A DNA stretch of 54,149 nucleotides, taken from the IMG/VR virus record IMGVR_UViG_3300050821_004373, positions 1-54,149 of that record; one strand, given 5' to 3'. The notes under the pieces are model-generated. The model did no database searches. It was given only the letters and a program-made list of their open reading frames with translations, and had not been told where the DNA came from. The DNA comes from a virus. The translations under genes were made by a program, and so were the position numbers. How positions within the stretch are numbered: position 1 is the first letter of the stretch; every line of letters starts with the position of its first letter. Positions 1 through 54,149 of the stretch are shown here, one piece after another.

Positions 1-2
1 AA

Positions 3-284
3 AAATATAAAACTGCGCGGGATGCGTGGGTTGCGTGGGATGCGCGGGCTGCGTGGGATGCGTGGGATGCGCGGGCTGCGCGGGATGCGTGGGATGCGCG
101 GGCTGCGTGGGCTGCGCGGGATGCGTGGGATGCGCTAATCCACTTTTTCGCTGGCGCGAAAAAGTGGATCTCGGCTCCGCCGGACTTGCTAACCACTGGA
201 CTGCGCGACGCCTACATCAATGGACTCGAGATTGCGCTACCGACCGAGAAAGATATTCTCGGTTACGCGATGAAGGAGAAATAG
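3..284 (+). CDS. C-terminal part of repeat protein that spans the genome junction
   Basis: This reading frame enters at base 3 with no start and continues the gene that begins at 53544. It opens with Lys-Tyr-Lys-Thr, runs through 13 nine-base units encoding Ala-(Trp/Arg)-(Asp/Ala/Val), and leaves the repeat at base 132. A unique tail of about 50 residues follows, ending MKEK and TAG at 282-284. The same Lys-Tyr-Lys-Thr entry and the first nine repeat units occur at 54022 onward, which is why I join the two pieces. The stop lies 2 nt before the ATG of the next gene, whose Shine-Dalgarno is inside this tail. Function unknown. The periodic Ala/Trp/Arg/Asp pattern suggests an amphipathic helix, which is inference. 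Confidence 0.8.
15..131 (+). repeat. 9-nt tandem repeat (13 units), coding
   Basis: Thirteen direct units of consensus GCG(T/C)GGG(A/C)T, all in frame. The differences are almost only TGG/CGG and GAT/GCT, which change Trp/Arg and Asp/Ala; one unit has GTT. The first nine units match those at 54036-54116 exactly. The tenth differs (GCGCGGGCT here, GCGTGGGAT at the other end), so the two copies of the overlap are not identical. Confidence 0.95.
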
Positions 285-286
285 TC

Positions 287-1108
287 ATGGCGACATCGGT
301 AATCCCAGTTGATTCTAAGAAGTTCGAAGCTACACAGTCAGAGTTACAGAAGATGGTGTCCAGCATTGTTGTGAAAGACGCTGACACCTGCCTCACCGCG
401 AAGACCGCGCAGCGCGACATCCGCACAGAGATGAAGTTGCGCCATTCCGTGCTTGATCCGTTTGTCATCAAGGCCAAGACCAACTATGACGAAGCGAAAG
501 AGGAACGTCAGAAGTGGATCGGGCCGCTCGAGGCGATGGACACCGTTCTTGAAGATAAGGTCAAGGAGTACAACCGCAAAGAGCGAGAGCGCGCTGCCAG
601 AGAAGAGGAAGAAACCAACCGCAAGAAACGCGAGGCTGAAGCCAAAGCAGCCGACGAACAGCGTAAGCGCGATGAATCAGCAGCGGCCGAGAGACGCAAA
701 GCCGAACAGAAGGCCATCGAGGAAGCACGCAAGGCCGGCGAGTTGAACAAGCGCGAGGCTGAGAAAGCCAAGAGGGAAGCTCAGGAGCGTGAACGTCAAG
801 CCAAAGAGTTAGCCGCGAAGAACGCCGAGGCGGAGAAAGCAAACTTCCAGCCTGTCAAGGTTCAAGCTGCCATCCCTACGGTATCCGGGGTTCCTAATCG
901 CGTGAACTACAAGGCCGAAGTACAGCAGCCTAACTTGCTCATCAACTCATTCTTGGACGCAGTCCATATGAAAGACACGGAGCGCGCCGTCTATCTCAGG
1001 CAGTTCATCACGGTAGACGAACAGAAACTCGGAGAGGAAGCTCGCCGGGTGAAGAACTCCAAACAACTGACCGCGCTGATTCCTGGCGTTTATTTCTATG
1101 AGAACTAA
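287..1108 (+). CDS. Coiled-coil protein upstream of the recombinase
   Basis: A 273-residue protein. ATG 287 is chosen because AAGGAGA lies 8 nt upstream and the preceding gene stops at 284; an apparent longer frame through the repeat to base 26 is an artefact. Residues about 80-190 are a very long charged coiled coil of Lys/Glu/Arg/Ala heptads. The flanks are globular, and the C-terminal 70 residues carry a compact Leu-rich segment. In phage genomes, proteins of this kind often sit directly before single-strand annealing proteins, and here three genes lead into the Bet-like gene. That position suggests a recombination accessory role, but no enzymatic motif is visible. It overlaps the next gene by 11 nt. 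Confidence 0.8.
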   Translation: MATSVIPVDSKKFEATQSELQKMVSSIVVKDADTCLTAKTAQRDIRTEMKLRHSVLDPFVIKAKTNYDEAKEERQKWIGPLEAMDTVLEDKVKEYNRKERERAAREEEETNRKKREAEAKAADEQRKRDESAAAERRKAEQKAIEEARKAGELNKREAEKAKREAQERERQAKELAAKNAEAEKANFQPVKVQAAIPTVSGVPNRVNYKAEVQQPNLLINSFLDAVHMKDTERAVYLRQFITVDEQKLGEEARRVKNSKQLTALIPGVYFYEN

Positions 1109-1364
1109 ACCAATGAACCGCCCTATCTTAGACAGGTGGCTTGGATACCTCAAGACGCTACGTGACGACCTGACAGCGCAGACTCTTTCGGAAGTACGGG
1201 ATGGATTCTACGCTGGCGCGATAGCAGGATTGTCCATCATGGAGAGGACGCAAGGGGCCGCCGCAGACGACCTGGACGCGGAATGCCGCGAGTACATCGC
1301 AGTACTTCAAACGAGACTTGAGGAGTTGGAGAGGAAGGCTAGCAATGCACCGCATCCAAGTTAA
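1098..1364 (+). CDS. Small helical protein, unknown
   Basis: An 88-residue acidic protein predicted to be mostly helical, with an Ala/Glu/Arg-rich second half. ATG 1098 overlaps the previous gene by 11 nt; ATG 1113 is an alternative. Its end overlaps the KTSC gene by 20 nt, typical of tight translational coupling in this operon. No family recognised. Confidence 0.6.
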   Translation: MRTKPMNRPILDRWLGYLKTLRDDLTAQTLSEVRDGFYAGAIAGLSIMERTQGAAADDLDAECREYIAVLQTRLEELERKASNAPHPS

Positions 1365-1746
1365 ATCTTCACAGATAAAAAGCATCGGTTGGGAGCCGAA
1401 TTTCCCCGACTCCGAGACGGACAACGGAGTGCTGCAAGTGGAGTTCACCTCGCTGGCCGTGTACGAGTACAAAAACGTCCCGTACACCATCTACAGGCAA
1501 TTCCTGGCAGCGGAGTCCAAAGGCTCTTACTTGGCGAATCATATCAAGGGAGCGTTTGAGTACGCGAGGTTGCACGTTCAAGGTTGTGACCCGCAAGCGC
1601 TCCCGATGGCTTGCGATGCTTCCCAATGTCCCTGTTGGTGTCACAAAATCAGAAAGGACGTGACCAATGGCGCGGTCCCAAACCCGAACCTCGAAAAAGA
1701 GCTCAAGAAGTCAATCAAAGCGGCCAAAGCCAAAAAGAGCGCCTGA
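1345..1746 (+). CDS. KTSC-domain protein
   Basis: A 133-residue protein starting at ATG 1345 (GAGAGGAAGG upstream); a longer in-frame extension to 1318 lacks a better site. Residues 5-75 match the KTSC domain: VKSSQIKSIGWE at the N-terminus, then a beta strand followed by YEYKNVPYTIY and AESKGSYLANHIKGAFEY. KTSC is a small domain (named for its conserved KTSC motif) found in phage proteins and fused to enzymes; its biochemical role is unclear, though nucleic-acid binding has been suggested. The C-terminal part has a short Cys/His cluster (CDASQCPCWCH) that could bind zinc and a Lys-rich tail. The last 80 nt overlap the recombinase gene in another frame. Confidence 0.8.
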   Translation: MHRIQVKSSQIKSIGWEPNFPDSETDNGVLQVEFTSLAVYEYKNVPYTIYRQFLAAESKGSYLANHIKGAFEYARLHVQGCDPQALPMACDASQCPCWCHKIRKDVTNGAVPNPNLEKELKKSIKAAKAKKSA

Positions 1747-3202
1747 GACGGCAATCGTACGGGTAGCGGCGCCGACGGAGAAACCGTGGGAACTATCCAG
1801 TCCCCAGGTTATCTTGCTCAAGAACTACCTGAAGATCGCGGACGCGAGCGACGTCGAGCTCCAAGGATGTCTTGAAGTCGCGCGCCGATACAAACTCGAT
1901 CCGTTCAAGCAGGGGCAAATCTGGTTTGTGAAGCGGTGGGACAAGAATGCCAGCGCTGTCAACGGGACGAAGGGCGCCTACGTGTACACACCCCAGGTCG
2001 GCATATACGGGATGCTGCATATCGCCGCACGAGACTACAAAGACTTTGGCTCCATCTCGGAAGCTGAGTACGGGCCAATGTTCATGCACGAAGTGGAAGG
2101 AAAGAAGATCAAGGCGCCGGAATGGTGCCGCGTCAAGGCGTACAAGAAGGGTGTCGAACAGCCCACCGTCGCCACCATCTACTTTGAAGAGTTCTGTCCT
2201 GGCGCATGGGACAACGCTCGCCTGTTCTGGGCGAAGATGCCCCGGGCTCAGATCGAGAAGTGCGCTAAGGCGAGAGTTCTACGCACGGCGTACCCGGACC
2301 TCGGGGGGCTCTACATCCCGGAAGAACTGGACCGCATGAATGAGGAGACCACAGCCGGCGGGAGGCGCATTGTCGAACAGTCAGAAGTGCGCCACGGTTC
2401 CCACGAGGCTGCGCAGCGCGTACTGCAGGAGAAGTTAGCCGCGCACGCTGAGGGGAAGCCTATAGACGCGGAGATCGTCGATCCTGAGCCGCCGGCGAAG
2501 CAGCCTGCCCCATCCAAGAAGGTCAGCGGCAAGATCCCGGAGAGTGAGTATAGGAAAGAGAACGTTCCCGTGGCCGTCCCGGTAGAGCCGTGGAAGTACG
2601 CTGGTACTATTACCTTCGACTACTCGCTCGACAAGACGTTCCCGCGGATTACCGGAGACATCGCGGAACTGATGGGAGGGTTTCCAAGAGACCTGACGCT
2701 CAAGCGCAAGGACGACTTTTGGCATTGTTTCAGTGACGACGTGGATCGCATCAAGCAGGTAGCAGTAGAGAAGAACTTCAAGATCGAGGAGATACTTCCT
2801 CAAAAACCTTCCGGCGTTCCTCTAAAGCAGCGCCATGACGCGCCGGAACATCCCGGGCCAAAGGGAAGGGGAACTGGTGCCTCCGGTTCCCCTGGTCCGG
2901 TCATTCTCGCGGCCACTATTGAGAACTTTGCCGACAAGATGACGAAGAAGAAGCAGCCCATGATGACCGTGCTACTGAAACTCGAAAAAGGAAAAGTGTG
3001 GGGGAGCGCCTTCGATCATAAACTCTTCTCGCTGATTGGAAGCGCCAAGGGGAAGGACTGCGAGATATACGTGAAGGAGAGCGAGGGATACGGGCCGACT
3101 ATTCTCGGATTCAAGAGAGTCGGTACGCGAGAGTACGACGAAGATGGAATCACGCCGGTAATCCAACGGTCTGAGCAGCAACCGGGAAAGACTCTCTTCT
3201 AA
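1667..3202 (+). CDS. bet: Bet/RecT-family single-strand annealing protein with C-terminal extension
   Basis: A 511-residue protein. Residues about 45-225 match the phage Bet annealing family: the YKLDPFKQGQIWFVKRW strand region, then QIEKCAKARVLRTAYPDLGG and IPEELDRM, the usual conserved end. Such proteins bind ssDNA, anneal complementary strands and drive phage homologous recombination, normally with an exonuclease partner. No exonuclease is visible next to this gene. The family is usually about 250-300 residues; here a further 250 residues follow, including two beta-rich segments (about 310-370 and 410-495), the latter resembling an OB-like or PAS-like small barrel. The N-terminus is very Lys/Arg-rich. 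ATG 1667 has GAAAGGA upstream, and no other start lies before the domain, so the 80-nt overlap with the KTSC gene appears real. Confidence 0.85.
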   Translation: MARSQTRTSKKSSRSQSKRPKPKRAPETAIVRVAAPTEKPWELSSPQVILLKNYLKIADASDVELQGCLEVARRYKLDPFKQGQIWFVKRWDKNASAVNGTKGAYVYTPQVGIYGMLHIAARDYKDFGSISEAEYGPMFMHEVEGKKIKAPEWCRVKAYKKGVEQPTVATIYFEEFCPGAWDNARLFWAKMPRAQIEKCAKARVLRTAYPDLGGLYIPEELDRMNEETTAGGRRIVEQSEVRHGSHEAAQRVLQEKLAAHAEGKPIDAEIVDPEPPAKQPAPSKKVSGKIPESEYRKENVPVAVPVEPWKYAGTITFDYSLDKTFPRITGDIAELMGGFPRDLTLKRKDDFWHCFSDDVDRIKQVAVEKNFKIEEILPQKPSGVPLKQRHDAPEHPGPKGRGTGASGSPGPVILAATIENFADKMTKKKQPMMTVLLKLEKGKVWGSAFDHKLFSLIGSAKGKDCEIYVKESEGYGPTILGFKRVGTREYDEDGITPVIQRSEQQPGKTLF

Positions 3203-3390
3203 TGAAGTGTCCGAGATGCGGCGCAAGGCTGAGGTTCCATGAATGCAATGCCGTATGGCTGGCGTGGTTTGAATGCGAAGAGTGCCTCGGAGCGTTCTCT
3301 CTCGTCTGTGAGCCCTACGGCAAGAAACACTACACACTTCGCCTTGAGCAGCGAAGAGAAAAGAGAGCGGTAGATGCCCTGCGAAATTAG
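3202..3390 (+). CDS. Zinc-ribbon micro-protein
   Basis: A 62-residue protein with two CxxC knuckles (CPRC at residues 3-6 and CEEC at 25-28) that should form one treble-clef or ribbon zinc site. The ATG shares one base with the TAA of the recombinase gene, so it is translationally coupled. The C-terminus is basic. Similar tiny zinc ribbons recur along this operon; function unknown, possibly nucleic-acid or protein binding. Confidence 0.7.
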   Translation: MKCPRCGARLRFHECNAVWLAWFECEECLGAFSLVCEPYGKKHYTLRLEQRREKRAVDALRN

Positions 3391-3589
3391 AAATAACATG
3401 ATTATCTGTTCGCGTGGACCAAAGAAGCCGCCTAAGTGTAGGTGGTGTCCAAAGCCAAGTACGAAACTTTGCGATTACCCTCTGGACCGCAGCCACACTT
3501 GCGATGCTCCGGTGTGTGACGAGCATTCCAAGAAACAAGGTTCGAATCTCGATACCTGCCCGGATCATCCGGTGATGAGGTACTTCTAG
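3374..3589 (+). CDS. Cys/His-rich small protein
   Basis: A 71-residue protein with CRWC, a later Cys pair and CDEH/CPDH clusters: several potential zinc ligands in a cross-brace-like spacing. It overlaps the previous gene by 17 nt and is followed by a stop 2 nt before the next ATG. No family assigned. The spacing pattern resembles phage zinc-binding proteins of unknown role. Confidence 0.65.
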   Translation: MPCEIRNNMIICSRGPKKPPKCRWCPKPSTKLCDYPLDRSHTCDAPVCDEHSKKQGSNLDTCPDHPVMRYF

Positions 3590-3591
3590 AA

Positions 3592-3795
3592 ATGAAGCGG
3601 AAGCAGAAAGGCTCTGACATTTGCTTTTGCGGCGACTATCGCTCGCAGTACTGCCGACCCGCTCCTCCCTGGCGGGATACGGCGCGAGGCGGATTCTGTT
3701 TCTGTGGCTGTTCAGAGTTCAAGTGGGGACGACGAGCGACCGTAGAAGATCAAAAGCATTGGGACAAATACCACAAAAAGGGAAAGACTAAGTGA
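3592..3795 (+). CDS. Small Cys-rich basic protein
   Basis: A 67-residue protein with CFCGDY and FCFCGCSEF motifs, giving two Cys clusters likely to coordinate zinc, and a basic C-terminus. The start is ATG 3592, two bases after the previous stop. It is part of a run of three consecutive metal-binding mini-proteins after the annealing protein. No function known. Confidence 0.65.
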   Translation: MKRKQKGSDICFCGDYRSQYCRPAPPWRDTARGGFCFCGCSEFKWGRRATVEDQKHWDKYHKKGKTK

Positions 3796-3929
3796 TTAAA
3801 CGCGCATATCACTGGCTGATGATTTGGCCGTGCCTGTGGATTGGCGGCTGCAAATGGTTCTACAAGGAAGAGAATTGGTTCAGTGAACAGGCAACGTTAC
3901 ATTGGCTGAAGTCTCGGAGAATGGATTGA
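3792..3929 (+). CDS. Possible 45-aa hydrophobic peptide
   Basis: A GTG start overlaps the previous stop (GTGA) and opens a frame of 45 residues with a Trp-rich hydrophobic segment (WLMIWPCLWIGG), consistent with a short membrane-associated peptide. There is no strong Shine-Dalgarno, so the call rests on the GTGA coupling and the composition. It overlaps the next gene start by 28 nt. Confidence 0.35.
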   Translation: MIKRAYHWLMIWPCLWIGGCKWFYKEENWFSEQATLHWLKSRRMD

Positions 3930-4414
3930 ACGCCAAGGAACAATTCGCATCGAGCGCCAAGGAGCAGTGGTCTGCAATCGTTACCTTAGCCTTCTCCGGC
4001 GCCGACCCTGAGACCGTGGCGCGCGAGGCTAGCGTAAACGCCGCGGTGCTCCGCCAAAAGTTTCAGGCCATCAAGTACGCCCGAGAGTCCGGGTGGGCAG
4101 AACAGGCAATCGTAGCTCTAGGTCAGAACGGGACACTCAAGGCTCACGCTGCGGCCAAGAAGAACGGTCACAAAGAGCCGGATCGTGTTTTACGGTGGCG
4201 CGTCTCCCGCCGGCTGGCCGATGCGATCATGAGTTCCGAGACGAGCGAGGATCAGGAAGAACCCCTTGTCACTAGATTGGTGCGGATCGCCAAGTTGAGA
4301 ACGAGCGAGGACTTCTGGCTCTTTATGCACAGCTACTTTGCGCTGGTATCGGACGAAGAGATTCAGCATCATGCGGGGATAGAGCCAGAGAAGAAGGCGA
4401 AGGCACGGCCATGA
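3902..4414 (+). CDS. Putative HTH-like protein, unknown
   Basis: A 170-residue protein from a TTG start at 3902, with no nearby ATG in frame. Residues 20-60 (sequence around FSGADPETVAREASVNAAVLRQKF) look like a helix-turn-helix: a short helix, a turn, and a recognition-like helix. The rest is helical and acidic, with a Lys-rich tail. It could be an operon regulator or DNA-binding accessory factor; no named family is recognised. Start choice is uncertain. Confidence 0.55.
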   Translation: MAEVSENGLNAKEQFASSAKEQWSAIVTLAFSGADPETVAREASVNAAVLRQKFQAIKYARESGWAEQAIVALGQNGTLKAHAAAKKNGHKEPDRVLRWRVSRRLADAIMSSETSEDQEEPLVTRLVRIAKLRTSEDFWLFMHSYFALVSDEEIQHHAGIEPEKKAKARP

Positions 4415-4451
4415 CCACCCCATCCAAGCGCGGGAGCGGCGGGAGGCAGAA

Positions 4452-4913
4452 GTGAGGGCATTAAGTCTTTGGCAACCGTGGGCTTCGCTGGTAGCGATGG
4501 GCGAGAAATGCATTGAGACGCGCTGCTGGAAAACAGACTATCGCGGGCCGCTGGCGATTCACGCGACGATGAAGCGGCCTCCGCGCTGGCTTGGGGCATC
4601 GGCTCACACTGACCCTTTCAGGGATGAACTAGCGGATGTGTTTTGCGTGCGCCGGGACCGCGACGACCGGATGGGCAAGCATGTAGACGATGTTTTGCAG
4701 GCGCTTCCTTACGGGAAAGTCCTTTGTATTGTGCGCCTCGTGGACATCTGCGAAACAGCGTGCATGCAAAGAGATGAACTGCCGATGCGCGAGCAAATCT
4801 TCGGAAACTATGAGGATGGGCGTTACGCATGGAGTTTGGAGATGGTCGAAGTATTGGAGCCGCCAATTCCAGCAAAAGGTAATCGAATGCTTTGGGAGTG
4901 GAGGCGCGCATGA
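4452..4913 (+). CDS. ASCH-domain protein
   Basis: A 153-residue protein from GTG 4452, preceded by GGGAGG. It opens with ALSLWQPWASLVAMGEK and the signature GEKCIETR, the hallmark of the ASCH/PUA-like fold, followed by YRGPLAIHA and ends with a PPIPAKGNRMLWEW segment typical of these phage proteins. ASCH domains bind RNA or modified nucleosides; one bacterial member (YqfB) hydrolyses N4-acetylcytidine. In phages they are thought to act on RNA or nucleotides, but the substrate here is not known. Its TGA overlaps the next ATG. Confidence 0.85.
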   Translation: MRALSLWQPWASLVAMGEKCIETRCWKTDYRGPLAIHATMKRPPRWLGASAHTDPFRDELADVFCVRRDRDDRMGKHVDDVLQALPYGKVLCIVRLVDICETACMQRDELPMREQIFGNYEDGRYAWSLEMVEVLEPPIPAKGNRMLWEWRRA

Positions 4914-5206
4914 GCAAACAGAGAGCGGGGGCGGGGCGGCGAGTGCGAGATTGTCCTGATTGCGGAACGAAAATGATGGACCGTGGCTGTTCTTGCTGGA
5001 AATGCGGCGCATGGTGCGGAGCGAGGCACTCAAATGAAAGTCATAGCGAGGCTGCCCTAGCCCAGCTCCGGCCCGTAATGGAGAAGCTGGTGGAGGCGGG
5101 TAATGGCCTGCACGATTGGGTGAAGTATGGACACGGTAAAGGTAAGGATTGGTACGCGGAATGGGAAGAGGCGCTCGCTGAATACCGGAAGGTGTTGCAT
5201 GACTGA
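4910..5206 (+). CDS. Zinc-ribbon protein with helical tail
   Basis: A 98-residue protein. ATG 4910 overlaps the ASCH stop (ATGA). Residues 14-35 contain CPDCGTK, then CSCWKCGAWCG: a Cys4-type zinc ribbon. The remaining 60 residues form amphipathic helices (LRPVMEKLVEAG, EEALAEYRKVL). No function known. Confidence 0.6.
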   Translation: MSKQRAGAGRRVRDCPDCGTKMMDRGCSCWKCGAWCGARHSNESHSEAALAQLRPVMEKLVEAGNGLHDWVKYGHGKGKDWYAEWEEALAEYRKVLHD

Positions 5207-5224
5207 CAAGGGAGGACGGCTGAA

Positions 5225-5446
5225 ATGAGAAACTTGGAAGCAGCTCTAATTGTGAACAATCTGAAAGGGCATCCTATCGAATCAGTTGAGATAGCGGTGA
5301 AGATTCCAGTTAGCTATGCAGCGTTACTCGTTACGTCAGAGCGGGTGTGTGACGCATTAGAAAAAGATTTGAATCAATTTCTAGCGAGCAAATGGAAGGT
5401 ACTCAATAATCCACTAACGAAGCGTTGGGCGAAGCGCCAGCCATGA
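5225..5446 (+). CDS. Small protein, unknown
   Basis: A 73-residue protein with GGGAGGA upstream of ATG 5225. It is mixed alpha/beta: VNNLKGHPIESVEIAVKIPVSYAALLV reads as a beta-alpha-beta start, and the C-terminus is basic. It overlaps possible upstream starts of the next gene. No family recognised. Confidence 0.6.
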   Translation: MRNLEAALIVNNLKGHPIESVEIAVKIPVSYAALLVTSERVCDALEKDLNQFLASKWKVLNNPLTKRWAKRQP

Positions 5447-5463
5447 AGCCAGCAGGAGGAAAG

Positions 5464-6177
5464 ATGGAAGTAGGGCAGGAAGTTTGGGTAAGGGCGAAAG
5501 TTGTAGGGCAACACGCGCCTGATACGCTCGTAGTCCTTAGAGTTTACGGACAAGCGGAAGATACTTTTGCAAGCCCTATCGACGTGCTCCCCGCTGCCTC
5601 TCCCGATGCGCTGCGGGTGGAGTCTTTGAACGGCACGATTTCTGAGTTGATTGCATATCGTTTCGAGCTTCGTGAAGCAGCGAAGCAATTGTTAAAAGTC
5701 GTAGAGGAGATGCCTGCTTACGCGTATGACGAAAGGGGGCACGAAGCCTATGAAGAAAAAGTTAAGGCGACCGATAGAATGCGCGAAATTCTCAGCAACA
5801 CGGCGCTCGCTTCCTCTAGCGGGGCGGGCGAGCAGGACTTCAAGTCAGCAAAGGGAAAGGAAACAGCCATGATCGAGAACTCTTACGTGAAAGTAGAAAG
5901 TGACGGCAAGACTGTGAGCGTCAGGTATTTCGAGGACGGCGAGTTGCGCGAAGGGCCAGCGACTTTTCCCGCGAGATACCCATCGTTCGCAGGAATATGC
6001 GCCTACATCAACACGCAGTTCGGTATGGCGCGAGAGCTGGGCTTAGACGCATCAGTAGAGATTCAAGGGCTTCTAGGTTCGCCTTGGCCAGCAAAGAAGT
6101 TGCGGTTCGATTGGAACTTGATGCCGAGGCGGCCGGGCGACCAAGCTGAGGAAGCCACGCCGGGTGGGGGCAAGTGA
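5464..6177 (+). CDS. Two-domain protein, unknown
   Basis: A 237-residue protein. I choose ATG 5464 because AGGAGGA lies just upstream; TTG 5425 and ATG 5443 are also in frame but lack such a site. The N-terminal 45 residues (VGQEVWVRAKVVG) look like a small beta-barrel, followed by a helical middle. Residues from about 136 on (MIENSYVKVESDGKTVSVRY) are beta-rich. A second good site (AAAGGAAA) precedes the internal ATG at 5870, so a shorter product with only the C-terminal domain is possible. No known family. Confidence 0.6.
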   Translation: MEVGQEVWVRAKVVGQHAPDTLVVLRVYGQAEDTFASPIDVLPAASPDALRVESLNGTISELIAYRFELREAAKQLLKVVEEMPAYAYDERGHEAYEEKVKATDRMREILSNTALASSSGAGEQDFKSAKGKETAMIENSYVKVESDGKTVSVRYFEDGELREGPATFPARYPSFAGICAYINTQFGMARELGLDASVEIQGLLGSPWPAKKLRFDWNLMPRRPGDQAEEATPGGGK

Positions 6178-6189
6178 AGAGGAGAATGA

Positions 6190-6534
6190 ATGCTACACTG
6201 TAAATATCACGTCGGAGTCGCCTTAGTAGCTCTCACTGAACACACTCCTACATTTGTTACTACAGGGAACGATACCGAGGTAGAACGCAAAGACCGACGG
6301 CGGATAATCCTGCATTGCCCGGTACCAAAGTGTCCAGTAGTGGCGATACAGCACGATCCAGATAAGATCGACCCGTTCGTGTGCCGGATCTGTAAGAAAG
6401 CCACGGTGGTAGGGACGAGCCTCTGCATTGAATGTGGCAGAGAGTATCGTAAGACACTTCTAGACTATAAGCGGAAGAGACAGGGAGCGAGCACGGCGGA
6501 CCCGAGACGGCCGCGGTTACAGGTTGGGCCATGA
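6190..6534 (+). CDS. Zinc-finger-like protein
   Basis: A 114-residue protein with AGGAGA before ATG 6190. The C-terminal half has CRIC and CIEC pairs separated by 15 residues, a classic treble-clef or ribbon zinc site; the N-terminal half is beta-rich with further Cys/His residues (CPVPKC). The stop overlaps the next start (ATGA). Role unknown, probably nucleic-acid binding. Confidence 0.6.
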   Translation: MLHCKYHVGVALVALTEHTPTFVTTGNDTEVERKDRRRIILHCPVPKCPVVAIQHDPDKIDPFVCRICKKATVVGTSLCIECGREYRKTLLDYKRKRQGASTADPRRPRLQVGP

Positions 6535-6935
6535 AGAAGCCGCACACGCGGAGCGGAAGGAAGTACCCAAGGCGAGCCCTGTGGATTGAGCGACGGGATG
6601 CCGCGTTCGCGCGAGCCGGGGATAGGTGCGAAGTCAGTGGCGAGCCTCTATTCCGTGTTATTGAACATGAAGATTTCAAGCGAGTGTGGCGCCGGGCGGT
6701 GGACCACGTAATCCCTGAACGTGCTGCCAGAAAACTATTCGTCGGCTGCGATCCACACTGCGAAGGTAACCTTTTGTGCGTGTCTACCTCAACCCACGGT
6801 CGCAAGACTTCCGTTGAATGGAAGATATTCCGCGGCGACTATATCGGATTCATTGCCGAATTGAAGTGTATCGGCTACACGCAAGAGATGGTGGACCGGG
6901 CTCTCAAGGCTCTGTCGGATTCGGTGAAGAAATGA
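6531..6935 (+). CDS. HNH-like endonuclease
   Basis: A 134-residue protein with the order expected for an HNH nuclease: a basic N-terminus, AGDRCEVSGEPL (first metal knuckle), AVDHVIPER (the catalytic DH pair), and NLLCVSTSTHGRKT with the final His. The usual second CxxC is replaced by Cys/Ser, so zinc binding may be partial. HNH enzymes cut DNA by a metal-assisted mechanism. As a free-standing gene between small operon members it could be a homing-type enzyme or a functional early nuclease. Confidence 0.7.
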   Translation: MKKPHTRSGRKYPRRALWIERRDAAFARAGDRCEVSGEPLFRVIEHEDFKRVWRRAVDHVIPERAARKLFVGCDPHCEGNLLCVSTSTHGRKTSVEWKIFRGDYIGFIAELKCIGYTQEMVDRALKALSDSVKK

Positions 6936-7033
6936 GCACTCTTGAACTAATCGGTTCTTTGTTATCGCTCGCAGCGATCTTCTACGTTCTGTTCTATATC
7001 GACCGATGGATTTCTGAAAGGTGGGGAGAATGA
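6932..7033 (+). CDS. 33-aa single-pass membrane peptide
   Basis: The ATG overlaps the HNH stop (ATGA). The 33 residues contain one hydrophobic helix (LIGSLLSLAAIFYVLFYI) and a charged C-terminus with a Trp, consistent with an inner-membrane peptide. Its own stop overlaps the next ATG. Supported only by position and composition. Confidence 0.5.
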   Translation: MSTLELIGSLLSLAAIFYVLFYIDRWISERWGE

Positions 7034-7191
7034 AACGCACGCTGAAAAACGACTTGAAAAAGTTGCGTGTCTGCCTGAAGCATCCCCGCTCAGTCGTTCA
7101 CGACACAGTATTGTGTCCTGCCTGTGCCGCCGAACGCGAGTTCTTGAAACTCACCAAGGGGATGTTTCCGAGTAAGCGGTATAGATTTTAG
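7030..7191 (+). CDS. 53-aa basic CxxC protein
   Basis: ATG 7030 overlaps the previous stop (AATGA) with GGGGAG upstream. The protein is Lys/Arg-rich with a Cys, a His and a CPAC pair that could make one zinc site (Cys-His-Cys-Cys). It ends just before the promoter at 7195. Function unknown. Confidence 0.55.
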   Translation: MKRTLKNDLKKLRVCLKHPRSVVHDTVLCPACAAEREFLKLTKGMFPSKRYRF

Positions 7192-7194
7192 GTG

Positions 7195-7223
7195 TTGACG
7201 ATGGCGCGAGAGTTTTCTATGCT
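7195..7223 (+). promoter_or_regulatory. Sigma70-type promoter for the replication gene
   Basis: TTGACG (7195-7200), 17 nt, then TATGCT (7218-7223). The predicted transcript begins near 7230, leaving a leader of about 90 nt before the TTG start at 7321. The leader contains a short inverted repeat (ACACC, 5 nt, GGTGT) just after the start site that could be an operator. This explains why the frame upstream of 7321 is open but looks unlike protein. Confidence 0.55.
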
Positions 7224-7320
7224 TTGCACTCACACCCACGAGGTGTCACAGCTTCGGTGGGACCGGTGGAGCGGGGTGCCCAACACACTCCGCTTCGCCA
7301 CCTCTTGTTGGGAGGCGTTT

Positions 7321-7842
7321 TTGAGTTGGACAGCATCCGCGCACGTTAAAAACCTTACGCATCATAAAGATGGCACACGGCTCTCTGCTAGGGAGAAGCT
7401 GATTCTATTTGTGTTAGCTGATTCTCACAATGAGTCGAAAGGTAATTGCGCATGGATTGGTATTGAAAAAGCAGCGGTAGCTTCCCTTACGTCCAGAAGC
7501 CGATTCATCGAACTTCTCAAGAGGATGGAAGAGAAGGGAACTATTCACGTTGAACGCCGCGAAGGGCAGTCAAACCTATACTTCTTCCCCGACCTACACC
7601 CGTCCGAGAATCGGACCCCCCTACCTAGTAAATCGGACCCCACCCGTCCGATAGCTACAGGACCCCACCCGTCCGATAGCTGTCGGACCCAAGCCTTTAA
7701 TGAACCTTCAGTAACCGATATTCAGCCCTTGCCTGTCGGCAAGCGGCCTGTTGATTTCCTTGACCAAGCAATTCAAGAAAGCCACCGAACAGGAGAGAGC
7801 GCCGATGACATCATCAAAAGACTCCGTGAAGCACACAACTAG
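7321..7842 (+). CDS. Winged-helix replication initiator-like protein
   Basis: A 173-residue protein. The TTG at 7321 is preferred over GTG 7192 or ATG 7201 because GGGAGG sits 5 nt upstream, a promoter lies in the extension, and MSWTASAHVK matches the usual opening of this kind of protein. Residues about 20-90 form a winged helix-turn-helix: SAREKLILFVLADSHN, an IEKAAVASLTSRSRFIELLKRMEEKG recognition region and a beta-wing ending SNLYFF. Such helix-turn-helix proteins act as phage replication initiators or loaders. A proline-rich linker (about 95-130), encoded by a cluster of repeats, leads to a short acidic C-terminal helix. The gene overlaps the next by 38 nt. Confidence 0.7.
   Translation: MSWTASAHVKNLTHHKDGTRLSAREKLILFVLADSHNESKGNCAWIGIEKAAVASLTSRSRFIELLKRMEEKGTIHVERREGQSNLYFFPDLHPSENRTPLPSKSDPTRPIATGPHPSDSCRTQAFNEPSVTDIQPLPVGKRPVDFLDQAIQESHRTGESADDIIKRLREAHN
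7598..7692. repeat. Iteron-like cluster, candidate replication origin
   Basis: Six copies of GTCCGA in both orientations lie within 87 nt: GTCCGA at 7602, 7646 and 7671, and TCGGAC at 7611, 7633 and 7683. Two longer copies share GGACCCCACCCGTCCGATAG. Several pairs form perfect palindromes, for example ATCGGAC/GTCCGAT around 7632-7652. The cluster lies inside the initiator-like gene, in a linker-coding stretch, like the origin inside the lambda O gene. It is read as an origin by analogy. Confidence 0.55.
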
Positions 7843-8080
7843 TTTCTGGGTCCGGTTTCACACAGGTAATTCCGGCACGGTCCACGCCACATCTCAAGCC
7901 GAAGCATTGAAACTGGCAAAGGAAATCACGGGCCGGGATCCGACGAGGGCCGACATGCTTCCGTATCCTGCGGAACCGCAACTGAACAAGAGTTCTCATG
8001 GATGCCCGCCATTCTGCTACAAACCGATTGAGTGTATTGGGCGCTCGTGCTGTCCGCAAAATTACGCATGTTCTGAATAG
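7805..8080 (+). CDS. Small protein with C-terminal Cys cluster
   Basis: A 91-residue protein starting at ATG 7805, with AGGAGAG upstream inside the initiator gene. The first 55 residues are alpha/beta (SFWVRFHTGNSGTVHATSQAEALKLAKEIT), a strand-strand-helix arrangement seen in small phage proteins. The last 25 residues carry six Cys (CPPFCYKPIEC, SCCPQNYAC), probably metal-bound or disulphide-rich. Unknown function. Confidence 0.65.
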   Translation: MTSSKDSVKHTTSFWVRFHTGNSGTVHATSQAEALKLAKEITGRDPTRADMLPYPAEPQLNKSSHGCPPFCYKPIECIGRSCCPQNYACSE

Positions 8081-8088
8081 GAGGAAAG

Positions 8089-8610
8089 ATGCCGGAACCG
8101 AAGACGGGAACCTTTGAAGGTTGGGCCGTGTGTGAGCTTTTTGGACACGCCAAGGAAGTAGGATTTGTCACTACAGAAGCCTACGGAGCAGCCGTTCTTT
8201 TCCGTTGTGACACTCCAGAGCTTCCTGAGCGTGAGTACGTCCTAGAGTCTCCTGAATATGCCAGCGAAGGGGATAAAGGGACACGGTGGGCTCCCGCCGG
8301 CGCGAAGGTGAGGCGGCCAGCGTCGCCGGCGAAGTCTCGGCTTATCGGTCCGGGTGCCATCTACTCCATGACGCCATGCACAGAACAGACCGCCATGCGC
8401 GCGATCGAGAGTCTCTTGAGGCGACCGTTGATACTTCTCGAGATGCCGGACACGGCTAAACTCTTGGAAGTACCAAAGGAAACGCACACACTTGAATGCT
8501 GTGGCGGTAACGCGCTGGAGGGCCACACCGAAGACTGTGAAGAAGGATTCGTAGACGAGGAAGAAAGATCGTATTTGGACTCACAGGCAAGGCACGAACA
8601 AGAGCATTGA
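8089..8610 (+). CDS. Conserved-looking hypothetical protein
   Basis: A 173-residue protein with TAGGAGGAAAG before the ATG. The opening TGTFEGWAVCELFGHAKEVGF and TTEAYGAAVLFRCDTPELP is a pattern I associate with a phage/bacterial hypothetical family in which a small beta domain is followed by a variable tail; no activity is known. The middle (PGAIYSMTPCTEQTAMRAIE) continues the conserved part. The C-terminus is acidic with a CCGGN motif and His/Cys residues. Last gene before a hairpin. Confidence 0.65.
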   Translation: MPEPKTGTFEGWAVCELFGHAKEVGFVTTEAYGAAVLFRCDTPELPEREYVLESPEYASEGDKGTRWAPAGAKVRRPASPAKSRLIGPGAIYSMTPCTEQTAMRAIESLLRRPLILLEMPDTAKLLEVPKETHTLECCGGNALEGHTEDCEEGFVDEEERSYLDSQARHEQEH

Positions 8611-8646
8611 AGCGCGGTTTCCTATAAACAGCAAAGCGAAGCGCGC

Positions 8647-8700
8647 GAGGAGTTGTTAAGGGCAAGCCGTGTAGACGGAACAACTCCTCCCGGTTTTAGT
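8647..8700 (+). terminator. Long-stem hairpin, possible terminator or attenuator
   Basis: A perfect 11-bp inverted repeat: GAGGAGTTGTT (8647-8657) and AACAACTCCTC (8679-8689), with a 21-nt loop, followed by CCGGTTTTAGT. It lies in the 120-nt gap between two plus-strand genes. The T-run is short, so it may only attenuate transcription or be an RNA-stability element. Confidence 0.5.
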
Positions 8701-8732
8701 AGTTAGGCCCATTCCAAAAAGAGAGGAACCCG

Positions 8733-8840
8733 ATGAAGAAACCAAAGAAAGACAAGAAGCAGACACCGCGTCCACCGCAACCAGAACAACCTGAACCCTT
8801 AGAGAAAGCGGAGGTGCCCGTTGAAAAATCCGAAGAATAA
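8733..8840 (+). CDS. 35-aa Lys/Pro-rich peptide
   Basis: GAGAGGAA precedes ATG 8733. The product starts with a Lys-rich run, then Pro-Gln-Pro-Glu repeats and an acidic end; it should be unstructured. Its last 20 nt overlap the TTG start of the next gene, so it may mainly provide translational coupling. Confidence 0.45.
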   Translation: MKKPKKDKKQTPRPPQPEQPEPLEKAEVPVEKSEE

Positions 8841-9438
8841 GCGTAGCGATAAAACTCCGAAGATGGTCCCGCCTAAGAAAACAGGAAAGCGTGGAATTAA
8901 CCCTGTAGACGGCTTCGAGACTCCGACTCGCCAAGAGCAACCGGAACTTCTGACCGTTGCGGAACAACCATCTCCGCGCATTCAGCACGGCAAGATGAGC
9001 GTACACTTTGTCAGTTTCACTACCAAGCGCAGCAAGAACGATGACCCTCTCGTGTTCCTAGACTTCTCACTCGAGCTCGAGGAAGGCCACGAAGGAAGGA
9101 TTCCTAAGCAGATCGAGGACGAATGGAAACACTTCCGCCGCGGTAGCGTCAAGAGAACAGAGCCGGAAGGTGTTGGCTCTCAGAACGTGAAGATTTCCAT
9201 TGCGGCCGACAAGTCTCCGGACCTGGAGATCGTCGCCGCCCTTCCGAAAGCAATCATCTCCCACGTAAAGACGAAGGGCAAAGGCAAGACGCAGAGCATC
9301 ACGCGCTTGCAGTTGCGGTTTCTTACGTCCTTCACCGCCGACGTCGCAGACTTCTGCGAGAAGTCCTTTGATCGTCCCGTTTGGCTGGAAATGGAAGAGA
9401 GCCAGATGTCGTTCGGAGAAGAGGAAGCAGCGGACTAG
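8821..9438 (+). CDS. Hypothetical early protein
   Basis: A 205-residue protein from TTG 8821, with CGGAGG upstream. A Lys/Pro-rich, disordered first 50 residues leads to an alternating beta-strand domain (MSVHFVSFTTKR, LVFLDFSLELEE, VKISIAADKSPDLEIVAALP, RLQLRFLTSF) and an acidic tail ending EEEAAD. A beta-barrel plus an acidic C-terminal tail is reminiscent of ssDNA-binding proteins, but no diagnostic motif is seen, so this is only a suggestion. Confidence 0.6.
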   Translation: MKNPKNKRSDKTPKMVPPKKTGKRGINPVDGFETPTRQEQPELLTVAEQPSPRIQHGKMSVHFVSFTTKRSKNDDPLVFLDFSLELEEGHEGRIPKQIEDEWKHFRRGSVKRTEPEGVGSQNVKISIAADKSPDLEIVAALPKAIISHVKTKGKGKTQSITRLQLRFLTSFTADVADFCEKSFDRPVWLEMEESQMSFGEEEAAD

Positions 9439-9440
9439 AC

Positions 9441-9635
9441 GTGCCCTTTCATTATCCAAAAGACACGACGGAAGCACCGTACTGGTGCAAAACTTGTGGC
9501 CAGACAACCCAACATCGCGTGTTCGATGGCAGACTGGCCCACTGCCTAGAACACCACGCCCAGGAGTTCACTAAGGCCCAGTTGAAGCGCAAAGAGCAAC
9601 AAGAAAAAGACAAGAGAGAGCCTAAGTTGTTTTGA
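9441..9635 (+). CDS. Zinc-ribbon small protein
   Basis: A 64-residue protein from GTG 9441, two bases after the previous stop. CKTCGQTTQH and HCLEHH supply a Cys-Cys-His/Cys-His metal site; the C-terminal third is a Lys/Glu-rich helix. Upstream frame extension to 9381 overlaps the preceding gene and is ignored. Function unknown. Confidence 0.6.
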   Translation: MPFHYPKDTTEAPYWCKTCGQTTQHRVFDGRLAHCLEHHAQEFTKAQLKRKEQQEKDKREPKLF

Positions 9636-9645
9636 GGAGGGTCGG

Positions 9646-10074
9646 ATGTTCGCTCCAGTTACCGATTTAGTGTGGCGAGGGCCGCGGCCGCAAGGCAGCA
9701 CTGACTTTGCATCAGTCAGGGCTTCGTTCAAGTCCGTTGTCTCCCTTGAAGGCATGGCCGAAGACCAAAAGGAAATGGTCGAACTGGCTCCGGTCCCGGT
9801 AATCTCCTGCCCTATCGTGTTCTCCGAAATCTACTTCACGGGAATCACCGAGAGTAGGCTCAATGCCATTCTTGGAGAGATTGCCGCCGCACCGAAGCCT
9901 GTTCTCGTGCATTGCCAACATGGGGAGGATCGTACCGGGCTCATCATTGCGGCCTACCGCGTCAGAGTATGCCTCTGGACGAAAGACGCCGCGATGAAAG
10001 AGGCTTTGGCTTACGGGTACAGAAATTGGCTTAACTTTGGAATCAACAAAACATGGGCAAACTTCACGGAATAA
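9646..10074 (+). CDS. Tyrosine/dual-specificity phosphatase-like protein
   Basis: A 142-residue protein with GAGGAGGG before the ATG. Residues about 88-97 read VHCQHGEDRTG, the HCX5R P-loop signature of cysteine phosphatases, with Cys as nucleophile and Arg for phosphate binding. The N-terminus has WRGPRPQG, which matches the usual opening of bacterial dual-specificity-type phosphatases, and a VVSLEG strand. The general-acid Asp is not certain. It may dephosphorylate host proteins or small phosphorylated molecules. In a phage early operon this is uncommon; the substrate is unknown. Confidence 0.8.
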   Translation: MFAPVTDLVWRGPRPQGSTDFASVRASFKSVVSLEGMAEDQKEMVELAPVPVISCPIVFSEIYFTGITESRLNAILGEIAAAPKPVLVHCQHGEDRTGLIIAAYRVRVCLWTKDAAMKEALAYGYRNWLNFGINKTWANFTE

Positions 10075-10102
10075 AGTGCTAGACTCGCACAAAGGAGAAA
10101 AC

Positions 10103-10771
10103 ATGGATCTCGCAAGAAGGCGATTCGTTCAAAAGGCTCCCTTAGCCGCTCTCGGGCTGTTCACGTTACGCGCGGCCGGGTACTCGTTGCTCTCGCTACT
10201 GTCGTTCGGCTGTACTGGTGGAGTGTTCTCGAATATCCTCAACTGGATTCCTGTCGGAGAAGCGGCCGTCAACTCGATCCTCTCTGTTCTCTCCGCAAAC
10301 GGTGTAATCATCCTCCCAGGCCTTCAAACGTACATCTCGCTCATTGAAGCGGGCTTCACGGCGCTCACTGCGGCGGTCAATGAATATCAGAGTACGACTC
10401 CTCCGCCTGTCGGCACGCTTGCCAAGATCGAGACTGCATTCCATGACGTCGTGGACAATTTTAAGACCTTCTTTGCGTCCCTGAACGTCTCCGGTGGGCT
10501 ACTGGCAATCATCGTAGGACTCGCCCAGGTCGTTCTTTCGACTATCGCGGCCTTTATGAACCAACTCCCCGCCGCGGCCACGCTACGGCGCACGGTGGCT
10601 GTTGGGCATGTATTCCTCGTGGGTAACGCGACTGCCACCATCGTACCGAAGCAAAGAACGCGGAGAGCCTTTAAGCGCGACATGAATGCCGTCCTTGACG
10701 GTGGGCCGAGTGCCGGAGTGGTGATTCCGCCGTCCGCACGGCTTCGGCTGTCCTTCTGGGAGCGTTTCTGA
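10103..10771 (+). CDS. Tat-signal exported protein, unknown
   Basis: A 222-residue protein starting at ATG 10103, with AAAGGAGAA upstream. The N-terminus is a clear twin-arginine signal: RRRFVQKAPLAALGLF and a hydrophobic core ending near SFGC. The Cys could be a lipidation site, though the lipobox is not canonical. The rest is alternating hydrophobic and amphipathic helices (IIVGLAQVVLSTIAAFM), rich in Ala, Val and Thr, with a basic C-terminus. It should cross or sit at the inner membrane. Export by the folded-protein pathway is odd for an early phage gene. Function unknown. Confidence 0.7.
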   Translation: MDLARRRFVQKAPLAALGLFTLRAAGYSLLSLLSFGCTGGVFSNILNWIPVGEAAVNSILSVLSANGVIILPGLQTYISLIEAGFTALTAAVNEYQSTTPPPVGTLAKIETAFHDVVDNFKTFFASLNVSGGLLAIIVGLAQVVLSTIAAFMNQLPAAATLRRTVAVGHVFLVGNATATIVPKQRTRRAFKRDMNAVLDGGPSAGVVIPPSARLRLSFWERF

Positions 10772-10780
10772 GTACAGGCC

Positions 10781-11020
10781 GTGAGTGGCAACGACCAAGC
10801 TGACGGATTCTTCGAAGATGAACGCACGTGGGGGAAGTGTAGCCACTTGGAATGTATTCCTTTAGAAGAATGCTGTCACACCCTGGCACCAAACGAGCAC
10901 AGTGGGCGAGGCAAGAGATTTGAGAAAACGCACGACGTCCACAGGCAGACTCAATACGCCATAAGTCATAGGCTGGCGCGCGGATTCGCAATCCTAGGCG
11001 GCAATAAACACGATTTGTGA
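10781..11020 (+). CDS. Small Cys/His protein
   Basis: A 79-residue frame from GTG 10781, with only a weak ribosome site. It has CSHLECIPLEECCH and further His residues, consistent with a metal site, then a basic His-rich segment. It overlaps the GTG at 11017 by 4 nt. Coding is supported by position between two expressed genes, not by family. Confidence 0.5.
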   Translation: MSGNDQADGFFEDERTWGKCSHLECIPLEECCHTLAPNEHSGRGKRFEKTHDVHRQTQYAISHRLARGFAILGGNKHDL

Positions 11021-11028
11021 GGTATTCC

Positions 11029-11814
11029 ATGTCAGACTCAATGTTCGGTCGCATCCCACCGCGTAAATCAGGGATGTTAGGCAAGAAGCCGAAGCGGTTA
11101 GACCCGCGCACTATCCAACTCGCCAAGTACGTTCCCGCTGGCGCTCCGCCCGTACCTCCATCCGTAGAATACTGGCAAAAGCGACTCGGTTACTGGACGA
11201 TGGCGATGAACGATACGGTAGGCGATTGTACGATAGCCGCTGCCGCGCACATGGTCATGCTGTGGAGCGCGTTCTCCGGGAAAGAGTTCATCCCGAACGA
11301 TGCCCAAGTGATTGCCAACTACTCCGCGATCACCGGATACAAGCCCTCTGACCCGAATACCGATCAGGGCGCCGTGGAGCTCGATGTCCTGAACTACTGG
11401 CGTAATAAAGGAATGATGGGGAGGCCGATTGAGGGTTACGCGGCCATCAACATCAAGAATCAGGAACAGATTCGGCAGGCCATCTATCTCTTCGGCGGGG
11501 CATATATTGGCTTCAATGTCCCACAGAGCGCGATGGACCAGTTCAACGCAGGACAGCCGTGGGACGTCGTAGCGAACGACGGCGGGATCGTAGGGGGCCA
11601 TGCGGTACCCGTCCTGGGCTACGACTCCCAATATCTCTACTGTGTGACCTGGGGTTCTGTCGAGAAGATGACTCCGGCATTCTGGGATACCTACGTAGAC
11701 GAAGGCTATGTCCTGTTGAGTCCGATGTGGTTTGATGCCCGCGGGAAGACTCCAGCAGGCTTCGGCGTAGCGGAGTTACGCGCGGATCTCGGTTTATTTG
11801 GCAAGCATCCTTGA
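11029..11814 (+). CDS. Papain-fold cysteine-protease-like protein
   Basis: A 261-residue protein; ATG 11029 is preferred to GTG 11017. The sequence MNDTVGDCTIAAAAH has a Cys at the start of a helix as in papain-like enzymes. GGHAVPVLGYD supplies the His in a beta strand, and VTWGS follows with the usual aromatic-Gly context. This order (Cys helix, His strand, Asn/Asp-Trp region) fits a C39/C1-like fold. It may process a peptide or be an inactive structural relative. The preceding 50 residues are basic and Pro-rich. Its stop overlaps the next TTG start. Confidence 0.6.
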   Translation: MSDSMFGRIPPRKSGMLGKKPKRLDPRTIQLAKYVPAGAPPVPPSVEYWQKRLGYWTMAMNDTVGDCTIAAAAHMVMLWSAFSGKEFIPNDAQVIANYSAITGYKPSDPNTDQGAVELDVLNYWRNKGMMGRPIEGYAAINIKNQEQIRQAIYLFGGAYIGFNVPQSAMDQFNAGQPWDVVANDGGIVGGHAVPVLGYDSQYLYCVTWGSVEKMTPAFWDTYVDEGYVLLSPMWFDARGKTPAGFGVAELRADLGLFGKHP

Positions 11815-12617
11815 AGCGCGTCATCGCCTACAGTTCAGGAAAAGATTCCGCAGCGTTAGTGCTTTGGGCCAAAGAGCAATTCCCCGCCTACGAAATCATC
11901 GTAATCTTCAATGACACAATTTGGGAACATGAGTTGACCTACGGGCATATCGCGGCTATGCGTGATGATCTTCTGCTCGACCTGACTTTTCACGTCCTTC
12001 CGTCAATAGGAATGGAGAAGTTGGTTGAGATTAAGAAGCGCGTGCCTTCCGCGAAGGCACGGTTCTGCACCGAGGCCCTGAAAGTCGAACCTTGCATTGA
12101 TTTTCTGCGGACTATCCAAGATGAGTTTGAGTTGTATGACGGCAAGCGAAGAGAAGAAAGCGATGCCCGGGCGCAGATTCCTGACCGCGAATGGTCCGAT
12201 CGGTACGACTGCTATGTGAATCATCCACTCGCGGCGTGGACTGTCGAGCAAGTTTTTGCGCTCGCGGCAAAGTACAATATCAAGCCGAATCCTCTCTATC
12301 TCAAAAATGCTGGCCGGGTAGGATGCTTTCCTTGCGTACTAATCAATCACCGCGAGTTGAAAGCATTCCTGCTTGACCCGGAACTCGGCCCTGAAGTGAA
12401 GCGGAGAATCCGCCTACTAGAGAAAATCTGCGGGAGAAGTTTCTTTCCTCCGAATTACATCCCCAAGAGATACCAGACGGGATTCGATCCGAAGAGTGGC
12501 AAGAAGTTTTGTTGGTCCGACGACGTGTTCACCTATCTAGATATGAAAACGATGGCCGAGTTACCTTGGGAAGAGTCGAAGAGTTGCATGAGTATCTACA
12601 ACCTCTGTGGGCGTTAG
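11811..12617 (+). CDS. PAPS-reductase/PP-loop family protein
   Basis: A 268-residue protein from TTG 11811, overlapping the previous stop. It opens with MKRVIAYSSGKDSAAL, the SGGKDS-type PP-loop that binds ATP or PAPS in the adenosine phosphosulphate reductase superfamily. AKARFCTEALKVEP, GRVGCFPCVLINHRE and a late Cys pair (SCMSIYNLC) give Cys residues like those in phage PAPS-reductase-like and DndC-like proteins. Members reduce sulphate adducts or thiolate nucleic acids. In phage this could supply sulphur for DNA or tRNA modification, but the substrate cannot be read here. Last gene of the plus arm; it converges with the late operon. Confidence 0.75.
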   Translation: MKRVIAYSSGKDSAALVLWAKEQFPAYEIIVIFNDTIWEHELTYGHIAAMRDDLLLDLTFHVLPSIGMEKLVEIKKRVPSAKARFCTEALKVEPCIDFLRTIQDEFELYDGKRREESDARAQIPDREWSDRYDCYVNHPLAAWTVEQVFALAAKYNIKPNPLYLKNAGRVGCFPCVLINHRELKAFLLDPELGPEVKRRIRLLEKICGRSFFPPNYIPKRYQTGFDPKSGKKFCWSDDVFTYLDMKTMAELPWEESKSCMSIYNLCGR

Positions 12618-12877
12618 AGCCACGTCCCCAGTGTCCACTTAGCGAGCAGTCCTAATCCTCCACCAAGCAACGCGCCTACGATTCCAGCGAGTAAGAGCCA
12701 GCCGAGAAGCGATCTGACTATAGAGAAGAGGCTAACTTCTTTTTGTAGTATGACCTCATTACGCTTGCGGAGTGTTCTGCCCTGAAGTTGGGGTCTTCCA
12801 AGACCTTCCTTCCGTACCACTTCCGCGCTCTCGCACGATTGCACTCTGAGCATTGGCGTTTCCCGGCAACGATACAC
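12614..12877 (-). CDS. Possible membrane peptide at the end of the late operon
   Basis: The last 35 residues form a strong hydrophobic, Gly-rich segment (SLLGWLLLAGIVGALLGG) ending TLGTWL. The upstream part of the frame lies inside the HNH gene and looks like a shadow. No ATG or GTG is present between the HNH stop and the hydrophobic part, so either it starts inside the HNH gene or its N-terminus was lost when the HNH gene moved in. Weak call. Confidence 0.25.
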   Translation of the reverse strand: MYRCRETPMLRVQSCESAEVVRKEGLGRPQLQGRTLRKRNEVILQKEVSLFSIVRSLLGWLLLAGIVGALLGGGLGLLAKWTLGTWL

Positions 12878-13209
12878 AGATTTTCACCAGACAACGGATG
12901 CCCTTGTTTGCAGTGGGTCTTCTTCATGTTCCACTGCCTGCCCTTTGAGTCCCGGTCATGCGCGTTGTCTGCGTCTGTGCCAAAGAAAAGATGGTTAGGG
13001 TTGAAACATGGAGGATTATCGCAACGGTGCATCACAAGCAAAGGAGAGTCAAGGTCGAAACTAAGGAAGAGGTGGGCGGCCAGGCGATGAACGCTTCGCA
13101 TTATTCCGCGAAACCTAATCTTGCCGTAGCCGCCCTGACTCCTGTGCTGAGTCCATTCCCAACATCCAGTTTGAGGGTTGATTCGGCGGCGGTTAAGAAT
13201 GTTAACCAC
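12718..13209 (-). CDS. HNH homing endonuclease
   Basis: A 163-residue protein. TGCWEWTQHRSQGGYGKIRFRG is the usual beta opening, followed by HRLAAHLF, VMHRCDNPPCFNPNHLFFGTDADN (the HNH core with catalytic His, Asn and His) and a second zinc knuckle CKQGHPLSGEN...CSECNRARARKWY. This layout is common in phage homing endonucleases, which cut intron- or intergene-free alleles and spread by repair. It lies alone at the end of the late operon next to a membrane peptide whose start is missing. Confidence 0.85.
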   Translation of the reverse strand: MVNILNRRRINPQTGCWEWTQHRSQGGYGKIRFRGIMRSVHRLAAHLFLSFDLDSPLLVMHRCDNPPCFNPNHLFFGTDADNAHDRDSKGRQWNMKKTHCKQGHPLSGENLCIVAGKRQCSECNRARARKWYGRKVLEDPNFRAEHSASVMRSYYKKKLASSL

Positions 13210-13226
13210 GCCCCGATTCTACCACA

Positions 13227-13667
13227 CTAACTAGTCTGGACTATGTTAAATCCGGACGCTTGCACCGGAGGCGGCGCAGTCGAGAGTAACGGCACGTTCA
13301 CCGAAGAACTGATCGGATTGCCTTTGCCGTCCTGGCCGCTTTGTGTCAGATTGAACGAAGAGGCGCTATCTGTGGCCGACGTCGCCACCGATACCGCGCT
13401 ACCGTCCGCCGACGGAGTCAAACTAGTATTCGGGTCATCCGAAGCCCAAGTCGGCACGCCCGTTGTGAGCCCGCCAGCCGGAGTCGGAACGCCCGTGAAC
13501 GTCCCTACTGCCCCTTTTTGTATTCCTGTGATGTCAGCCTGCATGATTCCTCCAATGATTTGAGTGATTTTGAAGCCCGAACTCTGTGGAACAAGAAACC
13601 TTTCGATTGCCTCGAGCGCATCAGCGATACGCCCTAAATCTTTCTCTTCCCGCTTCTCGTCGTTCAT
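13227..13667 (-). CDS. Ig-like domain structural protein
   Basis: A 146-residue protein. A helical N-terminus (GRIADALEAIERFL) is followed by about 95 residues rich in Thr, Ser, Gly and Pro with alternating strands: GTFTGVPTPAGGLTTGVPTWASDDPN, then ADGSAVSVATSATDSASSFNLTQSG. This is the pattern of a bacterial Ig-like fold (Big/BIg type) used on phage surfaces and spikes. It may be a particle-surface adhesin or a small tail decoration. No signal peptide. Confidence 0.65.
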   Translation of the reverse strand: MNDEKREEKDLGRIADALEAIERFLVPQSSGFKITQIIGGIMQADITGIQKGAVGTFTGVPTPAGGLTTGVPTWASDDPNTSLTPSADGSAVSVATSATDSASSFNLTQSGQDGKGNPISSSVNVPLLSTAPPPVQASGFNIVQTS

Positions 13668-13670
13668 GGC

Positions 13671-13886
13671 CTATCCGATCCGGTGGAAGTTGAACCCGTT
13701 GCCGCTGAACACGCCAATGAAGTTCAGGAAGATTAGAAGGCAAACCAGAAAGATGATGAGTCCGACGATTACGCGCAGGGCCGGGTCAATCGTCCAGCCG
13801 ATCTTCGCCATTCCCCACTGTAGGATCAGGACCAAGATGACCATGACCACTACGAAAATTAGAAACTCGATTGCGAATCCAATCAT
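13671..13886 (-). CDS. Two-helix membrane protein, holin candidate
   Basis: A 71-residue protein with two long hydrophobic helices (FLIFVVVMVILVLILQW and VIVGLIIFLVCLLIFLNFI) separated by a short polar turn. Size and topology fit a class II-like holin, and it lies two genes from the endolysin. There is no sequence signature, so the role rests on context. Confidence 0.5.
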   Translation of the reverse strand: MIGFAIEFLIFVVVMVILVLILQWGMAKIGWTIDPALRVIVGLIIFLVCLLIFLNFIGVFSGNGFNFHRIG

Positions 13887-13925
13887 GCTTTTATCCTGCC
13901 TTTCTTAGTTCTCCCTGTCTGTCAC

Positions 13926-14282
13926 TTACCGCACGTTCGGCGGTGCTGGCGGCGCCGGAGGTGCAACGGGTTTCAGAGTCCCCGGTCGCTTCGTAGCCTG
14001 GAATATCGTCTCGTTCATGGCAAAGTGCTTCAGTAGCGCCCACGCAAAGGCTCCACCGTTGGCAAGCGTCAATCCGGAGACAAGCAAGGAGTGATCCGTC
14101 GCGCTCCAGATGTAGTTAATCCCGACTCCCGAAGCGGCCGCGGCAAGCACTGAAAGGATTCGCAGTAGAGCGATCTTCTCTTTGGTAATCCACGGGAAGT
14201 ATTTCGAACTCTTGAGCCAGTTGATGACCGCAACCGATACCGCGCTACTGGTGAACGTCGTGAGGACTACGTTGTTATCCAT
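13926..14282 (-). CDS. Membrane protein, holin candidate
   Basis: A 118-residue protein with three hydrophobic stretches (VLTTFTSSAVSVAVINWL, LLRILSVLAAAASGVG, LLVSGLTLANGGAFAWALL) and a Pro/Ala-rich cytoplasmic-like tail. It directly follows the endolysin in the transcript, the usual place for a holin. Either this or the 71-residue protein could fill that role. Confidence 0.5.
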   Translation of the reverse strand: MDNNVVLTTFTSSAVSVAVINWLKSSKYFPWITKEKIALLRILSVLAAAASGVGINYIWSATDHSLLVSGLTLANGGAFAWALLKHFAMNETIFQATKRPGTLKPVAPPAPPAPPNVR

Positions 14283-14292
14283 ATTGTCCTTC

Positions 14293-14736
14293 TTATACCA
14301 CAGTCCGAGGCTTCCAAAAGCGAAGTCTTGAGATATTAACTGTGTTCACCCAGTTGGTCTCTAGCCCCCAATGAGCGGGGAAACCGATCGAGGTGTCGTA
14401 GTAGTTGATGGCCCCGTCCGTGTTGTCCGGGTCTAGCCCGCACGGAACCCATAAGCAGGAGGCCTGACACTTAATCCAAGATGGATCGTCGTCCGCCGGC
14501 CACTTTTTATCGTTAGCATCTCCGGGGTTGAAAGAACTAAACTGGAACGGCTGTAGAATCACGGCATGGTAACTGCCCTTTTTATGACCGTTGTACCAGG
14601 CGGGAGTAAGTGTCCGGTTTCTAATAGAATGAGCAACCGCACGCTGGCCTTCGGTGGGCTCTCCCCGGGCTTCCCGCCAGTCGCAGAGCGACAGAATTTC
14701 AAGTTCCGTTAGTTCCTCATACGGCTTTGCGAACAT
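14293..14736 (-). CDS. SleB-like cell wall hydrolase (endolysin)
   Basis: A 147-residue protein. The sequence WREARGEPTEGQRAVAHSIRNR contains the catalytic Glu and the EGQxAVAxxIxNR motif of the SleB/hydrolase-2 family of lytic transglycosylase-like enzymes, which cleave the glycan strand of peptidoglycan. QPFQFSSFN matches the downstream conserved Gln-Phe-Ser region. There is no signal peptide, so it should need a holin, and several membrane proteins are encoded next to it. It overlaps the next-upstream gene by 20 nt. Confidence 0.85.
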   Translation of the reverse strand: MFAKPYEELTELEILSLCDWREARGEPTEGQRAVAHSIRNRTLTPAWYNGHKKGSYHAVILQPFQFSSFNPGDANDKKWPADDDPSWIKCQASCLWVPCGLDPDNTDGAINYYDTSIGFPAHWGLETNWVNTVNISRLRFWKPRTVV

Positions 14737-15319
14737 AGCCCATGAACCTCCGCCGCGCGATCATTCCAATCAACAGGAACCCGGTAATCCCAATAGCGGG
14801 GAACACCCGCCAGTCCAGGCGCCTTGCTAGTGCCGACGTGAAATGAACGTAAAAACCGATTCTACAGAACGACTGTGCCAGCCAGCATCCGGCCAAGGTA
14901 AACGCTAGTCCGGTACGCTCGAGGCGTGGAGCAAGGACTCCGATAAACAGCGCAGACGCGAATAACGCTACTCCCTCAAGGATACTCACAATCTCTTTGA
15001 CGCCTGCAGGATGCCCTAACCCTACAAAGGACAGGCGCGCCAGCGTTACGGAGAGCACTGTGACAGCTCCAACCGCCTTCCAGTGGTTTTCCATCGTTCC
15101 TAGAGCCGCTATGACGATTCTAGCCACCATGTAGAGGATCATGGCCGTCACCGCGGCATAGAACCACAGGAACACCTTGGAAGTGTCGTTCCAGAGCCAG
15201 TCTACGGCGAATAGGATGAGATTGCCCACTACCTTCGCCCACAGATACCTGCTGACACACTGCGGCTGAGGGTAATAGAGAGCGAACAGTCCCGCGATGG
15301 TCAAGGCTACGAGAATCAA
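14717..15319 (-). CDS. Multi-spanning membrane protein in lysis region
   Basis: A 200-residue protein with about six hydrophobic segments, first MILVALTIAGLFALYYP and last WRVFPAIGITGFLLIGMI, separated by short basic loops. No transporter signature. Its position immediately before the endolysin suggests a role in lysis or membrane alteration, which is inference. Confidence 0.55.
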   Translation of the reverse strand: MILVALTIAGLFALYYPQPQCVSRYLWAKVVGNLILFAVDWLWNDTSKVFLWFYAAVTAMILYMVARIVIAALGTMENHWKAVGAVTVLSVTLARLSFVGLGHPAGVKEIVSILEGVALFASALFIGVLAPRLERTGLAFTLAGCWLAQSFCRIGFYVHFTSALARRLDWRVFPAIGITGFLLIGMIARRRFMGYVRKAV

Positions 15320-15513
15320 GGCGTTATCGCGCTGAAATCGTAACTCTCGCCAACGGTGAAGTATTCGGCGTCTTCAACGTCAAGCGTAAAGACCGCCGAA
15401 GAGTGAGAGCCTGAAAACGTGACGGATACTTTGCCATCGTGTTCAGGAGTTTTGTTCGTGCACTTGAGAATCCCTAAAGATTGGCCGTGGGGTCCACCCG
15501 CGTCGCTACTCAT
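15316..15513 (-). CDS. Small beta-rich protein
   Basis: A 65-residue protein with two or three beta strands (SLGILKCTNKTP, KVSVTFSGSHSSAVFTLDV) and no membrane segment. It overlaps the neighbours at both ends, so it is part of the coupled operon. Could be a minor structural or chaperone-like protein; function unknown. Confidence 0.5.
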   Translation of the reverse strand: MSSDAGGPHGQSLGILKCTNKTPEHDGKVSVTFSGSHSSAVFTLDVEDAEYFTVGESYDFSAITP

Positions 15514-15814
15514 GTTGATGTTCTCCTTGTCTGAAACTTACTCCATTGGCCTTGCCAGTCATGGCAGCAATCATTTTTCCGTAAGATGCAAGCTCTTTGT
15601 ACGTTTCAAGCTGCTGTTTCAGGAAATCCACTTTCTGATCCTGAATAAGCTGCTCTTGTTTCTCGACCTTAGCCTGATAGCGATTCACTTCCGCCGTGAG
15701 GCGTTCGACCCGTTCGATGTACTTGCTCGCGTACCAGGTCGCCACGCAAAAGTTCGTGATGATGGTGATGAGTGCGGTGACGAATAAACTCACAATTCCC
15801 GTCCATTTATCCAT
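15506..15814 (-). CDS. Membrane-anchored coiled-coil protein, i-spanin-like
   Basis: A 102-residue protein starting at ATG 15814 with AAGGAG upstream; a longer frame to 15982 overlaps another gene. It has one N-terminal membrane helix (GIVSLFVTALITIITNFCVA) and about 65 residues of periplasmic-type coiled coil (IERVERLTAEVNRYQAKVEKQ). This is the architecture of Rz-type inner-membrane spanins that fuse the inner and outer membranes at lysis. No overlapping o-spanin lipoprotein was seen, so the call is tentative. Confidence 0.5.
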   Translation of the reverse strand: MDKWTGIVSLFVTALITIITNFCVATWYASKYIERVERLTAEVNRYQAKVEKQEQLIQDQKVDFLKQQLETYKELASYGKMIAAMTGKANGVSFRQGEHQHE

Positions 15815-16008
15815 CACACTCCTTTTGGTTGGTGCTGGAGACACTTCCCTTTGTCCATCGCGTTCCAGACATAAGGAGCCCACCCGTCCGGCCGGACTGC
15901 TGGATTCTTGCAGCGATGACCGGCTAAAACTTGTTGATTGCATTGTACGCGTACGCAGTTGATACACTTTCCACCTTGCCATTCGTGTTTAAGTTTGCAG
16001 GAGGTCAA
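15814..16008 (-). CDS. Cys-rich zinc-binding small protein
   Basis: A 64-residue protein with several Cys and His residues in pairs (SCKLKH, CINCVRVQC, HRCKNP, KCLQH), enough for a zinc-ribbon or two. It overlaps the next gene by one base and starts within the end of the previous one. Function unknown. Confidence 0.55.
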   Translation of the reverse strand: MTSCKLKHEWQGGKCINCVRVQCNQQVLAGHRCKNPAVRPDGWAPYVWNAMDKGKCLQHQPKGV

Positions 16009-16397
16009 GAATTTCTATCCTGTGTGTCCACGATATGCTGTTTAGCTTCGTGCTCTGCTAGTTTTTCTTTCGCTTTGTTAAGTTCGTCGAGATTCCCCTG
16101 TGTCCGGTCATTCTGGTAGATGAGAGCTGACTTTGCCACGATGAGCGCCAAGGCAATCCCGTATTGACTGTTCACTAGAGTATGCGTTTTCTCGGCCAGT
16201 ACTAAGATTTGTCCTTGCTGCGCGGTTGCCTCAGCAACCTTCTCGGCCACGACAGCGGCCTTCGATGCCACGGTATCAAGTTTCACTTCCGCACGCTTGG
16301 CAAGCGACAAGTTCACCATAGCGTTTATGGTCGGCGGGATAGTAATAATCGCGGTCGTCGCTAGCATGAACCAGCCTGCAGGAATGTTCTCAGTCAT
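16005..16397 (-). CDS. Membrane protein with coiled coil
   Basis: A 130-residue protein with an N-terminal hydrophobic segment (WFMLATTAIITIPPTINAMV), a long Ala/Val/Glu helix (AAVVAEKVAEATAQQGQ), a second weak hydrophobic stretch (GIALALIVAKSALIY) and a charged helical tail. Resembles the 15506 protein in layout. It may be a second lysis-related membrane protein; no family. Confidence 0.5.
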   Translation of the reverse strand: MTENIPAGWFMLATTAIITIPPTINAMVNLSLAKRAEVKLDTVASKAAVVAEKVAEATAQQGQILVLAEKTHTLVNSQYGIALALIVAKSALIYQNDRTQGNLDELNKAKEKLAEHEAKQHIVDTQDRNS

Positions 16398-17017
16398 TTT
16401 TTCTTTCCCGGCAATGATGTTTTTACGCTAAATCCCACAGCCATCGAAGCCATCGGCGCCGGGCAGGTCCATACCATCGGGCCGATTCCCGCCTGCGTGA
16501 TGATGGTCCCGTCCCAAGGATTGACCACCTGCGCGTTACCGCTCGCTCCGCCGTTCATACCGATACCAGCGGCAAACGTGAAGTCTCCCGGCTGTGGAAC
16601 GAGAATGCGCGAGCCAAGGGACTGCCATTCACTTACGGCGATCGAGGCGGCGATGGATAACCCAGATGGCTCGTTCGGGCCAAGGAAGATGTAGGCGTGA
16701 ATGGTGTTGGATGCCGCGGCCTTGATATTCGAGCAGCGCCAGAGAGATAGTTGCTGGTTGCCATTCGTGACTGACCCAAGGACGGCGCAGAAGTTTCCTG
16801 ATGTGTCAGAGACACGTACCTTATCGTTAGCGGGATCGGCGGAGCAAGCACTCTCGCAGAAGGCTACCGCCACCAGATTATCGTCTCCGATTACCTGATT
16901 GGAAAGAGTGACGGCCACGGAGCCGTTCTTAGACCTAGAGGATGCAACTTGTATGAGAGAAGGCTGCGCTGGCACGGATAGCGCCAATAGGAGAGCGAGA
17001 TTTAATAAGACCATCAT
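16394..17017 (-). CDS. Secreted protein, unknown (Sec signal)
   Basis: A 207-residue protein. It has a classic Sec signal peptide (MMVLLNLALLLALSVPAQPS, cleavage likely after the AQ). The mature part is beta-rich with Thr/Ser/Gly and several Cys (VAFCESACSADP, FCAVLG, LWRCSN), suggesting disulphides formed outside the cytoplasm. The C-terminus (MVWTCPAPMASMAVGFSV) continues the beta pattern. It belongs to the exported tail-like block 16394-23493. No family. Confidence 0.6.
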   Translation of the reverse strand: MMVLLNLALLLALSVPAQPSLIQVASSRSKNGSVAVTLSNQVIGDDNLVAVAFCESACSADPANDKVRVSDTSGNFCAVLGSVTNGNQQLSLWRCSNIKAAASNTIHAYIFLGPNEPSGLSIAASIAVSEWQSLGSRILVPQPGDFTFAAGIGMNGGASGNAQVVNPWDGTIITQAGIGPMVWTCPAPMASMAVGFSVKTSLPGKKK

Positions 17018-17337
17018 TTAGAAATATCTGCCTCTGCTTCTCCTAGTAAGGACAACCTATGAACTAGTTGGCCTCGCCCATCTACTTGGTATTTCTGGTA
17101 CAGGCTTGAAGCATAAAACTTTACCGTGCGCTCTGATAGTTCAAGGGTGCTGGCGATCTCTTTGTTGCATTTCCCTTGGACTATCAGTTTCATCACCTGA
17201 TTTTCCCTTGCAGTGAGTTCGATGCCTCCGGAATGCACATTGAAAATAGGCTTTTCTAGGTCGAGAAATAAAGGCAGTTTCCCGATAACAATATTCCCTT
17301 TCGGGGTTAGTGCAGTTAGTTGGATTTCTATTTTCAT
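17014..17337 (-). CDS. LuxR/GerE-type helix-turn-helix regulator
   Basis: A 107-residue protein; ATG 17337 overlaps the previous stop (ATGA), and the longer frame upstream is a shadow. Residues about 43-100 are the GerE domain: IELTARENQVMKLIVQGKCN, KEIASTLELSERTVKFY, then SSLYQKYQVDGRGQLVHRL. The domain binds DNA as a dimer and is normally a transcription activator. The first 40 residues are beta-rich and do not look like a receiver. Its place between exported tail-like genes is unusual and suggests control of this block or of host surface genes. Confidence 0.8.
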   Translation of the reverse strand: MKIEIQLTALTPKGNIVIGKLPLFLDLEKPIFNVHSGGIELTARENQVMKLIVQGKCNKEIASTLELSERTVKFYASSLYQKYQVDGRGQLVHRLSLLGEAEADISK

Positions 17338-17981
17338 TGGTACTTTAACTGCACAAGCCGCAAATCCGTCGCCGGGCTGGACGGCGTGCTCACCTGCACC
17401 GCTCCGCTTGGCTTTGTCCAACTAGTATTGAGCACCGTGATGCTTCCGGGAGTCAGCGTAGGCGAGGACAGGACTTCCCCTGCCGCATCCGTGAACTTAA
17501 TCACGCAACTCTGCGTCATGCACTGGACGGCGATGCTCGTCATAGTGACGTTGGTCGGCAGAACGAAGTTTCTTGCTACGCCGAGCATCGCTGGCGCTAC
17601 TCCCTGACCAGTCGCCGTCCACTGTCCGGTGTTCCACTGGATGCCACTATCTGATCCGTTGAGCGGCCCAGTGGGGAAGGCGGTCAGGTCAACCGACGTA
17701 GCCGCAGGTGGCGGGGGAGGCTGAATCAGCGTGGCAAGTTGAGCCTGCAAGGTGGCGATTTGTGCTTGCATGATGGTCATCTGAGCCGCTTGCTGGTTAA
17801 CGACTCCCACGAGCGCATTCTCGTTGACCTGAACTTGCTGCATCCATGCTGTAGCGGCAGTAGCGTAGGCGAGTCCTGGAGTAGCCACGTCGGGCCACGA
17901 GGGGATTGTGATGGCGGTTGGAGCTTGCGCCTTTAGCGGAACGGCCAACATCAAAAGACTAATAATAATCAGTTTTTTCAT
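17334..17981 (-). CDS. Secreted tail-like protein with coiled coil
   Basis: A 215-residue protein. A Sec signal (KKLIIISLLMLAVPLKAQA) is followed by a helical segment with Gln/Ala heptads (QQAAQMTIMQAQIATLQAQLATL), a Pro-rich hinge and a beta-sandwich-like C-terminus with Cys pairs (VQCMTQSCVIKFTDAAGEV). A trimeric coiled coil plus a beta C-terminal domain is typical of phage fibres, but the signal peptide is not. It overlaps both neighbours by 4 nt. Confidence 0.6.
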   Translation of the reverse strand: MKKLIIISLLMLAVPLKAQAPTAITIPSWPDVATPGLAYATAATAWMQQVQVNENALVGVVNQQAAQMTIMQAQIATLQAQLATLIQPPPPPAATSVDLTAFPTGPLNGSDSGIQWNTGQWTATGQGVAPAMLGVARNFVLPTNVTMTSIAVQCMTQSCVIKFTDAAGEVLSSPTLTPGSITVLNTSWTKPSGAVQVSTPSSPATDLRLVQLKYQ

Positions 17982-18469
17982 GGATTTACCACCACGTTAT
18001 AGGCTGTGTTATTGGGCGTACTTAAGACTAGAGCACATTCCTTCACGGTTACGGTGTTCGCGCTACTTACGAAGGCGTTCCAAACGATCCCTATACCAGG
18101 GTCATTGACAGGGGTTGCTATTGCAGGCATCGAAGTGGTTGCTCCTGTAACTGTCACTGTTCCTGTATTACACGAACCTAGCGGTAATGATGTTCCAGTG
18201 ATCGTCCCTGTGGACGCTCTCATGGGCGAAAGCATTACAGTCGCTAAAGTATCGGTTGCCTTACACACCGATAGTTGATTCGTGTTGGTGTTAAAGAATA
18301 GCGTACCAAGCGTGCAATTCGTCGGAGCCGAAGAGACAATCGTTACTTGTCCACCGACTGTCTGGTTTTGCGCCTTTGAAAAAACTAAAGTTAACATCAA
18401 AATAGAAACAATGACCCCGAACAGTAGGAAGACAACACGAACTGCAAATAATGATTTTTCTGCTTTCAA
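17978..18469 (-). CDS. Exported beta-rich protein with N-terminal anchor
   Basis: A 163-residue protein with a long N-terminal hydrophobic segment (VVFLLFGVIVSILMLTLVF), a signal anchor or signal peptide, and a Thr/Val-rich beta domain (TGTVTVTGATTSMPAIATPV) with conserved-looking Cys (TNCTLGTLFF, SVCKAT, LGSCNTG, VKECALV). The mature domain would be outside the membrane and could be trimeric. Member of the exported tail-like block. Confidence 0.55.
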   Translation of the reverse strand: MKAEKSLFAVRVVFLLFGVIVSILMLTLVFSKAQNQTVGGQVTIVSSAPTNCTLGTLFFNTNTNQLSVCKATDTLATVMLSPMRASTGTITGTSLPLGSCNTGTVTVTGATTSMPAIATPVNDPGIGIVWNAFVSSANTVTVKECALVLSTPNNTAYNVVVNP

Positions 18470-18479
18470 CGAACGCCTC

Positions 18480-20948
18480 CTAATTACTCAGAATCGGTGA
18501 AATATTGTAACTCACGCTAAAGTTGGTCGGTGGCGTCGTGCAGGTCCCAGACGTGTTCGTGACTTGAATCGTCCCAACGGGAGCCGCTTGTCCGTATGGC
18601 TTGAAAATTGTGGTGCCTACTCCGCTGCTCACGTCAACTGAACTATCCCAAAGCGATTTTGCGGTTGTTATCGTCAAGGTGATTGTTCCGATTCCATCGG
18701 AGATCGTCACTACCGGAGCCACGCTGCAAGCCGTCACTGTCGTAGATGAGGCTTTCACGTTCGTGACATTCGTGAACGATTGCAACTTGAACGCGCACAT
18801 CGGAGCGCCGGTTACGGTGGCACCGAACGTACCAGTCACGTAGCAGGTATTAGGAATGGGATTGTTGAGCAGGGCTTTTGGGAGATTTCCTGAATATTGC
18901 TGGAGGTTGCGACAGGAGACTACTCCTCCTGCTCCTAGAGCGCCAAGGTTCGATCCTGCTGTCGTGTAAGTAAGGGTTGTTGCGGTTACTGCTGTGATAC
19001 CTGCCCCAGATGGATAATAGCCGTTATAGCCTGGTATTCCTGCACCCTCCACGAACAATGCATCTCCGACTGAGCAGTTTGTATTTACGTTCGTACCGTT
19101 TGCGTTCAGCGTCAGCACGGCGGTAGTGGTCGTAGACGTTCCGCTAACAATCTGGTACATCGTCTCGCAAGAATTTCCTCCGTTATCGAAGAACGAGCCG
19201 GAATTGTTGATGCACTTGCCCGTCCCTGTAGCGATAGAACGCAAGTCTGTCGCTTGGAGCACGCCGCCAGCTAGAATTGTGGGGCCGGAGTTGTTGCCAT
19301 CATTTCCGAATGTGCCGCAAAGCCCCCCCTCCCAATGAACAAAGGAAGTGCCATCTTGCTGAAAGCAAGAACCGCTGCCTGTTCCGAACAATGAGACGCC
19401 ATGCAACCAGAGTCCTTGAGAGTTCACTACGCGAAAGCAGTCGGACCCGCCGCACTCATCGCCTAGCCCACCCCAAAGATGCAGTCCGTTGTTGATGTTG
19501 GAATCAGTTACGTTTTGAATGAGGATATTTCTAAATCCTGACGCGCTGTTTGATACGCTCCACTCACGCCAATCCCCGGTGCAGCCGTTACAGTTAACTC
19601 CTGTGCCATTCTGCGTGTCCACAATCCAGTTGATAGCGTTGATGTTCGCTTGCGTAAATACTCCACCGCCCCAACCACCCTGCGAAATATGGACATTCCT
19701 AAGAATCATGGACGAGGTGTTATATAGAGCGTAGCCAAAACCTCCCGTAGCGACCGGGATGAACCCTCCATTAAAATTTATGTTTTCGATGATTAGACCT
19801 GTCATGTTGGTGTTGCTAACCCAGTAGCCGAATCCCGTCATCGTGGGAGAATTGTCGCAGTTGTACAGATTGGTGCTCTCGAACGTATCTCCAAGAATCT
19901 TGAATCCCTTTTTGCCTACCGAAAAATTGAACACAGGATTCCCGCCAGTCGCGCAGGCCATCCAGCCGCCACCAGGAAAATAAAGCACTGGAGCAGCGGT
20001 TTGCACCTGTCGATTGCCTTGCCCTTGACCTGTACCACCTTGAGACTGCGCCAAAGCGGCAGCATAAGCAGCAGCAATGGCCGCATCATCAGGCGTACCG
20101 ATGGTCAGTGTGCAGACGTTTCCTCCTGTAGTTACGGCGCTTAGCTGAGCTACCGTCGCGCTCGTGATGCTTGAAATTGTCGAGCCGATGGCGAGTTGTG
20201 TCGTCCCGCCCTGAAAAGAGCACTGCGCTCGCAATCCAACATCGGCAGCCGTAAATAGACCACTCGGGCTAGGGCAACTTATCTGTGAAGCGGAGGGCGT
20301 ACAATTAGAAATCTGACGCGAATTGTGAAACGCTCCAGGATAATTGGCTACGTTGAAAACTGGCCCTGGACCGGATTGAGATAGCGACAATGGCGAATTT
20401 AGAGCAACGGTATCTATAAATCCAGTACCGGTCGGGATGATTGATCCGCCAGAGGCCACGGTTTGAGGTGAAGTTATGGGAAAACCAGATCCGCTACCAA
20501 CAGTTGGGATCGTCGCCGCTACAGCTTTTAGAGAAGTAGAAATATCCACGGACGCACCGCTGACCTGCGTTCCCGTAGTAGTATAGGTAAAGCATGGAAG
20601 AGCGACAGGTGGGAACACGACCGCTATCTGTGCCGGGTTGGCGCAAATCCTAAAAGTCCACTGTATACCTAGAGGAGTTATCTGCGTCACAGAAGGAAGA
20701 ACAATAGTTAACGTACCAGTAGAAGAAAGTGATTGTCCGGAAAATACCTGCTGAAATGACGCGTTACCTCCAAATAGTGCCTGCTGTCCGGAGTTATTTG
20801 ATAGAGTGACGTTGTAGGAACCGAGTGCATATACAGTTGCGGAAGCACTGTTATCAGTGACTGTAGCTGTTACTGTTGTAAAGGATTGTGCCGCCGATCC
20901 GTGGGTAACCGCCAACCAAAGAAGAATAGCGAATAGTAGTTTTTTCAT
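18480..20948 (-). CDS. Exported beta-helix tail/spike protein
   Basis: An 822-residue protein starting with a Sec signal (KKLLFAILLWLAVTHGSAAQ). The next 100 residues are strands beginning FTTVTATVTDN, similar to the other large exported protein. From about residue 330 the sequence has short turns and right-handed beta-helix-like repeats with many Asn/Gly stacks (GLIIENINFNGG, SMILRNVHISQGG, INWIVDTQNGTG), typical of pectate-lyase-like spikes, followed by a Thr/Val-rich C-terminal domain. Beta-helix spikes bind or cut surface polysaccharides. No catalytic residues were identified. Confidence 0.65.
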   Translation of the reverse strand: MKKLLFAILLWLAVTHGSAAQSFTTVTATVTDNSASATVYALGSYNVTLSNNSGQQALFGGNASFQQVFSGQSLSSTGTLTIVLPSVTQITPLGIQWTFRICANPAQIAVVFPPVALPCFTYTTTGTQVSGASVDISTSLKAVAATIPTVGSGSGFPITSPQTVASGGSIIPTGTGFIDTVALNSPLSLSQSGPGPVFNVANYPGAFHNSRQISNCTPSASQISCPSPSGLFTAADVGLRAQCSFQGGTTQLAIGSTISSITSATVAQLSAVTTGGNVCTLTIGTPDDAAIAAAYAAALAQSQGGTGQGQGNRQVQTAAPVLYFPGGGWMACATGGNPVFNFSVGKKGFKILGDTFESTNLYNCDNSPTMTGFGYWVSNTNMTGLIIENINFNGGFIPVATGGFGYALYNTSSMILRNVHISQGGWGGGVFTQANINAINWIVDTQNGTGVNCNGCTGDWREWSVSNSASGFRNILIQNVTDSNINNGLHLWGGLGDECGGSDCFRVVNSQGLWLHGVSLFGTGSGSCFQQDGTSFVHWEGGLCGTFGNDGNNSGPTILAGGVLQATDLRSIATGTGKCINNSGSFFDNGGNSCETMYQIVSGTSTTTTAVLTLNANGTNVNTNCSVGDALFVEGAGIPGYNGYYPSGAGITAVTATTLTYTTAGSNLGALGAGGVVSCRNLQQYSGNLPKALLNNPIPNTCYVTGTFGATVTGAPMCAFKLQSFTNVTNVKASSTTVTACSVAPVVTISDGIGTITLTITTAKSLWDSSVDVSSGVGTTIFKPYGQAAPVGTIQVTNTSGTCTTPPTNFSVSYNISPILSN

Positions 20949-20958
20949 AGTAAGTACC

Positions 20959-23493
20959 TCAATTACACACCCACACTCCGTTCAAACTTTTCGCTAACCC
21001 TCCCGTCCCACCGCCAGCACAAGGATTAGTGACCGTGCAATCACTACAACCAATGAACGTGACTCCTGTGGGTGGAGTTCCTAGATTGGCAAACGTACTA
21101 ACTCCAGGGCGAAATCTCTGGCTTCCAAACATCGCAAGCTCACCAGCCGCCCCTACTGTAGAATAGGGCGACAAATTTAACGCGATTTCATATAACTCGT
21201 TGTCGGATTTGGTCCCTACGGGAATTTTAATTAAGGTGGGAGCGAACACATCCATAACAGCAGGATTGGTGACCGGGACACTCATGGCCAATCCAGCGGT
21301 ATTGGGATTAGTTGCAATCTTGCATATTCCAGAGTTCCATATCCATTGCCCGTCACCTGAAAGCTGAGAGAATAAGTTAGTCCCTTGTGCCGACCCTCCC
21401 ACACAAGTATCGTTCACGCCTTGCCCATTAGAGTTTAGGTTGAACTTTACGCCACCTCCGCTTAAGGCTCCACCAGAGTTTGATCGTTCCCATGCGCCAT
21501 AAATATAAGCATCTCCCACGGTTATGGTGGCACCCAAGCTGCTAAACACATCTACGCTGGATGTACCAGCAGTAGAAGTAATTCGTCCAGCACCAGTGCC
21601 GCCATACACATCCGATATTCCTCCGGTGATGGTCCCGGAACCAGTTTCAAATATCCAAGATGCGGGAGCCGTAGAAGCGAGATTGGGAGAAATAATGGTA
21701 ACTGGCGCCCCACTGCGACGCGCCACATCAATACCGCCTCCTGTAAAGCGGCCAAAGATACTATAGCCAACATGAAGCTGACGAAGATCACTGACTACCG
21801 GGTCTGAAGCAGTGCCTCCCAAAGTCAAGGCAGGTCCTTTTACACCACCATCTACACGGGATACTATGACCGCGGGGATATTGAAATTATCGACTTGTAC
21901 TCCAGGGACCGGGGTAATGTTATCCGATACTTCTACGTTTTCCACCACTACATTCATTCCCGCTCCATTTGAGGTAGCTGTACCTGAAGTTACCAACACC
22001 TCGGGCATGTCAGGATTGACACCATCGCCCTCGTAATCACCATTGCGAATATACATTCCAGCGCCTTGGTTACCGGGGACGATGCGAATGCCGCCACTGT
22101 TGGTCTGGAAATTATCAAGGAAGATTAGCCCTGAGCCGGACCCTCCTCCGGCATCGTGGTTAATGGCGGCTTTGGCAGAAGTGACTACTTGCCCATTGCC
22201 ACTAGTGGCGTTAGGCCCTATCTGTGTATAGGTGAACTGCGTAGAGGAATTAACTGCCAAAACTTTGAAAGAACCATTAAAACTTGGGTCTGTTGCATTC
22301 TGAATGGTTACCCACTGCGTAGTGCCCGCACTAATGCTTGCTGCTGCGGTTGTATTTACAGTGACTACGTTTGCAGACCGGCTCAGACCGGGAGTGCCAG
22401 GAGCGGCAATGGTCAGTTCGCCAAAGCTACAACCTGAACCGTTGATATTACGAAGCCAAATCCAGAAAGTGTTAGATCCGATATCCATTCCCGGACCGCC
22501 ACCGAAGCGGCAGTTACCGTGATTCCACGACACTCCATCCATCGACACGCTTGATACTCCACCAGCGGCAGTTGCACGATTATTATTTGAATCGATCCCG
22601 ATTTTAATATACGTATTTATAAAATTACTAAGGCCGATATTTTTAATATTTATAGATGTTGTAGCTGACAGCCATATGGAGGGATGCACCAAATCGGTTT
22701 GGCCCCCACCATTCATCGTACATGCCGGCGTATGGGCATGAGCAAACTGAATCGGCGGGAAGATACACTCTATATCGATCGGCCCGGAACTATTTTTTAG
22801 TAGCCATCCCAAAGGAGGAGATGCTGAGTTGGGATCTAAGGACCCCATAATCCACATCCCTTGATTAACTGCGGGTCCTCCGTAATTAACTACTCCGCTC
22901 ACCATGATCTTTCCGGAACCAACTACTCCCGCTGAACCTCCGGGCAACGCTTGTAAAGCGGCATAGACGGTTAGTTTTGCACTCCCCCAAGAAAGACCGT
23001 CCTTTAAATCGTTCCCGTTAGGAGACACAAATTGTATAGGATCTCCAGGTAAACTAGGCTTTAGTGATGCCGCTGTAGAGCCGAGTGAAGCCGCACAACC
23101 TTGTAAGGCCGCGGAGATATTTTGAGTTGCTCCGGTAATCGTAATATTACAGCCGAACGCAGTCTTACCGTCTTGGGAAACAATCCCGAAGTGCCACATG
23201 GAACCCGGGGGAGTAGTGTGGCCGTCAGAGATCAGATTGTTATCTGCCAGGACAGCAGTAAACGCTCCAAATGAATCGCAGGCCGCAATTGGTACACTGG
23301 TTTGAAAAGTAGAACCGCTTAACAGAGGAACCTGAGTAGCTCCAGGGCTAGGAACGAAATCAATATTTCCTCGGCACCCGGAATATGGTATTCCACCAGG
23401 ATCGACAACTATTGCAGAGACAGTCGTGAACTGCGCTTGAGCAACATGCCCGAACGCGAGCAGTAACAGTATCCCTAGAATCCACCGCTTCAT
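20959..23493 (-). CDS. Exported beta-helix tail/spike protein
   Basis: An 844-residue protein with a Sec signal (KRWILGILLLLAFGHVAQAQ). The mature start (FTTVSAIVVDPGGIPYSGC) parallels that of the 18480 protein, and both have Cys pairs. The centre is rich in Gly/Asn/Thr with regular hydrophobic strands (INIKNIGLSNFINTYIKIG, MNVVVENVEVSDNITP), consistent with a right-handed beta-helix. The tail has a Cys motif CSDCTVTNPC and ends SLNGVWVCN, possibly an autonomous cap. It is probably the main receptor-binding or depolymerase-like protein, secreted through Sec before assembly or acting outside the virion. Confidence 0.65.
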   Translation of the reverse strand: MKRWILGILLLLAFGHVAQAQFTTVSAIVVDPGGIPYSGCRGNIDFVPSPGATQVPLLSGSTFQTSVPIAACDSFGAFTAVLADNNLISDGHTTPPGSMWHFGIVSQDGKTAFGCNITITGATQNISAALQGCAASLGSTAASLKPSLPGDPIQFVSPNGNDLKDGLSWGSAKLTVYAALQALPGGSAGVVGSGKIMVSGVVNYGGPAVNQGMWIMGSLDPNSASPPLGWLLKNSSGPIDIECIFPPIQFAHAHTPACTMNGGGQTDLVHPSIWLSATTSINIKNIGLSNFINTYIKIGIDSNNNRATAAGGVSSVSMDGVSWNHGNCRFGGGPGMDIGSNTFWIWLRNINGSGCSFGELTIAAPGTPGLSRSANVVTVNTTAAASISAGTTQWVTIQNATDPSFNGSFKVLAVNSSTQFTYTQIGPNATSGNGQVVTSAKAAINHDAGGGSGSGLIFLDNFQTNSGGIRIVPGNQGAGMYIRNGDYEGDGVNPDMPEVLVTSGTATSNGAGMNVVVENVEVSDNITPVPGVQVDNFNIPAVIVSRVDGGVKGPALTLGGTASDPVVSDLRQLHVGYSIFGRFTGGGIDVARRSGAPVTIISPNLASTAPASWIFETGSGTITGGISDVYGGTGAGRITSTAGTSSVDVFSSLGATITVGDAYIYGAWERSNSGGALSGGGVKFNLNSNGQGVNDTCVGGSAQGTNLFSQLSGDGQWIWNSGICKIATNPNTAGLAMSVPVTNPAVMDVFAPTLIKIPVGTKSDNELYEIALNLSPYSTVGAAGELAMFGSQRFRPGVSTFANLGTPPTGVTFIGCSDCTVTNPCAGGGTGGLAKSLNGVWVCN

Positions 23494-23502
23494 TCGTGTC
23501 TC

Positions 23503-23739
23503 CTATTCGTTATCCCGACCCGCTTGGAGTTGCCCGTCACGCACACGCTTACCGCCGGAGCGCATATTTGTCTGGTTCATACCCTTTACGAGCGGAAAGA
23601 TGTCCTCGTAGGGCGTGAGTTCCTCTTGGCCGGCGGTTTGCGGAGTTACTACTTCCGCCTCAAGTTCAGATCCCATTGTTTGCTTGAGTCGCCGTTCGAA
23701 ATTGTCCGTGCGGTCAGTGGCAGTTCTGTTCGATCTCAT
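23503..23739 (-). CDS. Small acidic protein
   Basis: A 78-residue protein, N-terminus Arg-rich, then acidic (SELEAEVVTPQTAGQEEL), ending in a basic Arg/Gln segment. It lies at the upstream edge of the exported block and overlaps the next micro-protein by 26 nt. No family. Confidence 0.5.
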   Translation of the reverse strand: MRSNRTATDRTDNFERRLKQTMGSELEAEVVTPQTAGQEELTPYEDIFPLVKGMNQTNMRSGGKRVRDGQLQAGRDNE

Positions 23740-23845
23740 TAATTTCTCTCCTTTGATGTCCCCAAGTCATCGCAACTAGAGTCACGGCGATGACCGCGAG
23801 GATGATGATTTTCACGTACTGCAAAACTGTCTCGTGGCGACTCAC
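23714..23845 (-). CDS. 43-aa membrane micro-protein
   Basis: From GTG 23845, overlapping the preceding gene stop by four bases (GTGA). It holds one hydrophobic helix (YVKIIILAVIAVTLVAMTW) and a charged tail with a terminal Cys-His. Its tail overlaps the 23503 gene by 26 nt. It is supported by GTGA coupling and composition. Confidence 0.45.
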   Translation of the reverse strand: MSRHETVLQYVKIIILAVIAVTLVAMTWGHQRREINEIEQNCH

Positions 23846-23982
23846 CGTCCGCCCTTACGACGCCCCTTGCGCTTTCCGCCGCGCTTGTGCTTTTTGCCGG
23901 ACTTACGTCCCTTGTGAATGCGCCCCTGAATTTCCTTGGCTCCCTCTTCCAATGCGTCGCCGTAATCCTCGCCTGGGTTCAT
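23842..23982 (-). CDS. 46-aa protamine-like basic peptide
   Basis: ATG 23982 has AGGAGG 8 nt upstream. After a short acidic N-terminus (MNPGEDYGDALEEG) the remaining 30 residues are Lys/Arg/Gly: GRKSGKKHKRGGKRKGRRKGG. The KHKRGGKRK core nearly repeats in the 15-residue peptide at 36991. It is likely nucleic-acid binding. Comparable tiny basic proteins are known as DNA-condensing virion components, for example the J protein of microviruses. Role here is inference. Confidence 0.6.
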   Translation of the reverse strand: MNPGEDYGDALEEGAKEIQGRIHKGRKSGKKHKRGGKRKGRRKGGR

Positions 23983-23990
23983 GTTTCCTC

Positions 23991-24197
23991 CTATCCTCGC
24001 CTGCTATTACGTCTTCGAACTCTTTGGCTCGAACGCGCCTGTTTTATTCTTGAACGTCTTCCGCTACGTTCCTCGAACCATCTATTCTCTAGGCGGTTAA
24101 TCACGCCAAGTTTCCTACGTGCATGGTCGGCACGCGATTCCGGAGGATCAAGAGGCGTCTCTATGACGATACGGCTACGATCTTTCTTTTTCTTCAT
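23991..24197 (-). CDS. 68-aa Arg-rich protein
   Basis: The start overlaps the stop of the large internal virion protein gene (ATGA). It has a Lys-rich start (MKKKKDRSR) and an Arg-rich end (RRSRIKQARSSQRVRRRNSRRG). No hydrophobic segment. Possible nucleic-acid binding partner of the 46-residue peptide, based on charge. Confidence 0.5.
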   Translation of the reverse strand: MKKKKDRSRIVIETPLDPPESRADHARRKLGVINRLENRWFEERSGRRSRIKQARSSQRVRRRNSRRG

Positions 24198-26545
24198 GGC
24201 GTTACGCCTAACTCTGAAAGTCTTTGCCTTGCGTACTTGATGTCCTCATTCGTGGCCCGGTCGTTCCGTAGAATCTTCTTCAAACGGTCGATCTCATGTG
24301 TGCGCTGTCCGCTCTCAAATTCCTTACCTAAATCCTTTCTCTCGCCGCTCATCGTTTCGGCCTTCTCGCTTGGCTTGTACGCCGGAGCAGTAGGCTTTGG
24401 CGGAGCGCCTGCTTCCTTGTCTTTCGAAAGCCAGTCTATTACGCCTTCGTTGCTCAAGCCGCGTGCGAGGAGCCTCTTTATCACCGGAATAGAGCCTGCC
24501 GCCACTCCTGTTTCCGGCCTCCCTTTGAAGAACTCCTCGATCGCCGCAGACATAGCCGCGATGTCCCACATGGACAGGTTACTCAAACTCTCGGCTTTCT
24601 GCCCTATCTTTTCTTTGCGGAACTCTTCCGGGTTGAAAGGCTTCGACTCCGGCCGCTGCGGGTCTTTGCCGCGCGCCTTGAACGGTTCGATCTCCGGAGG
24701 CTTCGGAGGGTCGATCTTGGCTTTGGTAATCCGTTCCGGGTAGTCTGGTTTCCCTACTTCCGGGACTTTCTTCATCTTGTCAAGAGCGCGAATCCGGTCC
24801 AGCGCCTTGCGGTAATCGGCAAGGATAGACGGGTCGGCGCCGAACTTTTTGTACTTGTCGAGTAAACTCAGTGCCGTCTGCCCCTTACTACCCTGAAGTT
24901 GCTTTGCAATGTCAAGATCCGCGAGGACCGCAGGATTCTTTTGAACCACGCCCTCGAGCAGTGTATTTCTGAGTTTCGGTAGCGGATTGACGGAGCTAGT
25001 ATCTCTCCAGTCGGTCAGGTAGTCGTTGTAATCGCTATTCAATTCTTTTAGCGTCTTTACCGCGGTATCTCCGCCGATTCGCTTAACCGTCGAGAGCACT
25101 TCGGCCTTGCCTGCTTCCGCTACACTCTTGAGCGCGTTTCGCACATCGGGCAATAAATCTCGCCCGTAAATAGCGCTATCCAGTTCTGTGACGAATCCGC
25201 GAAGGTCCACGGTGGGAATCTTCTGTCCGGGCGCAATCTTCATCCCGCCTTCCGCATCTATGAACTCGTCGCCTTCCTGGGCCAGTTTGATGACGTTCTC
25301 GAACTGCTTGATTTTCTCCGGACTCCCTTCGATTAGGTTCTTCTTGGCGTTTTCGACTGAGTTTGCAAATGCGGAAAGGTCTGACTCAGCGGTACCCTTC
25401 GGAAACGCCGTACTCTTTCCAAGAATCTTCTCGTCGAACTCGCCATAGCGCTGATCGAAGTGTTTTTTACCTTCCGCGATGACCTTGTTCATGTTGTCCG
25501 TGAATGCTTTGGACTTCTGCTGAACGGTCTGGTCGAGGGCTTTACGAGCCGTCTCGATTCTCGCGTTGTGTTCCTCAGCCTTCTTTTTCTCAACTAGTTC
25601 GCGTTGGAACTCTTTTGCCTTTTTGCCGATCTCAGACTTTCTTTTCAGTTCCGCGGCTTCATGTTCGCCGCGCGCCTTGGCTTTCGACTGTTCCTGCAGT
25701 TCTTTGTGCTCTTTGAGGGTTTGTGCGTCCCGCTTTTCCTTTTCGGCCTTCTGTTCGGCTACTTCGGCCTCGCGCTCCGCTTTAGACTTCTCAAATTTCG
25801 CTGTTTCCTCAGCGGCTTTGCTTTGTGCTTCCTTGCTCGCGCGTTCGACGGATTTATCGCCAATACCGAGTAACTCGCGGGAGCCGGTTTTTGCGCCTTC
25901 TTTTACAGTTGGTCCAGTAGCATGGGCAATCGGAGCTAGCCCCATGATTCCCTGCCCTAAACCAGCCAATCGGCGCTCGATCTCGTCGAGCGCGCTCTCG
26001 CCCTTCTGCTTCCCGGTTGCCGCTGCTTCGATGCCCTGCTTGCCGAAGGCGGCTCCGCCGGCGGCTTCCGTGCCAGCCGCAAGAGCTTTTACGGCAGTGG
26101 GAACTCCGGCCAGGCTTCTGAGCTTCTCGAGCAATCCCCCTGCCGCAGCGGTCCCGAGACTTACCGGGGTTGTCATGCGGCGTGCGGCCTCGCCTACGGA
26201 AGTAATCAGTTCGGCGGGAATGTCGAGAGCGTAGGCCAATTTACGCTTGCTATCGTCGGAAATGTTCATATTCCCGATCATCTTCGCGATGGATTGCCGT
26301 TCAGCCTGCGGGATACCACCAGTGATACCCTTTTTCCTGAACTCCTTCTCGCCCAGGGGCATATTGGCGGATTCCCAAAGACTTGTTTTGGTCGGCCCCG
26401 CCTCTGTTTTTTTTGCCTCTTCCTGTGTGGCATTTACAGGTACAGCCCCACGCTTAATAGCCGTGGCAAGGTCCGTCTTCAGGATAGGAATAACCTTCCC
26501 GCCGGGAGTACGGACGTTGATCGTCTCTTGAGCTTGTTGCGCCAT
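24194..26545 (-). CDS. Large internal virion/ejection protein
   Basis: A 783-residue protein. An Ala/Gly-rich region (residues 130-170) with amphipathic character is followed by a very long charged coiled coil (about 235-345, Ala/Glu/Lys-rich) and a helical globular part. The C-terminus is Pro/Lys-rich. Long helical proteins between tail genes and portal-side genes are typical of podovirus ejection proteins, which enter the host with DNA and build the trans-envelope channel. No lytic transglycosylase motif was seen. Confidence 0.6.
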   Translation of the reverse strand: MAQQAQETINVRTPGGKVIPILKTDLATAIKRGAVPVNATQEEAKKTEAGPTKTSLWESANMPLGEKEFRKKGITGGIPQAERQSIAKMIGNMNISDDSKRKLAYALDIPAELITSVGEAARRMTTPVSLGTAAAGGLLEKLRSLAGVPTAVKALAAGTEAAGGAAFGKQGIEAAATGKQKGESALDEIERRLAGLGQGIMGLAPIAHATGPTVKEGAKTGSRELLGIGDKSVERASKEAQSKAAEETAKFEKSKAEREAEVAEQKAEKEKRDAQTLKEHKELQEQSKAKARGEHEAAELKRKSEIGKKAKEFQRELVEKKKAEEHNARIETARKALDQTVQQKSKAFTDNMNKVIAEGKKHFDQRYGEFDEKILGKSTAFPKGTAESDLSAFANSVENAKKNLIEGSPEKIKQFENVIKLAQEGDEFIDAEGGMKIAPGQKIPTVDLRGFVTELDSAIYGRDLLPDVRNALKSVAEAGKAEVLSTVKRIGGDTAVKTLKELNSDYNDYLTDWRDTSSVNPLPKLRNTLLEGVVQKNPAVLADLDIAKQLQGSKGQTALSLLDKYKKFGADPSILADYRKALDRIRALDKMKKVPEVGKPDYPERITKAKIDPPKPPEIEPFKARGKDPQRPESKPFNPEEFRKEKIGQKAESLSNLSMWDIAAMSAAIEEFFKGRPETGVAAGSIPVIKRLLARGLSNEGVIDWLSKDKEAGAPPKPTAPAYKPSEKAETMSGERKDLGKEFESGQRTHEIDRLKKILRNDRATNEDIKYARQRLSELGVTP

Positions 26546-27726
26546 CAGTGCTTGACCTTCACAGCGAGATCATCAAGGTTGTCCGCCCTGATGTAAATGG
26601 GCATCTCTTTGTCGGGCATGTCCGACTGCCAAGCGGCACGCGCGGTCTCCGCCTTCGCGAGCCAGCCATCCCGAATCACGTTAATCAAGTCCTGCCGCTG
26701 GTCATCCGGCAAAGTACCCTTTGTGGCGCCTTCGTACCATCTCTGGAATCGGTCTCCGAAGCTGCCAGCCTTCATTTCGCGATCCAGTTCGGTATTCGTC
26801 ATCCGGCCAGCGCCTTCGACCTGGGCGCGTACCGCCGAAAATACGATGGCGAGGTCGGTCTTGGGAGTATGAAACTCCGAGTTCTTCATTGCTCCAAGCC
26901 AGTTTGTATAGCCTCCCTGGGCGGCTTTTAGAGCGTTGGCGAGAGGTGGGGTATACTTCGGCGTGGTTTGGCCGATGACGTCGCTCTTGAGTGTCCCCGC
27001 GCCTCCCCCTGTGCCTCCTATGGGCTTTACCATCTTGGTTGGAAGCGGTTTATGCTCTTTCGGGGCAATCTCCTCCCACTGTTTCGCGGCCTTTTCGGTC
27101 TGCCGTATCTCTCCTGGAGTAACAGTACGCATGGTCGGCATCCGTACCGCGTGGACATTTCCTTCCGTATCCGTGATGTAGTGGAAGGCTTCTCTCTCTG
27201 GAACAAGAGGTCCCCATGCGACGACTTCTCCGGTATTCGGATCTACAAAAGCGCTACGCAAGTGACCGGAGGGGTCGTAAGTATTTTCCTTTGTCGGCTT
27301 CGTTCCCGCCGACGACTTCTGCTCCGTCTTGTGATGCGCCTCGATCTCTTCATCGGTTGGGTAGCGGCCGGTTCTCGTCTTGAACGCCTCGCGCCATGCC
27401 TCAAACTCGTTGGTGATCTTCGGTGCCGACTGAAGCCCGGGAAGCCCTAGAACCGTTTTCTTTTCGTCCTCGGTAAGTTTCCGGCCAAGAGCCTTTTCGA
27501 TGGAGTCTATCTGCTGTTGGACCTTGGTTTCTTCTGAGTCTGGAGACAGTTTCAGCCTTCGTAGCCGTTCCTTAGTTTCTTCGAGGTCTACGGTCCCTTG
27601 CTGCTGCTTCAAGGAATCGAGTAGGGCCTTGAGTTTCGCGGCCTGAGCATCGAGTTTCCCCGTAGCGACCTGGCTACCCGCTTCTCCGATACCCTGAAGA
27701 GCGCCTGCGACTCCCATCAAGTTCAT
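26545..27726 (-). CDS. Internal virion protein
   Basis: A 393-residue protein that overlaps the next gene by 1 nt. Heptad-rich helices in the first 110 residues are followed by a beta/alpha segment (GNTY-like NTYDPSGHLRSAFVDPNTGEVVAWG) and a helical C-terminus. The central motif EWEEIA-type helices are generic. Context with the 783-residue and the 209-residue proteins suggests a set of three ejection proteins. No family recognised. Confidence 0.55.
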   Translation of the reverse strand: MNLMGVAGALQGIGEAGSQVATGKLDAQAAKLKALLDSLKQQQGTVDLEETKERLRRLKLSPDSEETKVQQQIDSIEKALGRKLTEDEKKTVLGLPGLQSAPKITNEFEAWREAFKTRTGRYPTDEEIEAHHKTEQKSSAGTKPTKENTYDPSGHLRSAFVDPNTGEVVAWGPLVPEREAFHYITDTEGNVHAVRMPTMRTVTPGEIRQTEKAAKQWEEIAPKEHKPLPTKMVKPIGGTGGGAGTLKSDVIGQTTPKYTPPLANALKAAQGGYTNWLGAMKNSEFHTPKTDLAIVFSAVRAQVEGAGRMTNTELDREMKAGSFGDRFQRWYEGATKGTLPDDQRQDLINVIRDGWLAKAETARAAWQSDMPDKEMPIYIRADNLDDLAVKVKH

Positions 27727-28352
27727 GCGGGTAATCCTCCGCCGGTATCAGGCATAGTTCCCGCGTCTCCGGTCCAGCCACCAGAATTAGGCACGATCCC
27801 CGGCGTTGTGGGAGCCTGTCCAGCAAGTATCTGCTGGATGATGTTCGCTGTCGTTGTGTCACCCGGCACGCTCCCCGGAACCTGATTTGGAGTTGCGGAA
27901 GGATTGCCCTTCATCAAGAGTTGCAATAGTGGAGTGATATTACTTGGCCCGCCCATGCCCTGTAGAATCGCTTGCGCGTACTCGATCGGCAATCCGAGTT
28001 GTTTCATAACGAGTTGCAATGCCATCTGCTGTTCCTGAAGTTTGTACGGAGCGAGTGTCTGACTCTCTTCCGCCGCGAAGATACCAGGAGCCTGTGATAG
28101 TCCTCTTGTACCCATATCAGCCTGAACGAGATTCCCTACGTTCTGTAGCAAGTCTGTTCCGAGTGGCTGTTCGGCCTTCGTCACCATCCCGGAAAGCTGT
28201 TCAGGAGTCAGTGAAGTAAACTTCTTCTCAGCGGACTGAAGTTTACCTACTTCATTGCCGCGCTCAATCGAGTTCACGATATTGCCGCCAAGACCGGCGA
28301 TAGCAGTTCCTCCAGCCAAAAGCGGAGCTATATTTGCGAGTGCGTCAGGCAT
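27723..28352 (-). CDS. Internal virion protein (small, helical)
   Basis: A 209-residue protein with an N-terminal hydrophobic stretch (NIAPLLAGGTAIAGLGGNIV), a helical middle rich in Gln/Leu (LQEQQMALQLVMKQLGLP) and a Gly/Pro/Thr-rich end. The pattern, a hydrophobic N-terminus and Gln-rich helices, recurs in the following 125-residue protein. Probably another ejection protein; it stops 4 nt inside the next gene. Confidence 0.55.
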   Translation of the reverse strand: MPDALANIAPLLAGGTAIAGLGGNIVNSIERGNEVGKLQSAEKKFTSLTPEQLSGMVTKAEQPLGTDLLQNVGNLVQADMGTRGLSQAPGIFAAEESQTLAPYKLQEQQMALQLVMKQLGLPIEYAQAILQGMGGPSNITPLLQLLMKGNPSATPNQVPGSVPGDTTTANIIQQILAGQAPTTPGIVPNSGGWTGDAGTMPDTGGGLPA

Positions 28353-28364
28353 ACGATACCTCCC

Positions 28365-28742
28365 TCATCCGAAGGCTCCTCCTGGTGTTAGACCGGGTGT
28401 AGTGCTTCCACCGCCGCTCATCTTCTGCAATAAATCCTGAACGGAACCACCGATACCGGGAGTTCCCGCTTGACCTGAAAGCAACTGAGAAAGCTGTAAG
28501 AGTGCTTCAGGAGAAAGCGAGCCTCCTGTTTGCGCTTGCAATCCCGGTAACTGCTGAGATAAAGCCGCTTCCTGAGTATTCCTGGTATTAGCCGCCGTTG
28601 CATCTGTCTGCGCCTGTGTTGGAACAGCAGGTTTCGGCGTCCCTGGCTGATTCTCCGCATTGTAGATACTAGTTCCGATGGTCGTAGCAGCGGCAGCGCC
28701 ACCAAAAATTAACGGCAGTAGGGCGACAAGTCCTTCCGGCAT
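28365..28742 (-). CDS. Paralogue-like internal virion protein
   Basis: A 125-residue protein with a hydrophobic start (LVALLPLIFGGAAAATTIG), a Gln/Ala-rich middle (AALSQQLPGLQAQTGG) and a Gly-rich tail. It resembles the upstream neighbour in layout but is shorter. It probably packs with the internal proteins; no motif. Confidence 0.5.
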   Translation of the reverse strand: MPEGLVALLPLIFGGAAAATTIGTSIYNAENQPGTPKPAVPTQAQTDATAANTRNTQEAALSQQLPGLQAQTGGSLSPEALLQLSQLLSGQAGTPGIGGSVQDLLQKMSGGGSTTPGLTPGGAFG

Positions 28743-29119
28743 CAGAGCCTCCCCGCACAGGCCACATAAGTTCCCGGAAGTTTCACGCCATGTGAAGCAA
28801 CTACGATGTCAATCAGCGATTTTTCATTCGGCCTTTCCGGGTCCGCCCATACCATATATCCGTTAAACCCGCGCGCCTTAATGTCTACCGTGGCTCTCAG
28901 CAATAGAGACCTGACGTCGAGCGAATGCGCGTCAGGGGTTGCCACAATGCGAAGTAGGATAGCGACGATATGCGCCGGAGCCGCAATCAGCGAAGCGACA
29001 ATTTTTTCGTCTCGTTCGACCACCCAAATCCACTCCGGGTCAGTGCACGGCCCCGCTTCGAATCCGGTCCTGAGTTCCTCCGGAAGTTCTTCACCGACAA
29101 TAAGATTCCTTACTTGCAT
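28742..29119 (-). CDS. GNAT-like acyltransferase
   Basis: A 125-residue protein. The core IWVVERDEKIVASLIAAP, then AILLRIVATPDA, DVRSLLLRATVDIKARGFNGYMVWAD matches the GNAT fold: the central strands and the alpha helix containing the acetyl-CoA loop equivalent. It overlaps its neighbour by one base. A phage GNAT inside the structural operon could acetylate a virion or host protein; many small GNAT-like phage proteins are catalytic remnants, so activity is uncertain. Confidence 0.6.
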   Translation of the reverse strand: MQVRNLIVGEELPEELRTGFEAGPCTDPEWIWVVERDEKIVASLIAAPAHIVAILLRIVATPDAHSLDVRSLLLRATVDIKARGFNGYMVWADPERPNEKSLIDIVVASHGVKLPGTYVACAGRL

Positions 29120-31969
29120 CTATGAAATCAGCGCCGCGGCGCCAACCTCCTTGGATGTGATGTGCCAACTAAAGCGGTTGAGCTCCAACTGGCCCGACCC
29201 TGAAATTATGGCAGAGAACCTAAGTCCGTCCCTCATAAATGAGGCGAACACTTCGAAGTCTCCGGACACAGGAATCTTATATGACTGAGATGGCTTCTGC
29301 GCTCCGTTCACCAACGGAATAACGGTAATCGTCCCGCTGGTACTCGTTCCAATCCCACGAATGGCCACTCTCCGGCAATTCAATTTTTGATCGGCGGTCT
29401 GCGAGAGCGCTTCCGGCAATTTCACGCTCCAAATCACATTCGATGCAGTTCGTGCGCCTACTGCTCCGACATCCCACAACTGGTCTCCGGCCTGCCAGCG
29501 GGAAAGTAAGCCGTCCGAGAACCCGCCAAGGATAGTTACCGGATTCGCCGTAACCGTCCTGAACTGTGCGGCTGTAGAAATCGGGAAAGGTAAATCGACC
29601 GGAGCGGTCCATGCTTTTAGCACTAGGTCGTAGCACAGGATTCTAGTCAGCATCCCTAGTGAACTTCCGATAGGGATAGCGTTGCAGAACATCGGAGGAT
29701 TAGCGGTCTGGAAACCCCACATTGCCGCCTGAAAGTTGGAATCGAGAACAGTAATGTCCTGTTCTGAAAAGTCCGATGTAGCAAATAGAAATGGACGAAT
29801 ATCCTCGCTAATGATTCTGTCCTCGACACCATCGAACATGGCGAATCCTAGATGAGCGAACCGCCCGATACCGAATCCTGGAACAAACTGAATACTTCTT
29901 GGCGCGAGGCATCCCATGTCCGTCTTGATTCTCTGAATCGTCAGATTCGGAGAGCCGAAGATCCCGACAATCTGGTACGCCGAATAGTTCTTGAAGACTA
30001 CAAGGCTTCCTTCAGGAGGAATGCCCTGCGCGGTAATCGTGAAGGAAGCGAGCCCGGTCCCTTCCGTGCCATCGTCTTTATCGAGGAACGCCTGATTAAT
30101 GGGATTCCACGACAAGGGGTTGTTGACGTCGCTCATTCGTAGTGAGCACGGCCCGTCGATTCCCGAGGCGGTATTTGTCGGAGAAGTGTTGAGAACCCAG
30201 AGAGAGCCTGCATACACGGTTGCATGGCCGGCGCCAGGAGGAGCGGGAGCGGCGGTATTGATCGGCCCTGCCAAGCGCCACAGGATTGAGCCGTCACCGA
30301 CCTGCTGTCCTGTACCTGTCGGGAATGTTGGCTGCACGGCTCCGGTGACTCCGCCCTGAACCGCCACGTAATAGAACCCGTTCGATACCGTGGGAACGAC
30401 TACGGAATTGGTGTTGAACTGGATGTTAGCGGCCCATACCGGAAACGCCGGGATAAACGAATTGGTGATTGGCAGAGCGGTTGTAGTCGAAGTGCCGCCA
30501 GCGGAAGCCGCTTGTCCAATAGCCGCAAGATTTCTAACCTTGAACTGTGTTGCGGAAATAACGGCGATGGTCGGACCCACCATATTGTATAGAGCATTGG
30601 TCACACCTGCCAAAACTACGTTCCCTCCCACGTTCCCCACGACAATTCCGCTAGGCGTTGCGGTTGTGACAGTGACTACGCCGAAAGCATCCACAGAGAT
30701 TGCAGTAATAGCGGCAATGGTCGCTGGATTGGTCAGTGTCCCAGTGGCATCCGAAAACAGTTGCGGCGGAAAGCCGTTTCCAAGAGCCAACACCACGCGA
30801 TTTGTAAATTCAACCATCTGTGGAATGATGGACACATTCCCAGGGATACCTCCCGATGGCGTCGCAGAAGATCCGCCACCGCCGCTACCTCCAGATCCTC
30901 CGCCGCCAGTTCCGCCGCCGCCTCCTGATCCTCCGCCGCCTCCTCCTTCAATAAGTACGATTGGATCGGCTGGAAAGAGCGCGACGATATTCGCGTTGCT
31001 GTACGACACTGGAAGGGCAACCGGGTTTCCAGCGAGTACCGGCATTTGATAAAGAGCTACTTGTTGTGTCGTGTCGGCAAGTGGTGGAGTAACTCCGACA
31101 TTGAATGTTCCATTGGCAGTCGCGGAACCTAGAACTAGTCCTGGAATCTGCGCTCCGGCATGAGTGGCGGAAAACTTTGTACCGGAAATGATTCCATTGA
31201 TAGTCCACGCCGTAGCGAATAAGGCATTCGTTCCTGGCACGTAGGAAAATATCATACCAACGCTCAAGCCAACGGTAGAGGGAACCGTGAATAGGCAGTT
31301 ATAGATAAACAGCCCGCCAAACTGGGGAACGCCAGTGATAGACGCTAAAGTTACGTTATATAGAGCGACGTTTGAATCTGTCCCATCGTCCGTGAAAGTC
31401 ACAGTCAACGTTCCAAAGGGAACCTGCGATACCGGGAGGTTCGCTCCGGTCATCAGTGTTTCGGTATTGGTAGCCGTTGAGCGATAGATTTTGTAACTCA
31501 GAGCATTAGGGACGATATTCCATGTCAGCGTGATTTTGTGATTGATGGCAACGGCTACGCTCGCTTCATTCGAAACGGTGGTCTCTCCGCCCGCTCCGTC
31601 AATGGCCGTGACTTTATAAAAGTAGGTTGCGGCGGGAAGTGTTCCACCCGCACCGGCATCCGTAGCAACGAGATTGAACGGGGCACCAAGCGGAATATCG
31701 AGCGCCTTGAATAGTGAAAGGTAGTAGCGAGGTACTCCTGTCGGTGAAAACAGGAAGTTGCACATATCCTTTCCGCGTCCGGCTTGCACTTGTCCGTTGA
31801 ACGCATGAACGAGTTGTGAGCCGTCGCATACATCGAGAGCTCCGCGCTTATTGAGAAGAAGATTCGAGCCCCGCGGAAAAGTTCCAGGCGGTTGCGTATA
31901 CGGATCGGTACACGCATTTAAACCTTTGAGGGTTGGCTTACTCGAAATCGCTTTATAAGTGGCGCTCAT
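29120..31969 (-). CDS. Tail hub / stopper-like protein
   Basis: A 949-residue protein; ATG 31969 overlaps the previous stop (ATGA), better than the upstream extension. Near the start, GLNACTDPYTQPPGTFPRGSNLLLNKRGALDVCDG resembles the tail-stabilising hub proteins of short-tailed phages. An Ig/fibronectin-like domain follows (TYFYKVTAIDGAGGETTVSNE, SYKIYRST), and a long Gly/Ser-rich linker lies around residue 340. The C-terminal half is beta-rich (FGIGRFAHLGFAMFDGVEDRII), consistent with the propeller-like fold of P22 gp10-like proteins. It closes the connector and joins it to the needle. Confidence 0.65.
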   Translation of the reverse strand: MSATYKAISSKPTLKGLNACTDPYTQPPGTFPRGSNLLLNKRGALDVCDGSQLVHAFNGQVQAGRGKDMCNFLFSPTGVPRYYLSLFKALDIPLGAPFNLVATDAGAGGTLPAATYFYKVTAIDGAGGETTVSNEASVAVAINHKITLTWNIVPNALSYKIYRSTATNTETLMTGANLPVSQVPFGTLTVTFTDDGTDSNVALYNVTLASITGVPQFGGLFIYNCLFTVPSTVGLSVGMIFSYVPGTNALFATAWTINGIISGTKFSATHAGAQIPGLVLGSATANGTFNVGVTPPLADTTQQVALYQMPVLAGNPVALPVSYSNANIVALFPADPIVLIEGGGGGGSGGGGGTGGGGSGGSGGGGSSATPSGGIPGNVSIIPQMVEFTNRVVLALGNGFPPQLFSDATGTLTNPATIAAITAISVDAFGVVTVTTATPSGIVVGNVGGNVVLAGVTNALYNMVGPTIAVISATQFKVRNLAAIGQAASAGGTSTTTALPITNSFIPAFPVWAANIQFNTNSVVVPTVSNGFYYVAVQGGVTGAVQPTFPTGTGQQVGDGSILWRLAGPINTAAPAPPGAGHATVYAGSLWVLNTSPTNTASGIDGPCSLRMSDVNNPLSWNPINQAFLDKDDGTEGTGLASFTITAQGIPPEGSLVVFKNYSAYQIVGIFGSPNLTIQRIKTDMGCLAPRSIQFVPGFGIGRFAHLGFAMFDGVEDRIISEDIRPFLFATSDFSEQDITVLDSNFQAAMWGFQTANPPMFCNAIPIGSSLGMLTRILCYDLVLKAWTAPVDLPFPISTAAQFRTVTANPVTILGGFSDGLLSRWQAGDQLWDVGAVGARTASNVIWSVKLPEALSQTADQKLNCRRVAIRGIGTSTSGTITVIPLVNGAQKPSQSYKIPVSGDFEVFASFMRDGLRFSAIISGSGQLELNRFSWHITSKEVGAAALIS

Positions 31970-33219
31970 GGGATGACGAACCCGCCCCCGGTTCCACTTC
32001 CCCAAGTTTCCAGTGAATCAGCCGACTCCCAACCACCGTAAACCTGCTTCGGCCCGACGACGACTTTATTAGTGCGATACCACTCGCTCAACTTCTTGAT
32101 GAAGTCATCTTCGAGTTTTGAATAATCGCCTACGTTCTGTTCCGCAAGTTTCGCTCTGCCAAGTCCGTATTTGAAAAGCAGTGAACCCCATCCCACCGGA
32201 AGAGGAAGAGAAACAAGAGAATCTCCCGGCTTGAATACCGGAGAGTACATTCTCCACCCTTGCCAGAATAGGTTTAGTTCGTTGACAACTGTACCCGCCG
32301 CGGCAAGAGCGACCGTCGTTCCGGACAGTCCTCGTACAAGATTCTTTAGCGTGTTCCCAACTACCCCTGAATAAGAACAAGTTTCCGCGCCGAATTGTAC
32401 TAAGCCATTCGTCAACAGAAACCCCACCGCCGAAGTGAGTACCGCCTGCGTATCGGTCAAGGCAAGAGGAGCAGCGAGCGTCGTTACTGCCGCTGTTCTC
32501 GCCGGCTGCGGCCACACTTCGAACATCATACGGTCGGTAAATAGAGACAACGCCACGGAAGAAAGCACCGAAGCGGTTATCGCGTTCCTCCTGAAATAGT
32601 TCTGCGAGTCGTCCATGTCCAATGGATACCCGTCATACCAGCAAGCGGAGATCCGTTTCCATTCTCCTGGGATGATGTATTGCGGCTGGCCGGATATAGA
32701 CCCGATGCCGGAATAGTCAAGGAGGCCCCCGCACACTTGCGAAGCGAGCTCGAGGCTTCTATTAATCCAGCGAAAGAGCGACGCGGCATTGATGGCGTCA
32801 CCGTCGAGATCGGGGAGGTAGGCGGAGTTCCTTCCTGGAGGCACGCCTGCGGCACCCGGAGCAGAGATGGTAAATGGCAGTACCGCCGATTCGACGAATT
32901 GCTGTTCGCTGCCTGCGGCTCCCCCGGCAAGTGTAAAGTACACGCGAATGACGGAAGCGCCCGGAGGAAGTACTCCCGGGGTCGTTACCTGAATACCTTG
33001 ACCGCCTCCTACTGGGCCGACGGCTGCGCTCTCCGTTCCTTGAAGCGTCTCACCCCACGGAGTTCTGAAGGTGTAGTTGAGAAAGTAGGTTCCAGCGGGA
33101 AGCGTGGAGGCAGCGGAAGCCACTACCCCGGCGACGAGTTGAGCGACAGGGGTAGGCAAGACCTGTGGTTGGTCTGTGATGGCCTCGCGTATATCCTGAA
33201 TGAGATCCCCGACTAACAA
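31966..33219 (-). CDS. Head-tail adaptor/connector protein
   Basis: A 417-residue protein. The N-terminal 35 residues (LVGDLIQDIREAITDQPQVL) are helical, then an Ig-like insertion (YFLNYTFRTPWGETLQGTES), then the alpha-helical FRWINRSLELASQVCGG and a hydrophobic core that ends with KLAEQNVGDYSKLEDDFIKKLSEWYRTN. Order and placement next to the hub fit adaptor proteins that attach beneath the portal in short-tailed phages. The Ig-like inserts are a local elaboration. Confidence 0.6.
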   Translation of the reverse strand: MLVGDLIQDIREAITDQPQVLPTPVAQLVAGVVASAASTLPAGTYFLNYTFRTPWGETLQGTESAAVGPVGGGQGIQVTTPGVLPPGASVIRVYFTLAGGAAGSEQQFVESAVLPFTISAPGAAGVPPGRNSAYLPDLDGDAINAASLFRWINRSLELASQVCGGLLDYSGIGSISGQPQYIIPGEWKRISACWYDGYPLDMDDSQNYFRRNAITASVLSSVALSLFTDRMMFEVWPQPARTAAVTTLAAPLALTDTQAVLTSAVGFLLTNGLVQFGAETCSYSGVVGNTLKNLVRGLSGTTVALAAAGTVVNELNLFWQGWRMYSPVFKPGDSLVSLPLPVGWGSLLFKYGLGRAKLAEQNVGDYSKLEDDFIKKLSEWYRTNKVVVGPKQVYGGWESADSLETWGSGTGGGFVIP

Positions 33220-33228
33220 CGTGCCTCC

Positions 33229-33274
33229 TAAAAACTAACGGGGCCGGAAGGCCGTTGTCAGCCTCCGACCCCGT
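33229..33274 (-). terminator. Rho-independent terminator after the capsid genes
   Basis: On the minus strand ACGGGGTCGGAGG and CCTTCCGGCCCCGT form a 13-bp stem with one bulge and a GU pair and a 10-nt loop, followed by TTAGTTTTT. It lies between the 32-residue peptide and the adaptor gene, so it ends or attenuates the capsid transcript. Confidence 0.7.
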
Positions 33275-33302
33275 GAGGAGAGGTACTGCCGTGGAAAAAT
33301 CT

Positions 33303-33401
33303 TTATAATTCCTCGACCGTGATAAATAGGTCGTAGGAAGAAGCAAAGATCGCTAGTGCGGCAGCGAAAAGTGCTGAATACTTAAGAATATTTTTCTTCA
33401 T
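33303..33401 (-). CDS. 32-aa exported micro-peptide
   Basis: AGGGAGAA precedes ATG 33401. The product is a Lys-start hydrophobic segment (KKNILKYSALFAAALAIFAS) followed by a short acidic tail. It looks like a signal anchor or cleaved export signal with almost no mature protein. It sits just upstream of the terminator, right after the decoration-like gene. Confidence 0.5.
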   Translation of the reverse strand: MKKNILKYSALFAAALAIFASSYDLFITVEEL

Positions 33402-33409
33402 TGTTCTCC

Positions 33410-33853
33410 CTATGGTTCTGCGGCAATTTCGCAATCAGCCGCGCAGGTACCGCCAGCGCCAGAAGTGACGATAACGAAGTTGAAGAACGTCGCTCCGAAG
33501 TTGAGCAGCGTTCCGGTGGCTCCCCCGCCCGCCACCGACGTATCGAAGATGAAGTCTCCGCAAATATCGACCCATGCGGTCGCGGTAATCGCGAGCGCCG
33601 CCACCGGAACGTAGTCGTCGATCTGGACGAGGTTCGTGCCGTCTCCGGCCTGAATGATCAGGGAAACGAAAGAGGTGGCAACCGTCTGGTTATAGAGTTT
33701 CATGCGCCAGTAGCCGCGCGTCACCGCCGGAGAGATACTCCCCGCAGCGGGAACGCGAACTGTTCCACCGGCTGTGACTATCGCCGTGTTGATTACCTGA
33801 ATCAGCTCGACGCCCTGGTTCGTGAATGTTGCGACTGTATTGACGATAGCCAT
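33410..33853 (-). CDS. Probable capsid decoration protein
   Basis: A 147-residue beta-rich protein with VELIQVINTAIVTAGGTVRVP, SFVSLIIQAGDGTNLVQIDDYVP and YWRMKLYNQTVATSF. It is encoded immediately after the major capsid gene (12-nt gap) and has no enzymatic motif, the place and size of head decoration proteins. Acidic overall, with a Cys pair near the C-terminus (GTCAADCEI). Confidence 0.6.
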   Translation of the reverse strand: MAIVNTVATFTNQGVELIQVINTAIVTAGGTVRVPAAGSISPAVTRGYWRMKLYNQTVATSFVSLIIQAGDGTNLVQIDDYVPVAALAITATAWVDICGDFIFDTSVAGGGATGTLLNFGATFFNFVIVTSGAGGTCAADCEIAAEP

Positions 33854-33865
33854 GTGCGCTCTCCT

Positions 33866-34963
33866 TTAGAGCAGGTTCGTTACTTTCCCGCCCATTCTCG
33901 GGCTAAGGTCCGCCATATTCCAGGTGAGGTAGATGTTGCTTACTAATACACGTTGATTACTTGGTTTTACCCATGGGTCAATCACGAAGTAATCCGCTTC
34001 ATGGAAAACCGGGAACATATATTTCGTGTTAATCACGTAGGCCACGTTCGGTAGGCAGTTGCGGTCTGCGAGCACGACGCAGTTATTGAACAGGAAGTGG
34101 TAGCGGAAGCCTTGCTGCAATGCTTCCTTGTCCTGAATGTTTTCGGTGAAACGAGTCGTCGCCTGGAACACGCCCTTGAATCCGGCGTAGCGCGTATTAT
34201 CCATTACCATCAAGTCCGGCTCGTCGTAGCCGAATACTGTTGACCAATACAGCGCATCAGCGTTAGCGATCGAGAGCACAGCGCCGCCGCCAGCTACGTT
34301 CGCTTGCGGCTTCCAGAAAGCGTTCGCGGCAACGGAGCGGTCGATACCCGCGATTACGTTGGTCGTTAGTCCGATCCACGCATCAATCGAGTCGATGTCC
34401 AAAGCGGTATTCTGCGGAGCTACACCAAACAGCGACCGCGCCAACTTCTGCATGAAGGAACCGGCTGCCGTCTGGAACTTTTGCCGCACAATGTCTACGC
34501 CAGCGTAGCCACCGCGCCCGAGAATGATGTCGGTGTAAGGAAGCACTACCGCTTCGTAGTAGAACTTCCACTGTTGCTCGGCGGGCTGCACGACGTCTTG
34601 GAGAGCCGTATTGAGCAACTGGGCGCCGTAGTACGCGCCTCCGGTCGTTTCTTCCTGGAAGAACTCCGGATAGACAAGGGCGCCACCGGCCATCTTCTTG
34701 CCACGTCGCACCATTGCCCACATCGTCGGGCACGGGAGGAGCACTTGGTCACCGACCACGGGAGCGATGTACTTCTGTACCAAGGCCTGAACGGTGTTGA
34801 CGAGTTGAGCAGGTGGAGTGGCAATGCCTGTTCCGGTAACAGAAGAGGCAAGCTCAACCGGGCCAGAGTACTCGTAAGAGTCTCGCTCAATGACTTCCAT
34901 CGTCTCGATGTCATAGACGACGCGCGTTGAGATGAGCCTTGCCTTTTTCAGTTCGTCTAACAC
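33866..34963 (-). CDS. Major capsid protein
   Basis: A 365-residue protein. Mixed alpha/beta with an N-terminal helix, then strands and the segment WKFYYEAVVLPYTDIILGRGG. FGYDEPDLMVMDNTRYAGFKG resembles the A-domain loop of HK97-fold coat proteins used in short-tailed phages. QWK and aromatic-rich strands suit a shell lattice. It follows the scaffold-like gene and precedes a decoration-like one, the standard order. The ten codons from GTATTCGGC to TTGATG also occur in an early gene at 46485 (see findings). Confidence 0.8.
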   Translation of the reverse strand: MLDELKKARLISTRVVYDIETMEVIERDSYEYSGPVELASSVTGTGIATPPAQLVNTVQALVQKYIAPVVGDQVLLPCPTMWAMVRRGKKMAGGALVYPEFFQEETTGGAYYGAQLLNTALQDVVQPAEQQWKFYYEAVVLPYTDIILGRGGYAGVDIVRQKFQTAAGSFMQKLARSLFGVAPQNTALDIDSIDAWIGLTTNVIAGIDRSVAANAFWKPQANVAGGGAVLSIANADALYWSTVFGYDEPDLMVMDNTRYAGFKGVFQATTRFTENIQDKEALQQGFRYHFLFNNCVVLADRNCLPNVAYVINTKYMFPVFHEADYFVIDPWVKPSNQRVLVSNIYLTWNMADLSPRMGGKVTNLL

Positions 34964-35024
34964 GATGGTTCTCCTTTAAGACTTAACCACTGGAGCCGCG
35001 TAAATCGTCATTACAGAGAATCGC

Positions 35025-35363
35025 TTAAGCCTTCACAACGGCGCGCTGTTTAACTGCTTCTTCGCCAAGAAACTCGCTGACGGAGCCAACCAAGTCTCCG
35101 ATAAGTCCGCGGTCGGTAGTTCCATGAGACTGACAAACCGCGTGGATGACATCGGCCAGCGTCGGAGGAACGGTCTTCGGAACGAAAACGTCCTTGGTCT
35201 TGCCGTCTTCTGCGACAGTTTCGAAGTCGTAGTACAACCGGGGAAAGCGTAGTTCAAGAGGCTGCACGAGTTTTTCGGGAGCATCGGCAACGGTCGGCTT
35301 GGCCGCCGGAGTACTACCAGCGCTCGGAGGAGCGGGAGGTGCTTTCGGTGGGGTAGGTGTCAT
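35025..35363 (-). CDS. Small protein in capsid block
   Basis: A 112-residue protein. A Pro/Ala-rich flexible start (PTPPKAPPAPPSAGSTPAA) leads to a globular part with LRFPRLYYDFETV, then a helical end (TLADVIHAVCQSHG, LIGDLVGSVSEFLGEEAV). The C-terminal helices resemble those of the next small gene (PALIDFIGEVLAHHG), so the two may be diverged relatives. Function unknown; it may be a scaffold-associated or portal-chaperone component. Confidence 0.55.
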   Translation of the reverse strand: MTPTPPKAPPAPPSAGSTPAAKPTVADAPEKLVQPLELRFPRLYYDFETVAEDGKTKDVFVPKTVPPTLADVIHAVCQSHGTTDRGLIGDLVGSVSEFLGEEAVKQRAVVKA

Positions 35364-35365
35364 TT

Positions 35366-35533
35366 CTACGTTCCTCCTTCAGCGATATATTGCTTGATGA
35401 CCATATCCAGTTCGGCCACCACGTCCGGATTTCCTCCGAGACCGTGATGCGCCAGCACTTCGCCAATAAAGTCGATCAGCGCTGGCGTCTTGCCATCGGC
35501 GTACAGATTCGGAAATTGTTGCACCAAGGTCAA
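35366..35533 (-). CDS. 55-aa helical protein (TTG start)
   Basis: A TTG at 35533 overlaps the scaffold gene stop. The 55 residues contain TLVQQFPNLYADGKTPALIDFIGEVLAHHGLGG and a second helix that ends QYIAEGG. It resembles the C-terminal half of the 35025 product, suggesting an old duplication. Its last codons include a strong GAAGGAGGA site for the 35363 gene. Confidence 0.5.
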   Translation of the reverse strand: MTLVQQFPNLYADGKTPALIDFIGEVLAHHGLGGNPDVVAELDMVIKQYIAEGGT

Positions 35534-36291
35534 TTCGGCGTACCGCCTTCATTGAGAGCTACGATGTCCGGGTCGTTGGAAACCATCTCAGAGGTGAGTT
35601 CGCTGAGATTCTTGATCGGAGCCTCGGCACCCTTGGCGCGAGTGTGCGTCATGCTGGGTTTCGGGATGGATGCAGCACGGGCCGTCTTTTCCCATTCCTT
35701 ACGTGCGCCAGCGATGGCTTCATCTACAGCGGCTTTCATGCGGTCGGGTTCGCTCGTGCGGTAGAGGTAATTTTCGAGCGTGGGAAGTCCCATAGCGTCG
35801 AGTTCTTTCGCGGCCAGTACTTCCGTGACCACTTCCTCGAATTTCTTGTCTTTCGGTTTGACCTTGGCTTCAGCCCACTGCCGGCGCATCCGTTCGAGCG
35901 CGTAGACGGACTGTGAATAGTCGAGGGATTTCTTGAGGTTCGCGGCGTTATCGTTTGCCATCTTCGCGGCCTGTTCGACGGCTTCGATGACTGGAACCAA
36001 TTCTTCATAGAGCGGATTCTTCCGCCAGTCGGTGCCCTTTGGTTCTTCCTTCTTGGTGTTCTTCTCGATTTCCTTGGCTGCCGCCTGGAGTGAAGCGAGA
36101 ATACCTTCCGCCTCCTTGGCTACGCGCTCGGCCTCTTCGCGCTTGGTTTTCAGTGCCGCTTCCTCCGACTGCTTGCCCTTCTTGAACATGCGAACGTCGC
36201 CAAGGCGAAACTCCGTGCCATCCGGCATCTTGAACTGGAGATCGTCTCCCGCTGCGGCGTCTTCGATAAGTTCGGCTAAAGTTTTTGCCAT
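35530..36291 (-). CDS. Probable scaffold protein
   Basis: A 253-residue acidic, almost wholly helical protein. Residues 45-90 and 105-150 are long charged coiled coils (EEAERVAKEAEGILASLQAAAKEIE). The C-terminus is Glu/Asn-rich. It is encoded two small genes before the major capsid protein, the usual position of phage scaffolds, which assemble with coat protein and are lost before packaging. Assignment rests on composition and place. Confidence 0.6.
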   Translation of the reverse strand: MAKTLAELIEDAAAGDDLQFKMPDGTEFRLGDVRMFKKGKQSEEAALKTKREEAERVAKEAEGILASLQAAAKEIEKNTKKEEPKGTDWRKNPLYEELVPVIEAVEQAAKMANDNAANLKKSLDYSQSVYALERMRRQWAEAKVKPKDKKFEEVVTEVLAAKELDAMGLPTLENYLYRTSEPDRMKAAVDEAIAGARKEWEKTARAASIPKPSMTHTRAKGAEAPIKNLSELTSEMVSNDPDIVALNEGGTPN

Positions 36292-36307
36292 CAGTCTATC
36301 TCCTCAA

Positions 36308-36718
36308 CTACCCGATTCCTGCCATCTTGCCCAACTCCGGAGCTCCACTGCTCCCTCCGGGCGGTTGCTGTGCGGGAACACCGGACATCTTGATTGGACC
36401 ACCTACGGCTTGGAGTGTGGCTTGAGCCTGCTGCAATTCCTTGATGGCCGCATCGAGGCCTTTGAACGTGGACATAAGCGCGCGGCTCGCGGCCGGTGCT
36501 CGAAAGGCCAAGGTGGGAAGCATCTCCGCGATTTGTTTCTTGAGTTGGTTGACCATCTTTAGGGCGTATTCGGGATCGGCACCCTGCAATTCCCGCGACG
36601 CTGGACCGACTGACTCTTCGGCGCCCGGCGCACCCGTAGCTTGGCCAGGTGCTCCGGCTCCGCCAGCGCGGGCCTTGAGCATCTGTAAGATTGCCTGCGG
36701 ATTGATCCCTGCCGCCAT
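36308..36718 (-). CDS. Small helical virion-module protein
   Basis: A 136-residue protein, with an Ala/Gly/Pro-rich N-terminus, a helical core (YALKMVNQLKKQIAEMLPTLAF, LDAAIKELQQAQATLQAV) and a Gly/Pro-rich end. It could be an additional scaffold-type or internal protein. No family. Confidence 0.5.
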   Translation of the reverse strand: MAAGINPQAILQMLKARAGGAGAPGQATGAPGAEESVGPASRELQGADPEYALKMVNQLKKQIAEMLPTLAFRAPAASRALMSTFKGLDAAIKELQQAQATLQAVGGPIKMSGVPAQQPPGGSSGAPELGKMAGIG

Positions 36719-36726
36719 TCAAGTGC

Positions 36727-36915
36727 TTATCCCTTCGGAGGCCCGCCCTTGCGGGTGTTGCCCTTGAAAATTCCGTGTGTGAGTCCCATCGGGTCCGGTG
36801 GATCAATTGCGGACGGTACGTTCGCCGTCTCGGGATCATTCGAAGTCCGATTGCCCTCTTCGTTGATCGGGGTAATCAGTTCGTCGAATCCGCCCTTTTT
36901 CATTTTGTCCGGCAT
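36727..36915 (-). CDS. Small protein, unknown
   Basis: A 62-residue product from ATG 36915 with AGAGGAGAAC upstream; longer starts would cross the terminator hairpin. Sequence MPDKMKKGGFDELITPINEE, then a Pro/Asn-rich stretch and a Lys/Gly end. Charged and probably disordered. Confidence 0.5.
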   Translation of the reverse strand: MPDKMKKGGFDELITPINEEGNRTSNDPETANVPSAIDPPDPMGLTHGIFKGNTRKGGPPKG

Positions 36916-36930
36916 GTTCTCCTCTTTCTT

Positions 36931-36963
36931 CAAAAAGCTAAGGGGCGGGACGTGACCGCCCCC
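36931..36963 (-). terminator. Rho-independent terminator
   Basis: On the minus strand GGGGCGG and CCGCCCC form a 7-bp GC stem with a 7-nt loop (TCACGTC), followed by CTTAGCTTTTT. It lies just upstream of the ribosome site of the 36915 gene and just after the 15-residue peptide, so it separates the packaging/portal transcript from the scaffold-capsid one, or attenuates it. Confidence 0.7.
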
Positions 36964-36990
36964 TGCCTTCCGAGTGATCTTTGCGCCTTA

Positions 36991-37038
36991 CTACTTGCGC
37001 TTCCCGCCGCGGCGGTGTTTACGGCCTCTGCGTGCCAT
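36991..37038 (-). CDS. 15-aa basic micro-peptide
   Basis: AAAGGAG precedes the ATG by 7-8 nt. The product MARRGRKHRRGGKRK is 11/15 Arg/Lys/His and ends in two consecutive stops (TAG TAA). The KHRRGGKRK core parallels KHKRGGKRK in the 46-residue peptide at 23842. A good Shine-Dalgarno and the shared core argue it is real despite its size. Confidence 0.45.
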   Translation of the reverse strand: MARRGRKHRRGGKRK

Positions 37039-37109
37039 GTGTGGGCTCCTTTCCTCTTCCGCTACGCTCCGTTAAGAGCAGATCCCAAATAACGGAAGAA
37101 ACAAAATCT

Positions 37110-37205
37110 TTAGTACCGTCCCCCGCGCCTTCGGCCTCGCCGCGTGGAAGTTTCGTGGTCCTTACGCCCTTTCACTCCGGTTTTCCCCATCCGTCGTCCA
37201 CGCAT
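37110..37205 (-). CDS. 31-aa Arg/Gly-rich peptide
   Basis: ATG 37205 has AAGGAG upstream, inside the previous gene end. Sequence MRGRRMGKTGVKGRKDH and RRGRRRGGRY ends the frame. It is highly basic with RGG-type repeats, as in nucleic-acid-binding tails. It lies two genes from the 15-residue peptide and belongs to the same family of tiny basic virion-module products. Confidence 0.5.
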   Translation of the reverse strand: MRGRRMGKTGVKGRKDHETSTRRGRRRGGRY

Positions 37206-37206
37206 T

Positions 37207-37464
37207 TTAGTGAGCTCCTTCGACGAGTTCTTGTGGAAATGGATTACGAGCGTCACCGCACTGCTTGATGCAGGCGTTTCCCATTCTCTTCACGTACTCG
37301 ATGAACTGTTCGTGCTTCGGAAAACTTTTGACGCGGTGCTCTTTGGCAATCAGGAAGGGAACAGACTTGAGGAATTTGTTTCCGCCGTAGTCGATGACCA
37401 CTTCAGCCTCGATGTATTCACCGTGGTTGAGGTCATCCAAGCGCGTGACGATGATTTGCTCCAC
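37207..37464 (-). CDS. Small beta/alpha protein, unknown
   Basis: An 85-residue protein: MEQIIVTRLDDLNHGEYIEAEVVIDYGGNKF, then a helical part (FPKHEQFIEYVKRMGNACIKQCG). The stop is one base before the 31-residue peptide start. It has two Cys near the C-terminus. The first half resembles a small beta barrel. No family. Confidence 0.55.
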   Translation of the reverse strand: MEQIIVTRLDDLNHGEYIEAEVVIDYGGNKFLKSVPFLIAKEHRVKSFPKHEQFIEYVKRMGNACIKQCGDARNPFPQELVEGAH

Positions 37465-37517
37465 GGATGGGAGTGTGGGGGTGTAAGTTCTTAGTTGTCA
37501 ATAGCGGAGGTTCCGCC

Positions 37518-38069
37518 TTACAAACCAATATACTTCCAAAGTTTCATTTTCCCTATCTCATGGGCGGTACAATTCCTAACTCCGGAAGATCGCACCAACG
37601 AGACCCACTGCTTTTTGAGACGCGCATACTCTTTGCGAGCTACTGCCAATTTCTGATAGATATTCCGCATCTCCATGACTTTTTCTTCTCGCAGAATCGC
37701 TCTTCCGTTATTTTCTCCGTACTGATGTCTCATTTTCTTCATCGCATCTATCGCGTTATCCCGGTTAGTTCCAGTAAACAAGTGGGATAGTCTAACGCAT
37801 CTTTTATTGTCACAACGATGACAGACGTAGATTTCAACTCTTCCTGATTTTTTTCTTCTAGAGAGTCTTCTTCCAGAAAGTTGCCAAGCAATACGGTGAA
37901 CGCTCTCCAGTCTGTCGCCCATCCAAAACTGTCCGTAACCAGTACCGCTTACCCCTCCGGTCCACTCCCAACATGGGCCAAGCTTAGGATAGTGTTTAGG
38001 GGTAGGGCCATTCTTATCGACGTGACCCTAGAAGCGATTGATTCTGTCAATGCTATAAGGTGTTTGCAT
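37518..38069 (-). pseudogene. HNH homing endonuclease interrupted by an in-frame TAG
   Basis: The conserved HNH layout runs from ATG 38069 (MQTPYSIDRINRF) through TAG at 38028-38030 and on without another stop. HVDKNGPTPKHYPKLG and CWEWTGGVSGTGYGQF follow, then HRIAWQLSG, VCHRCDNKRCVRLSHLFTGTNRDN (HNH core with catalytic His and Asn) and a helical tail. The TAG stands between RF and GHVDKNGP, where relatives of this family have Trp (RFW-x-xVDKNGP), so a TGG to TAG change is the simplest reading. A shorter start at 37922 would lose the conserved beginning. It is either a recent pseudogene or a leaky amber gene. Confidence 0.7.
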
Positions 38070-38277
38070 TTTCTAATTCTACTGCAATCCACCATCTTTT
38101 TCGACTATCTTGAAATACCGGAATGCCGCATTCAGCGAATCTTCCGTTGATACACCACTTCCGTATTTGGCGCTCGGTCCGGCCGTAGAACTGTGCGGCG
38201 AAGGTCGTCGAGCGCCAGTGGAAATGGACCGGAGAATCGGCGTGAGGAAAGAGAGTTGTGTGGGTTTCGCCATTCAT
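38053..38277 (-). CDS. Small helix-turn-helix-like protein
   Basis: A 74-residue protein whose ATG 38277 overlaps the HNH stop (ATGA). Residues 25-70 (STTFAAQFYGRTERQIRKWCINGRFAECG) read as a MerR/excisionase-type helix-turn-helix, with the recognition turn GRTERQIRKW, followed by a wing-like strand ending WWIAV. Placement between two HNH genes before the portal suggests a DNA-binding role, possibly in packaging (small-terminase-like) or regulation. Not assignable further. Confidence 0.6.
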   Translation of the reverse strand: MNGETHTTLFPHADSPVHFHWRSTTFAAQFYGRTERQIRKWCINGRFAECGIPVFQDSRKRWWIAVELENANTL

Positions 38278-38825
38278 GCCACATGCTTCCATGTCTGACC
38301 ACGCGCAGCGTAGCCTACGGCTGAATTGCTTACGCCAAATATAGGAGCAATCTTCGCCCAATTACGGAATCCCTTACGATAGAGTGCACGAATTTCTCTA
38401 ACTGCATCGTCATCCAGTTTCGCTAGTCCGTTTTTTACTCCGTAAGCCTGACGCATTTTACTAACACAATCTTCGGCATTCTGTTTACGGGTTCCAAGGA
38501 AAAGATGGTCCGGACGAACACAGGAATGATTGTCGCAGTGATGACATACTTCCAGACCTTCAGGTATCTCTCCGAAATTAAGAATCCACGATAGTCTGTG
38601 GGCATCGACCGGAGAATTATCATGGGTCAAGCCTACCGATAGTTGCCCGTAACCATCACGCTTGTTGCCAGTCCAATTCCAACATCCGTCGCTCTTTTCT
38701 ACATACTTCCAGAAACGGATTTGCCAAGGAATGATGAAACATTGCCTACTGCAAAATTTAGCGGTACTCGAAGGTCGAGCGGAAAATCCTATCCCGCATC
38801 TCTGACAAGTAATTTGAATTGGCAT
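38274..38825 (-). CDS. HNH homing endonuclease with N-terminal zinc finger
   Basis: A 183-residue protein. CQRCGIGFSARPSSTAKFCSRQC is an N-terminal Cys4 zinc finger. Then CWNWTGNKRDGYGQLSVG, HRLSWILNFGEIP, VCHHCDNHSCVRPDHLFLGTRKQN (intact HNH core) and a helix-turn-helix-like C-terminal part (RNWAKIAPIFGVSNSAVGYAARG) follow. This is a full-length, apparently intact relative of the interrupted gene downstream. Homing endonucleases of this type insert beside essential genes, here the portal. Confidence 0.85.
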   Translation of the reverse strand: MPIQITCQRCGIGFSARPSSTAKFCSRQCFIIPWQIRFWKYVEKSDGCWNWTGNKRDGYGQLSVGLTHDNSPVDAHRLSWILNFGEIPEGLEVCHHCDNHSCVRPDHLFLGTRKQNAEDCVSKMRQAYGVKNGLAKLDDDAVREIRALYRKGFRNWAKIAPIFGVSNSAVGYAARGQTWKHVA

Positions 38826-40529
38826 TTATTTTTTAACACCCTTAGCCAGTGCTGCTAATTTGAGTTCCGCTTCAAGAGCCTCGCTTATTTCCTCATAGTC
38901 AGGTACGTCAAGCATTTGAAGTGCGTGCTTGCTATCAATTAAATTGGCCTTTTTAAGTTCAATGACCATCGCTCGGAGACTTGCTTGCGACATCGGACGT
39001 ACCGCGCCTTCCGGCACATACACTTCGTATTCATCGGAAGCGGAATCAGGTTTCCACTTCGCCACATTATCGCCATCCCGGAAGATTCTTTCTTCGGTGA
39101 ACGACTTGCTCATCGTGTAGAAAAGCAGATCGACGATTTTCTGTACGGAGTACGCGAAGAATCTTGCGGTAAGTCTGGTTCCTGCCTGCGACTGCGATAC
39201 AGCCGCTTCAAATAAATCCGGTCCTACGTTCCCCGGAGCCATGTTTCCTTGACGCGCGGGGGTAGCTCCCCGCAATTCCTTCTGTAATCCGAGATACGCT
39301 TGCGGCAGCGTAATCATCTGCGAAGGGAAAGGCGGAGGAAACTTGATGTCGATGCCCTGACCTGGGGGAGAGTTCGCCGCGACGACCACAATCTCTCCGG
39401 CGAGATTCGCAAATGTATTGGCCGTGACTCCGGTGCTCTCATGGATGACCACGACGCCGGAGTTCAGGCGCTTGGCGTTTTCGAACGTATTCGTCATCTG
39501 CTGTTCAGCGGCATCCTGCAAACTCTTCGTATACTTCATCGGCGCCGGACACCACACGTTTTTCCACGGAGGAGTTGCCCATACCGGAACCGCAGGCCAC
39601 ATATCGGGCAATGGTATCCACGACTCGCCGTCCGCTAGAATCGTTCCCTCGCATTCGACGATCATCCTGCCCACCGGATATTTCGGAAGTGCATCGGGGA
39701 TAGGTAGATTCTTTTCTGCGAACAGTGCGGCTTCCTTCTCCGTGACTTTCCGCATCGTGGTATCAAGGCAGTAGCATGTCCGACGCTTCATCAATCCATC
39801 GGTGTCGGTTTCCTCTCCGCTTGGAAGTCCGCGAGAGGTAATCGTCATCGGCCCGGGAGGAAGTTCAAGAGTTCCTGCAGGACCGCCAGCCATGCTCTCG
39901 GTTCGCGCCTTGGCTTTGTTGACGTTATCGGCGTGGTCCGGCGTTTCCTTCCTGATCTTATCGAGGTACACGTAGTCCTCGATAATCATCCATGACCAGT
40001 CTTCAGACCACGGGCTGCAGTAATCGACGTAGACGCTTCCCTGTCTCCGGGCACGCAACCACACTTCACCCTTGCCGCGGTTGGCGAAGGGGTCTCCTCC
40101 GGCTTGAATGAAAGCTGTCCCTGAGAATTGCGCGTAGACCTGAGCCATCAGAAGGTGCAAATTATAGAATTTCTTTTTCCAGTATTCTTGGAAGGCTTTC
40201 TCGCGTTCCTTGTCGCGCTCATCCTTCTTGTGGATGAACACGCGCATGTTGGTATCAGTGGCGTCGGCGGCTTCAGCTAAGAGGAGCAACTGTAACTGCG
40301 GAGCTTTAATTGAAGGACGCATCGACGGAGCACGTCTCGAAGATTCAAAAAGATTATAAAATTTTTCCACGGTCTCGTCGTGGTTCGGCCCGTAAATATC
40401 GCGGCGGGCTTCTTCTGATTGGCGCACCAGGTCGTCTATCTGCCTGCTCCTGATGTCTTTTCCAGACGTGTCGTTTTCTGTTTTCGGTGAGCCGGTCGCT
40501 GGCACTGTGCGGAACTGGGTATAGGCCAT
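38826..40529 (-). CDS. Portal protein
   Basis: A 567-residue protein. The N-terminus (RSRQIDDLVRQSEEARRDIYGPN) is helical, and a wing-like segment includes FIQAGGDPFANRGKGEVWLRAR and YVDYCSPWSEDW, with the long helical stem and C-terminal crown (YAFLGLQKELRG-type helices, then ALQMLDVPDYEEISEALEAELKLAALA). Length and arrangement fit the 12-mer portal of short-tailed phages, through which DNA is packaged and ejected. It lies upstream of scaffold and capsid genes and downstream of the terminase, the usual order. Confidence 0.75.
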   Translation of the reverse strand: MAYTQFRTVPATGSPKTENDTSGKDIRSRQIDDLVRQSEEARRDIYGPNHDETVEKFYNLFESSRRAPSMRPSIKAPQLQLLLLAEAADATDTNMRVFIHKKDERDKEREKAFQEYWKKKFYNLHLLMAQVYAQFSGTAFIQAGGDPFANRGKGEVWLRARRQGSVYVDYCSPWSEDWSWMIIEDYVYLDKIRKETPDHADNVNKAKARTESMAGGPAGTLELPPGPMTITSRGLPSGEETDTDGLMKRRTCYCLDTTMRKVTEKEAALFAEKNLPIPDALPKYPVGRMIVECEGTILADGESWIPLPDMWPAVPVWATPPWKNVWCPAPMKYTKSLQDAAEQQMTNTFENAKRLNSGVVVIHESTGVTANTFANLAGEIVVVAANSPPGQGIDIKFPPPFPSQMITLPQAYLGLQKELRGATPARQGNMAPGNVGPDLFEAAVSQSQAGTRLTARFFAYSVQKIVDLLFYTMSKSFTEERIFRDGDNVAKWKPDSASDEYEVYVPEGAVRPMSQASLRAMVIELKKANLIDSKHALQMLDVPDYEEISEALEAELKLAALAKGVKK

Positions 40530-40760
40530 TTAGCGAAGCACGCGAAAAAACGTGCTCTCCTTGTTTAGTTCGGCCTCAATCACAGGGAGCATGTAGGAAT
40601 ACATTGCCCCGTTTACTGCCTTCATCAAATCATAGGATTGTTTTTCACGCGCTGTCATTGGCCGGATACGGAAGAGACCGTCGCTGCAAAGTTCGGTAGT
40701 GTGCGACTGTAATTTGGCGGCCGCTTTCCTAGCCCATCCAATTCTCTTGTAACCTTTCAT
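40530..40760 (-). CDS. Small helical protein in packaging module
   Basis: A 76-residue protein with WARKAAAKLQSHTTELC, then helices (TAREKQSYDLMKAVNGAMYSYML) and a charged end. It stops exactly before the portal start and overlaps the gene before it. No family; possibly a packaging accessory protein. Confidence 0.5.
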   Translation of the reverse strand: MKGYKRIGWARKAAAKLQSHTTELCSDGLFRIRPMTAREKQSYDLMKAVNGAMYSYMLPVIEAELNKESTFFRVLR

Positions 40761-40975
40761 GCTCTAGGTCTCCCGGCCTGACCTGCATGTTCGTTGTGAT
40801 GCCTAAGAGTTCCACTACAGAAGCAGACGTACCGGGAAGCGACCTCTTTGCCGCCGTGCTTAACCTTCTCCGCGAGTTGCATCGGTTGATTGCAGTCGGG
40901 ACAGTTCGGCCCAGTATTCGATTGTCCGGTAGCGATGGAATGATTCGGAGGGGCTGGAGGAGCAGGAGGCTTCAT
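40757..40975 (-). CDS. Zinc-ribbon protein in packaging module
   Basis: A 72-residue protein: Pro-rich N-terminus, then CPDCNQPMQ and VCFCSGTLRHH, giving a four-ligand zinc ribbon, and a basic tail. It overlaps the next upstream gene by one base. Unknown role, probably nucleic-acid or terminase binding. Confidence 0.6.
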   Translation of the reverse strand: MKPPAPPAPPNHSIATGQSNTGPNCPDCNQPMQLAEKVKHGGKEVASRYVCFCSGTLRHHNEHAGQAGRPRA

Positions 40976-41457
40976 CAGTTTGCTCTCTCTGGCTTATCGT
41001 CAAGAAATTCTCTCACGGCATCGAGTGGGCTTTCGGTTCCGCCGTTCGCTCCGCCGCTTCCGGTCCTGAGATACTCACCGATCCGCCGCGTCTCTTCCAT
41101 TATGTCCTTCACACTCATCACTTCGGAGAGAATGCCCATGTGCTCGTTGAGGCGGCGCTGTCTCATCTTCCATGCTTCGGTAGGCCCGTTCTCTTCGAGC
41201 ATCCGGTTAAACTCCAAACCCATCTCCGAGAGAATATCGCGTGCTGACTTTACCTCTGGCGGAAGTTCTACGGCATGGTCCTGATTCTGAGGGGCGTCTT
41301 CCCTTCCTCCACTGCTTTCGCTAACTCCTGTGCTGCCGTCGCTCTCTCCTCCGCGTCCGCCATGTCCGCATCTGTCGGGACGCGGCTCCTCCGGGCTGTT
41401 TCCGCCGCTACTACCCTTGCCCTTTCGAGGGGCGCGACTTCGGCTGGCTTTGTCCAA
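40975..41457 (-). CDS. Helical protein with questionable start
   Basis: The convincing part (about residues 66-160) is a helical protein: ARDILSEMGLEFNRMLEENG, then WKMRQRRLNEHMGILSEVMSV and EETRRIGEYLRTG. The first 60 residues are Arg/Gly/Ser-rich and overlap the end of the neighbouring gene in another frame, so they may be a shadow. The frame is from TTG 41457; ATG 41223 is an alternative start. Function unknown. Confidence 0.5.
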   Translation of the reverse strand: MDKASRSRAPRKGKGSSGGNSPEEPRPDRCGHGGRGGESDGSTGVSESSGGREDAPQNQDHAVELPPEVKSARDILSEMGLEFNRMLEENGPTEAWKMRQRRLNEHMGILSEVMSVKDIMEETRRIGEYLRTGSGGANGGTESPLDAVREFLDDKPERAN

Positions 41458-41687
41458 CTATGGCTCTCTGGCGCGACCGGAATCGCCGCGCCGTTGTCAG
41501 AAGTTACTCTCAGGGAGATTATGCCCTTTTTCTTCTGGTAGTCCACTAGAAGAATTTTCCCGGTACTTTGGCCGTCGTAATCTTCGGCCCAGAACTGGAG
41601 TTCTTTTCCTTTGGATTGCTCCACAAGGCACACAAGGATTCTCAGAACGGCTTGCGGGTCGCGTAAATCGAGATTGTAACTGGGCAC
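41268..41687 (-). CDS. Beta/alpha protein, unknown
   Basis: A 139-residue protein starting at ATG 41687: beta strands (NLDLRDPQAVLRILVCLVEQ, LQFWAEDYDG, KILLVDYQKKKGIISLRVTS) and an Ala/Glu-rich helical tail with VAAETARRSRVPTDADMADAEE. The N-terminal part resembles a small beta-domain. About 190 nt of its 3' end are also read in the neighbouring frame. No family. Confidence 0.6.
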   Translation of the reverse strand: MPSYNLDLRDPQAVLRILVCLVEQSKGKELQFWAEDYDGQSTGKILLVDYQKKKGIISLRVTSDNGAAIPVAPESHSWTKPAEVAPLERARVVAAETARRSRVPTDADMADAEERATAAQELAKAVEEGKTPLRIRTMP

Positions 41688-41690
41688 AGT

Positions 41691-41801
41691 TTACCTCCAA
41701 GGATTAGCAGTAATAAATCCCCATCCTAAAATGACGGCTCCAACAAAAACGCAGAAAATTAGAGCAATAATGAAAACTCGATTGGCGGTCTTTTCCGTCA
41801 C
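41691..41801 (-). CDS. 36-aa membrane peptide
   Basis: GTG 41801 overlaps the terminase stop (GTGA). One hydrophobic helix (VFIIALIFCVFVGAVILGW) and a short polar tail. It ends next to the next gene. Low-information but coupled to the terminase. Confidence 0.45.
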   Translation of the reverse strand: MTEKTANRVFIIALIFCVFVGAVILGWGFITANPWR

Positions 41802-43555
41802 CAGGCCACCTCTTCTTCAAATTCTTCATTCGGGAACTGTTTTACGCGCTTCATGATTTTGGCGTGGTGATTGATGAGCGACTGGTTGGCGTCGTCGAGA
41901 ATTGTATCGCCCTTCCCGGCCATCTTCATGCGTACCTCTTCGTCCTCTTCCTTTTCGTGAGTGACGGCAGGATTCATCGTGCGAGGCGGAGCGTACTGCC
42001 TCATGGCGATATTGGCGAGCATGGCTCCAAACAAAATATCGTCGTTCCCTTTCTTGATGTCCACCCGCCCCGTTTCTTTTCTGGTGGACATGCGAATCTG
42101 CGCGGAGAGAAGCGCGTCGAAGATTACGACACCGTACTCTCCGTTCGTCCCTCCGCCTTCTCTAAGCGCGGCTCTCATTCCTTCGTATAGCATCGCGCGT
42201 GTGTGTTGCGTCGTCTCGAACCATACCGCGTTCTTGCCGGTGGCCCACGATCCAACCTTGTCGTCCTTGCCCTTCCAGCGGTAGAGATTGGGATATTTGA
42301 GGATGTCACGGACTCCGGTGAGTGTCTGATACCCGTAGCCTCCGGTCAATTCGCCGTTTATCATCGCGCGGTTGTAGTGACGACCGAGAGAATTGAGATA
42401 GCACGCATGGACTTCTGGAACGACGTGCCCCACAAACCGAAATACTTGGTGCCCGGTATTCCCGTCGAAGCCCACATTCGCGGCAAAGTCCCGGCTATCC
42501 TTTTCGTCGTCGCCTCTTGCGGCGTCCGCACCGATATAGTAGAAGTGTCCCGGCTTAGGATCTTCCCAGATACAGAGTCCGCCGTTGTGATGCTCTCTGA
42601 GTTTCATGCTTCCGTCGTGGGTAACGTCGATGAACCCCTGCCATTTCGGAGGCTTATTGTTCTTTGCGGCCCACGCACGCTCGATTTCTTCGAACGCCGG
42701 AGAACCGGATACGATAAACGATTCTTCCCAGTCGGTCGGAAATTCCTGATGGAAGAGTTCGACGCTGCCGCCGCACTCCGGAGAATTAATCTTCCAGCGG
42801 CGCCACGCGAGTTGTTCCATTGACGCGCCGCGCTTCAGCAAGGCTCTCTCTTCCTTGTCGAGAGAACCGCGCTCCGCGATCGAGACTTCCGCAACACAGG
42901 CTTCGTCATCAAGCCAGGAAAGGAATACAGGTTCGTATTCGCTCTTGCAGTTGATGGCGTCAACCCACATTTCGTAAAAAATAGCTCCATCTCCATCCTG
43001 TCCGTTCGGAGTAGATTCGATAATTACGATGGTGTCCTTGTGCTCGGAAACCGCCGGCAGAACGGACGTATAGATTTCTCCACTGCCTTTATAGTGCGCG
43101 GCTTCTGAAAGGTGAAGGCCCGAGAGTGTAAACCCACGGCCGGAGGTATCTTTTCCGGCGGTGACGATCTGCATGAGTCCGTCTCCGTCTTCGTGCGGGA
43201 AGGTAATCTCGCGTTCGACATCGCGGAGATTCAGGAACTTGGCCTGCTTTGCGAGGTTCTTTGGAATCGAGAAGAGAGCTTTCGACGACTTGAACTCATG
43301 CGCGGCAATCAGAAAGTGCGAACCGGGCAGCCAACAGCAATGACAGAATCCGAGTCCTTCGGACCAAGAGGAGACTCCTACGCGGCGAGCCTTATCGACC
43401 ACGATGCGGACAGGCTTCCCGTCTTCTTGTTGCTTGAGGGCCGCGTTGTGAATAATTCTCTGATTCTTTTTGAAAATAAAGGGAACCCGCTTATGAGAGT
43501 CGCGGTCTTTTATGGTAAACCGGGAGAGGAATTTCTCTGCGGCTTTTAAGTTCAT
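41798..43555 (-). CDS. terL: Terminase large subunit
   Basis: A 585-residue protein; ATG 43555 overlaps the HNH stop (ATGA). The ATPase part has RIVVDKARRVGVSSWSEG (Walker-A-like, with an Arg-rich P-loop as in many phage terminases), FTLSGLHLSEAAHY (Walker B/catalytic region) and IIESTPNG (coupling motif). The C-terminal nuclease has FYYIGADAARGDDEKDS (first acidic residues), a central ELTGGYG and FDALLSAQ/GNDDILFGAML (last acidic residues). It packages DNA into the head through the portal and cuts the concatemer. A homing-endonuclease gene abuts it. Confidence 0.85.
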   Translation of the reverse strand: MNLKAAEKFLSRFTIKDRDSHKRVPFIFKKNQRIIHNAALKQQEDGKPVRIVVDKARRVGVSSWSEGLGFCHCCWLPGSHFLIAAHEFKSSKALFSIPKNLAKQAKFLNLRDVEREITFPHEDGDGLMQIVTAGKDTSGRGFTLSGLHLSEAAHYKGSGEIYTSVLPAVSEHKDTIVIIESTPNGQDGDGAIFYEMWVDAINCKSEYEPVFLSWLDDEACVAEVSIAERGSLDKEERALLKRGASMEQLAWRRWKINSPECGGSVELFHQEFPTDWEESFIVSGSPAFEEIERAWAAKNNKPPKWQGFIDVTHDGSMKLREHHNGGLCIWEDPKPGHFYYIGADAARGDDEKDSRDFAANVGFDGNTGHQVFRFVGHVVPEVHACYLNSLGRHYNRAMINGELTGGYGYQTLTGVRDILKYPNLYRWKGKDDKVGSWATGKNAVWFETTQHTRAMLYEGMRAALREGGGTNGEYGVVIFDALLSAQIRMSTRKETGRVDIKKGNDDILFGAMLANIAMRQYAPPRTMNPAVTHEKEEDEEVRMKMAGKGDTILDDANQSLINHHAKIMKRVKQFPNEEFEEEVAW

Positions 43556-43944
43556 ATCTTGCGCCGTTCTAATTCGTTGTGGCAACGGGCGCACTGCCAA
43601 TCCACTTCGAGAGGCTTCTTGTAGTTTTTGTGATGGCCTTGAAGTCCACTGCGACCATCACTTCTTTTCTTTGGAACATTGCCGCAGACAGAACATTTCG
43701 TTGGACGAGAAATTTTCCCTTTTATTATTGCTTTAGACACCGCCATTCTTGCGAGAACCTTTTCTCGCTGTTCCGGGTCTTCTCGGTAGCGCCGCATATT
43801 ACGTTCATTTTCCTTCTGCATTTTTCCTGCTCTGCGGCGGCTATTACGAGCAAAGTCTCTTTTGTACGCACGGAATGATTCTGCATCTCTATGGTTGAGA
43901 TACCACTCTCGCATGTACTCAGATTCCCTACCGGCCCACCTCAT
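43552..43944 (-). CDS. HNH-type nuclease-like protein
   Basis: A 130-residue protein. A very basic helical first half (RAYKRDFARNSRRRAGKMQKEN) is followed by CSVCGNVPKK, then GLQGHHKNYKKPLEVDWQCARCHNELERRK: two CxxC knuckles around the catalytic HH pair. The 51380 product has the same HHxDYxKPLxVxWLCxxCH core. Likely a small DNA-nicking HNH enzyme. It overlaps the terminase start. Confidence 0.75.
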   Translation of the reverse strand: MRWAGRESEYMREWYLNHRDAESFRAYKRDFARNSRRRAGKMQKENERNMRRYREDPEQREKVLARMAVSKAIIKGKISRPTKCSVCGNVPKKRSDGRSGLQGHHKNYKKPLEVDWQCARCHNELERRKI

Positions 43945-44384
43945 CTGCCGTCGCCTCCGGCTGCCCCTTGCTGCGCTCTGAGCCAGTCGTTATTGCAAGT
44001 GTCGTTGCAAAAATATAGTGACCGGATGATCTCCGGGTGATTCTTGTCGCGGAAGTCTTTCTTCGCCATCCACCGCGGCATCCCGCTAGGAGTTAGCCCG
44101 TTCAAATCTTTGCCGCATTTCTTCGAGGCGCACCTTATCTTCGTTTTGTCCTGACTTAGACGGTCGTTTAGGATGTGCCCGGCCTGCTCGCAAATCTTCC
44201 GTATGTCTTCGAGGTAGGCCATCGCTCGTTCGATGGTCAGTTCACGGAAGGGCTTAAGCCACTCTTCCTGCTCTGCTCTAACGCTCTCCCATCTCGATAG
44301 AATAGCTTCTGTTCTAACTTTCGAGATATGACGTTTGACTGGCTTTCCCGCGTACACGGTGCGCTGATACACGCCTCTCGGCAT
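43941..44384 (-). CDS. Zn-finger protein upstream of terminase
   Basis: A 147-residue protein: MPRGVYQRTVYAGKPVKRHISKVR, a helical centre (ERAMAYLEDIRKICEQAGHILN) and CASKKCG...CNDTCNNDW, a Cys4 zinc module. Its place just before the terminase makes it a small-terminase candidate, but no specific motif is seen. Confidence 0.5.
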   Translation of the reverse strand: MPRGVYQRTVYAGKPVKRHISKVRTEAILSRWESVRAEQEEWLKPFRELTIERAMAYLEDIRKICEQAGHILNDRLSQDKTKIRCASKKCGKDLNGLTPSGMPRWMAKKDFRDKNHPEIIRSLYFCNDTCNNDWLRAQQGAAGGDGR

Positions 44385-44393
44385 AGTTCTCTC

Positions 44394-44660
44394 CTAAGCT
44401 GGTTTAACTGTGTAACTCTTTGGTAAAAGCAGTTTATGATTCTCGCCTTCCGGTGGGTCTTCGTGCGCCACTTTGAATCGTACAATCTCCATCGGCGGAT
44501 GACACTCCAGGCACTTCACGACGACGAGCATGTGATCGGGGAAGAACTTCACGGAGTAGCGGTCTTCTTTGCCGTGGTACTTGCAGTGGAATGCTTGTGC
44601 CTGGGCGAACTTCGGCACCATGATTTTATCGACGTCTGGCAACGGCCCCTCCTGAGACAT
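44394..44660 (-). CDS. Small Cys/His beta protein
   Basis: An 88-residue protein with HCKYHGKEDRYSVKFFPDHMLVVVKCLECHPP: Cys/His pairs and beta strands, probably one zinc site. C-terminal basic strands. Unknown function. Confidence 0.55.
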   Translation of the reverse strand: MSQEGPLPDVDKIMVPKFAQAQAFHCKYHGKEDRYSVKFFPDHMLVVVKCLECHPPMEIVRFKVAHEDPPEGENHKLLLPKSYTVKPA

Positions 44661-45015
44661 TCATTCCGGGCGTGACCAACGCCATACAGTAATCCACGAG
44701 CGACTGCCTCTGTGACGGATGAAAGGCAATCCCGAATCTCTTGAGACGTTCTCCGAGTTCATCGGCTTCCTCGCGGAAGATGGCAATACACGTTTCTTCG
44801 ATGTTCATAGGAGTATCGGGAGCAGGTGCGGGAGCTCCGGGCACGACGGCATCGGGAGGGTCTGGAAGGGATTCCACGCGGACGAGTTCTCGCGGTGGAG
44901 CATCGTGAATGTCGAACGCGGCGGCGAGTTCAGCACTCCCCTTCATAACACGTGAGCGCGCGAACTGTTCGGCGGAAGATGGTTGCGGAGCTTTCGGTTT
45001 TGCGCGCGGACTCAT
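44626..45015 (-). CDS. Acidic helical protein
   Basis: A 129-residue protein with a Pro/Ala-rich middle (AVVPGAPAPAPDTPM) and a helical end (NIEETCIAIFREEADELGERLKRFG, SLVDYCMALVTPG). It overlaps both neighbours. No family recognised. Confidence 0.5.
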   Translation of the reverse strand: MSPRAKPKAPQPSSAEQFARSRVMKGSAELAAAFDIHDAPPRELVRVESLPDPPDAVVPGAPAPAPDTPMNIEETCIAIFREEADELGERLKRFGIAFHPSQRQSLVDYCMALVTPGMNVSGGAVARRR

Positions 45016-45254
45016 GTGAAGATTTTCACTTTCTTCATGCGCCGTTGGTACTCTTCCTCGGCTTGTTTGCGTCTCTGGACCGCCAGATCGAATTTCGACT
45101 TCTCACGTACACCGTCCTTAGACACAACAAAAAGAACGCGGCATGTAAGGCACTTGAAAGCCCAAGCATCCGGAGTTTCGTTCGCCAGGACAACATTGGA
45201 CTTCCAGCACCCGTTTCCTTTAACGCTGTTCGGACACGACGGAATCTCCGCCAC
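45012..45254 (-). CDS. Zn-ribbon-like small protein
   Basis: An 80-residue protein: CPNSVKGNGCWKSN and KCLTCRVLF supply Cys residues for a zinc site; the C-terminal third is a Lys/Gln-rich helix (VQRRKQAEEEYQRRMKKV). It overlaps the neighbouring genes by 4 and 35 nt. Confidence 0.5.
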   Translation of the reverse strand: MAEIPSCPNSVKGNGCWKSNVVLANETPDAWAFKCLTCRVLFVVSKDGVREKSKFDLAVQRRKQAEEEYQRRMKKVKIFT

Positions 45255-45672
45255 GATTCATCTCCTCGAATTTCTGCTTCATCATTTTTGGGACATCTCT
45301 CCGGCGGTACACGGCCTTGTTGCCCTTCCACCAGATTTTACGGTACTCGAAGAAAGTAAGCGTGTGGTCCTTGCCGCGGTTGGGATTCAGCTTCTTCCGC
45401 CACTTCTTTCCTTGCATGTGTCCGCCTACTCCCGCGTTCCAGCGCGAGAAGCCGACAGCAAGATCATGTAGGTAGCCGTGATAAGACTTGCGGATTACGG
45501 CGACGCAGAACGCGCGTTGCTTCGGGGTCAGGTTCTTGGCCTTGCCTTCACCAACACCAAATAGGAGCCTTCGTGCTTCGTAGCGTTCTTCGTATTCGGC
45601 TTGAGCGCGGACGCGGCGTTCCGCTTTCTCGCGCTGGCGTATCTCGCGTGCGGTGGGGAGAGTGTCCGGCAC
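45220..45672 (-). CDS. First gene of the late operon, DNA-binding-like
   Basis: A 150-residue basic protein from GTG 45672. Arg/Glu-rich helices (AREIRQREKAERRVRAQAEYEERYEARR), then LTPKQRAFCVAVI, a motif reminiscent of the LTPKQxxF start of small terminase subunits, and a basic C-terminal half (MQGKKWRKKLN). It may be the small terminase or another DNA-binding late protein. It faces the short plus operon across an 87-nt intergenic region. Confidence 0.5.
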   Translation of the reverse strand: MPDTLPTAREIRQREKAERRVRAQAEYEERYEARRLLFGVGEGKAKNLTPKQRAFCVAVIRKSYHGYLHDLAVGFSRWNAGVGGHMQGKKWRKKLNPNRGKDHTLTFFEYRKIWWKGNKAVYRRRDVPKMMKQKFEEMNRGGDSVVSEQR

Positions 45673-45714
45673 GTCGCCATCTTAGTGTTGTATCGCGGAA
45701 CTTGGCAAGGGGTA

Positions 45715-45744
45715 TTGACAATCGCCGTTAGTATCAGGTACAGT
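45715..45744 (+). promoter_or_regulatory. Sigma70-type promoter for the 45760 operon
   Basis: TTGACA (45715-45720), 18 nt, TACAGT (45739-45744). The transcript would start near 45751, about 9 nt before the ATG, with GGAGGG as ribosome site. On the opposite strand a weaker match (TTGCCA, 18 nt, TAAGAT) points toward the late operon, so this 87-nt region probably holds divergent promoters. Confidence 0.5.
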
Positions 45745-45759
45745 CCGGTTGGAGGGCCA

Positions 45760-46074
45760 ATGTTCGACAGAGCAGAAATGAATACTCCGATGATGACGCT
45801 GGAACTTCGGATTCAGCCTCTAATCCGCCAGATAGTTCAGCATATGATTTTAACAGAGGGAGAAGCGACCTCCGCTATCGAGGATGCGGTCAATTCCGCC
45901 GTCACAAGTTTTAATTGGCGTGAGCAGATTCGTAAAGAAGTCGAGCAGACTCTCCAACATGAAGTTAGGAAAGTTCTGGAGAACATTACTAGACAACTGA
46001 CGTGGGACGAAGAGATTCGCGCTCAATTCAAAAAATCAGTGATTCGTGCACTTCAAACGGAAGAACCCCGATGA
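45760..46074 (+). CDS. Coiled-coil protein, unknown
   Basis: A 104-residue protein with GGAGGG before ATG 45760. It is helical throughout (IQPLIRQIVQHMILTEGEATSAIEDAV, WREQIRKEVEQTLQHEVRKVLENI), acidic and basic heptads alternating. First gene of the short plus operon. Function unknown. Confidence 0.6.
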   Translation: MFDRAEMNTPMMTLELRIQPLIRQIVQHMILTEGEATSAIEDAVNSAVTSFNWREQIRKEVEQTLQHEVRKVLENITRQLTWDEEIRAQFKKSVIRALQTEEPR

Positions 46075-46274
46075 CCGTCACGGAAGCGGAGCGCCAGAGA
46101 ATACTCGACGAGGAGCGAGAGCGCCAGCGCCGGGAGTTACGCGCGAGGATGTCGAAGTTGGGGAAGTCCCGGTCTCCGAAGAAGCGTGCAGCGGTAATCA
46201 ACAATCTAAAGGCTGCACACGAAGCTCGTTTCGGAAGGCCATATGGCTATAAGAAAAAACCAAAGGTGAAGTGA
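46071..46274 (+). CDS. Basic helical protein
   Basis: A 67-residue protein; ATG 46071 overlaps the previous stop (ATGA). The N-terminus is a Glu/Arg-rich helix (EAERQRILDEERERQRREL), and the C-terminus is Lys/Arg-rich (SPKKRAAVINNLKAAHEARFG) with a GYKKKPKVK tail. Likely nucleic-acid binding. Function unknown. Confidence 0.55.
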   Translation: MTVTEAERQRILDEERERQRRELRARMSKLGKSRSPKKRAAVINNLKAAHEARFGRPYGYKKKPKVK

Positions 46275-46450
46275 TGGCAGTGGAAACTTTTTGTTTAACC
46301 GAACAAGACATGATGTTTTTGTACGGTAAGACCTTGCGCTTGCTGGCGGCGGAGCACGATGTATTCGTAGTCTTCGACAACGACGGGACTCCGGTGCTCG
46401 ACGGCGAGTACTACTTAGTCTCGAAGAATGGAATTGAACGTGTCGAATAA
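46274..46450 (+). CDS. 58-aa protein, unknown
   Basis: ATG 46274 overlaps the previous stop (GTGATG). Sequence includes FCLTEQDMMFLYGKTLRLL and FVVFDNDGTPVLDGEYYLV. It has a small beta domain at the C-terminus. No family. It overlaps the next gene by 23 nt. Confidence 0.5.
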   Translation: MAVETFCLTEQDMMFLYGKTLRLLAAEHDVFVVFDNDGTPVLDGEYYLVSKNGIERVE

Positions 46451-46652
46451 ATTCGAAGGAATGCAAGAAGCCTACGAGCAAGTGGTATTCGGCTACGACG
46501 AGCCGGACTTGATGTGCATGAACGGAAAACTTCTGAAGGAAATGGCCATCAAGAACGGAAACCCGGTGGAGAATGATTCGGACGGTAATCCGATCTACGA
46601 CGGCGAAGTGTACTGCCTCACGGCAAAAGGAATATTTTTGTGGCGTCAATAA
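46428..46652 (+). CDS. Small protein sharing a 10-residue stretch with the capsid protein
   Basis: A 74-residue protein starting at ATG 46428 (ATG 46461 is an alternative). VFGYDEPDLM at residues 20-29 is identical to part of the major capsid protein, and the 30 underlying bases (46485-46514) match the complement of 34208-34237 exactly. The rest (CMNGKLLKEMAIKNGNPV, IYDGEVYCLTAKGIFLW) shows no similarity to the capsid. Function unknown. Confidence 0.55.
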   Translation: MELNVSNKFEGMQEAYEQVVFGYDEPDLMCMNGKLLKEMAIKNGNPVENDSDGNPIYDGEVYCLTAKGIFLWRQ

Positions 46653-46834
46653 ACCACGAAGTCTCGATAGTTCACAAGCCGGAATACCTGGCGCATCCCT
46701 GGGGTTGTGTTTGCGATTGTGGATGGATGAGCGGGAACGTCACCGAGGAAGAAGCGAAGGAATCGAGAGAGTTGCATTTAGAGAGGCACCGCCATGATTC
46801 TAGTCTTGCGTCTACTACCGAACCAAAGGTGTGA
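46640..46834 (+). CDS. Small Cys/His protein
   Basis: A 64-residue protein from GTG 46640 with GWCVCDCGW-like sequence (WGCVCDCGWMSGNV) and a His-rich helix (HLERHRHD). Cys-x-Cys and two His pairs suggest one zinc site. It overlaps both neighbours. Confidence 0.5.
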   Translation: MASINHEVSIVHKPEYLAHPWGCVCDCGWMSGNVTEEEAKESRELHLERHRHDSSLASTTEPKV

Positions 46835-47006
46835 AGGTTGCGCGGCTATCGGTCGCGTCCACGATCTCACGCGGCTCTGTCTCTCCTGCCTTGCTCCGTG
46901 GATTCACGTCGAAGAACGCAAAGAGAAGTTGAACGAGAGTCTGCGGCACAAGTTCGCATGGCCGGTAGAGAAGATTGCCCAATTCCGCCGTGAATTCCAA
47001 AGATAA
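46794..47006 (+). CDS. Small zinc-knuckle protein
   Basis: A 70-residue protein with RCEGCAAIGRVHDLTRLCLSCLAPW, two Cys pairs around a His, and a basic helical C-terminus (EKLNESLRHKFAWPVEKIAQFRREF). It overlaps the methyltransferase start by 32 nt. Unknown role. Confidence 0.55.
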   Translation: MILVLRLLPNQRCEGCAAIGRVHDLTRLCLSCLAPWIHVEERKEKLNESLRHKFAWPVEKIAQFRREFQR

Positions 47007-47868
47007 ACCACTCGTAGTAGACCTCTATACCGGACTCCACGGATGGGGCGAAGGCTTTCTTGCGGAAGGCTACCGCGTCATCGGCGTGGACATCGTAGAC
47101 ATGTGCGAGGAGTTAGGCCAGCCGCGGCCAGATGGAATCGAACTGTTGCTCGCGGACATCCTGACTCTTGATGGCGCTCAATTCAAAGATGCCGCCGTGA
47201 TTGTCGCTTCTCCGCCCTGCACTGAGCCTAGTTACCGAGCGATGCCGTGGAAACGTGCGAAGGCTCTGAACGCACTCGGACCTCCGCACAAGTTCATCAA
47301 TCTCTTCAATGCGTGCTTCCGGATTCGGGAGGAAGCGAGCAAAGCCGCCGGGCACCGGATACCGCTCATCGTGGAGAACGTGGTCGGTGCTCAGAAGTGG
47401 ATTGGACAAGCCGGTTGGCATTTTGGCAGTTACTACCTGTGGGGAGATATTCCCGCGCTCATGCCAATTCCGAAGGCGCGAGCCAAGATACCTGGGCAAG
47501 ACTGGAATCGCTTTGCACTGAACGGAGAAGTCTCACCGCACTGGCGGATGGAAGGATTGAAAACTCAGGACCACCTGAATATCGGGGATGGTCACACACA
47601 CACGCGACATCTGACGAATCCGGCAGAGCACATCAAAGGCCCGGGTGGAGATTAGTTCAAAGATGGCAGGCAGGGACAAGATGCGTGCATCGAAGGAATA
47701 AAACAGAGTGGAATTTCAGGAACGCGGAACAACGGGAAAGGCGACCGCTGGTTTCAAGACGGCGCTGCAACACATGGTAGTAAAAGCAAGGCGCGCAAGG
47801 CGGCGAGTGCTCAGATAGCGAAGATTCCTTTTGCGCTCGCGCAGCATATCGCCAAGTGTTTCAAATAA
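46975..47868 (+). pseudogene. DNA cytosine-C5 methyltransferase interrupted by an in-frame TAG
   Basis: The first 226 codons encode VVDLYTGLHGWGEGF (SAM-binding motif I), VIGVDIVD, ADILTL, VIVASPPC (motif IV with the catalytic Cys) and PLIVENVVG (motif VI, Glu). TAG at 47653 stops this frame after GPGGD. The same frame then continues for 70 more codons to TAA 47866, encoding FKDGRQGQ, GDRWFQDG and a clear methyltransferase end: ARKAASAQIAKIPFALAQHIAKCFK. In relatives this position reads GGDWF, so Trp is expected at the TAG. The start is TTG 46975 or GTG 46990. With readthrough the protein would be 297 residues and probably active. Confidence 0.75.
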
Positions 47869-48103
47869 TCCGCCGCGGACCCTTCTGCATGGCGTTGTGA
47901 GCCGCGGCCGCTCTTGCCATCTGCGACCCGAACTGCAAGGCTTCATCGTCGCGCTGAAGTTTCTCAATCACGCCGACAGCGGAGAGTAGCATCATCCGGG
48001 CATATTCCTTGTTGGGCGTCTCAAACGAAATCTCAATGTTGAATGTGTCCGGGTCGGTCATCCTTAGCGTGATTGTCGGTACAGGCTTCGCATCTTCGCT
48101 CAT
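47861..48103 (-). CDS. Small protein, unknown
   Basis: An 80-residue protein: beta strands (VPTITLRMTDPDTFNIEISFETP) then a helix (EYARMMLLSAVGVIEKLQRDD) and an Ala-rich basic end. The start overlaps the previous stop (ATGA). The 3' end overlaps the end of the converging methyltransferase by 8 nt. Confidence 0.6.
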   Translation of the reverse strand: MSEDAKPVPTITLRMTDPDTFNIEISFETPNKEYARMMLLSAVGVIEKLQRDDEALQFGSQMARAAAAHNAMQKGPRRII

Positions 48104-48267
48104 CGGTTCACCCTCTCTTTCAAACTCGGCAAACGCTCATCTTCAATGACGCAGTTCTGTAAATATCTGCCCATCTGTTTCAGCAGATGCCTTCTCTCGC
48201 GTTCCGTCATATCACGGATCGAGCGTATTGGTCGAAGGATTACGAAATTGGGTAAGAGGTGCCTCAA
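48100..48267 (-). CDS. 55-aa basic helical protein (TTG start)
   Basis: From TTG 48267, overlapping the previous stop; ATG inside would give 36 residues. Sequence includes RPIRSIRDMTERERRHLLKQMG and VIEDERLPSLKERV, one helical DNA- or RNA-binding-like segment. Coupled to both neighbours by overlapping stop/start codons. Confidence 0.5.
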   Translation of the reverse strand: MRHLLPNFVILRPIRSIRDMTERERRHLLKQMGRYLQNCVIEDERLPSLKERVNR

Positions 48268-48470
48268 ATCACTCCTCCGTCCACGAACTCCACGATTCGC
48301 CGCTTCAACTCTTCAAAGTCATCGTACCGCGCTTCGAACCTCACCCCGGGCTTCACCACCAACTTCCTAGTCCAGTCGTCCACCAGCAACTCCACTTTCT
48401 CCCGAGTCACCCGGCGACGGTCGGTAAGGTTCAGTTTCTTCAAATCTTCCCAACTGATTTCTCCGCCCAT
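48264..48470 (-). CDS. Small protein, unknown
   Basis: A 68-residue acidic/basic helical protein: ISWEDLKKLNLTDRRRVTREKVELLVDDW, RFEARYDDFEELKRRIVEF. A GAGGAG site precedes ATG 48470. No family recognised. Confidence 0.55.
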   Translation of the reverse strand: MGGEISWEDLKKLNLTDRRRVTREKVELLVDDWTRKLVVKPGVRFEARYDDFEELKRRIVEFVDGGVI

Positions 48471-48491
48471 TCTCGCTCCTCACTTTTGATG

Positions 48492-48614
48492 GGCCGGGGG
48501 CAGGATTCGAACCTGCGGCCTGGTGGAGTCGCAGGCTGCAACCGGCATACATTTACCCCGCCGGAAACAAGAACCACGTGCTCCACCCGCTCTATCCAAC
48601 TGAGCTACCCCGAC
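48492..48614 (-). tRNA. tRNA-like gene with a 49-nt expanded anticodon loop
   Basis: Read on the minus strand: acceptor GTCGGGG/CCCCGGC (7 bp, one GU pair), TA, D-arm GCTC-AGTTGGATA-GAGC, G, anticodon stem GGTGG/CCACC, variable AGGCC, T-arm GCAGG-TTCGAAT-CCTGC, discriminator C, no encoded CCA. All parts have canonical spacing except the anticodon loop, which is 56 nt instead of 7. Removing 49 nt gives a 74-nt tRNA, but no obvious splice gives T at position 33, so the anticodon cannot be read. It overlaps the 3' end of the 48592 gene by 23 nt. Confidence 0.55.
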
Positions 48615-48780
48615 CCTCTGCCGCCCCAACTTGTTTCTCTCGGGCTATTTCAATACGGCATTGAAAGCATGTATTCGGCCTACGCTTACCGCTCGCAGTG
48701 TGTTTCTTGTGGCGTTCTTCCATCTTGCGCCGGAAACGTTCGTGCCGCTCGATTTGAGCAAAGATACTTTCGCGCTTCAT
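48592..48780 (-). CDS. Small basic CxxC protein
   Basis: A 62-residue product with GGGAGG before ATG 48780. Strongly basic helical N-terminus (IFAQIERHERFRRKMEERHKKHTASGKRR), then TCFQCRIEIA with one CxxC pair. It ends inside the tRNA-like gene. Function unknown; nucleic-acid binding is plausible from charge. Confidence 0.5.
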   Translation of the reverse strand: MKRESIFAQIERHERFRRKMEERHKKHTASGKRRPNTCFQCRIEIAREKQVGAAEGRGSSVG

Positions 48781-48791
48781 GGCGCACCTCC

Positions 48792-48905
48792 CTACTGCTG
48801 GTTCTCCGGCACCGTCGCGATCGCCTTCTTCGCATAGAAGCAGGCTTGCTCCAGATGCGTCTTGACTAGCGCGAAGTACCGGCTATCCGTCGCCCCTGCC
48901 GGCAA
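48792..48905 (-). CDS. 37-aa helical micro-protein (TTG start)
   Basis: From TTG 48905 with AAGGG upstream. Sequence MPAGATDSRYFALVKTHLEQ, then CFYAKKAIATVPENQQ: a single amphipathic helix pair. The DSRYFALVKTHLEQA pattern resembles helical phage micro-proteins (including DUF7681-like families to which the anti-CBASS protein Acb2 belongs), but 37 residues are too few to be sure. Confidence 0.45.
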   Translation of the reverse strand: MPAGATDSRYFALVKTHLEQACFYAKKAIATVPENQQ

Positions 48906-49057
48906 ACACCCTTGGGCGGTGCCGGGGTGTCCGATTTTGGTGGCCGTGGCTCGTGGGTCATTGCGAACCTAAAGTACCATGAACCCTAACGACGTTACAA
49001 GAACTATAGAACTACCCTGCCGATGGGACCCTCGATCTCGTGCCGCCTAAGCCTTTC

Positions 49058-49085
49058 TTATTAAGCGTAGGGTTCGGTTTTTCAA
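49058..49085 (-). promoter_or_regulatory. Candidate promoter for the 48905 operon
   Basis: On the minus strand TTGAAA (49085-49080), 16 nt, TAATAA (49063-49058). Start near 49051, about 145 nt before the TTG at 48905. Spacing is slightly short, so confidence is moderate. Confidence 0.35.
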
Positions 49086-49094
49086 TCTGGGTCC

Positions 49095-49114
49095 CTCCTA
49101 CGGCGGGAGTTTTT
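49095..49114 (+). terminator. Plus-strand terminator with no plus gene upstream
   Basis: CTCCT and GGGAG (49095-49099 and 49105-49109, one GU pair) with loop ACGGC, followed by five T. No plus-strand coding gene lies within 1.2 kb upstream, so it may end a short non-coding transcript, or act on read-through from the methyltransferase operon. Confidence 0.45.
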
Positions 49115-49235
49115 CTGTGCTGATACGCTCATGCCGATGTACTGCTAATCGTGTGCCGATGTTAGCGAGCTCGAGCGCGCGTGTCTCTACCTGGCACTAC
49201 TTTGGCGATTGATTGTCAGTGGATCGGCGGGAGGA

Positions 49236-49610
49236 TTAGGAACAACGCGCGCAAGCAGTAATTCCGCCTGGCGCGACTGCGAAACCGTGTGGACATATTT
49301 TCTTCTTACCGGCCGGCGCCTTGACTTCCTTCCACGTTTTTTTATCACGCGCTACCGCGGCCGGTCTCTCTTTGACAGGGGATTGTCTCTCGATCGGCAA
49401 GGGAATAGTTTCCGCCGGCGGATCTGGTACGTGCGCTGCAGGAACATTCGCGCGATTGTCTACCACGCGCGCGCGTACATATTCTGATACCGTTTTCCCT
49501 TCCGCCGCGGCCGCTGTCTTAATCGATTCGAGCTCGTCTGCGAACATCCGTATATACAATGATACGTCCTGACGGTTACCGGAGAGTCTTCGCATAGGGA
49601 TATCATGCAA
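49236..49610 (-). CDS. Ribbon-helix-helix-type regulator with C-terminal zinc motif
   Basis: A 124-residue frame; MRRLSGNRQ at 49595 is the likely start (TTG 49610 also possible). Residues 12-45 (NRQDVSLYIRMFADELESIKTAAAAEGKTVSEYVRARVV) are a beta strand plus two helices in the Arc/MetJ pattern, the DNA-binding fold of many phage repressors. A Pro-rich linker leads to CPHGFAVAPGGITACARCS, a likely four-ligand zinc module. It is transcribed away from the strong plus promoter at 49644 and flanked by four GCAATACA repeats, so autoregulation and control of the early operon is likely. No Shine-Dalgarno is visible; its mRNA may be leaderless. Confidence 0.65.
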   Translation of the reverse strand: MHDIPMRRLSGNRQDVSLYIRMFADELESIKTAAAAEGKTVSEYVRARVVDNRANVPAAHVPDPPAETIPLPIERQSPVKERPAAVARDKKTWKEVKAPAGKKKICPHGFAVAPGGITACARCS

Positions 49611-49691
49611 TACAATCTATTTTAGCGCAATACAAAATATGTCTTGACAAACTTCTGGAAGTGCAATACATTCTGGTTCGTGCAAAACATT
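49607..49691. promoter_or_regulatory. Four operator-like direct repeats across the divergent promoters
   Basis: GCAATACAAT at 49607, GCAATACAAA at 49627, GCAATACATT at 49663 and GCAAAACATT at 49682: same orientation, spacing 20, 36 and 19 nt. The third copy covers the plus -10 element and the first covers the start of the regulator gene. Equal phasing near 20 nt fits dimeric ribbon-helix-helix binding on one face of the helix. Assigned by analogy. Confidence 0.6.
49644..49672 (+). promoter_or_regulatory. Strong sigma70-type early promoter
   Basis: TTGACA (49644-49649), 17 nt, TACATT (49667-49672). The start near 49679 leaves a leader of about 120 nt that contains the hairpin at 49766. The same element pair TTGACA-17-TACATT recurs at 52927. 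Confidence 0.65.
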
Positions 49692-49765
49692 CGAGAAATG
49701 AGGGTAATCCTCACAAAAAGCCCCTGTATTTCGAATGGATACGTGCTTTGCACCAATAGTGCATA

Positions 49766-49784
49766 GCCTGAAACCCTTTCAGGC
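49766..49784 (+). promoter_or_regulatory. Leader hairpin before the 49800 gene
   Basis: GCCTGAAA, CCC, TTTCAGGC: a perfect 8-bp stem directly upstream of GGAAAAGAGAG and ATG 49800. It shares the stem and loop pattern with the hairpin at 50051, with compensating base changes between the two. Probably controls translation start or mRNA stability. Confidence 0.6.
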
Positions 49785-49799
49785 GGAAAAGAGAGTGTC

Positions 49800-49997
49800 A
49801 TGGATAAGAAACGGTCTGTAGTCTCAATCGAACAGGTGATGTCAGCTATCGAATCAGGCGAATACGCTGGATTCTGTCTCGCTTGCGGCGAACAGGCGGA
49901 TGGAGTAGAGCCAGATGCACGCAATTATCTGTGCGAGTCTTGCGGACAGCGGAAAGTGTTTGGTGCGGAGGAAATTTTAATCGCAATGGCTCTGTGA
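49800..49997 (+). CDS. Zinc-ribbon protein, first early gene
   Basis: A 65-residue protein: SVVSIEQVMSAIESGEYAGFCLACGEQADGVEPDARNYLCESCGQRKVFG, a helix then a Cys4 zinc ribbon (CLAC and CESC). This motif order is common in phages, but the role is unknown. AAAAGAGAG precedes the ATG and the leader hairpin sits just before it. First gene from the early promoter, so presumably abundant. Confidence 0.7.
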   Translation: MDKKRSVVSIEQVMSAIESGEYAGFCLACGEQADGVEPDARNYLCESCGQRKVFGAEEILIAMAL

Positions 49998-50050
49998 GTG
50001 TTTCGCTAGTGCTCACGCGCTGTTCGTGGGCACAATGGGACACACTCCCA

Positions 50051-50068
50051 CTGAGAAACCCTTCTCAG
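50051..50068 (+). promoter_or_regulatory. Second leader hairpin, related to that at 49766
   Basis: CTGAGAA, ACCC, TTCTCAG: 7-bp perfect stem, then GAAAGGAA and ATG 50085. Both hairpins share CTGA...AACCCTT...TCAG, and the bases that differ still pair. Position relative to the ribosome site is the same as in the first copy. Confidence 0.6.
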
Positions 50069-50084
50069 GAAAGGAATAAAGATC

Positions 50085-50264
50085 ATGGCGATGAGTATTA
50101 AAACTGAATCCCTTCTGAACATTGGCGCGCATATATACGACGATTTCCTTGCTGGCGCGTGGACTCTTGACGAAACCAATGGAGCATTGGAAATTCTAAC
50201 TGAATTGTCGGATGGCTCTATTTGGTTGCAGGTACCTGAGAATTGGTACGCGGTGCAATCGTGA
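50085..50264 (+). CDS. 59-aa acidic protein
   Basis: ATG 50085 follows GAAAGGAA and the hairpin. Sequence includes KTESLLNIGAHIYDDFLAG and ALEILTELSDGSIWLQVP, a small alpha/beta protein. It ends overlapping the next GTG start (GTGA). No family. Confidence 0.6.
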   Translation: MAMSIKTESLLNIGAHIYDDFLAGAWTLDETNGALEILTELSDGSIWLQVPENWYAVQS

Positions 50265-50551
50265 GCATGTCTCTGCGAAGTGTCCCAGTGGGAGCCGACA
50301 CTGTGGAAGTACTCTCCGGTCGCATCACAAAGGAAGATGCTTGGACGTTCGGAAAACTTGTCACCTGTACTCACAAAGTTTTCTACGGATCGGACGGTTT
50401 CAAGTCTGATTACCAGTCGCATCGAATCGAGTTTATTATCCTGGCAGTGGAAGGCGAGAAAACACGCGCGTACCGCTATTCCGGGAAGAATCTTCCCTAC
50501 GCTTCCAAGATGAAAGAAGATTTGCGGCCGCATCTAGGGGTGCAATCGTGA
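50261..50551 (+). CDS. Small beta protein, unknown
   Basis: A 96-residue protein from GTG 50261 (overlapping the previous stop); ATG 50267 is an alternative. Strands: SVPVGADTVEVLSGRITKEDAW, LVTCTHKVFYGSDGF, RIEFIILAVEG, TRAYRYSGK. A small beta-barrel is likely. No family. Coupled by GTGA to the next gene. Confidence 0.6.
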   Translation: MSMSLRSVPVGADTVEVLSGRITKEDAWTFGKLVTCTHKVFYGSDGFKSDYQSHRIEFIILAVEGEKTRAYRYSGKNLPYASKMKEDLRPHLGVQS

Positions 50552-50715
50552 TTTACCGTAATTTAGGCTACCGCAAGACTTCCGATGACATCGTAAACCG
50601 TTCGACGTGGACGGAGTTATATAAGCGAGCTCGCCGGCGAGACTTGTGTCTGTCTGTTTTGTTCCTAATTGCTTTCCTTGCGTTCCTCTTGACGCTGATT
50701 GCGGGGGTAAAATGA
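50548..50715 (+). CDS. 55-aa tail-anchored membrane protein
   Basis: GTG 50548 overlaps the previous stop. A basic soluble start (MIYRNLGYRKTSDDIVNRST) and one C-terminal helix (LSVLFLIAFLAFLLTLIAG). Topology suggests a C-terminal membrane anchor. Its stop overlaps the ATPase start. Confidence 0.55.
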   Translation: MIYRNLGYRKTSDDIVNRSTWTELYKRARRRDLCLSVLFLIAFLAFLLTLIAGVK

Positions 50716-51368
50716 GTCTATTTCCTGAGCCGCAAGGCGCATTAGGTTTCCCTGTCTCTCTGTCTGAAAAGTATCGGCCGCGGAGTATTCGAGACTTCAT
50801 CGGTTTAGAGAAACAGCGTAAGGTTTTAACCGCATTCGCACAGCGGCCAGTAGCGTGCGCGTGGCTATTGATCGGCGGTAGTGGACTAGGTAAGACAACG
50901 ATGGCGCGCGCCCTGGCGGAAGAGATCCAAGCGGACACGCATTTTATACCCTCTCAACAATGCAACGCGGAGACCGTACAAAATACCTGGCGCCTATGCT
51001 GGAACATTCCGCTATTCGGTCCTAGTGGCTGGCACGTGATAATCGCAGATGAAGCGGACGCTATGTCCAATGCCGCGCAGCTTGCCCTACTGTCTAAACT
51101 GGATTCTACTTCGCCGGCGCCGCAAACTATTTGGATATTCACGGCGAACGATTGCGAAAGACTTGAGAAAAGGTTTCTCTCCCGCTGTAGGGTGCTGGAA
51201 TTCTCCGGTTATGGGATGCGCGGAGACCTGGCCGCATTCTTGGCGTCTGTCTGGAAAGCGGAGACCGGATCGGATGGCACGCTGAACTGGGAGAGGATAG
51301 CGAAAGACTCGGAGAACAACGTCCGAAATGCTTTACAAGTTTTGGAAGTGGAGTTACTCGCAGCATAG
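50712..51368 (+). CDS. AAA+ clamp-loader-like ATPase
   Basis: A 218-residue protein from ATG 50712 (overlaps the previous stop; a longer frame to 50646 is a shadow). SEKYRPRSIRDFIG opens like RFC/DnaX subunits. LLIGGSGLGKTTMARALAEE is Walker A, WHVIIADEADAMS is Walker B, IWIFTANDCERLEKRFLSRCRVLEF has sensor 1 and the SRC arginine-finger motif. These proteins load the sliding clamp using ATP. It is the only clamp-loader subunit found and lacks a polymerase beside it; the usual C-terminal lid and collar domains are short or absent. It may direct the host clamp or act in a modified initiation step. Confidence 0.8.
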   Translation: MSLFPEPQGALGFPVSLSEKYRPRSIRDFIGLEKQRKVLTAFAQRPVACAWLLIGGSGLGKTTMARALAEEIQADTHFIPSQQCNAETVQNTWRLCWNIPLFGPSGWHVIIADEADAMSNAAQLALLSKLDSTSPAPQTIWIFTANDCERLEKRFLSRCRVLEFSGYGMRGDLAAFLASVWKAETGSDGTLNWERIAKDSENNVRNALQVLEVELLAA

Positions 51369-51379
51369 ACCGTAACCCT

Positions 51380-51715
51380 ATGTCTGACAGCGCAAAATAC
51401 CTACGGGAATGGAAACGCAGAAACCTGCGGAAACGTAGGGAGTATTTCGAGAAGTGGACAAAGGCGAATCTACCGAAGTGGCGCAAGATGCGTACTGAGT
51501 CAGTGCGCCGATGGAGAAAGGCACACAAACAAGCTCAGTACGCTCAGAGCGTCGTATCAAGAGATATTCGCAAGGGCAGACTGAGAAAACCAGACCATTG
51601 CAGCCGATGCGGCTTGGTTTGTCGCCCACACGCACACCATGAGGATTATTCCAAGCCACTACAGGTCATTTGGCTCTGTCCTCTTTGTCACGGAGCGGAG
51701 CGCAGAAAGCCGTGA
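51380..51715 (+). CDS. HNH-type nuclease-like protein
   Basis: A 111-residue protein. A very basic helical first half (YLREWKRRNLRKRREYFEKW) leads to CSRCGLVCRPHAHHEDYSKPLQVIWLCPLCHGAE, a two-knuckle HNH core. The 43552 product has the same C-terminal core. It may cut or nick DNA near the clamp-loader gene. Coupled to the next gene by GTGA. Confidence 0.75.
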   Translation: MSDSAKYLREWKRRNLRKRREYFEKWTKANLPKWRKMRTESVRRWRKAHKQAQYAQSVVSRDIRKGRLRKPDHCSRCGLVCRPHAHHEDYSKPLQVIWLCPLCHGAERRKP

Positions 51716-51939
51716 GGAACCTGTTCACATCCGCACCGTTCACGTTCAGCGAGGCCGGAGGGCTCATAGTCCTGGAGTTCTCCGGCAAGTTGGACAAACT
51801 AACGAGGGTAAGAGTAGGAGCCTGTGGGTTCAAGTGGGATGAGACGCGGAAAGCGTTTGTAAGAAAGAACAATTTCGACGGGATCAACGCAGCAAACTAT
51901 CTCAAGGCACAACTGGAGGCCGAATATGGGCGACACTGA
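51712..51939 (+). CDS. Small protein, unknown
   Basis: A 75-residue protein from GTG 51712 (overlapping the HNH stop). Beta-rich: SAPFTFSEAGGLIVLEFSGKLDK, VRVGACGFKWDETRKAFV, then a helix. The GFKWDETRKAFV segment is reminiscent of DNA-binding beta domains. No family. Confidence 0.55.
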   Translation: MRNLFTSAPFTFSEAGGLIVLEFSGKLDKLTRVRVGACGFKWDETRKAFVRKNNFDGINAANYLKAQLEAEYGRH

Positions 51940-52390
51940 GAACGGCAGTTGGGGGAGTAGAGAGTTAGGCGGATTCATCCGACGCGAAGAGGCGAGGAAA
52001 GACAGAGAGGCTACGAAGGCACACACGCCGGGACCGTGGCAGGCCATCCGCTGCACTTTCGCAGACGGCGCCGAAGTGAAGTGGTTTATTGAGCACGACC
52101 ACCATCCGCGATTCCCTAACGCAAGGCCGTCTATCGCGGCAATGAATGGGCCGTGTATGTTGTACTCCAATGCGGAAGCCGATGCCCACCTAATCGCCGC
52201 GGCTCCGGAGTTGTTGGAGGAAGGCAAAAAGTTAGTCGCGTGGCTCATCCACCTCGCGGAGAAGTCGGAGATTGAATCTCAGGACACTCGTTTTATAACT
52301 CTTGCCGAGGCGCACCGAGCCGATGCAAAGAACTTCCGCGCGACGGCCAAGGGAATGCAGGCCGCAATCACTAAGGCGGTAACACCATGA
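51926..52390 (+). CDS. HTPGPW-family protein
   Basis: A 154-residue protein. HTPGPWQAI, then a beta core, and EADAHLIAAAPELLEEGKKLV is the signature of a widespread phage/bacterial family of unknown function, often encoded in early regions. The C-terminal half is helical and basic. It overlaps the previous gene by 14 nt. Confidence 0.75.
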   Translation: MGDTENGSWGSRELGGFIRREEARKDREATKAHTPGPWQAIRCTFADGAEVKWFIEHDHHPRFPNARPSIAAMNGPCMLYSNAEADAHLIAAAPELLEEGKKLVAWLIHLAEKSEIESQDTRFITLAEAHRADAKNFRATAKGMQAAITKAVTP

Positions 52391-52524
52391 AGACGTATAC
52401 GTTGGGAGAAGCACTCCGGGAGAACTGGAAGAGCCTCATACCGGATGTACTCGGAGCGATACTGCTGTGCCTGGCCGGGTGGGGCTTGACGATTATGATT
52501 TTTTGCCTTGGTGGGCCGCACTAA
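52387..52524 (+). CDS. 45-aa membrane peptide
   Basis: ATG 52387 overlaps the previous stop (ATGA). A charged start and one helix (VLGAILLCLAGWGLTIMIFCL). Its stop overlaps the ATG of the next gene. Function unknown. Confidence 0.5.
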   Translation: MKTYTLGEALRENWKSLIPDVLGAILLCLAGWGLTIMIFCLGGPH

Positions 52525-52925
52525 TGGCTAAGACTCTCGCCACACAGAGGAGTTTGAAGCACCTACGAAAGTTGGGTTGGCAGTGCGCGATCGTGGAGAA
52601 GTGGCAGATGCGGCCGCAAGCCGCCTATGGTGTCCGCGTCGACGTGTGGGGATTCGGGGACATTCTCGCGTGCAGGCCAGCGATTCGCCGACCAGAGACC
52701 GACGATAGGCATTGGTATGACCCGGCTATCGCCCTGATTCAGACATTCCCTCTCTCTGGCTGGAAAGACCACGCCGAGAAGATGCAAGAGCCGGAGATAA
52801 AAGCCGCGATCGAGACATGGAAAGCCGCCGGTGGAATTGTCTTCATGCACGGGTGGGCTTTTAAGTCGAAAGACGGTACGAGAGGAGGAAAGAAAGGTTG
52901 GGTATTGCGCGAGGAGTCGATTTAG
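52524..52925 (+). CDS. PD-(D/E)XK-like protein
   Basis: A 133-residue protein; ATG 52524 shares a base with the previous stop. The order LKHLRKLGWQCAIVEKW, VRVDVWGFGDILACRPA, IALIQTFPLSGWKDHAEKM, GGIVFMHGWAFK suggests a restriction-endonuclease-like fold: a helix, then a strand with Asp (VDVWGFGD), then a strand-loop with a basic or Gln residue. Related phage proteins may act as Holliday-junction or DNA-repair nucleases. The catalytic motif is not complete enough to be sure. Confidence 0.5.
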   Translation: MAKTLATQRSLKHLRKLGWQCAIVEKWQMRPQAAYGVRVDVWGFGDILACRPAIRRPETDDRHWYDPAIALIQTFPLSGWKDHAEKMQEPEIKAAIETWKAAGGIVFMHGWAFKSKDGTRGGKKGWVLREESI

Positions 52926-52926
52926 C

Positions 52927-52955
52927 TTGACAGGTAATTTATTTTAATTTACATT
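52927..52955 (+). promoter_or_regulatory. Sigma70-type promoter for the 52965 operon
   Basis: TTGACA (52927-52932), 17 nt, TACATT (52950-52955). The ATG at 52965 is about 3 nt after the predicted start and has no Shine-Dalgarno, so this mRNA is probably leaderless. The motif pair matches the 49644 promoter. Confidence 0.6.
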
Positions 52956-52964
52956 TACCGCGCC

Positions 52965-53105
52965 ATGCCAAAACCAATCCTAATCCGACCGAATACAGAA
53001 CTACTCAAGCGTATCCGCGAAGCGGCCAAGACGGAGAAGCGTAAGCCTGGGCCGACTGTCCTTCTCCTGTTGGAGCGGTACTTCGAGCAGCAGAAGGCTA
53101 TCTAA
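52965..53105 (+). CDS. 46-aa ribbon-helix-helix-type regulator
   Basis: MPKPILIRPNTELLKRIREAAKTEKRKPGPTVLLLLERYFEQ: a beta strand followed by two helices, the minimal Arc/MetJ layout. Like the 49236 protein it should bind DNA as a dimer. It lies directly behind its own promoter and may control the junction region. Confidence 0.6.
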   Translation: MPKPILIRPNTELLKRIREAAKTEKRKPGPTVLLLLERYFEQQKAI

Positions 53106-53512
53106 TGCGCGTCTACCACAGAGAAACGCGCAGGTATACGTTCGATGACGTTTGGGAAATCTACGCGCTAGTAGATCCTCGAACAAAAAAGCCTAGATAT
53201 GTAGGGTGTACCCGATGCGGATTAACACGCCTCTCCCAACACACAGTTGAAGCTCGCAGTAGAGCGCATGGGAACGAACGTGTAGGAAGGTGGCTGCGGC
53301 GACTAGATAAACTCGGACTGTGCCCAGAATTTAGAGTTTTAGAGATACAGACCACTCTCGCAGGTGCCCAACGCGCGGAGTTTAAGTGGATACGAGTTTT
53401 CGGTGAATTAAACATCAATGGCAACCCGAAACTCATAGACAGGAAAAGAAAACCTTGGAGATGGGCGGATTTATTGAAGCGAGGAAAAGTGAAGCATTGG
53501 AACCCGCGTTGA
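53105..53512 (+). CDS. GIY-YIG endonuclease
   Basis: A 135-residue protein; ATG 53105 shares a base with the previous stop. WEIYALVDPRTKKPRYVGCT is a GIY-YIG motif (here IYALVDP and RYVG), followed by the conserved Arg (RLSQH) and LAGAQRAEFKWIRVFG, where the Glu would bind the metal. These enzymes cut DNA, often as homing endonucleases. The C-terminus is a basic helix likely to bind DNA. Confidence 0.75.
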   Translation: MRVYHRETRRYTFDDVWEIYALVDPRTKKPRYVGCTRCGLTRLSQHTVEARSRAHGNERVGRWLRRLDKLGLCPEFRVLEIQTTLAGAQRAEFKWIRVFGELNINGNPKLIDRKRKPWRWADLLKRGKVKHWNPR

Positions 53513-53543
53513 GTAAGGAAAGAAAGAAAGAGGAGGGTAAGTC

Positions 53544-54149
53544 ATGGCACTGTTTTATAAACTATGGACTCACGACTATTGCAGCCCGCTACGAGGCGGT
53601 AAGCCTGCATGGGACGGCACCCTTCCGTTCACGCTACCTACCGTTGAGTTAGATACCTCCGCCGCTGAATGCGAAAGAGGCTGGAACTTTGTGGACGACC
53701 TAGCCAAGGGATTCCAGATCGCCGGGATGTGGCCGAATGGCAGGCCGTCTTGCGTGAGTATCATCGAGCCGAGCGAGGACGCTATACATCGCGGCGATAA
53801 GTGGCGCTCATCAAGCGGAAAGATTGTGCGCTTTGCTACTGAGGTCGAGATCGCTCAAGGCGTTCAGCAATTCTCTAAGGTGTTCAAGGGTTTCGAATCC
53901 GAGATGGCATCCGAACAGATTTCATGGAGGTACGCGCTTGGCCGACCTGAGAATAATGAAAAAGCCGTCGTGGAGCACTTGGAAGCAGCACTTGAGAAGC
54001 GAAGTCTTAAGTGGACTGTTAAAAAATATAAAACTGCGCGGGATGCGTGGGTTGCGTGGGATGCGCGGGCTGCGTGGGATGCGTGGGATGCGCGGGCTGC
54101 GCGGGATGCGTGGGATGCGTGGGATGCGTGGGATGCGTGGGATGCGCGG
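53544..54149 (+). CDS. Repeat protein, 5' part spanning the genome junction
   Basis: GAGGAGGG precedes ATG 53544. The first 160 residues form a globular alpha/beta domain ([65 protein letters not shown]). From base 54036 the Ala-(Trp/Arg)-(Asp/Ala) nine-base repeat begins, and the frame is still open at the window end. The C-terminus is the fragment at 3-284. No family; repeat length may vary. Confidence 0.75.
54036..54149 (+). repeat. 9-nt tandem repeat at the right end
   Basis: About 12.7 units of GCG(T/C)GGG(A/C)T in the same frame as the left copy. Bases 54022-54119 equal 1-98 exactly; after that the order of variant units differs from the left copy, so either the repeat is variable in the population or the assembly collapsed it. 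Confidence 0.95.

Follow-up and report, generated by a model that had tools for sequence, protein, structure and literature searches.

Why would tail-like proteins of a double-stranded DNA phage be made with secretion signals? Folding and assembly of the receptor-binding proteins of tailed phages are taken to be cytoplasmic. In the IMG/VR virus record considered here (the window, 54,149 bases in full), an original prediction had noted Sec signals on four genes of a tail-like block, two of them for proteins of presumed tail-spike type, and a signal anchor on a fifth, and had asked whether the products are exported, assembled at the envelope or indicative of an unusual release route.

A late module of P22/Mx8-like type

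The late module of the window occupies the minus strand from ~45 to 14 kb and runs from terminase, portal and capsid protein through more virion genes to the signal-bearing block and a cell-wall hydrolase (Table 1). The capsid protein has distant relatives in Myxococcus phage Mx8 (27% identity) and Stenotrophomonas phage BUCT555, and the annotated regions of four relatives of the Mx8/BUCT555 type show the same gene order. In these four, the last large gene, annotated as tail-fiber-like or hypothetical, comes after the internal-protein genes. The window matches Mx8/P22-like podoviruses in having a related capsid protein, a portal, a terminase and a common gene order, and is best read as coming from a P22/Mx8-like phage, presumably short-tailed, whose host would be an uncultured bacterium of soil. 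The capsid protein and the N-terminal domain described below were searched for in 84,980 species genomes, with no confirmed relative, and tblastn of the domain against phages and plasmids gave no match. A soil diderm host, such as a member of the Acidobacteriota, is only a guess from the style of the signals and from choice-of-anchor D domains. Downstream of the tail block lie a cell-wall hydrolase (PF07486) and membrane proteins, and no gene for a secretion or budding apparatus was recognized. The idea of an unusual release route thus found no backing, and release itself looks ordinary.

Predicted Sec signals on five genes of the tail block

All five open reading frames that had been singled out are present on the minus strand. 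Every called gene was examined with a rule set of our own for Sec/signal peptidase I signals, which is unbenchmarked and distinct from SignalP and is based on a positive n-region, a 9-residue hydrophobic core and the -3/-1 rule. The five highest scores in the window belong to these five genes (candidate spike 1, 6.27; 215-aa protein, 5.81; candidate spike 2, 5.52; 163-aa protein, 5.06; 207-aa protein, 4.89), followed by a Tat-like lipoprotein (4.71). Their N termini display the n-, h- and A-x-A c-region pattern, except that the 207-aa protein lacks K or R in its n-region. Q occupies position +1 in 55 of 84 signals, and cleavage is predicted mostly at A/Q (the slash marks the cleavage site). 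The signals of a window spike and its homologue in a related record (G006) align without gaps, with mostly conservative substitutions.

Shine-Dalgarno sites precede the start codons of spike 1 (AGGAG), spike 2 (GAGG) and the 163-aa protein (AGGAGG), and the genes of the 215- and 207-aa proteins begin in ATGA overlaps with the preceding gene. In neither window spike does a further in-frame start codon with a ribosome site lie downstream of the signal Met and ahead of the mature domain. Being N-terminal, accompanied by ribosome sites and absent from close orthologues, the signals are not internal helices, the reading by which the original prediction would have fallen. The 163-aa protein had been assigned a signal anchor. 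Its hydrophobic N-terminal signal, with a long core, stands, but the preference for an anchor does not: a relative without a signal begins MATTQTVG where the window protein reads ...SKA/QNQTVG, so that cleavage of the signal is no less likely than its retention as an anchor.

Table 1. Late-module features of the window, with predicted signals and domains
Feature	Coordinates	Strand	Remarks
Terminase large subunit	41798..43600	(-)	
Portal protein	38826..40529	(-)	
Major capsid protein, Mx8-like	33866..34963	(-)	Probe used for finding the clade
783-aa protein immediately upstream of the spike block	24194..26545	(-)	Weak tape-measure match; position suggests an internal virion protein; lacks signal and Cys
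Candidate tail spike 1, 844 aa, 14 Cys	20959..23493	(-)	Predicted Sec signal MKRWILGILLLLAFGHVAQA/Q; signal-less orthologues in L002, L003, L004
Spike 1 predicted signal peptide, codons 1-20	23434..23493	(-)	Ribosome site AGGAG, 6 nt upstream of the ATG
Spike 1 N-terminal domain	23074..23433	(-)	C40/C72 (domain columns 20/51) and C115/C133; predicted beta-sandwich, pLDDT about 94
Candidate tail spike 2, 822 aa, 22 Cys	18480..20948	(-)	Predicted Sec signal MKKLLFAILLWLAVTHGSAA/Q
Spike 2 predicted signal peptide	20889..20948	(-)	
Spike 2 N-terminal domain	20454..20888	(-)	Same family as that of spike 1; end approximate
Small tail-block protein, 163 aa	17978..18469	(-)	Predicted signal or anchor; relative L003:15064-15465 without signal
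Predicted exported 215-aa protein, 2 Cys	17334..17981	(-)	MKKLIIISLLMLAVPLKA/QA; ATGA overlap with the 163-aa gene
Predicted exported 207-aa protein	16394..17017	(-)	MMVLLNLALLLALSVPA/QP; G006 relative also signal-bearing
Hydrolase_2-type cell wall hydrolase (PF07486)	14293..14736	(-)	Probable endolysin

A signal in place of the initiator methionine

Orthologues of spike 1 without a signal were found in three records, L002 (78% identity over the body) and L003 and L004 (64%). They begin MAQYTLITGTVRDP and MAGYTTVTGTVLDP, and the window counterpart reads AQA/QFTTVSAIVVDP. The predicted mature N terminus is the point at which the signal-less orthologue starts, the signal substituting for Met. 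The same switch was seen in spike 2, in the family of the 163-aa protein and in a ~95-aa family, and at least four tail-protein families include both signal-bearing and signal-less members. In two records (G001 and G003), the ~95-aa family retains a hydrophobic N-terminal segment that is followed by an internal ATG.

Spread of the signals through the clade

A capsid scan led to 23 related loci; scanning with a profile confirmed 128 stretches, and 80 of these were retained. We read whole or partial records of 18 relatives and the tail regions of 19 more. In most relatives, an internal-type protein of 400-850 aa is followed directly by a run of two to seven signal-bearing proteins, the largest of 2,478 aa. 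When genes for 250 aa or more were counted in sixteen relatives, 31/44 in the tail block were signal positive versus 3/239 elsewhere (Fisher p about 1e-27), and the signals are not a chance occurrence. The tail regions of the nineteen further relatives displayed the same pattern almost throughout, and in four cultured relatives none of 51 late genes was positive. Together with the five best scores in the window, these counts bear out the original view of the signals as genuine and out of the ordinary.

Three changes on the capsid tree are needed to account for the records without signals (G001, G003, G015, G020, and G021). One of them, G003, is mixed, encoding two signal-less spikes and one signal-bearing collagen-like protein. 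Three records without this capsid protein (L199-L201) carry the N-terminal domain with a signal, indicating that the arrangement crosses phage lineages. A scan of viral contigs with spike 2 returned no match, which we attribute to the protein being too mosaic.

Paired cysteines in the N-terminal domain

A profile built from the ~125 residues at the mature N terminus of the spikes gave 44 usable copies of an N-terminal domain, located directly behind the signal in 37 copies and directly behind Met in 7. One of the three signal-positive genes outside the tail block encodes a displaced member of this family. The AlphaFold2 model of the domain is a confident beta-sandwich (pLDDT about 94), and the closest PDB folds are sandwiches of the intradiol-dioxygenase type, with a nonsignificant Foldseek E-value. 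We considered and rejected an auxiliary dioxygenase, given a Foldseek E above 0.02, no PDB sequence match and the fusion of the domain to tail proteins.

Structural disulfides normally form only outside the cytoplasm, and they predict that cysteines are gained and lost in pairs. Domain columns 20 and 51 hold Cys together in 20 copies and singly in 0/24 (Fisher p = 5.7e-13), and columns 79 and 90 are nearly always Cys together (23:1:2:18, p = 3.3e-9), both p values treating sequences as independent. Traced on a tree, the C20/C51 pair shows about three changes and the C79/C90 pair about ten. The Cys number is even in 36/37 signal-bearing domains; the signal-less domains have 0, 0, 0, 0, 1, 2, and 4. 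Signal-less copies from G015, G020, and G021 nest in a supported clade (98/93) of signal-bearing, C20/C51-bearing copies and have lost both cysteines, and in G004 C20 and C51 were lost together with the signal kept. The domain thus shows the paired gain and loss expected of folding in an oxidizing compartment.

Cysteines make up 2.0% of signal-positive tail proteins versus 1.0% of other large proteins of these phages, and the window proteins of 393 and 783 aa that immediately precede the block are free of cysteine. Signal-less orthologues of spike 1 retain its ten body cysteines; cysteines outside the N-terminal domain therefore do not discriminate export, and we dropped them as evidence for it. 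Cysteine pairing in the domain and the exact domain boundaries strongly support the predicted export of these proteins, and the question of export and the envelope had been rightly raised.

Possible identity of the signal-bearing proteins

Neither window spike matched Pfam, PHROGs, or NCBIfam. Both body models are of low confidence (AlphaFold2 body pLDDT about 45), and their Foldseek matches to phage tail fibers and spikes are weak (HK620, CBA120, and K2-2 for spike 1; Kp7 gp52 and K2-2 for spike 2). A block protein of L201 has a sub-threshold Beta_helix match, and CBM5/12, GH30-like (xylanase) or choice-of-anchor D domains occur in block proteins of some relatives. The spike block sits after the internal-protein genes, as does the last large late-operon gene of BUCT555 and ctMlz233, and between the internal-protein gene and the hydrolase of the window no other receptor-binding candidate was recognized, and none without a signal. 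The beta-helix proteins of tail-spike type that had originally been proposed are plausible, if weakly supported.

Export and assembly: a proposed model and its alternatives

Genuine signals, cysteine pairs of disulfide type, replacement of Met by the signal, clade-wide occurrence and the operon position of the spikes are all supported by the sequences. We propose that the spikes, taken to be receptor-binding, together with small accessory tail proteins, are produced as Sec preproteins, which would be exported in late infection and cleaved, mostly at A/Q. They would then fold and acquire disulfide bonds in the periplasm; meanwhile heads, portal, hub and internal proteins would assemble in the cytoplasm. 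Once the lysis genes open the envelope, mature spikes might attach to the particles via their N-terminal domain. We infer the periplasmic location, the membership of these proteins in the virion and their attachment at lysis, and we judge the model as a whole to be, on balance, probable. P22 tailspikes bind finished heads outside the cell, which makes late joining physically plausible. As a counterpoint, it is clear from the relatives without signals that export is dispensable for these spikes.

The main rival holds that the proteins are exported but never become part of the particle. As free enzymes (depolymerases, for example), lectins or envelope modifiers in the periplasm or outside the cell, they might remove receptor or exopolysaccharide ahead of lysis, free progeny from debris or biofilm, or block superinfection. 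A signal by itself is no proof of virion attachment, a GH30-like xylanase or CBM5/12 domain is present in some relatives' block proteins, and among bacterial enzymes WceF is exported and has a tailspike fold (PMC7949094). However, signal-less orthologues occupy the same position, one N-terminal domain on very different bodies resembles an attachment domain, and the window late operon would be left without a receptor-binding candidate. We regard free proteins as a serious but rather unlikely explanation.

It appears improbable that the signal is unused for export and that the hydrophobic N terminus stays on a cytoplasmic spike as a membrane-active or hub-binding peptide. Cytoplasmic assembly is normal for tailed-phage tails, and N-terminal hub-binding segments occur in several phage tail proteins, but such a role sits poorly with canonical n-, h- and c-regions and the frequent Q at +1 (55/84), orthologues work without the signal, and the cysteine pairs are at odds with folding in a reducing compartment. 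Very improbable, in our view, are lysogenic-conversion genes akin to lambda lom, inserted in the tail region and expressed from the prophage to change the host surface. Exported proteins are encoded in lambdoid tail regions; however, at the sensitivity of the scans no prophage with this capsid clade or N-terminal domain was detected in the 84,980 species genomes, almost every relative examined has the genes within its late operon, and spike orthologues without a signal exist. An artefact of start choice or of the rule-based, unbenchmarked predictor is hardly credible given the ribosome sites at the signal Met, window spikes lacking an internal start with a ribosome site, the scarcity of positives elsewhere in the clade (3/239) and in late genes of cultured relatives (0/51), and an identical boundary across dozens of diverged proteins.

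Relation to known systems and implications

With Sec export and attachment at lysis as the preferred reading, the closest comparison is to P22/HK620 tailspikes and Mx8-like podoviruses. The window shares with them the Mx8-related capsid protein, portal and terminase, the position of the spike block, which corresponds to that of the last large gene of BUCT555 and ctMlz233, and weak fold matches to HK620, K2-2, and Kp7 spikes. It differs in that its spikes are predicted preproteins with paired N-domain cysteines, whereas the late genes of the cultured relatives lack signals. Coat and tip proteins of filamentous phages are virion components that carry Sec signals and assemble at the envelope, and the window proteins may resemble them in this; these phages, however, are unrelated and extrude without lysis, and the window represents a tailed double-stranded DNA phage with a cell-wall hydrolase. 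Pantoea WceF is a bacterial enzyme that carries an export signal and forms a tailspike-like trimeric beta-helix, but it is encoded in an exopolysaccharide cluster, uses a Tat signal and has no role in phage attachment (PMC7949094). Signal-bearing endolysins, such as fOg44 Lys44 and SAR endolysins, are likewise phage proteins that use the host Sec system, but they are lysis enzymes, often regulated by membrane tethering, and not receptor-binding or structural proteins (PMC6116005). In the searchable literature, which left most subscription journals and preprints outside its scope, we found no signal-bearing receptor-binding or tail protein of a tailed phage. The parts are familiar; their combination appears to be new.

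Virion assembly might accordingly be split across the inner membrane, with DNA-filled heads and hub in the cytoplasm and disulfide-bonded spikes in the periplasm meeting only at lysis, so that infectivity would be completed outside the cytoplasm; we see the chances of this as evenly balanced. Secretion-signal filters in virome annotation may label such spikes as cellular or auxiliary genes. Should the spikes prove to be enzymes, their exported forms might also affect the cell that makes them, or its biofilm, ahead of lysis. A clade of dozens of phages with predicted Sec-preprotein spikes and no fewer than three changes between forms with and without a signal would make the question of where a phage tail is finished directly testable.

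The early strand of the window encodes a predicted second exported phage product, a protein whose N-terminal sequence points to a Tat-like lipoprotein (see the table). Similar twin-arginine starts were found in many relatives, for example, the phages G004, G013, and G014 and the virus records L002 and L171, and several of them contain a lipobox-like Cys. In L002, the gene with this start adjoins one for a protein of about 265 amino acids.

Coordinates of the features discussed in the window and in related records
Location	Strand	Feature
Window 1667-3202	+	RecT recombinase, early strand
Window 9646-10074	+	Small dual-specificity/tyrosine phosphatase-like protein, early strand
Window 10103-10771	+	Protein with Tat-like lipoprotein start, RRRFVQK ... 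LSFGC
Window 11029-11814	+	Gene adjoining the Tat-like lipoprotein gene
Window 17014-17421	-	135-aa protein, LuxR/GerE DNA-binding domain
L075:5369-6889 (G017)		Signal-bearing N-domain gene
L182:750-2933 (G043)		Signal-bearing N-domain gene
L056:14523-17324 (G013)		934-aa signal-bearing protein, GH30-like
L038 about 11558-12768		Interrupted capsid gene, example

The capsid reading frame is interrupted near residue 60 in the related phages G006, G012, G014, and G022 by roughly 150 to 230 bases containing stops. This interruption, which had no Rfam match in G006, is possibly a small intron or intein remnant.

The LuxR/GerE domain match was strong (1.7e-18), and exported tail-block genes flank this gene. 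The G013 protein is distantly similar to GH30 glucuronoarabinoxylan xylanase. The signal-bearing genes in G017 and G043 that encode the N-terminal domain of tail-block proteins stand apart from the spike block: they lie close to the capsid gene, a long way upstream.

Members of the tail-block family of about 95 amino acids in L030 and L032/L003, where their gene immediately precedes spike 1, retain a hydrophobic segment at the N-terminus, and an internal ATG comes after it. Thus, a single gene may yield both membrane-targeted and signal-less forms.
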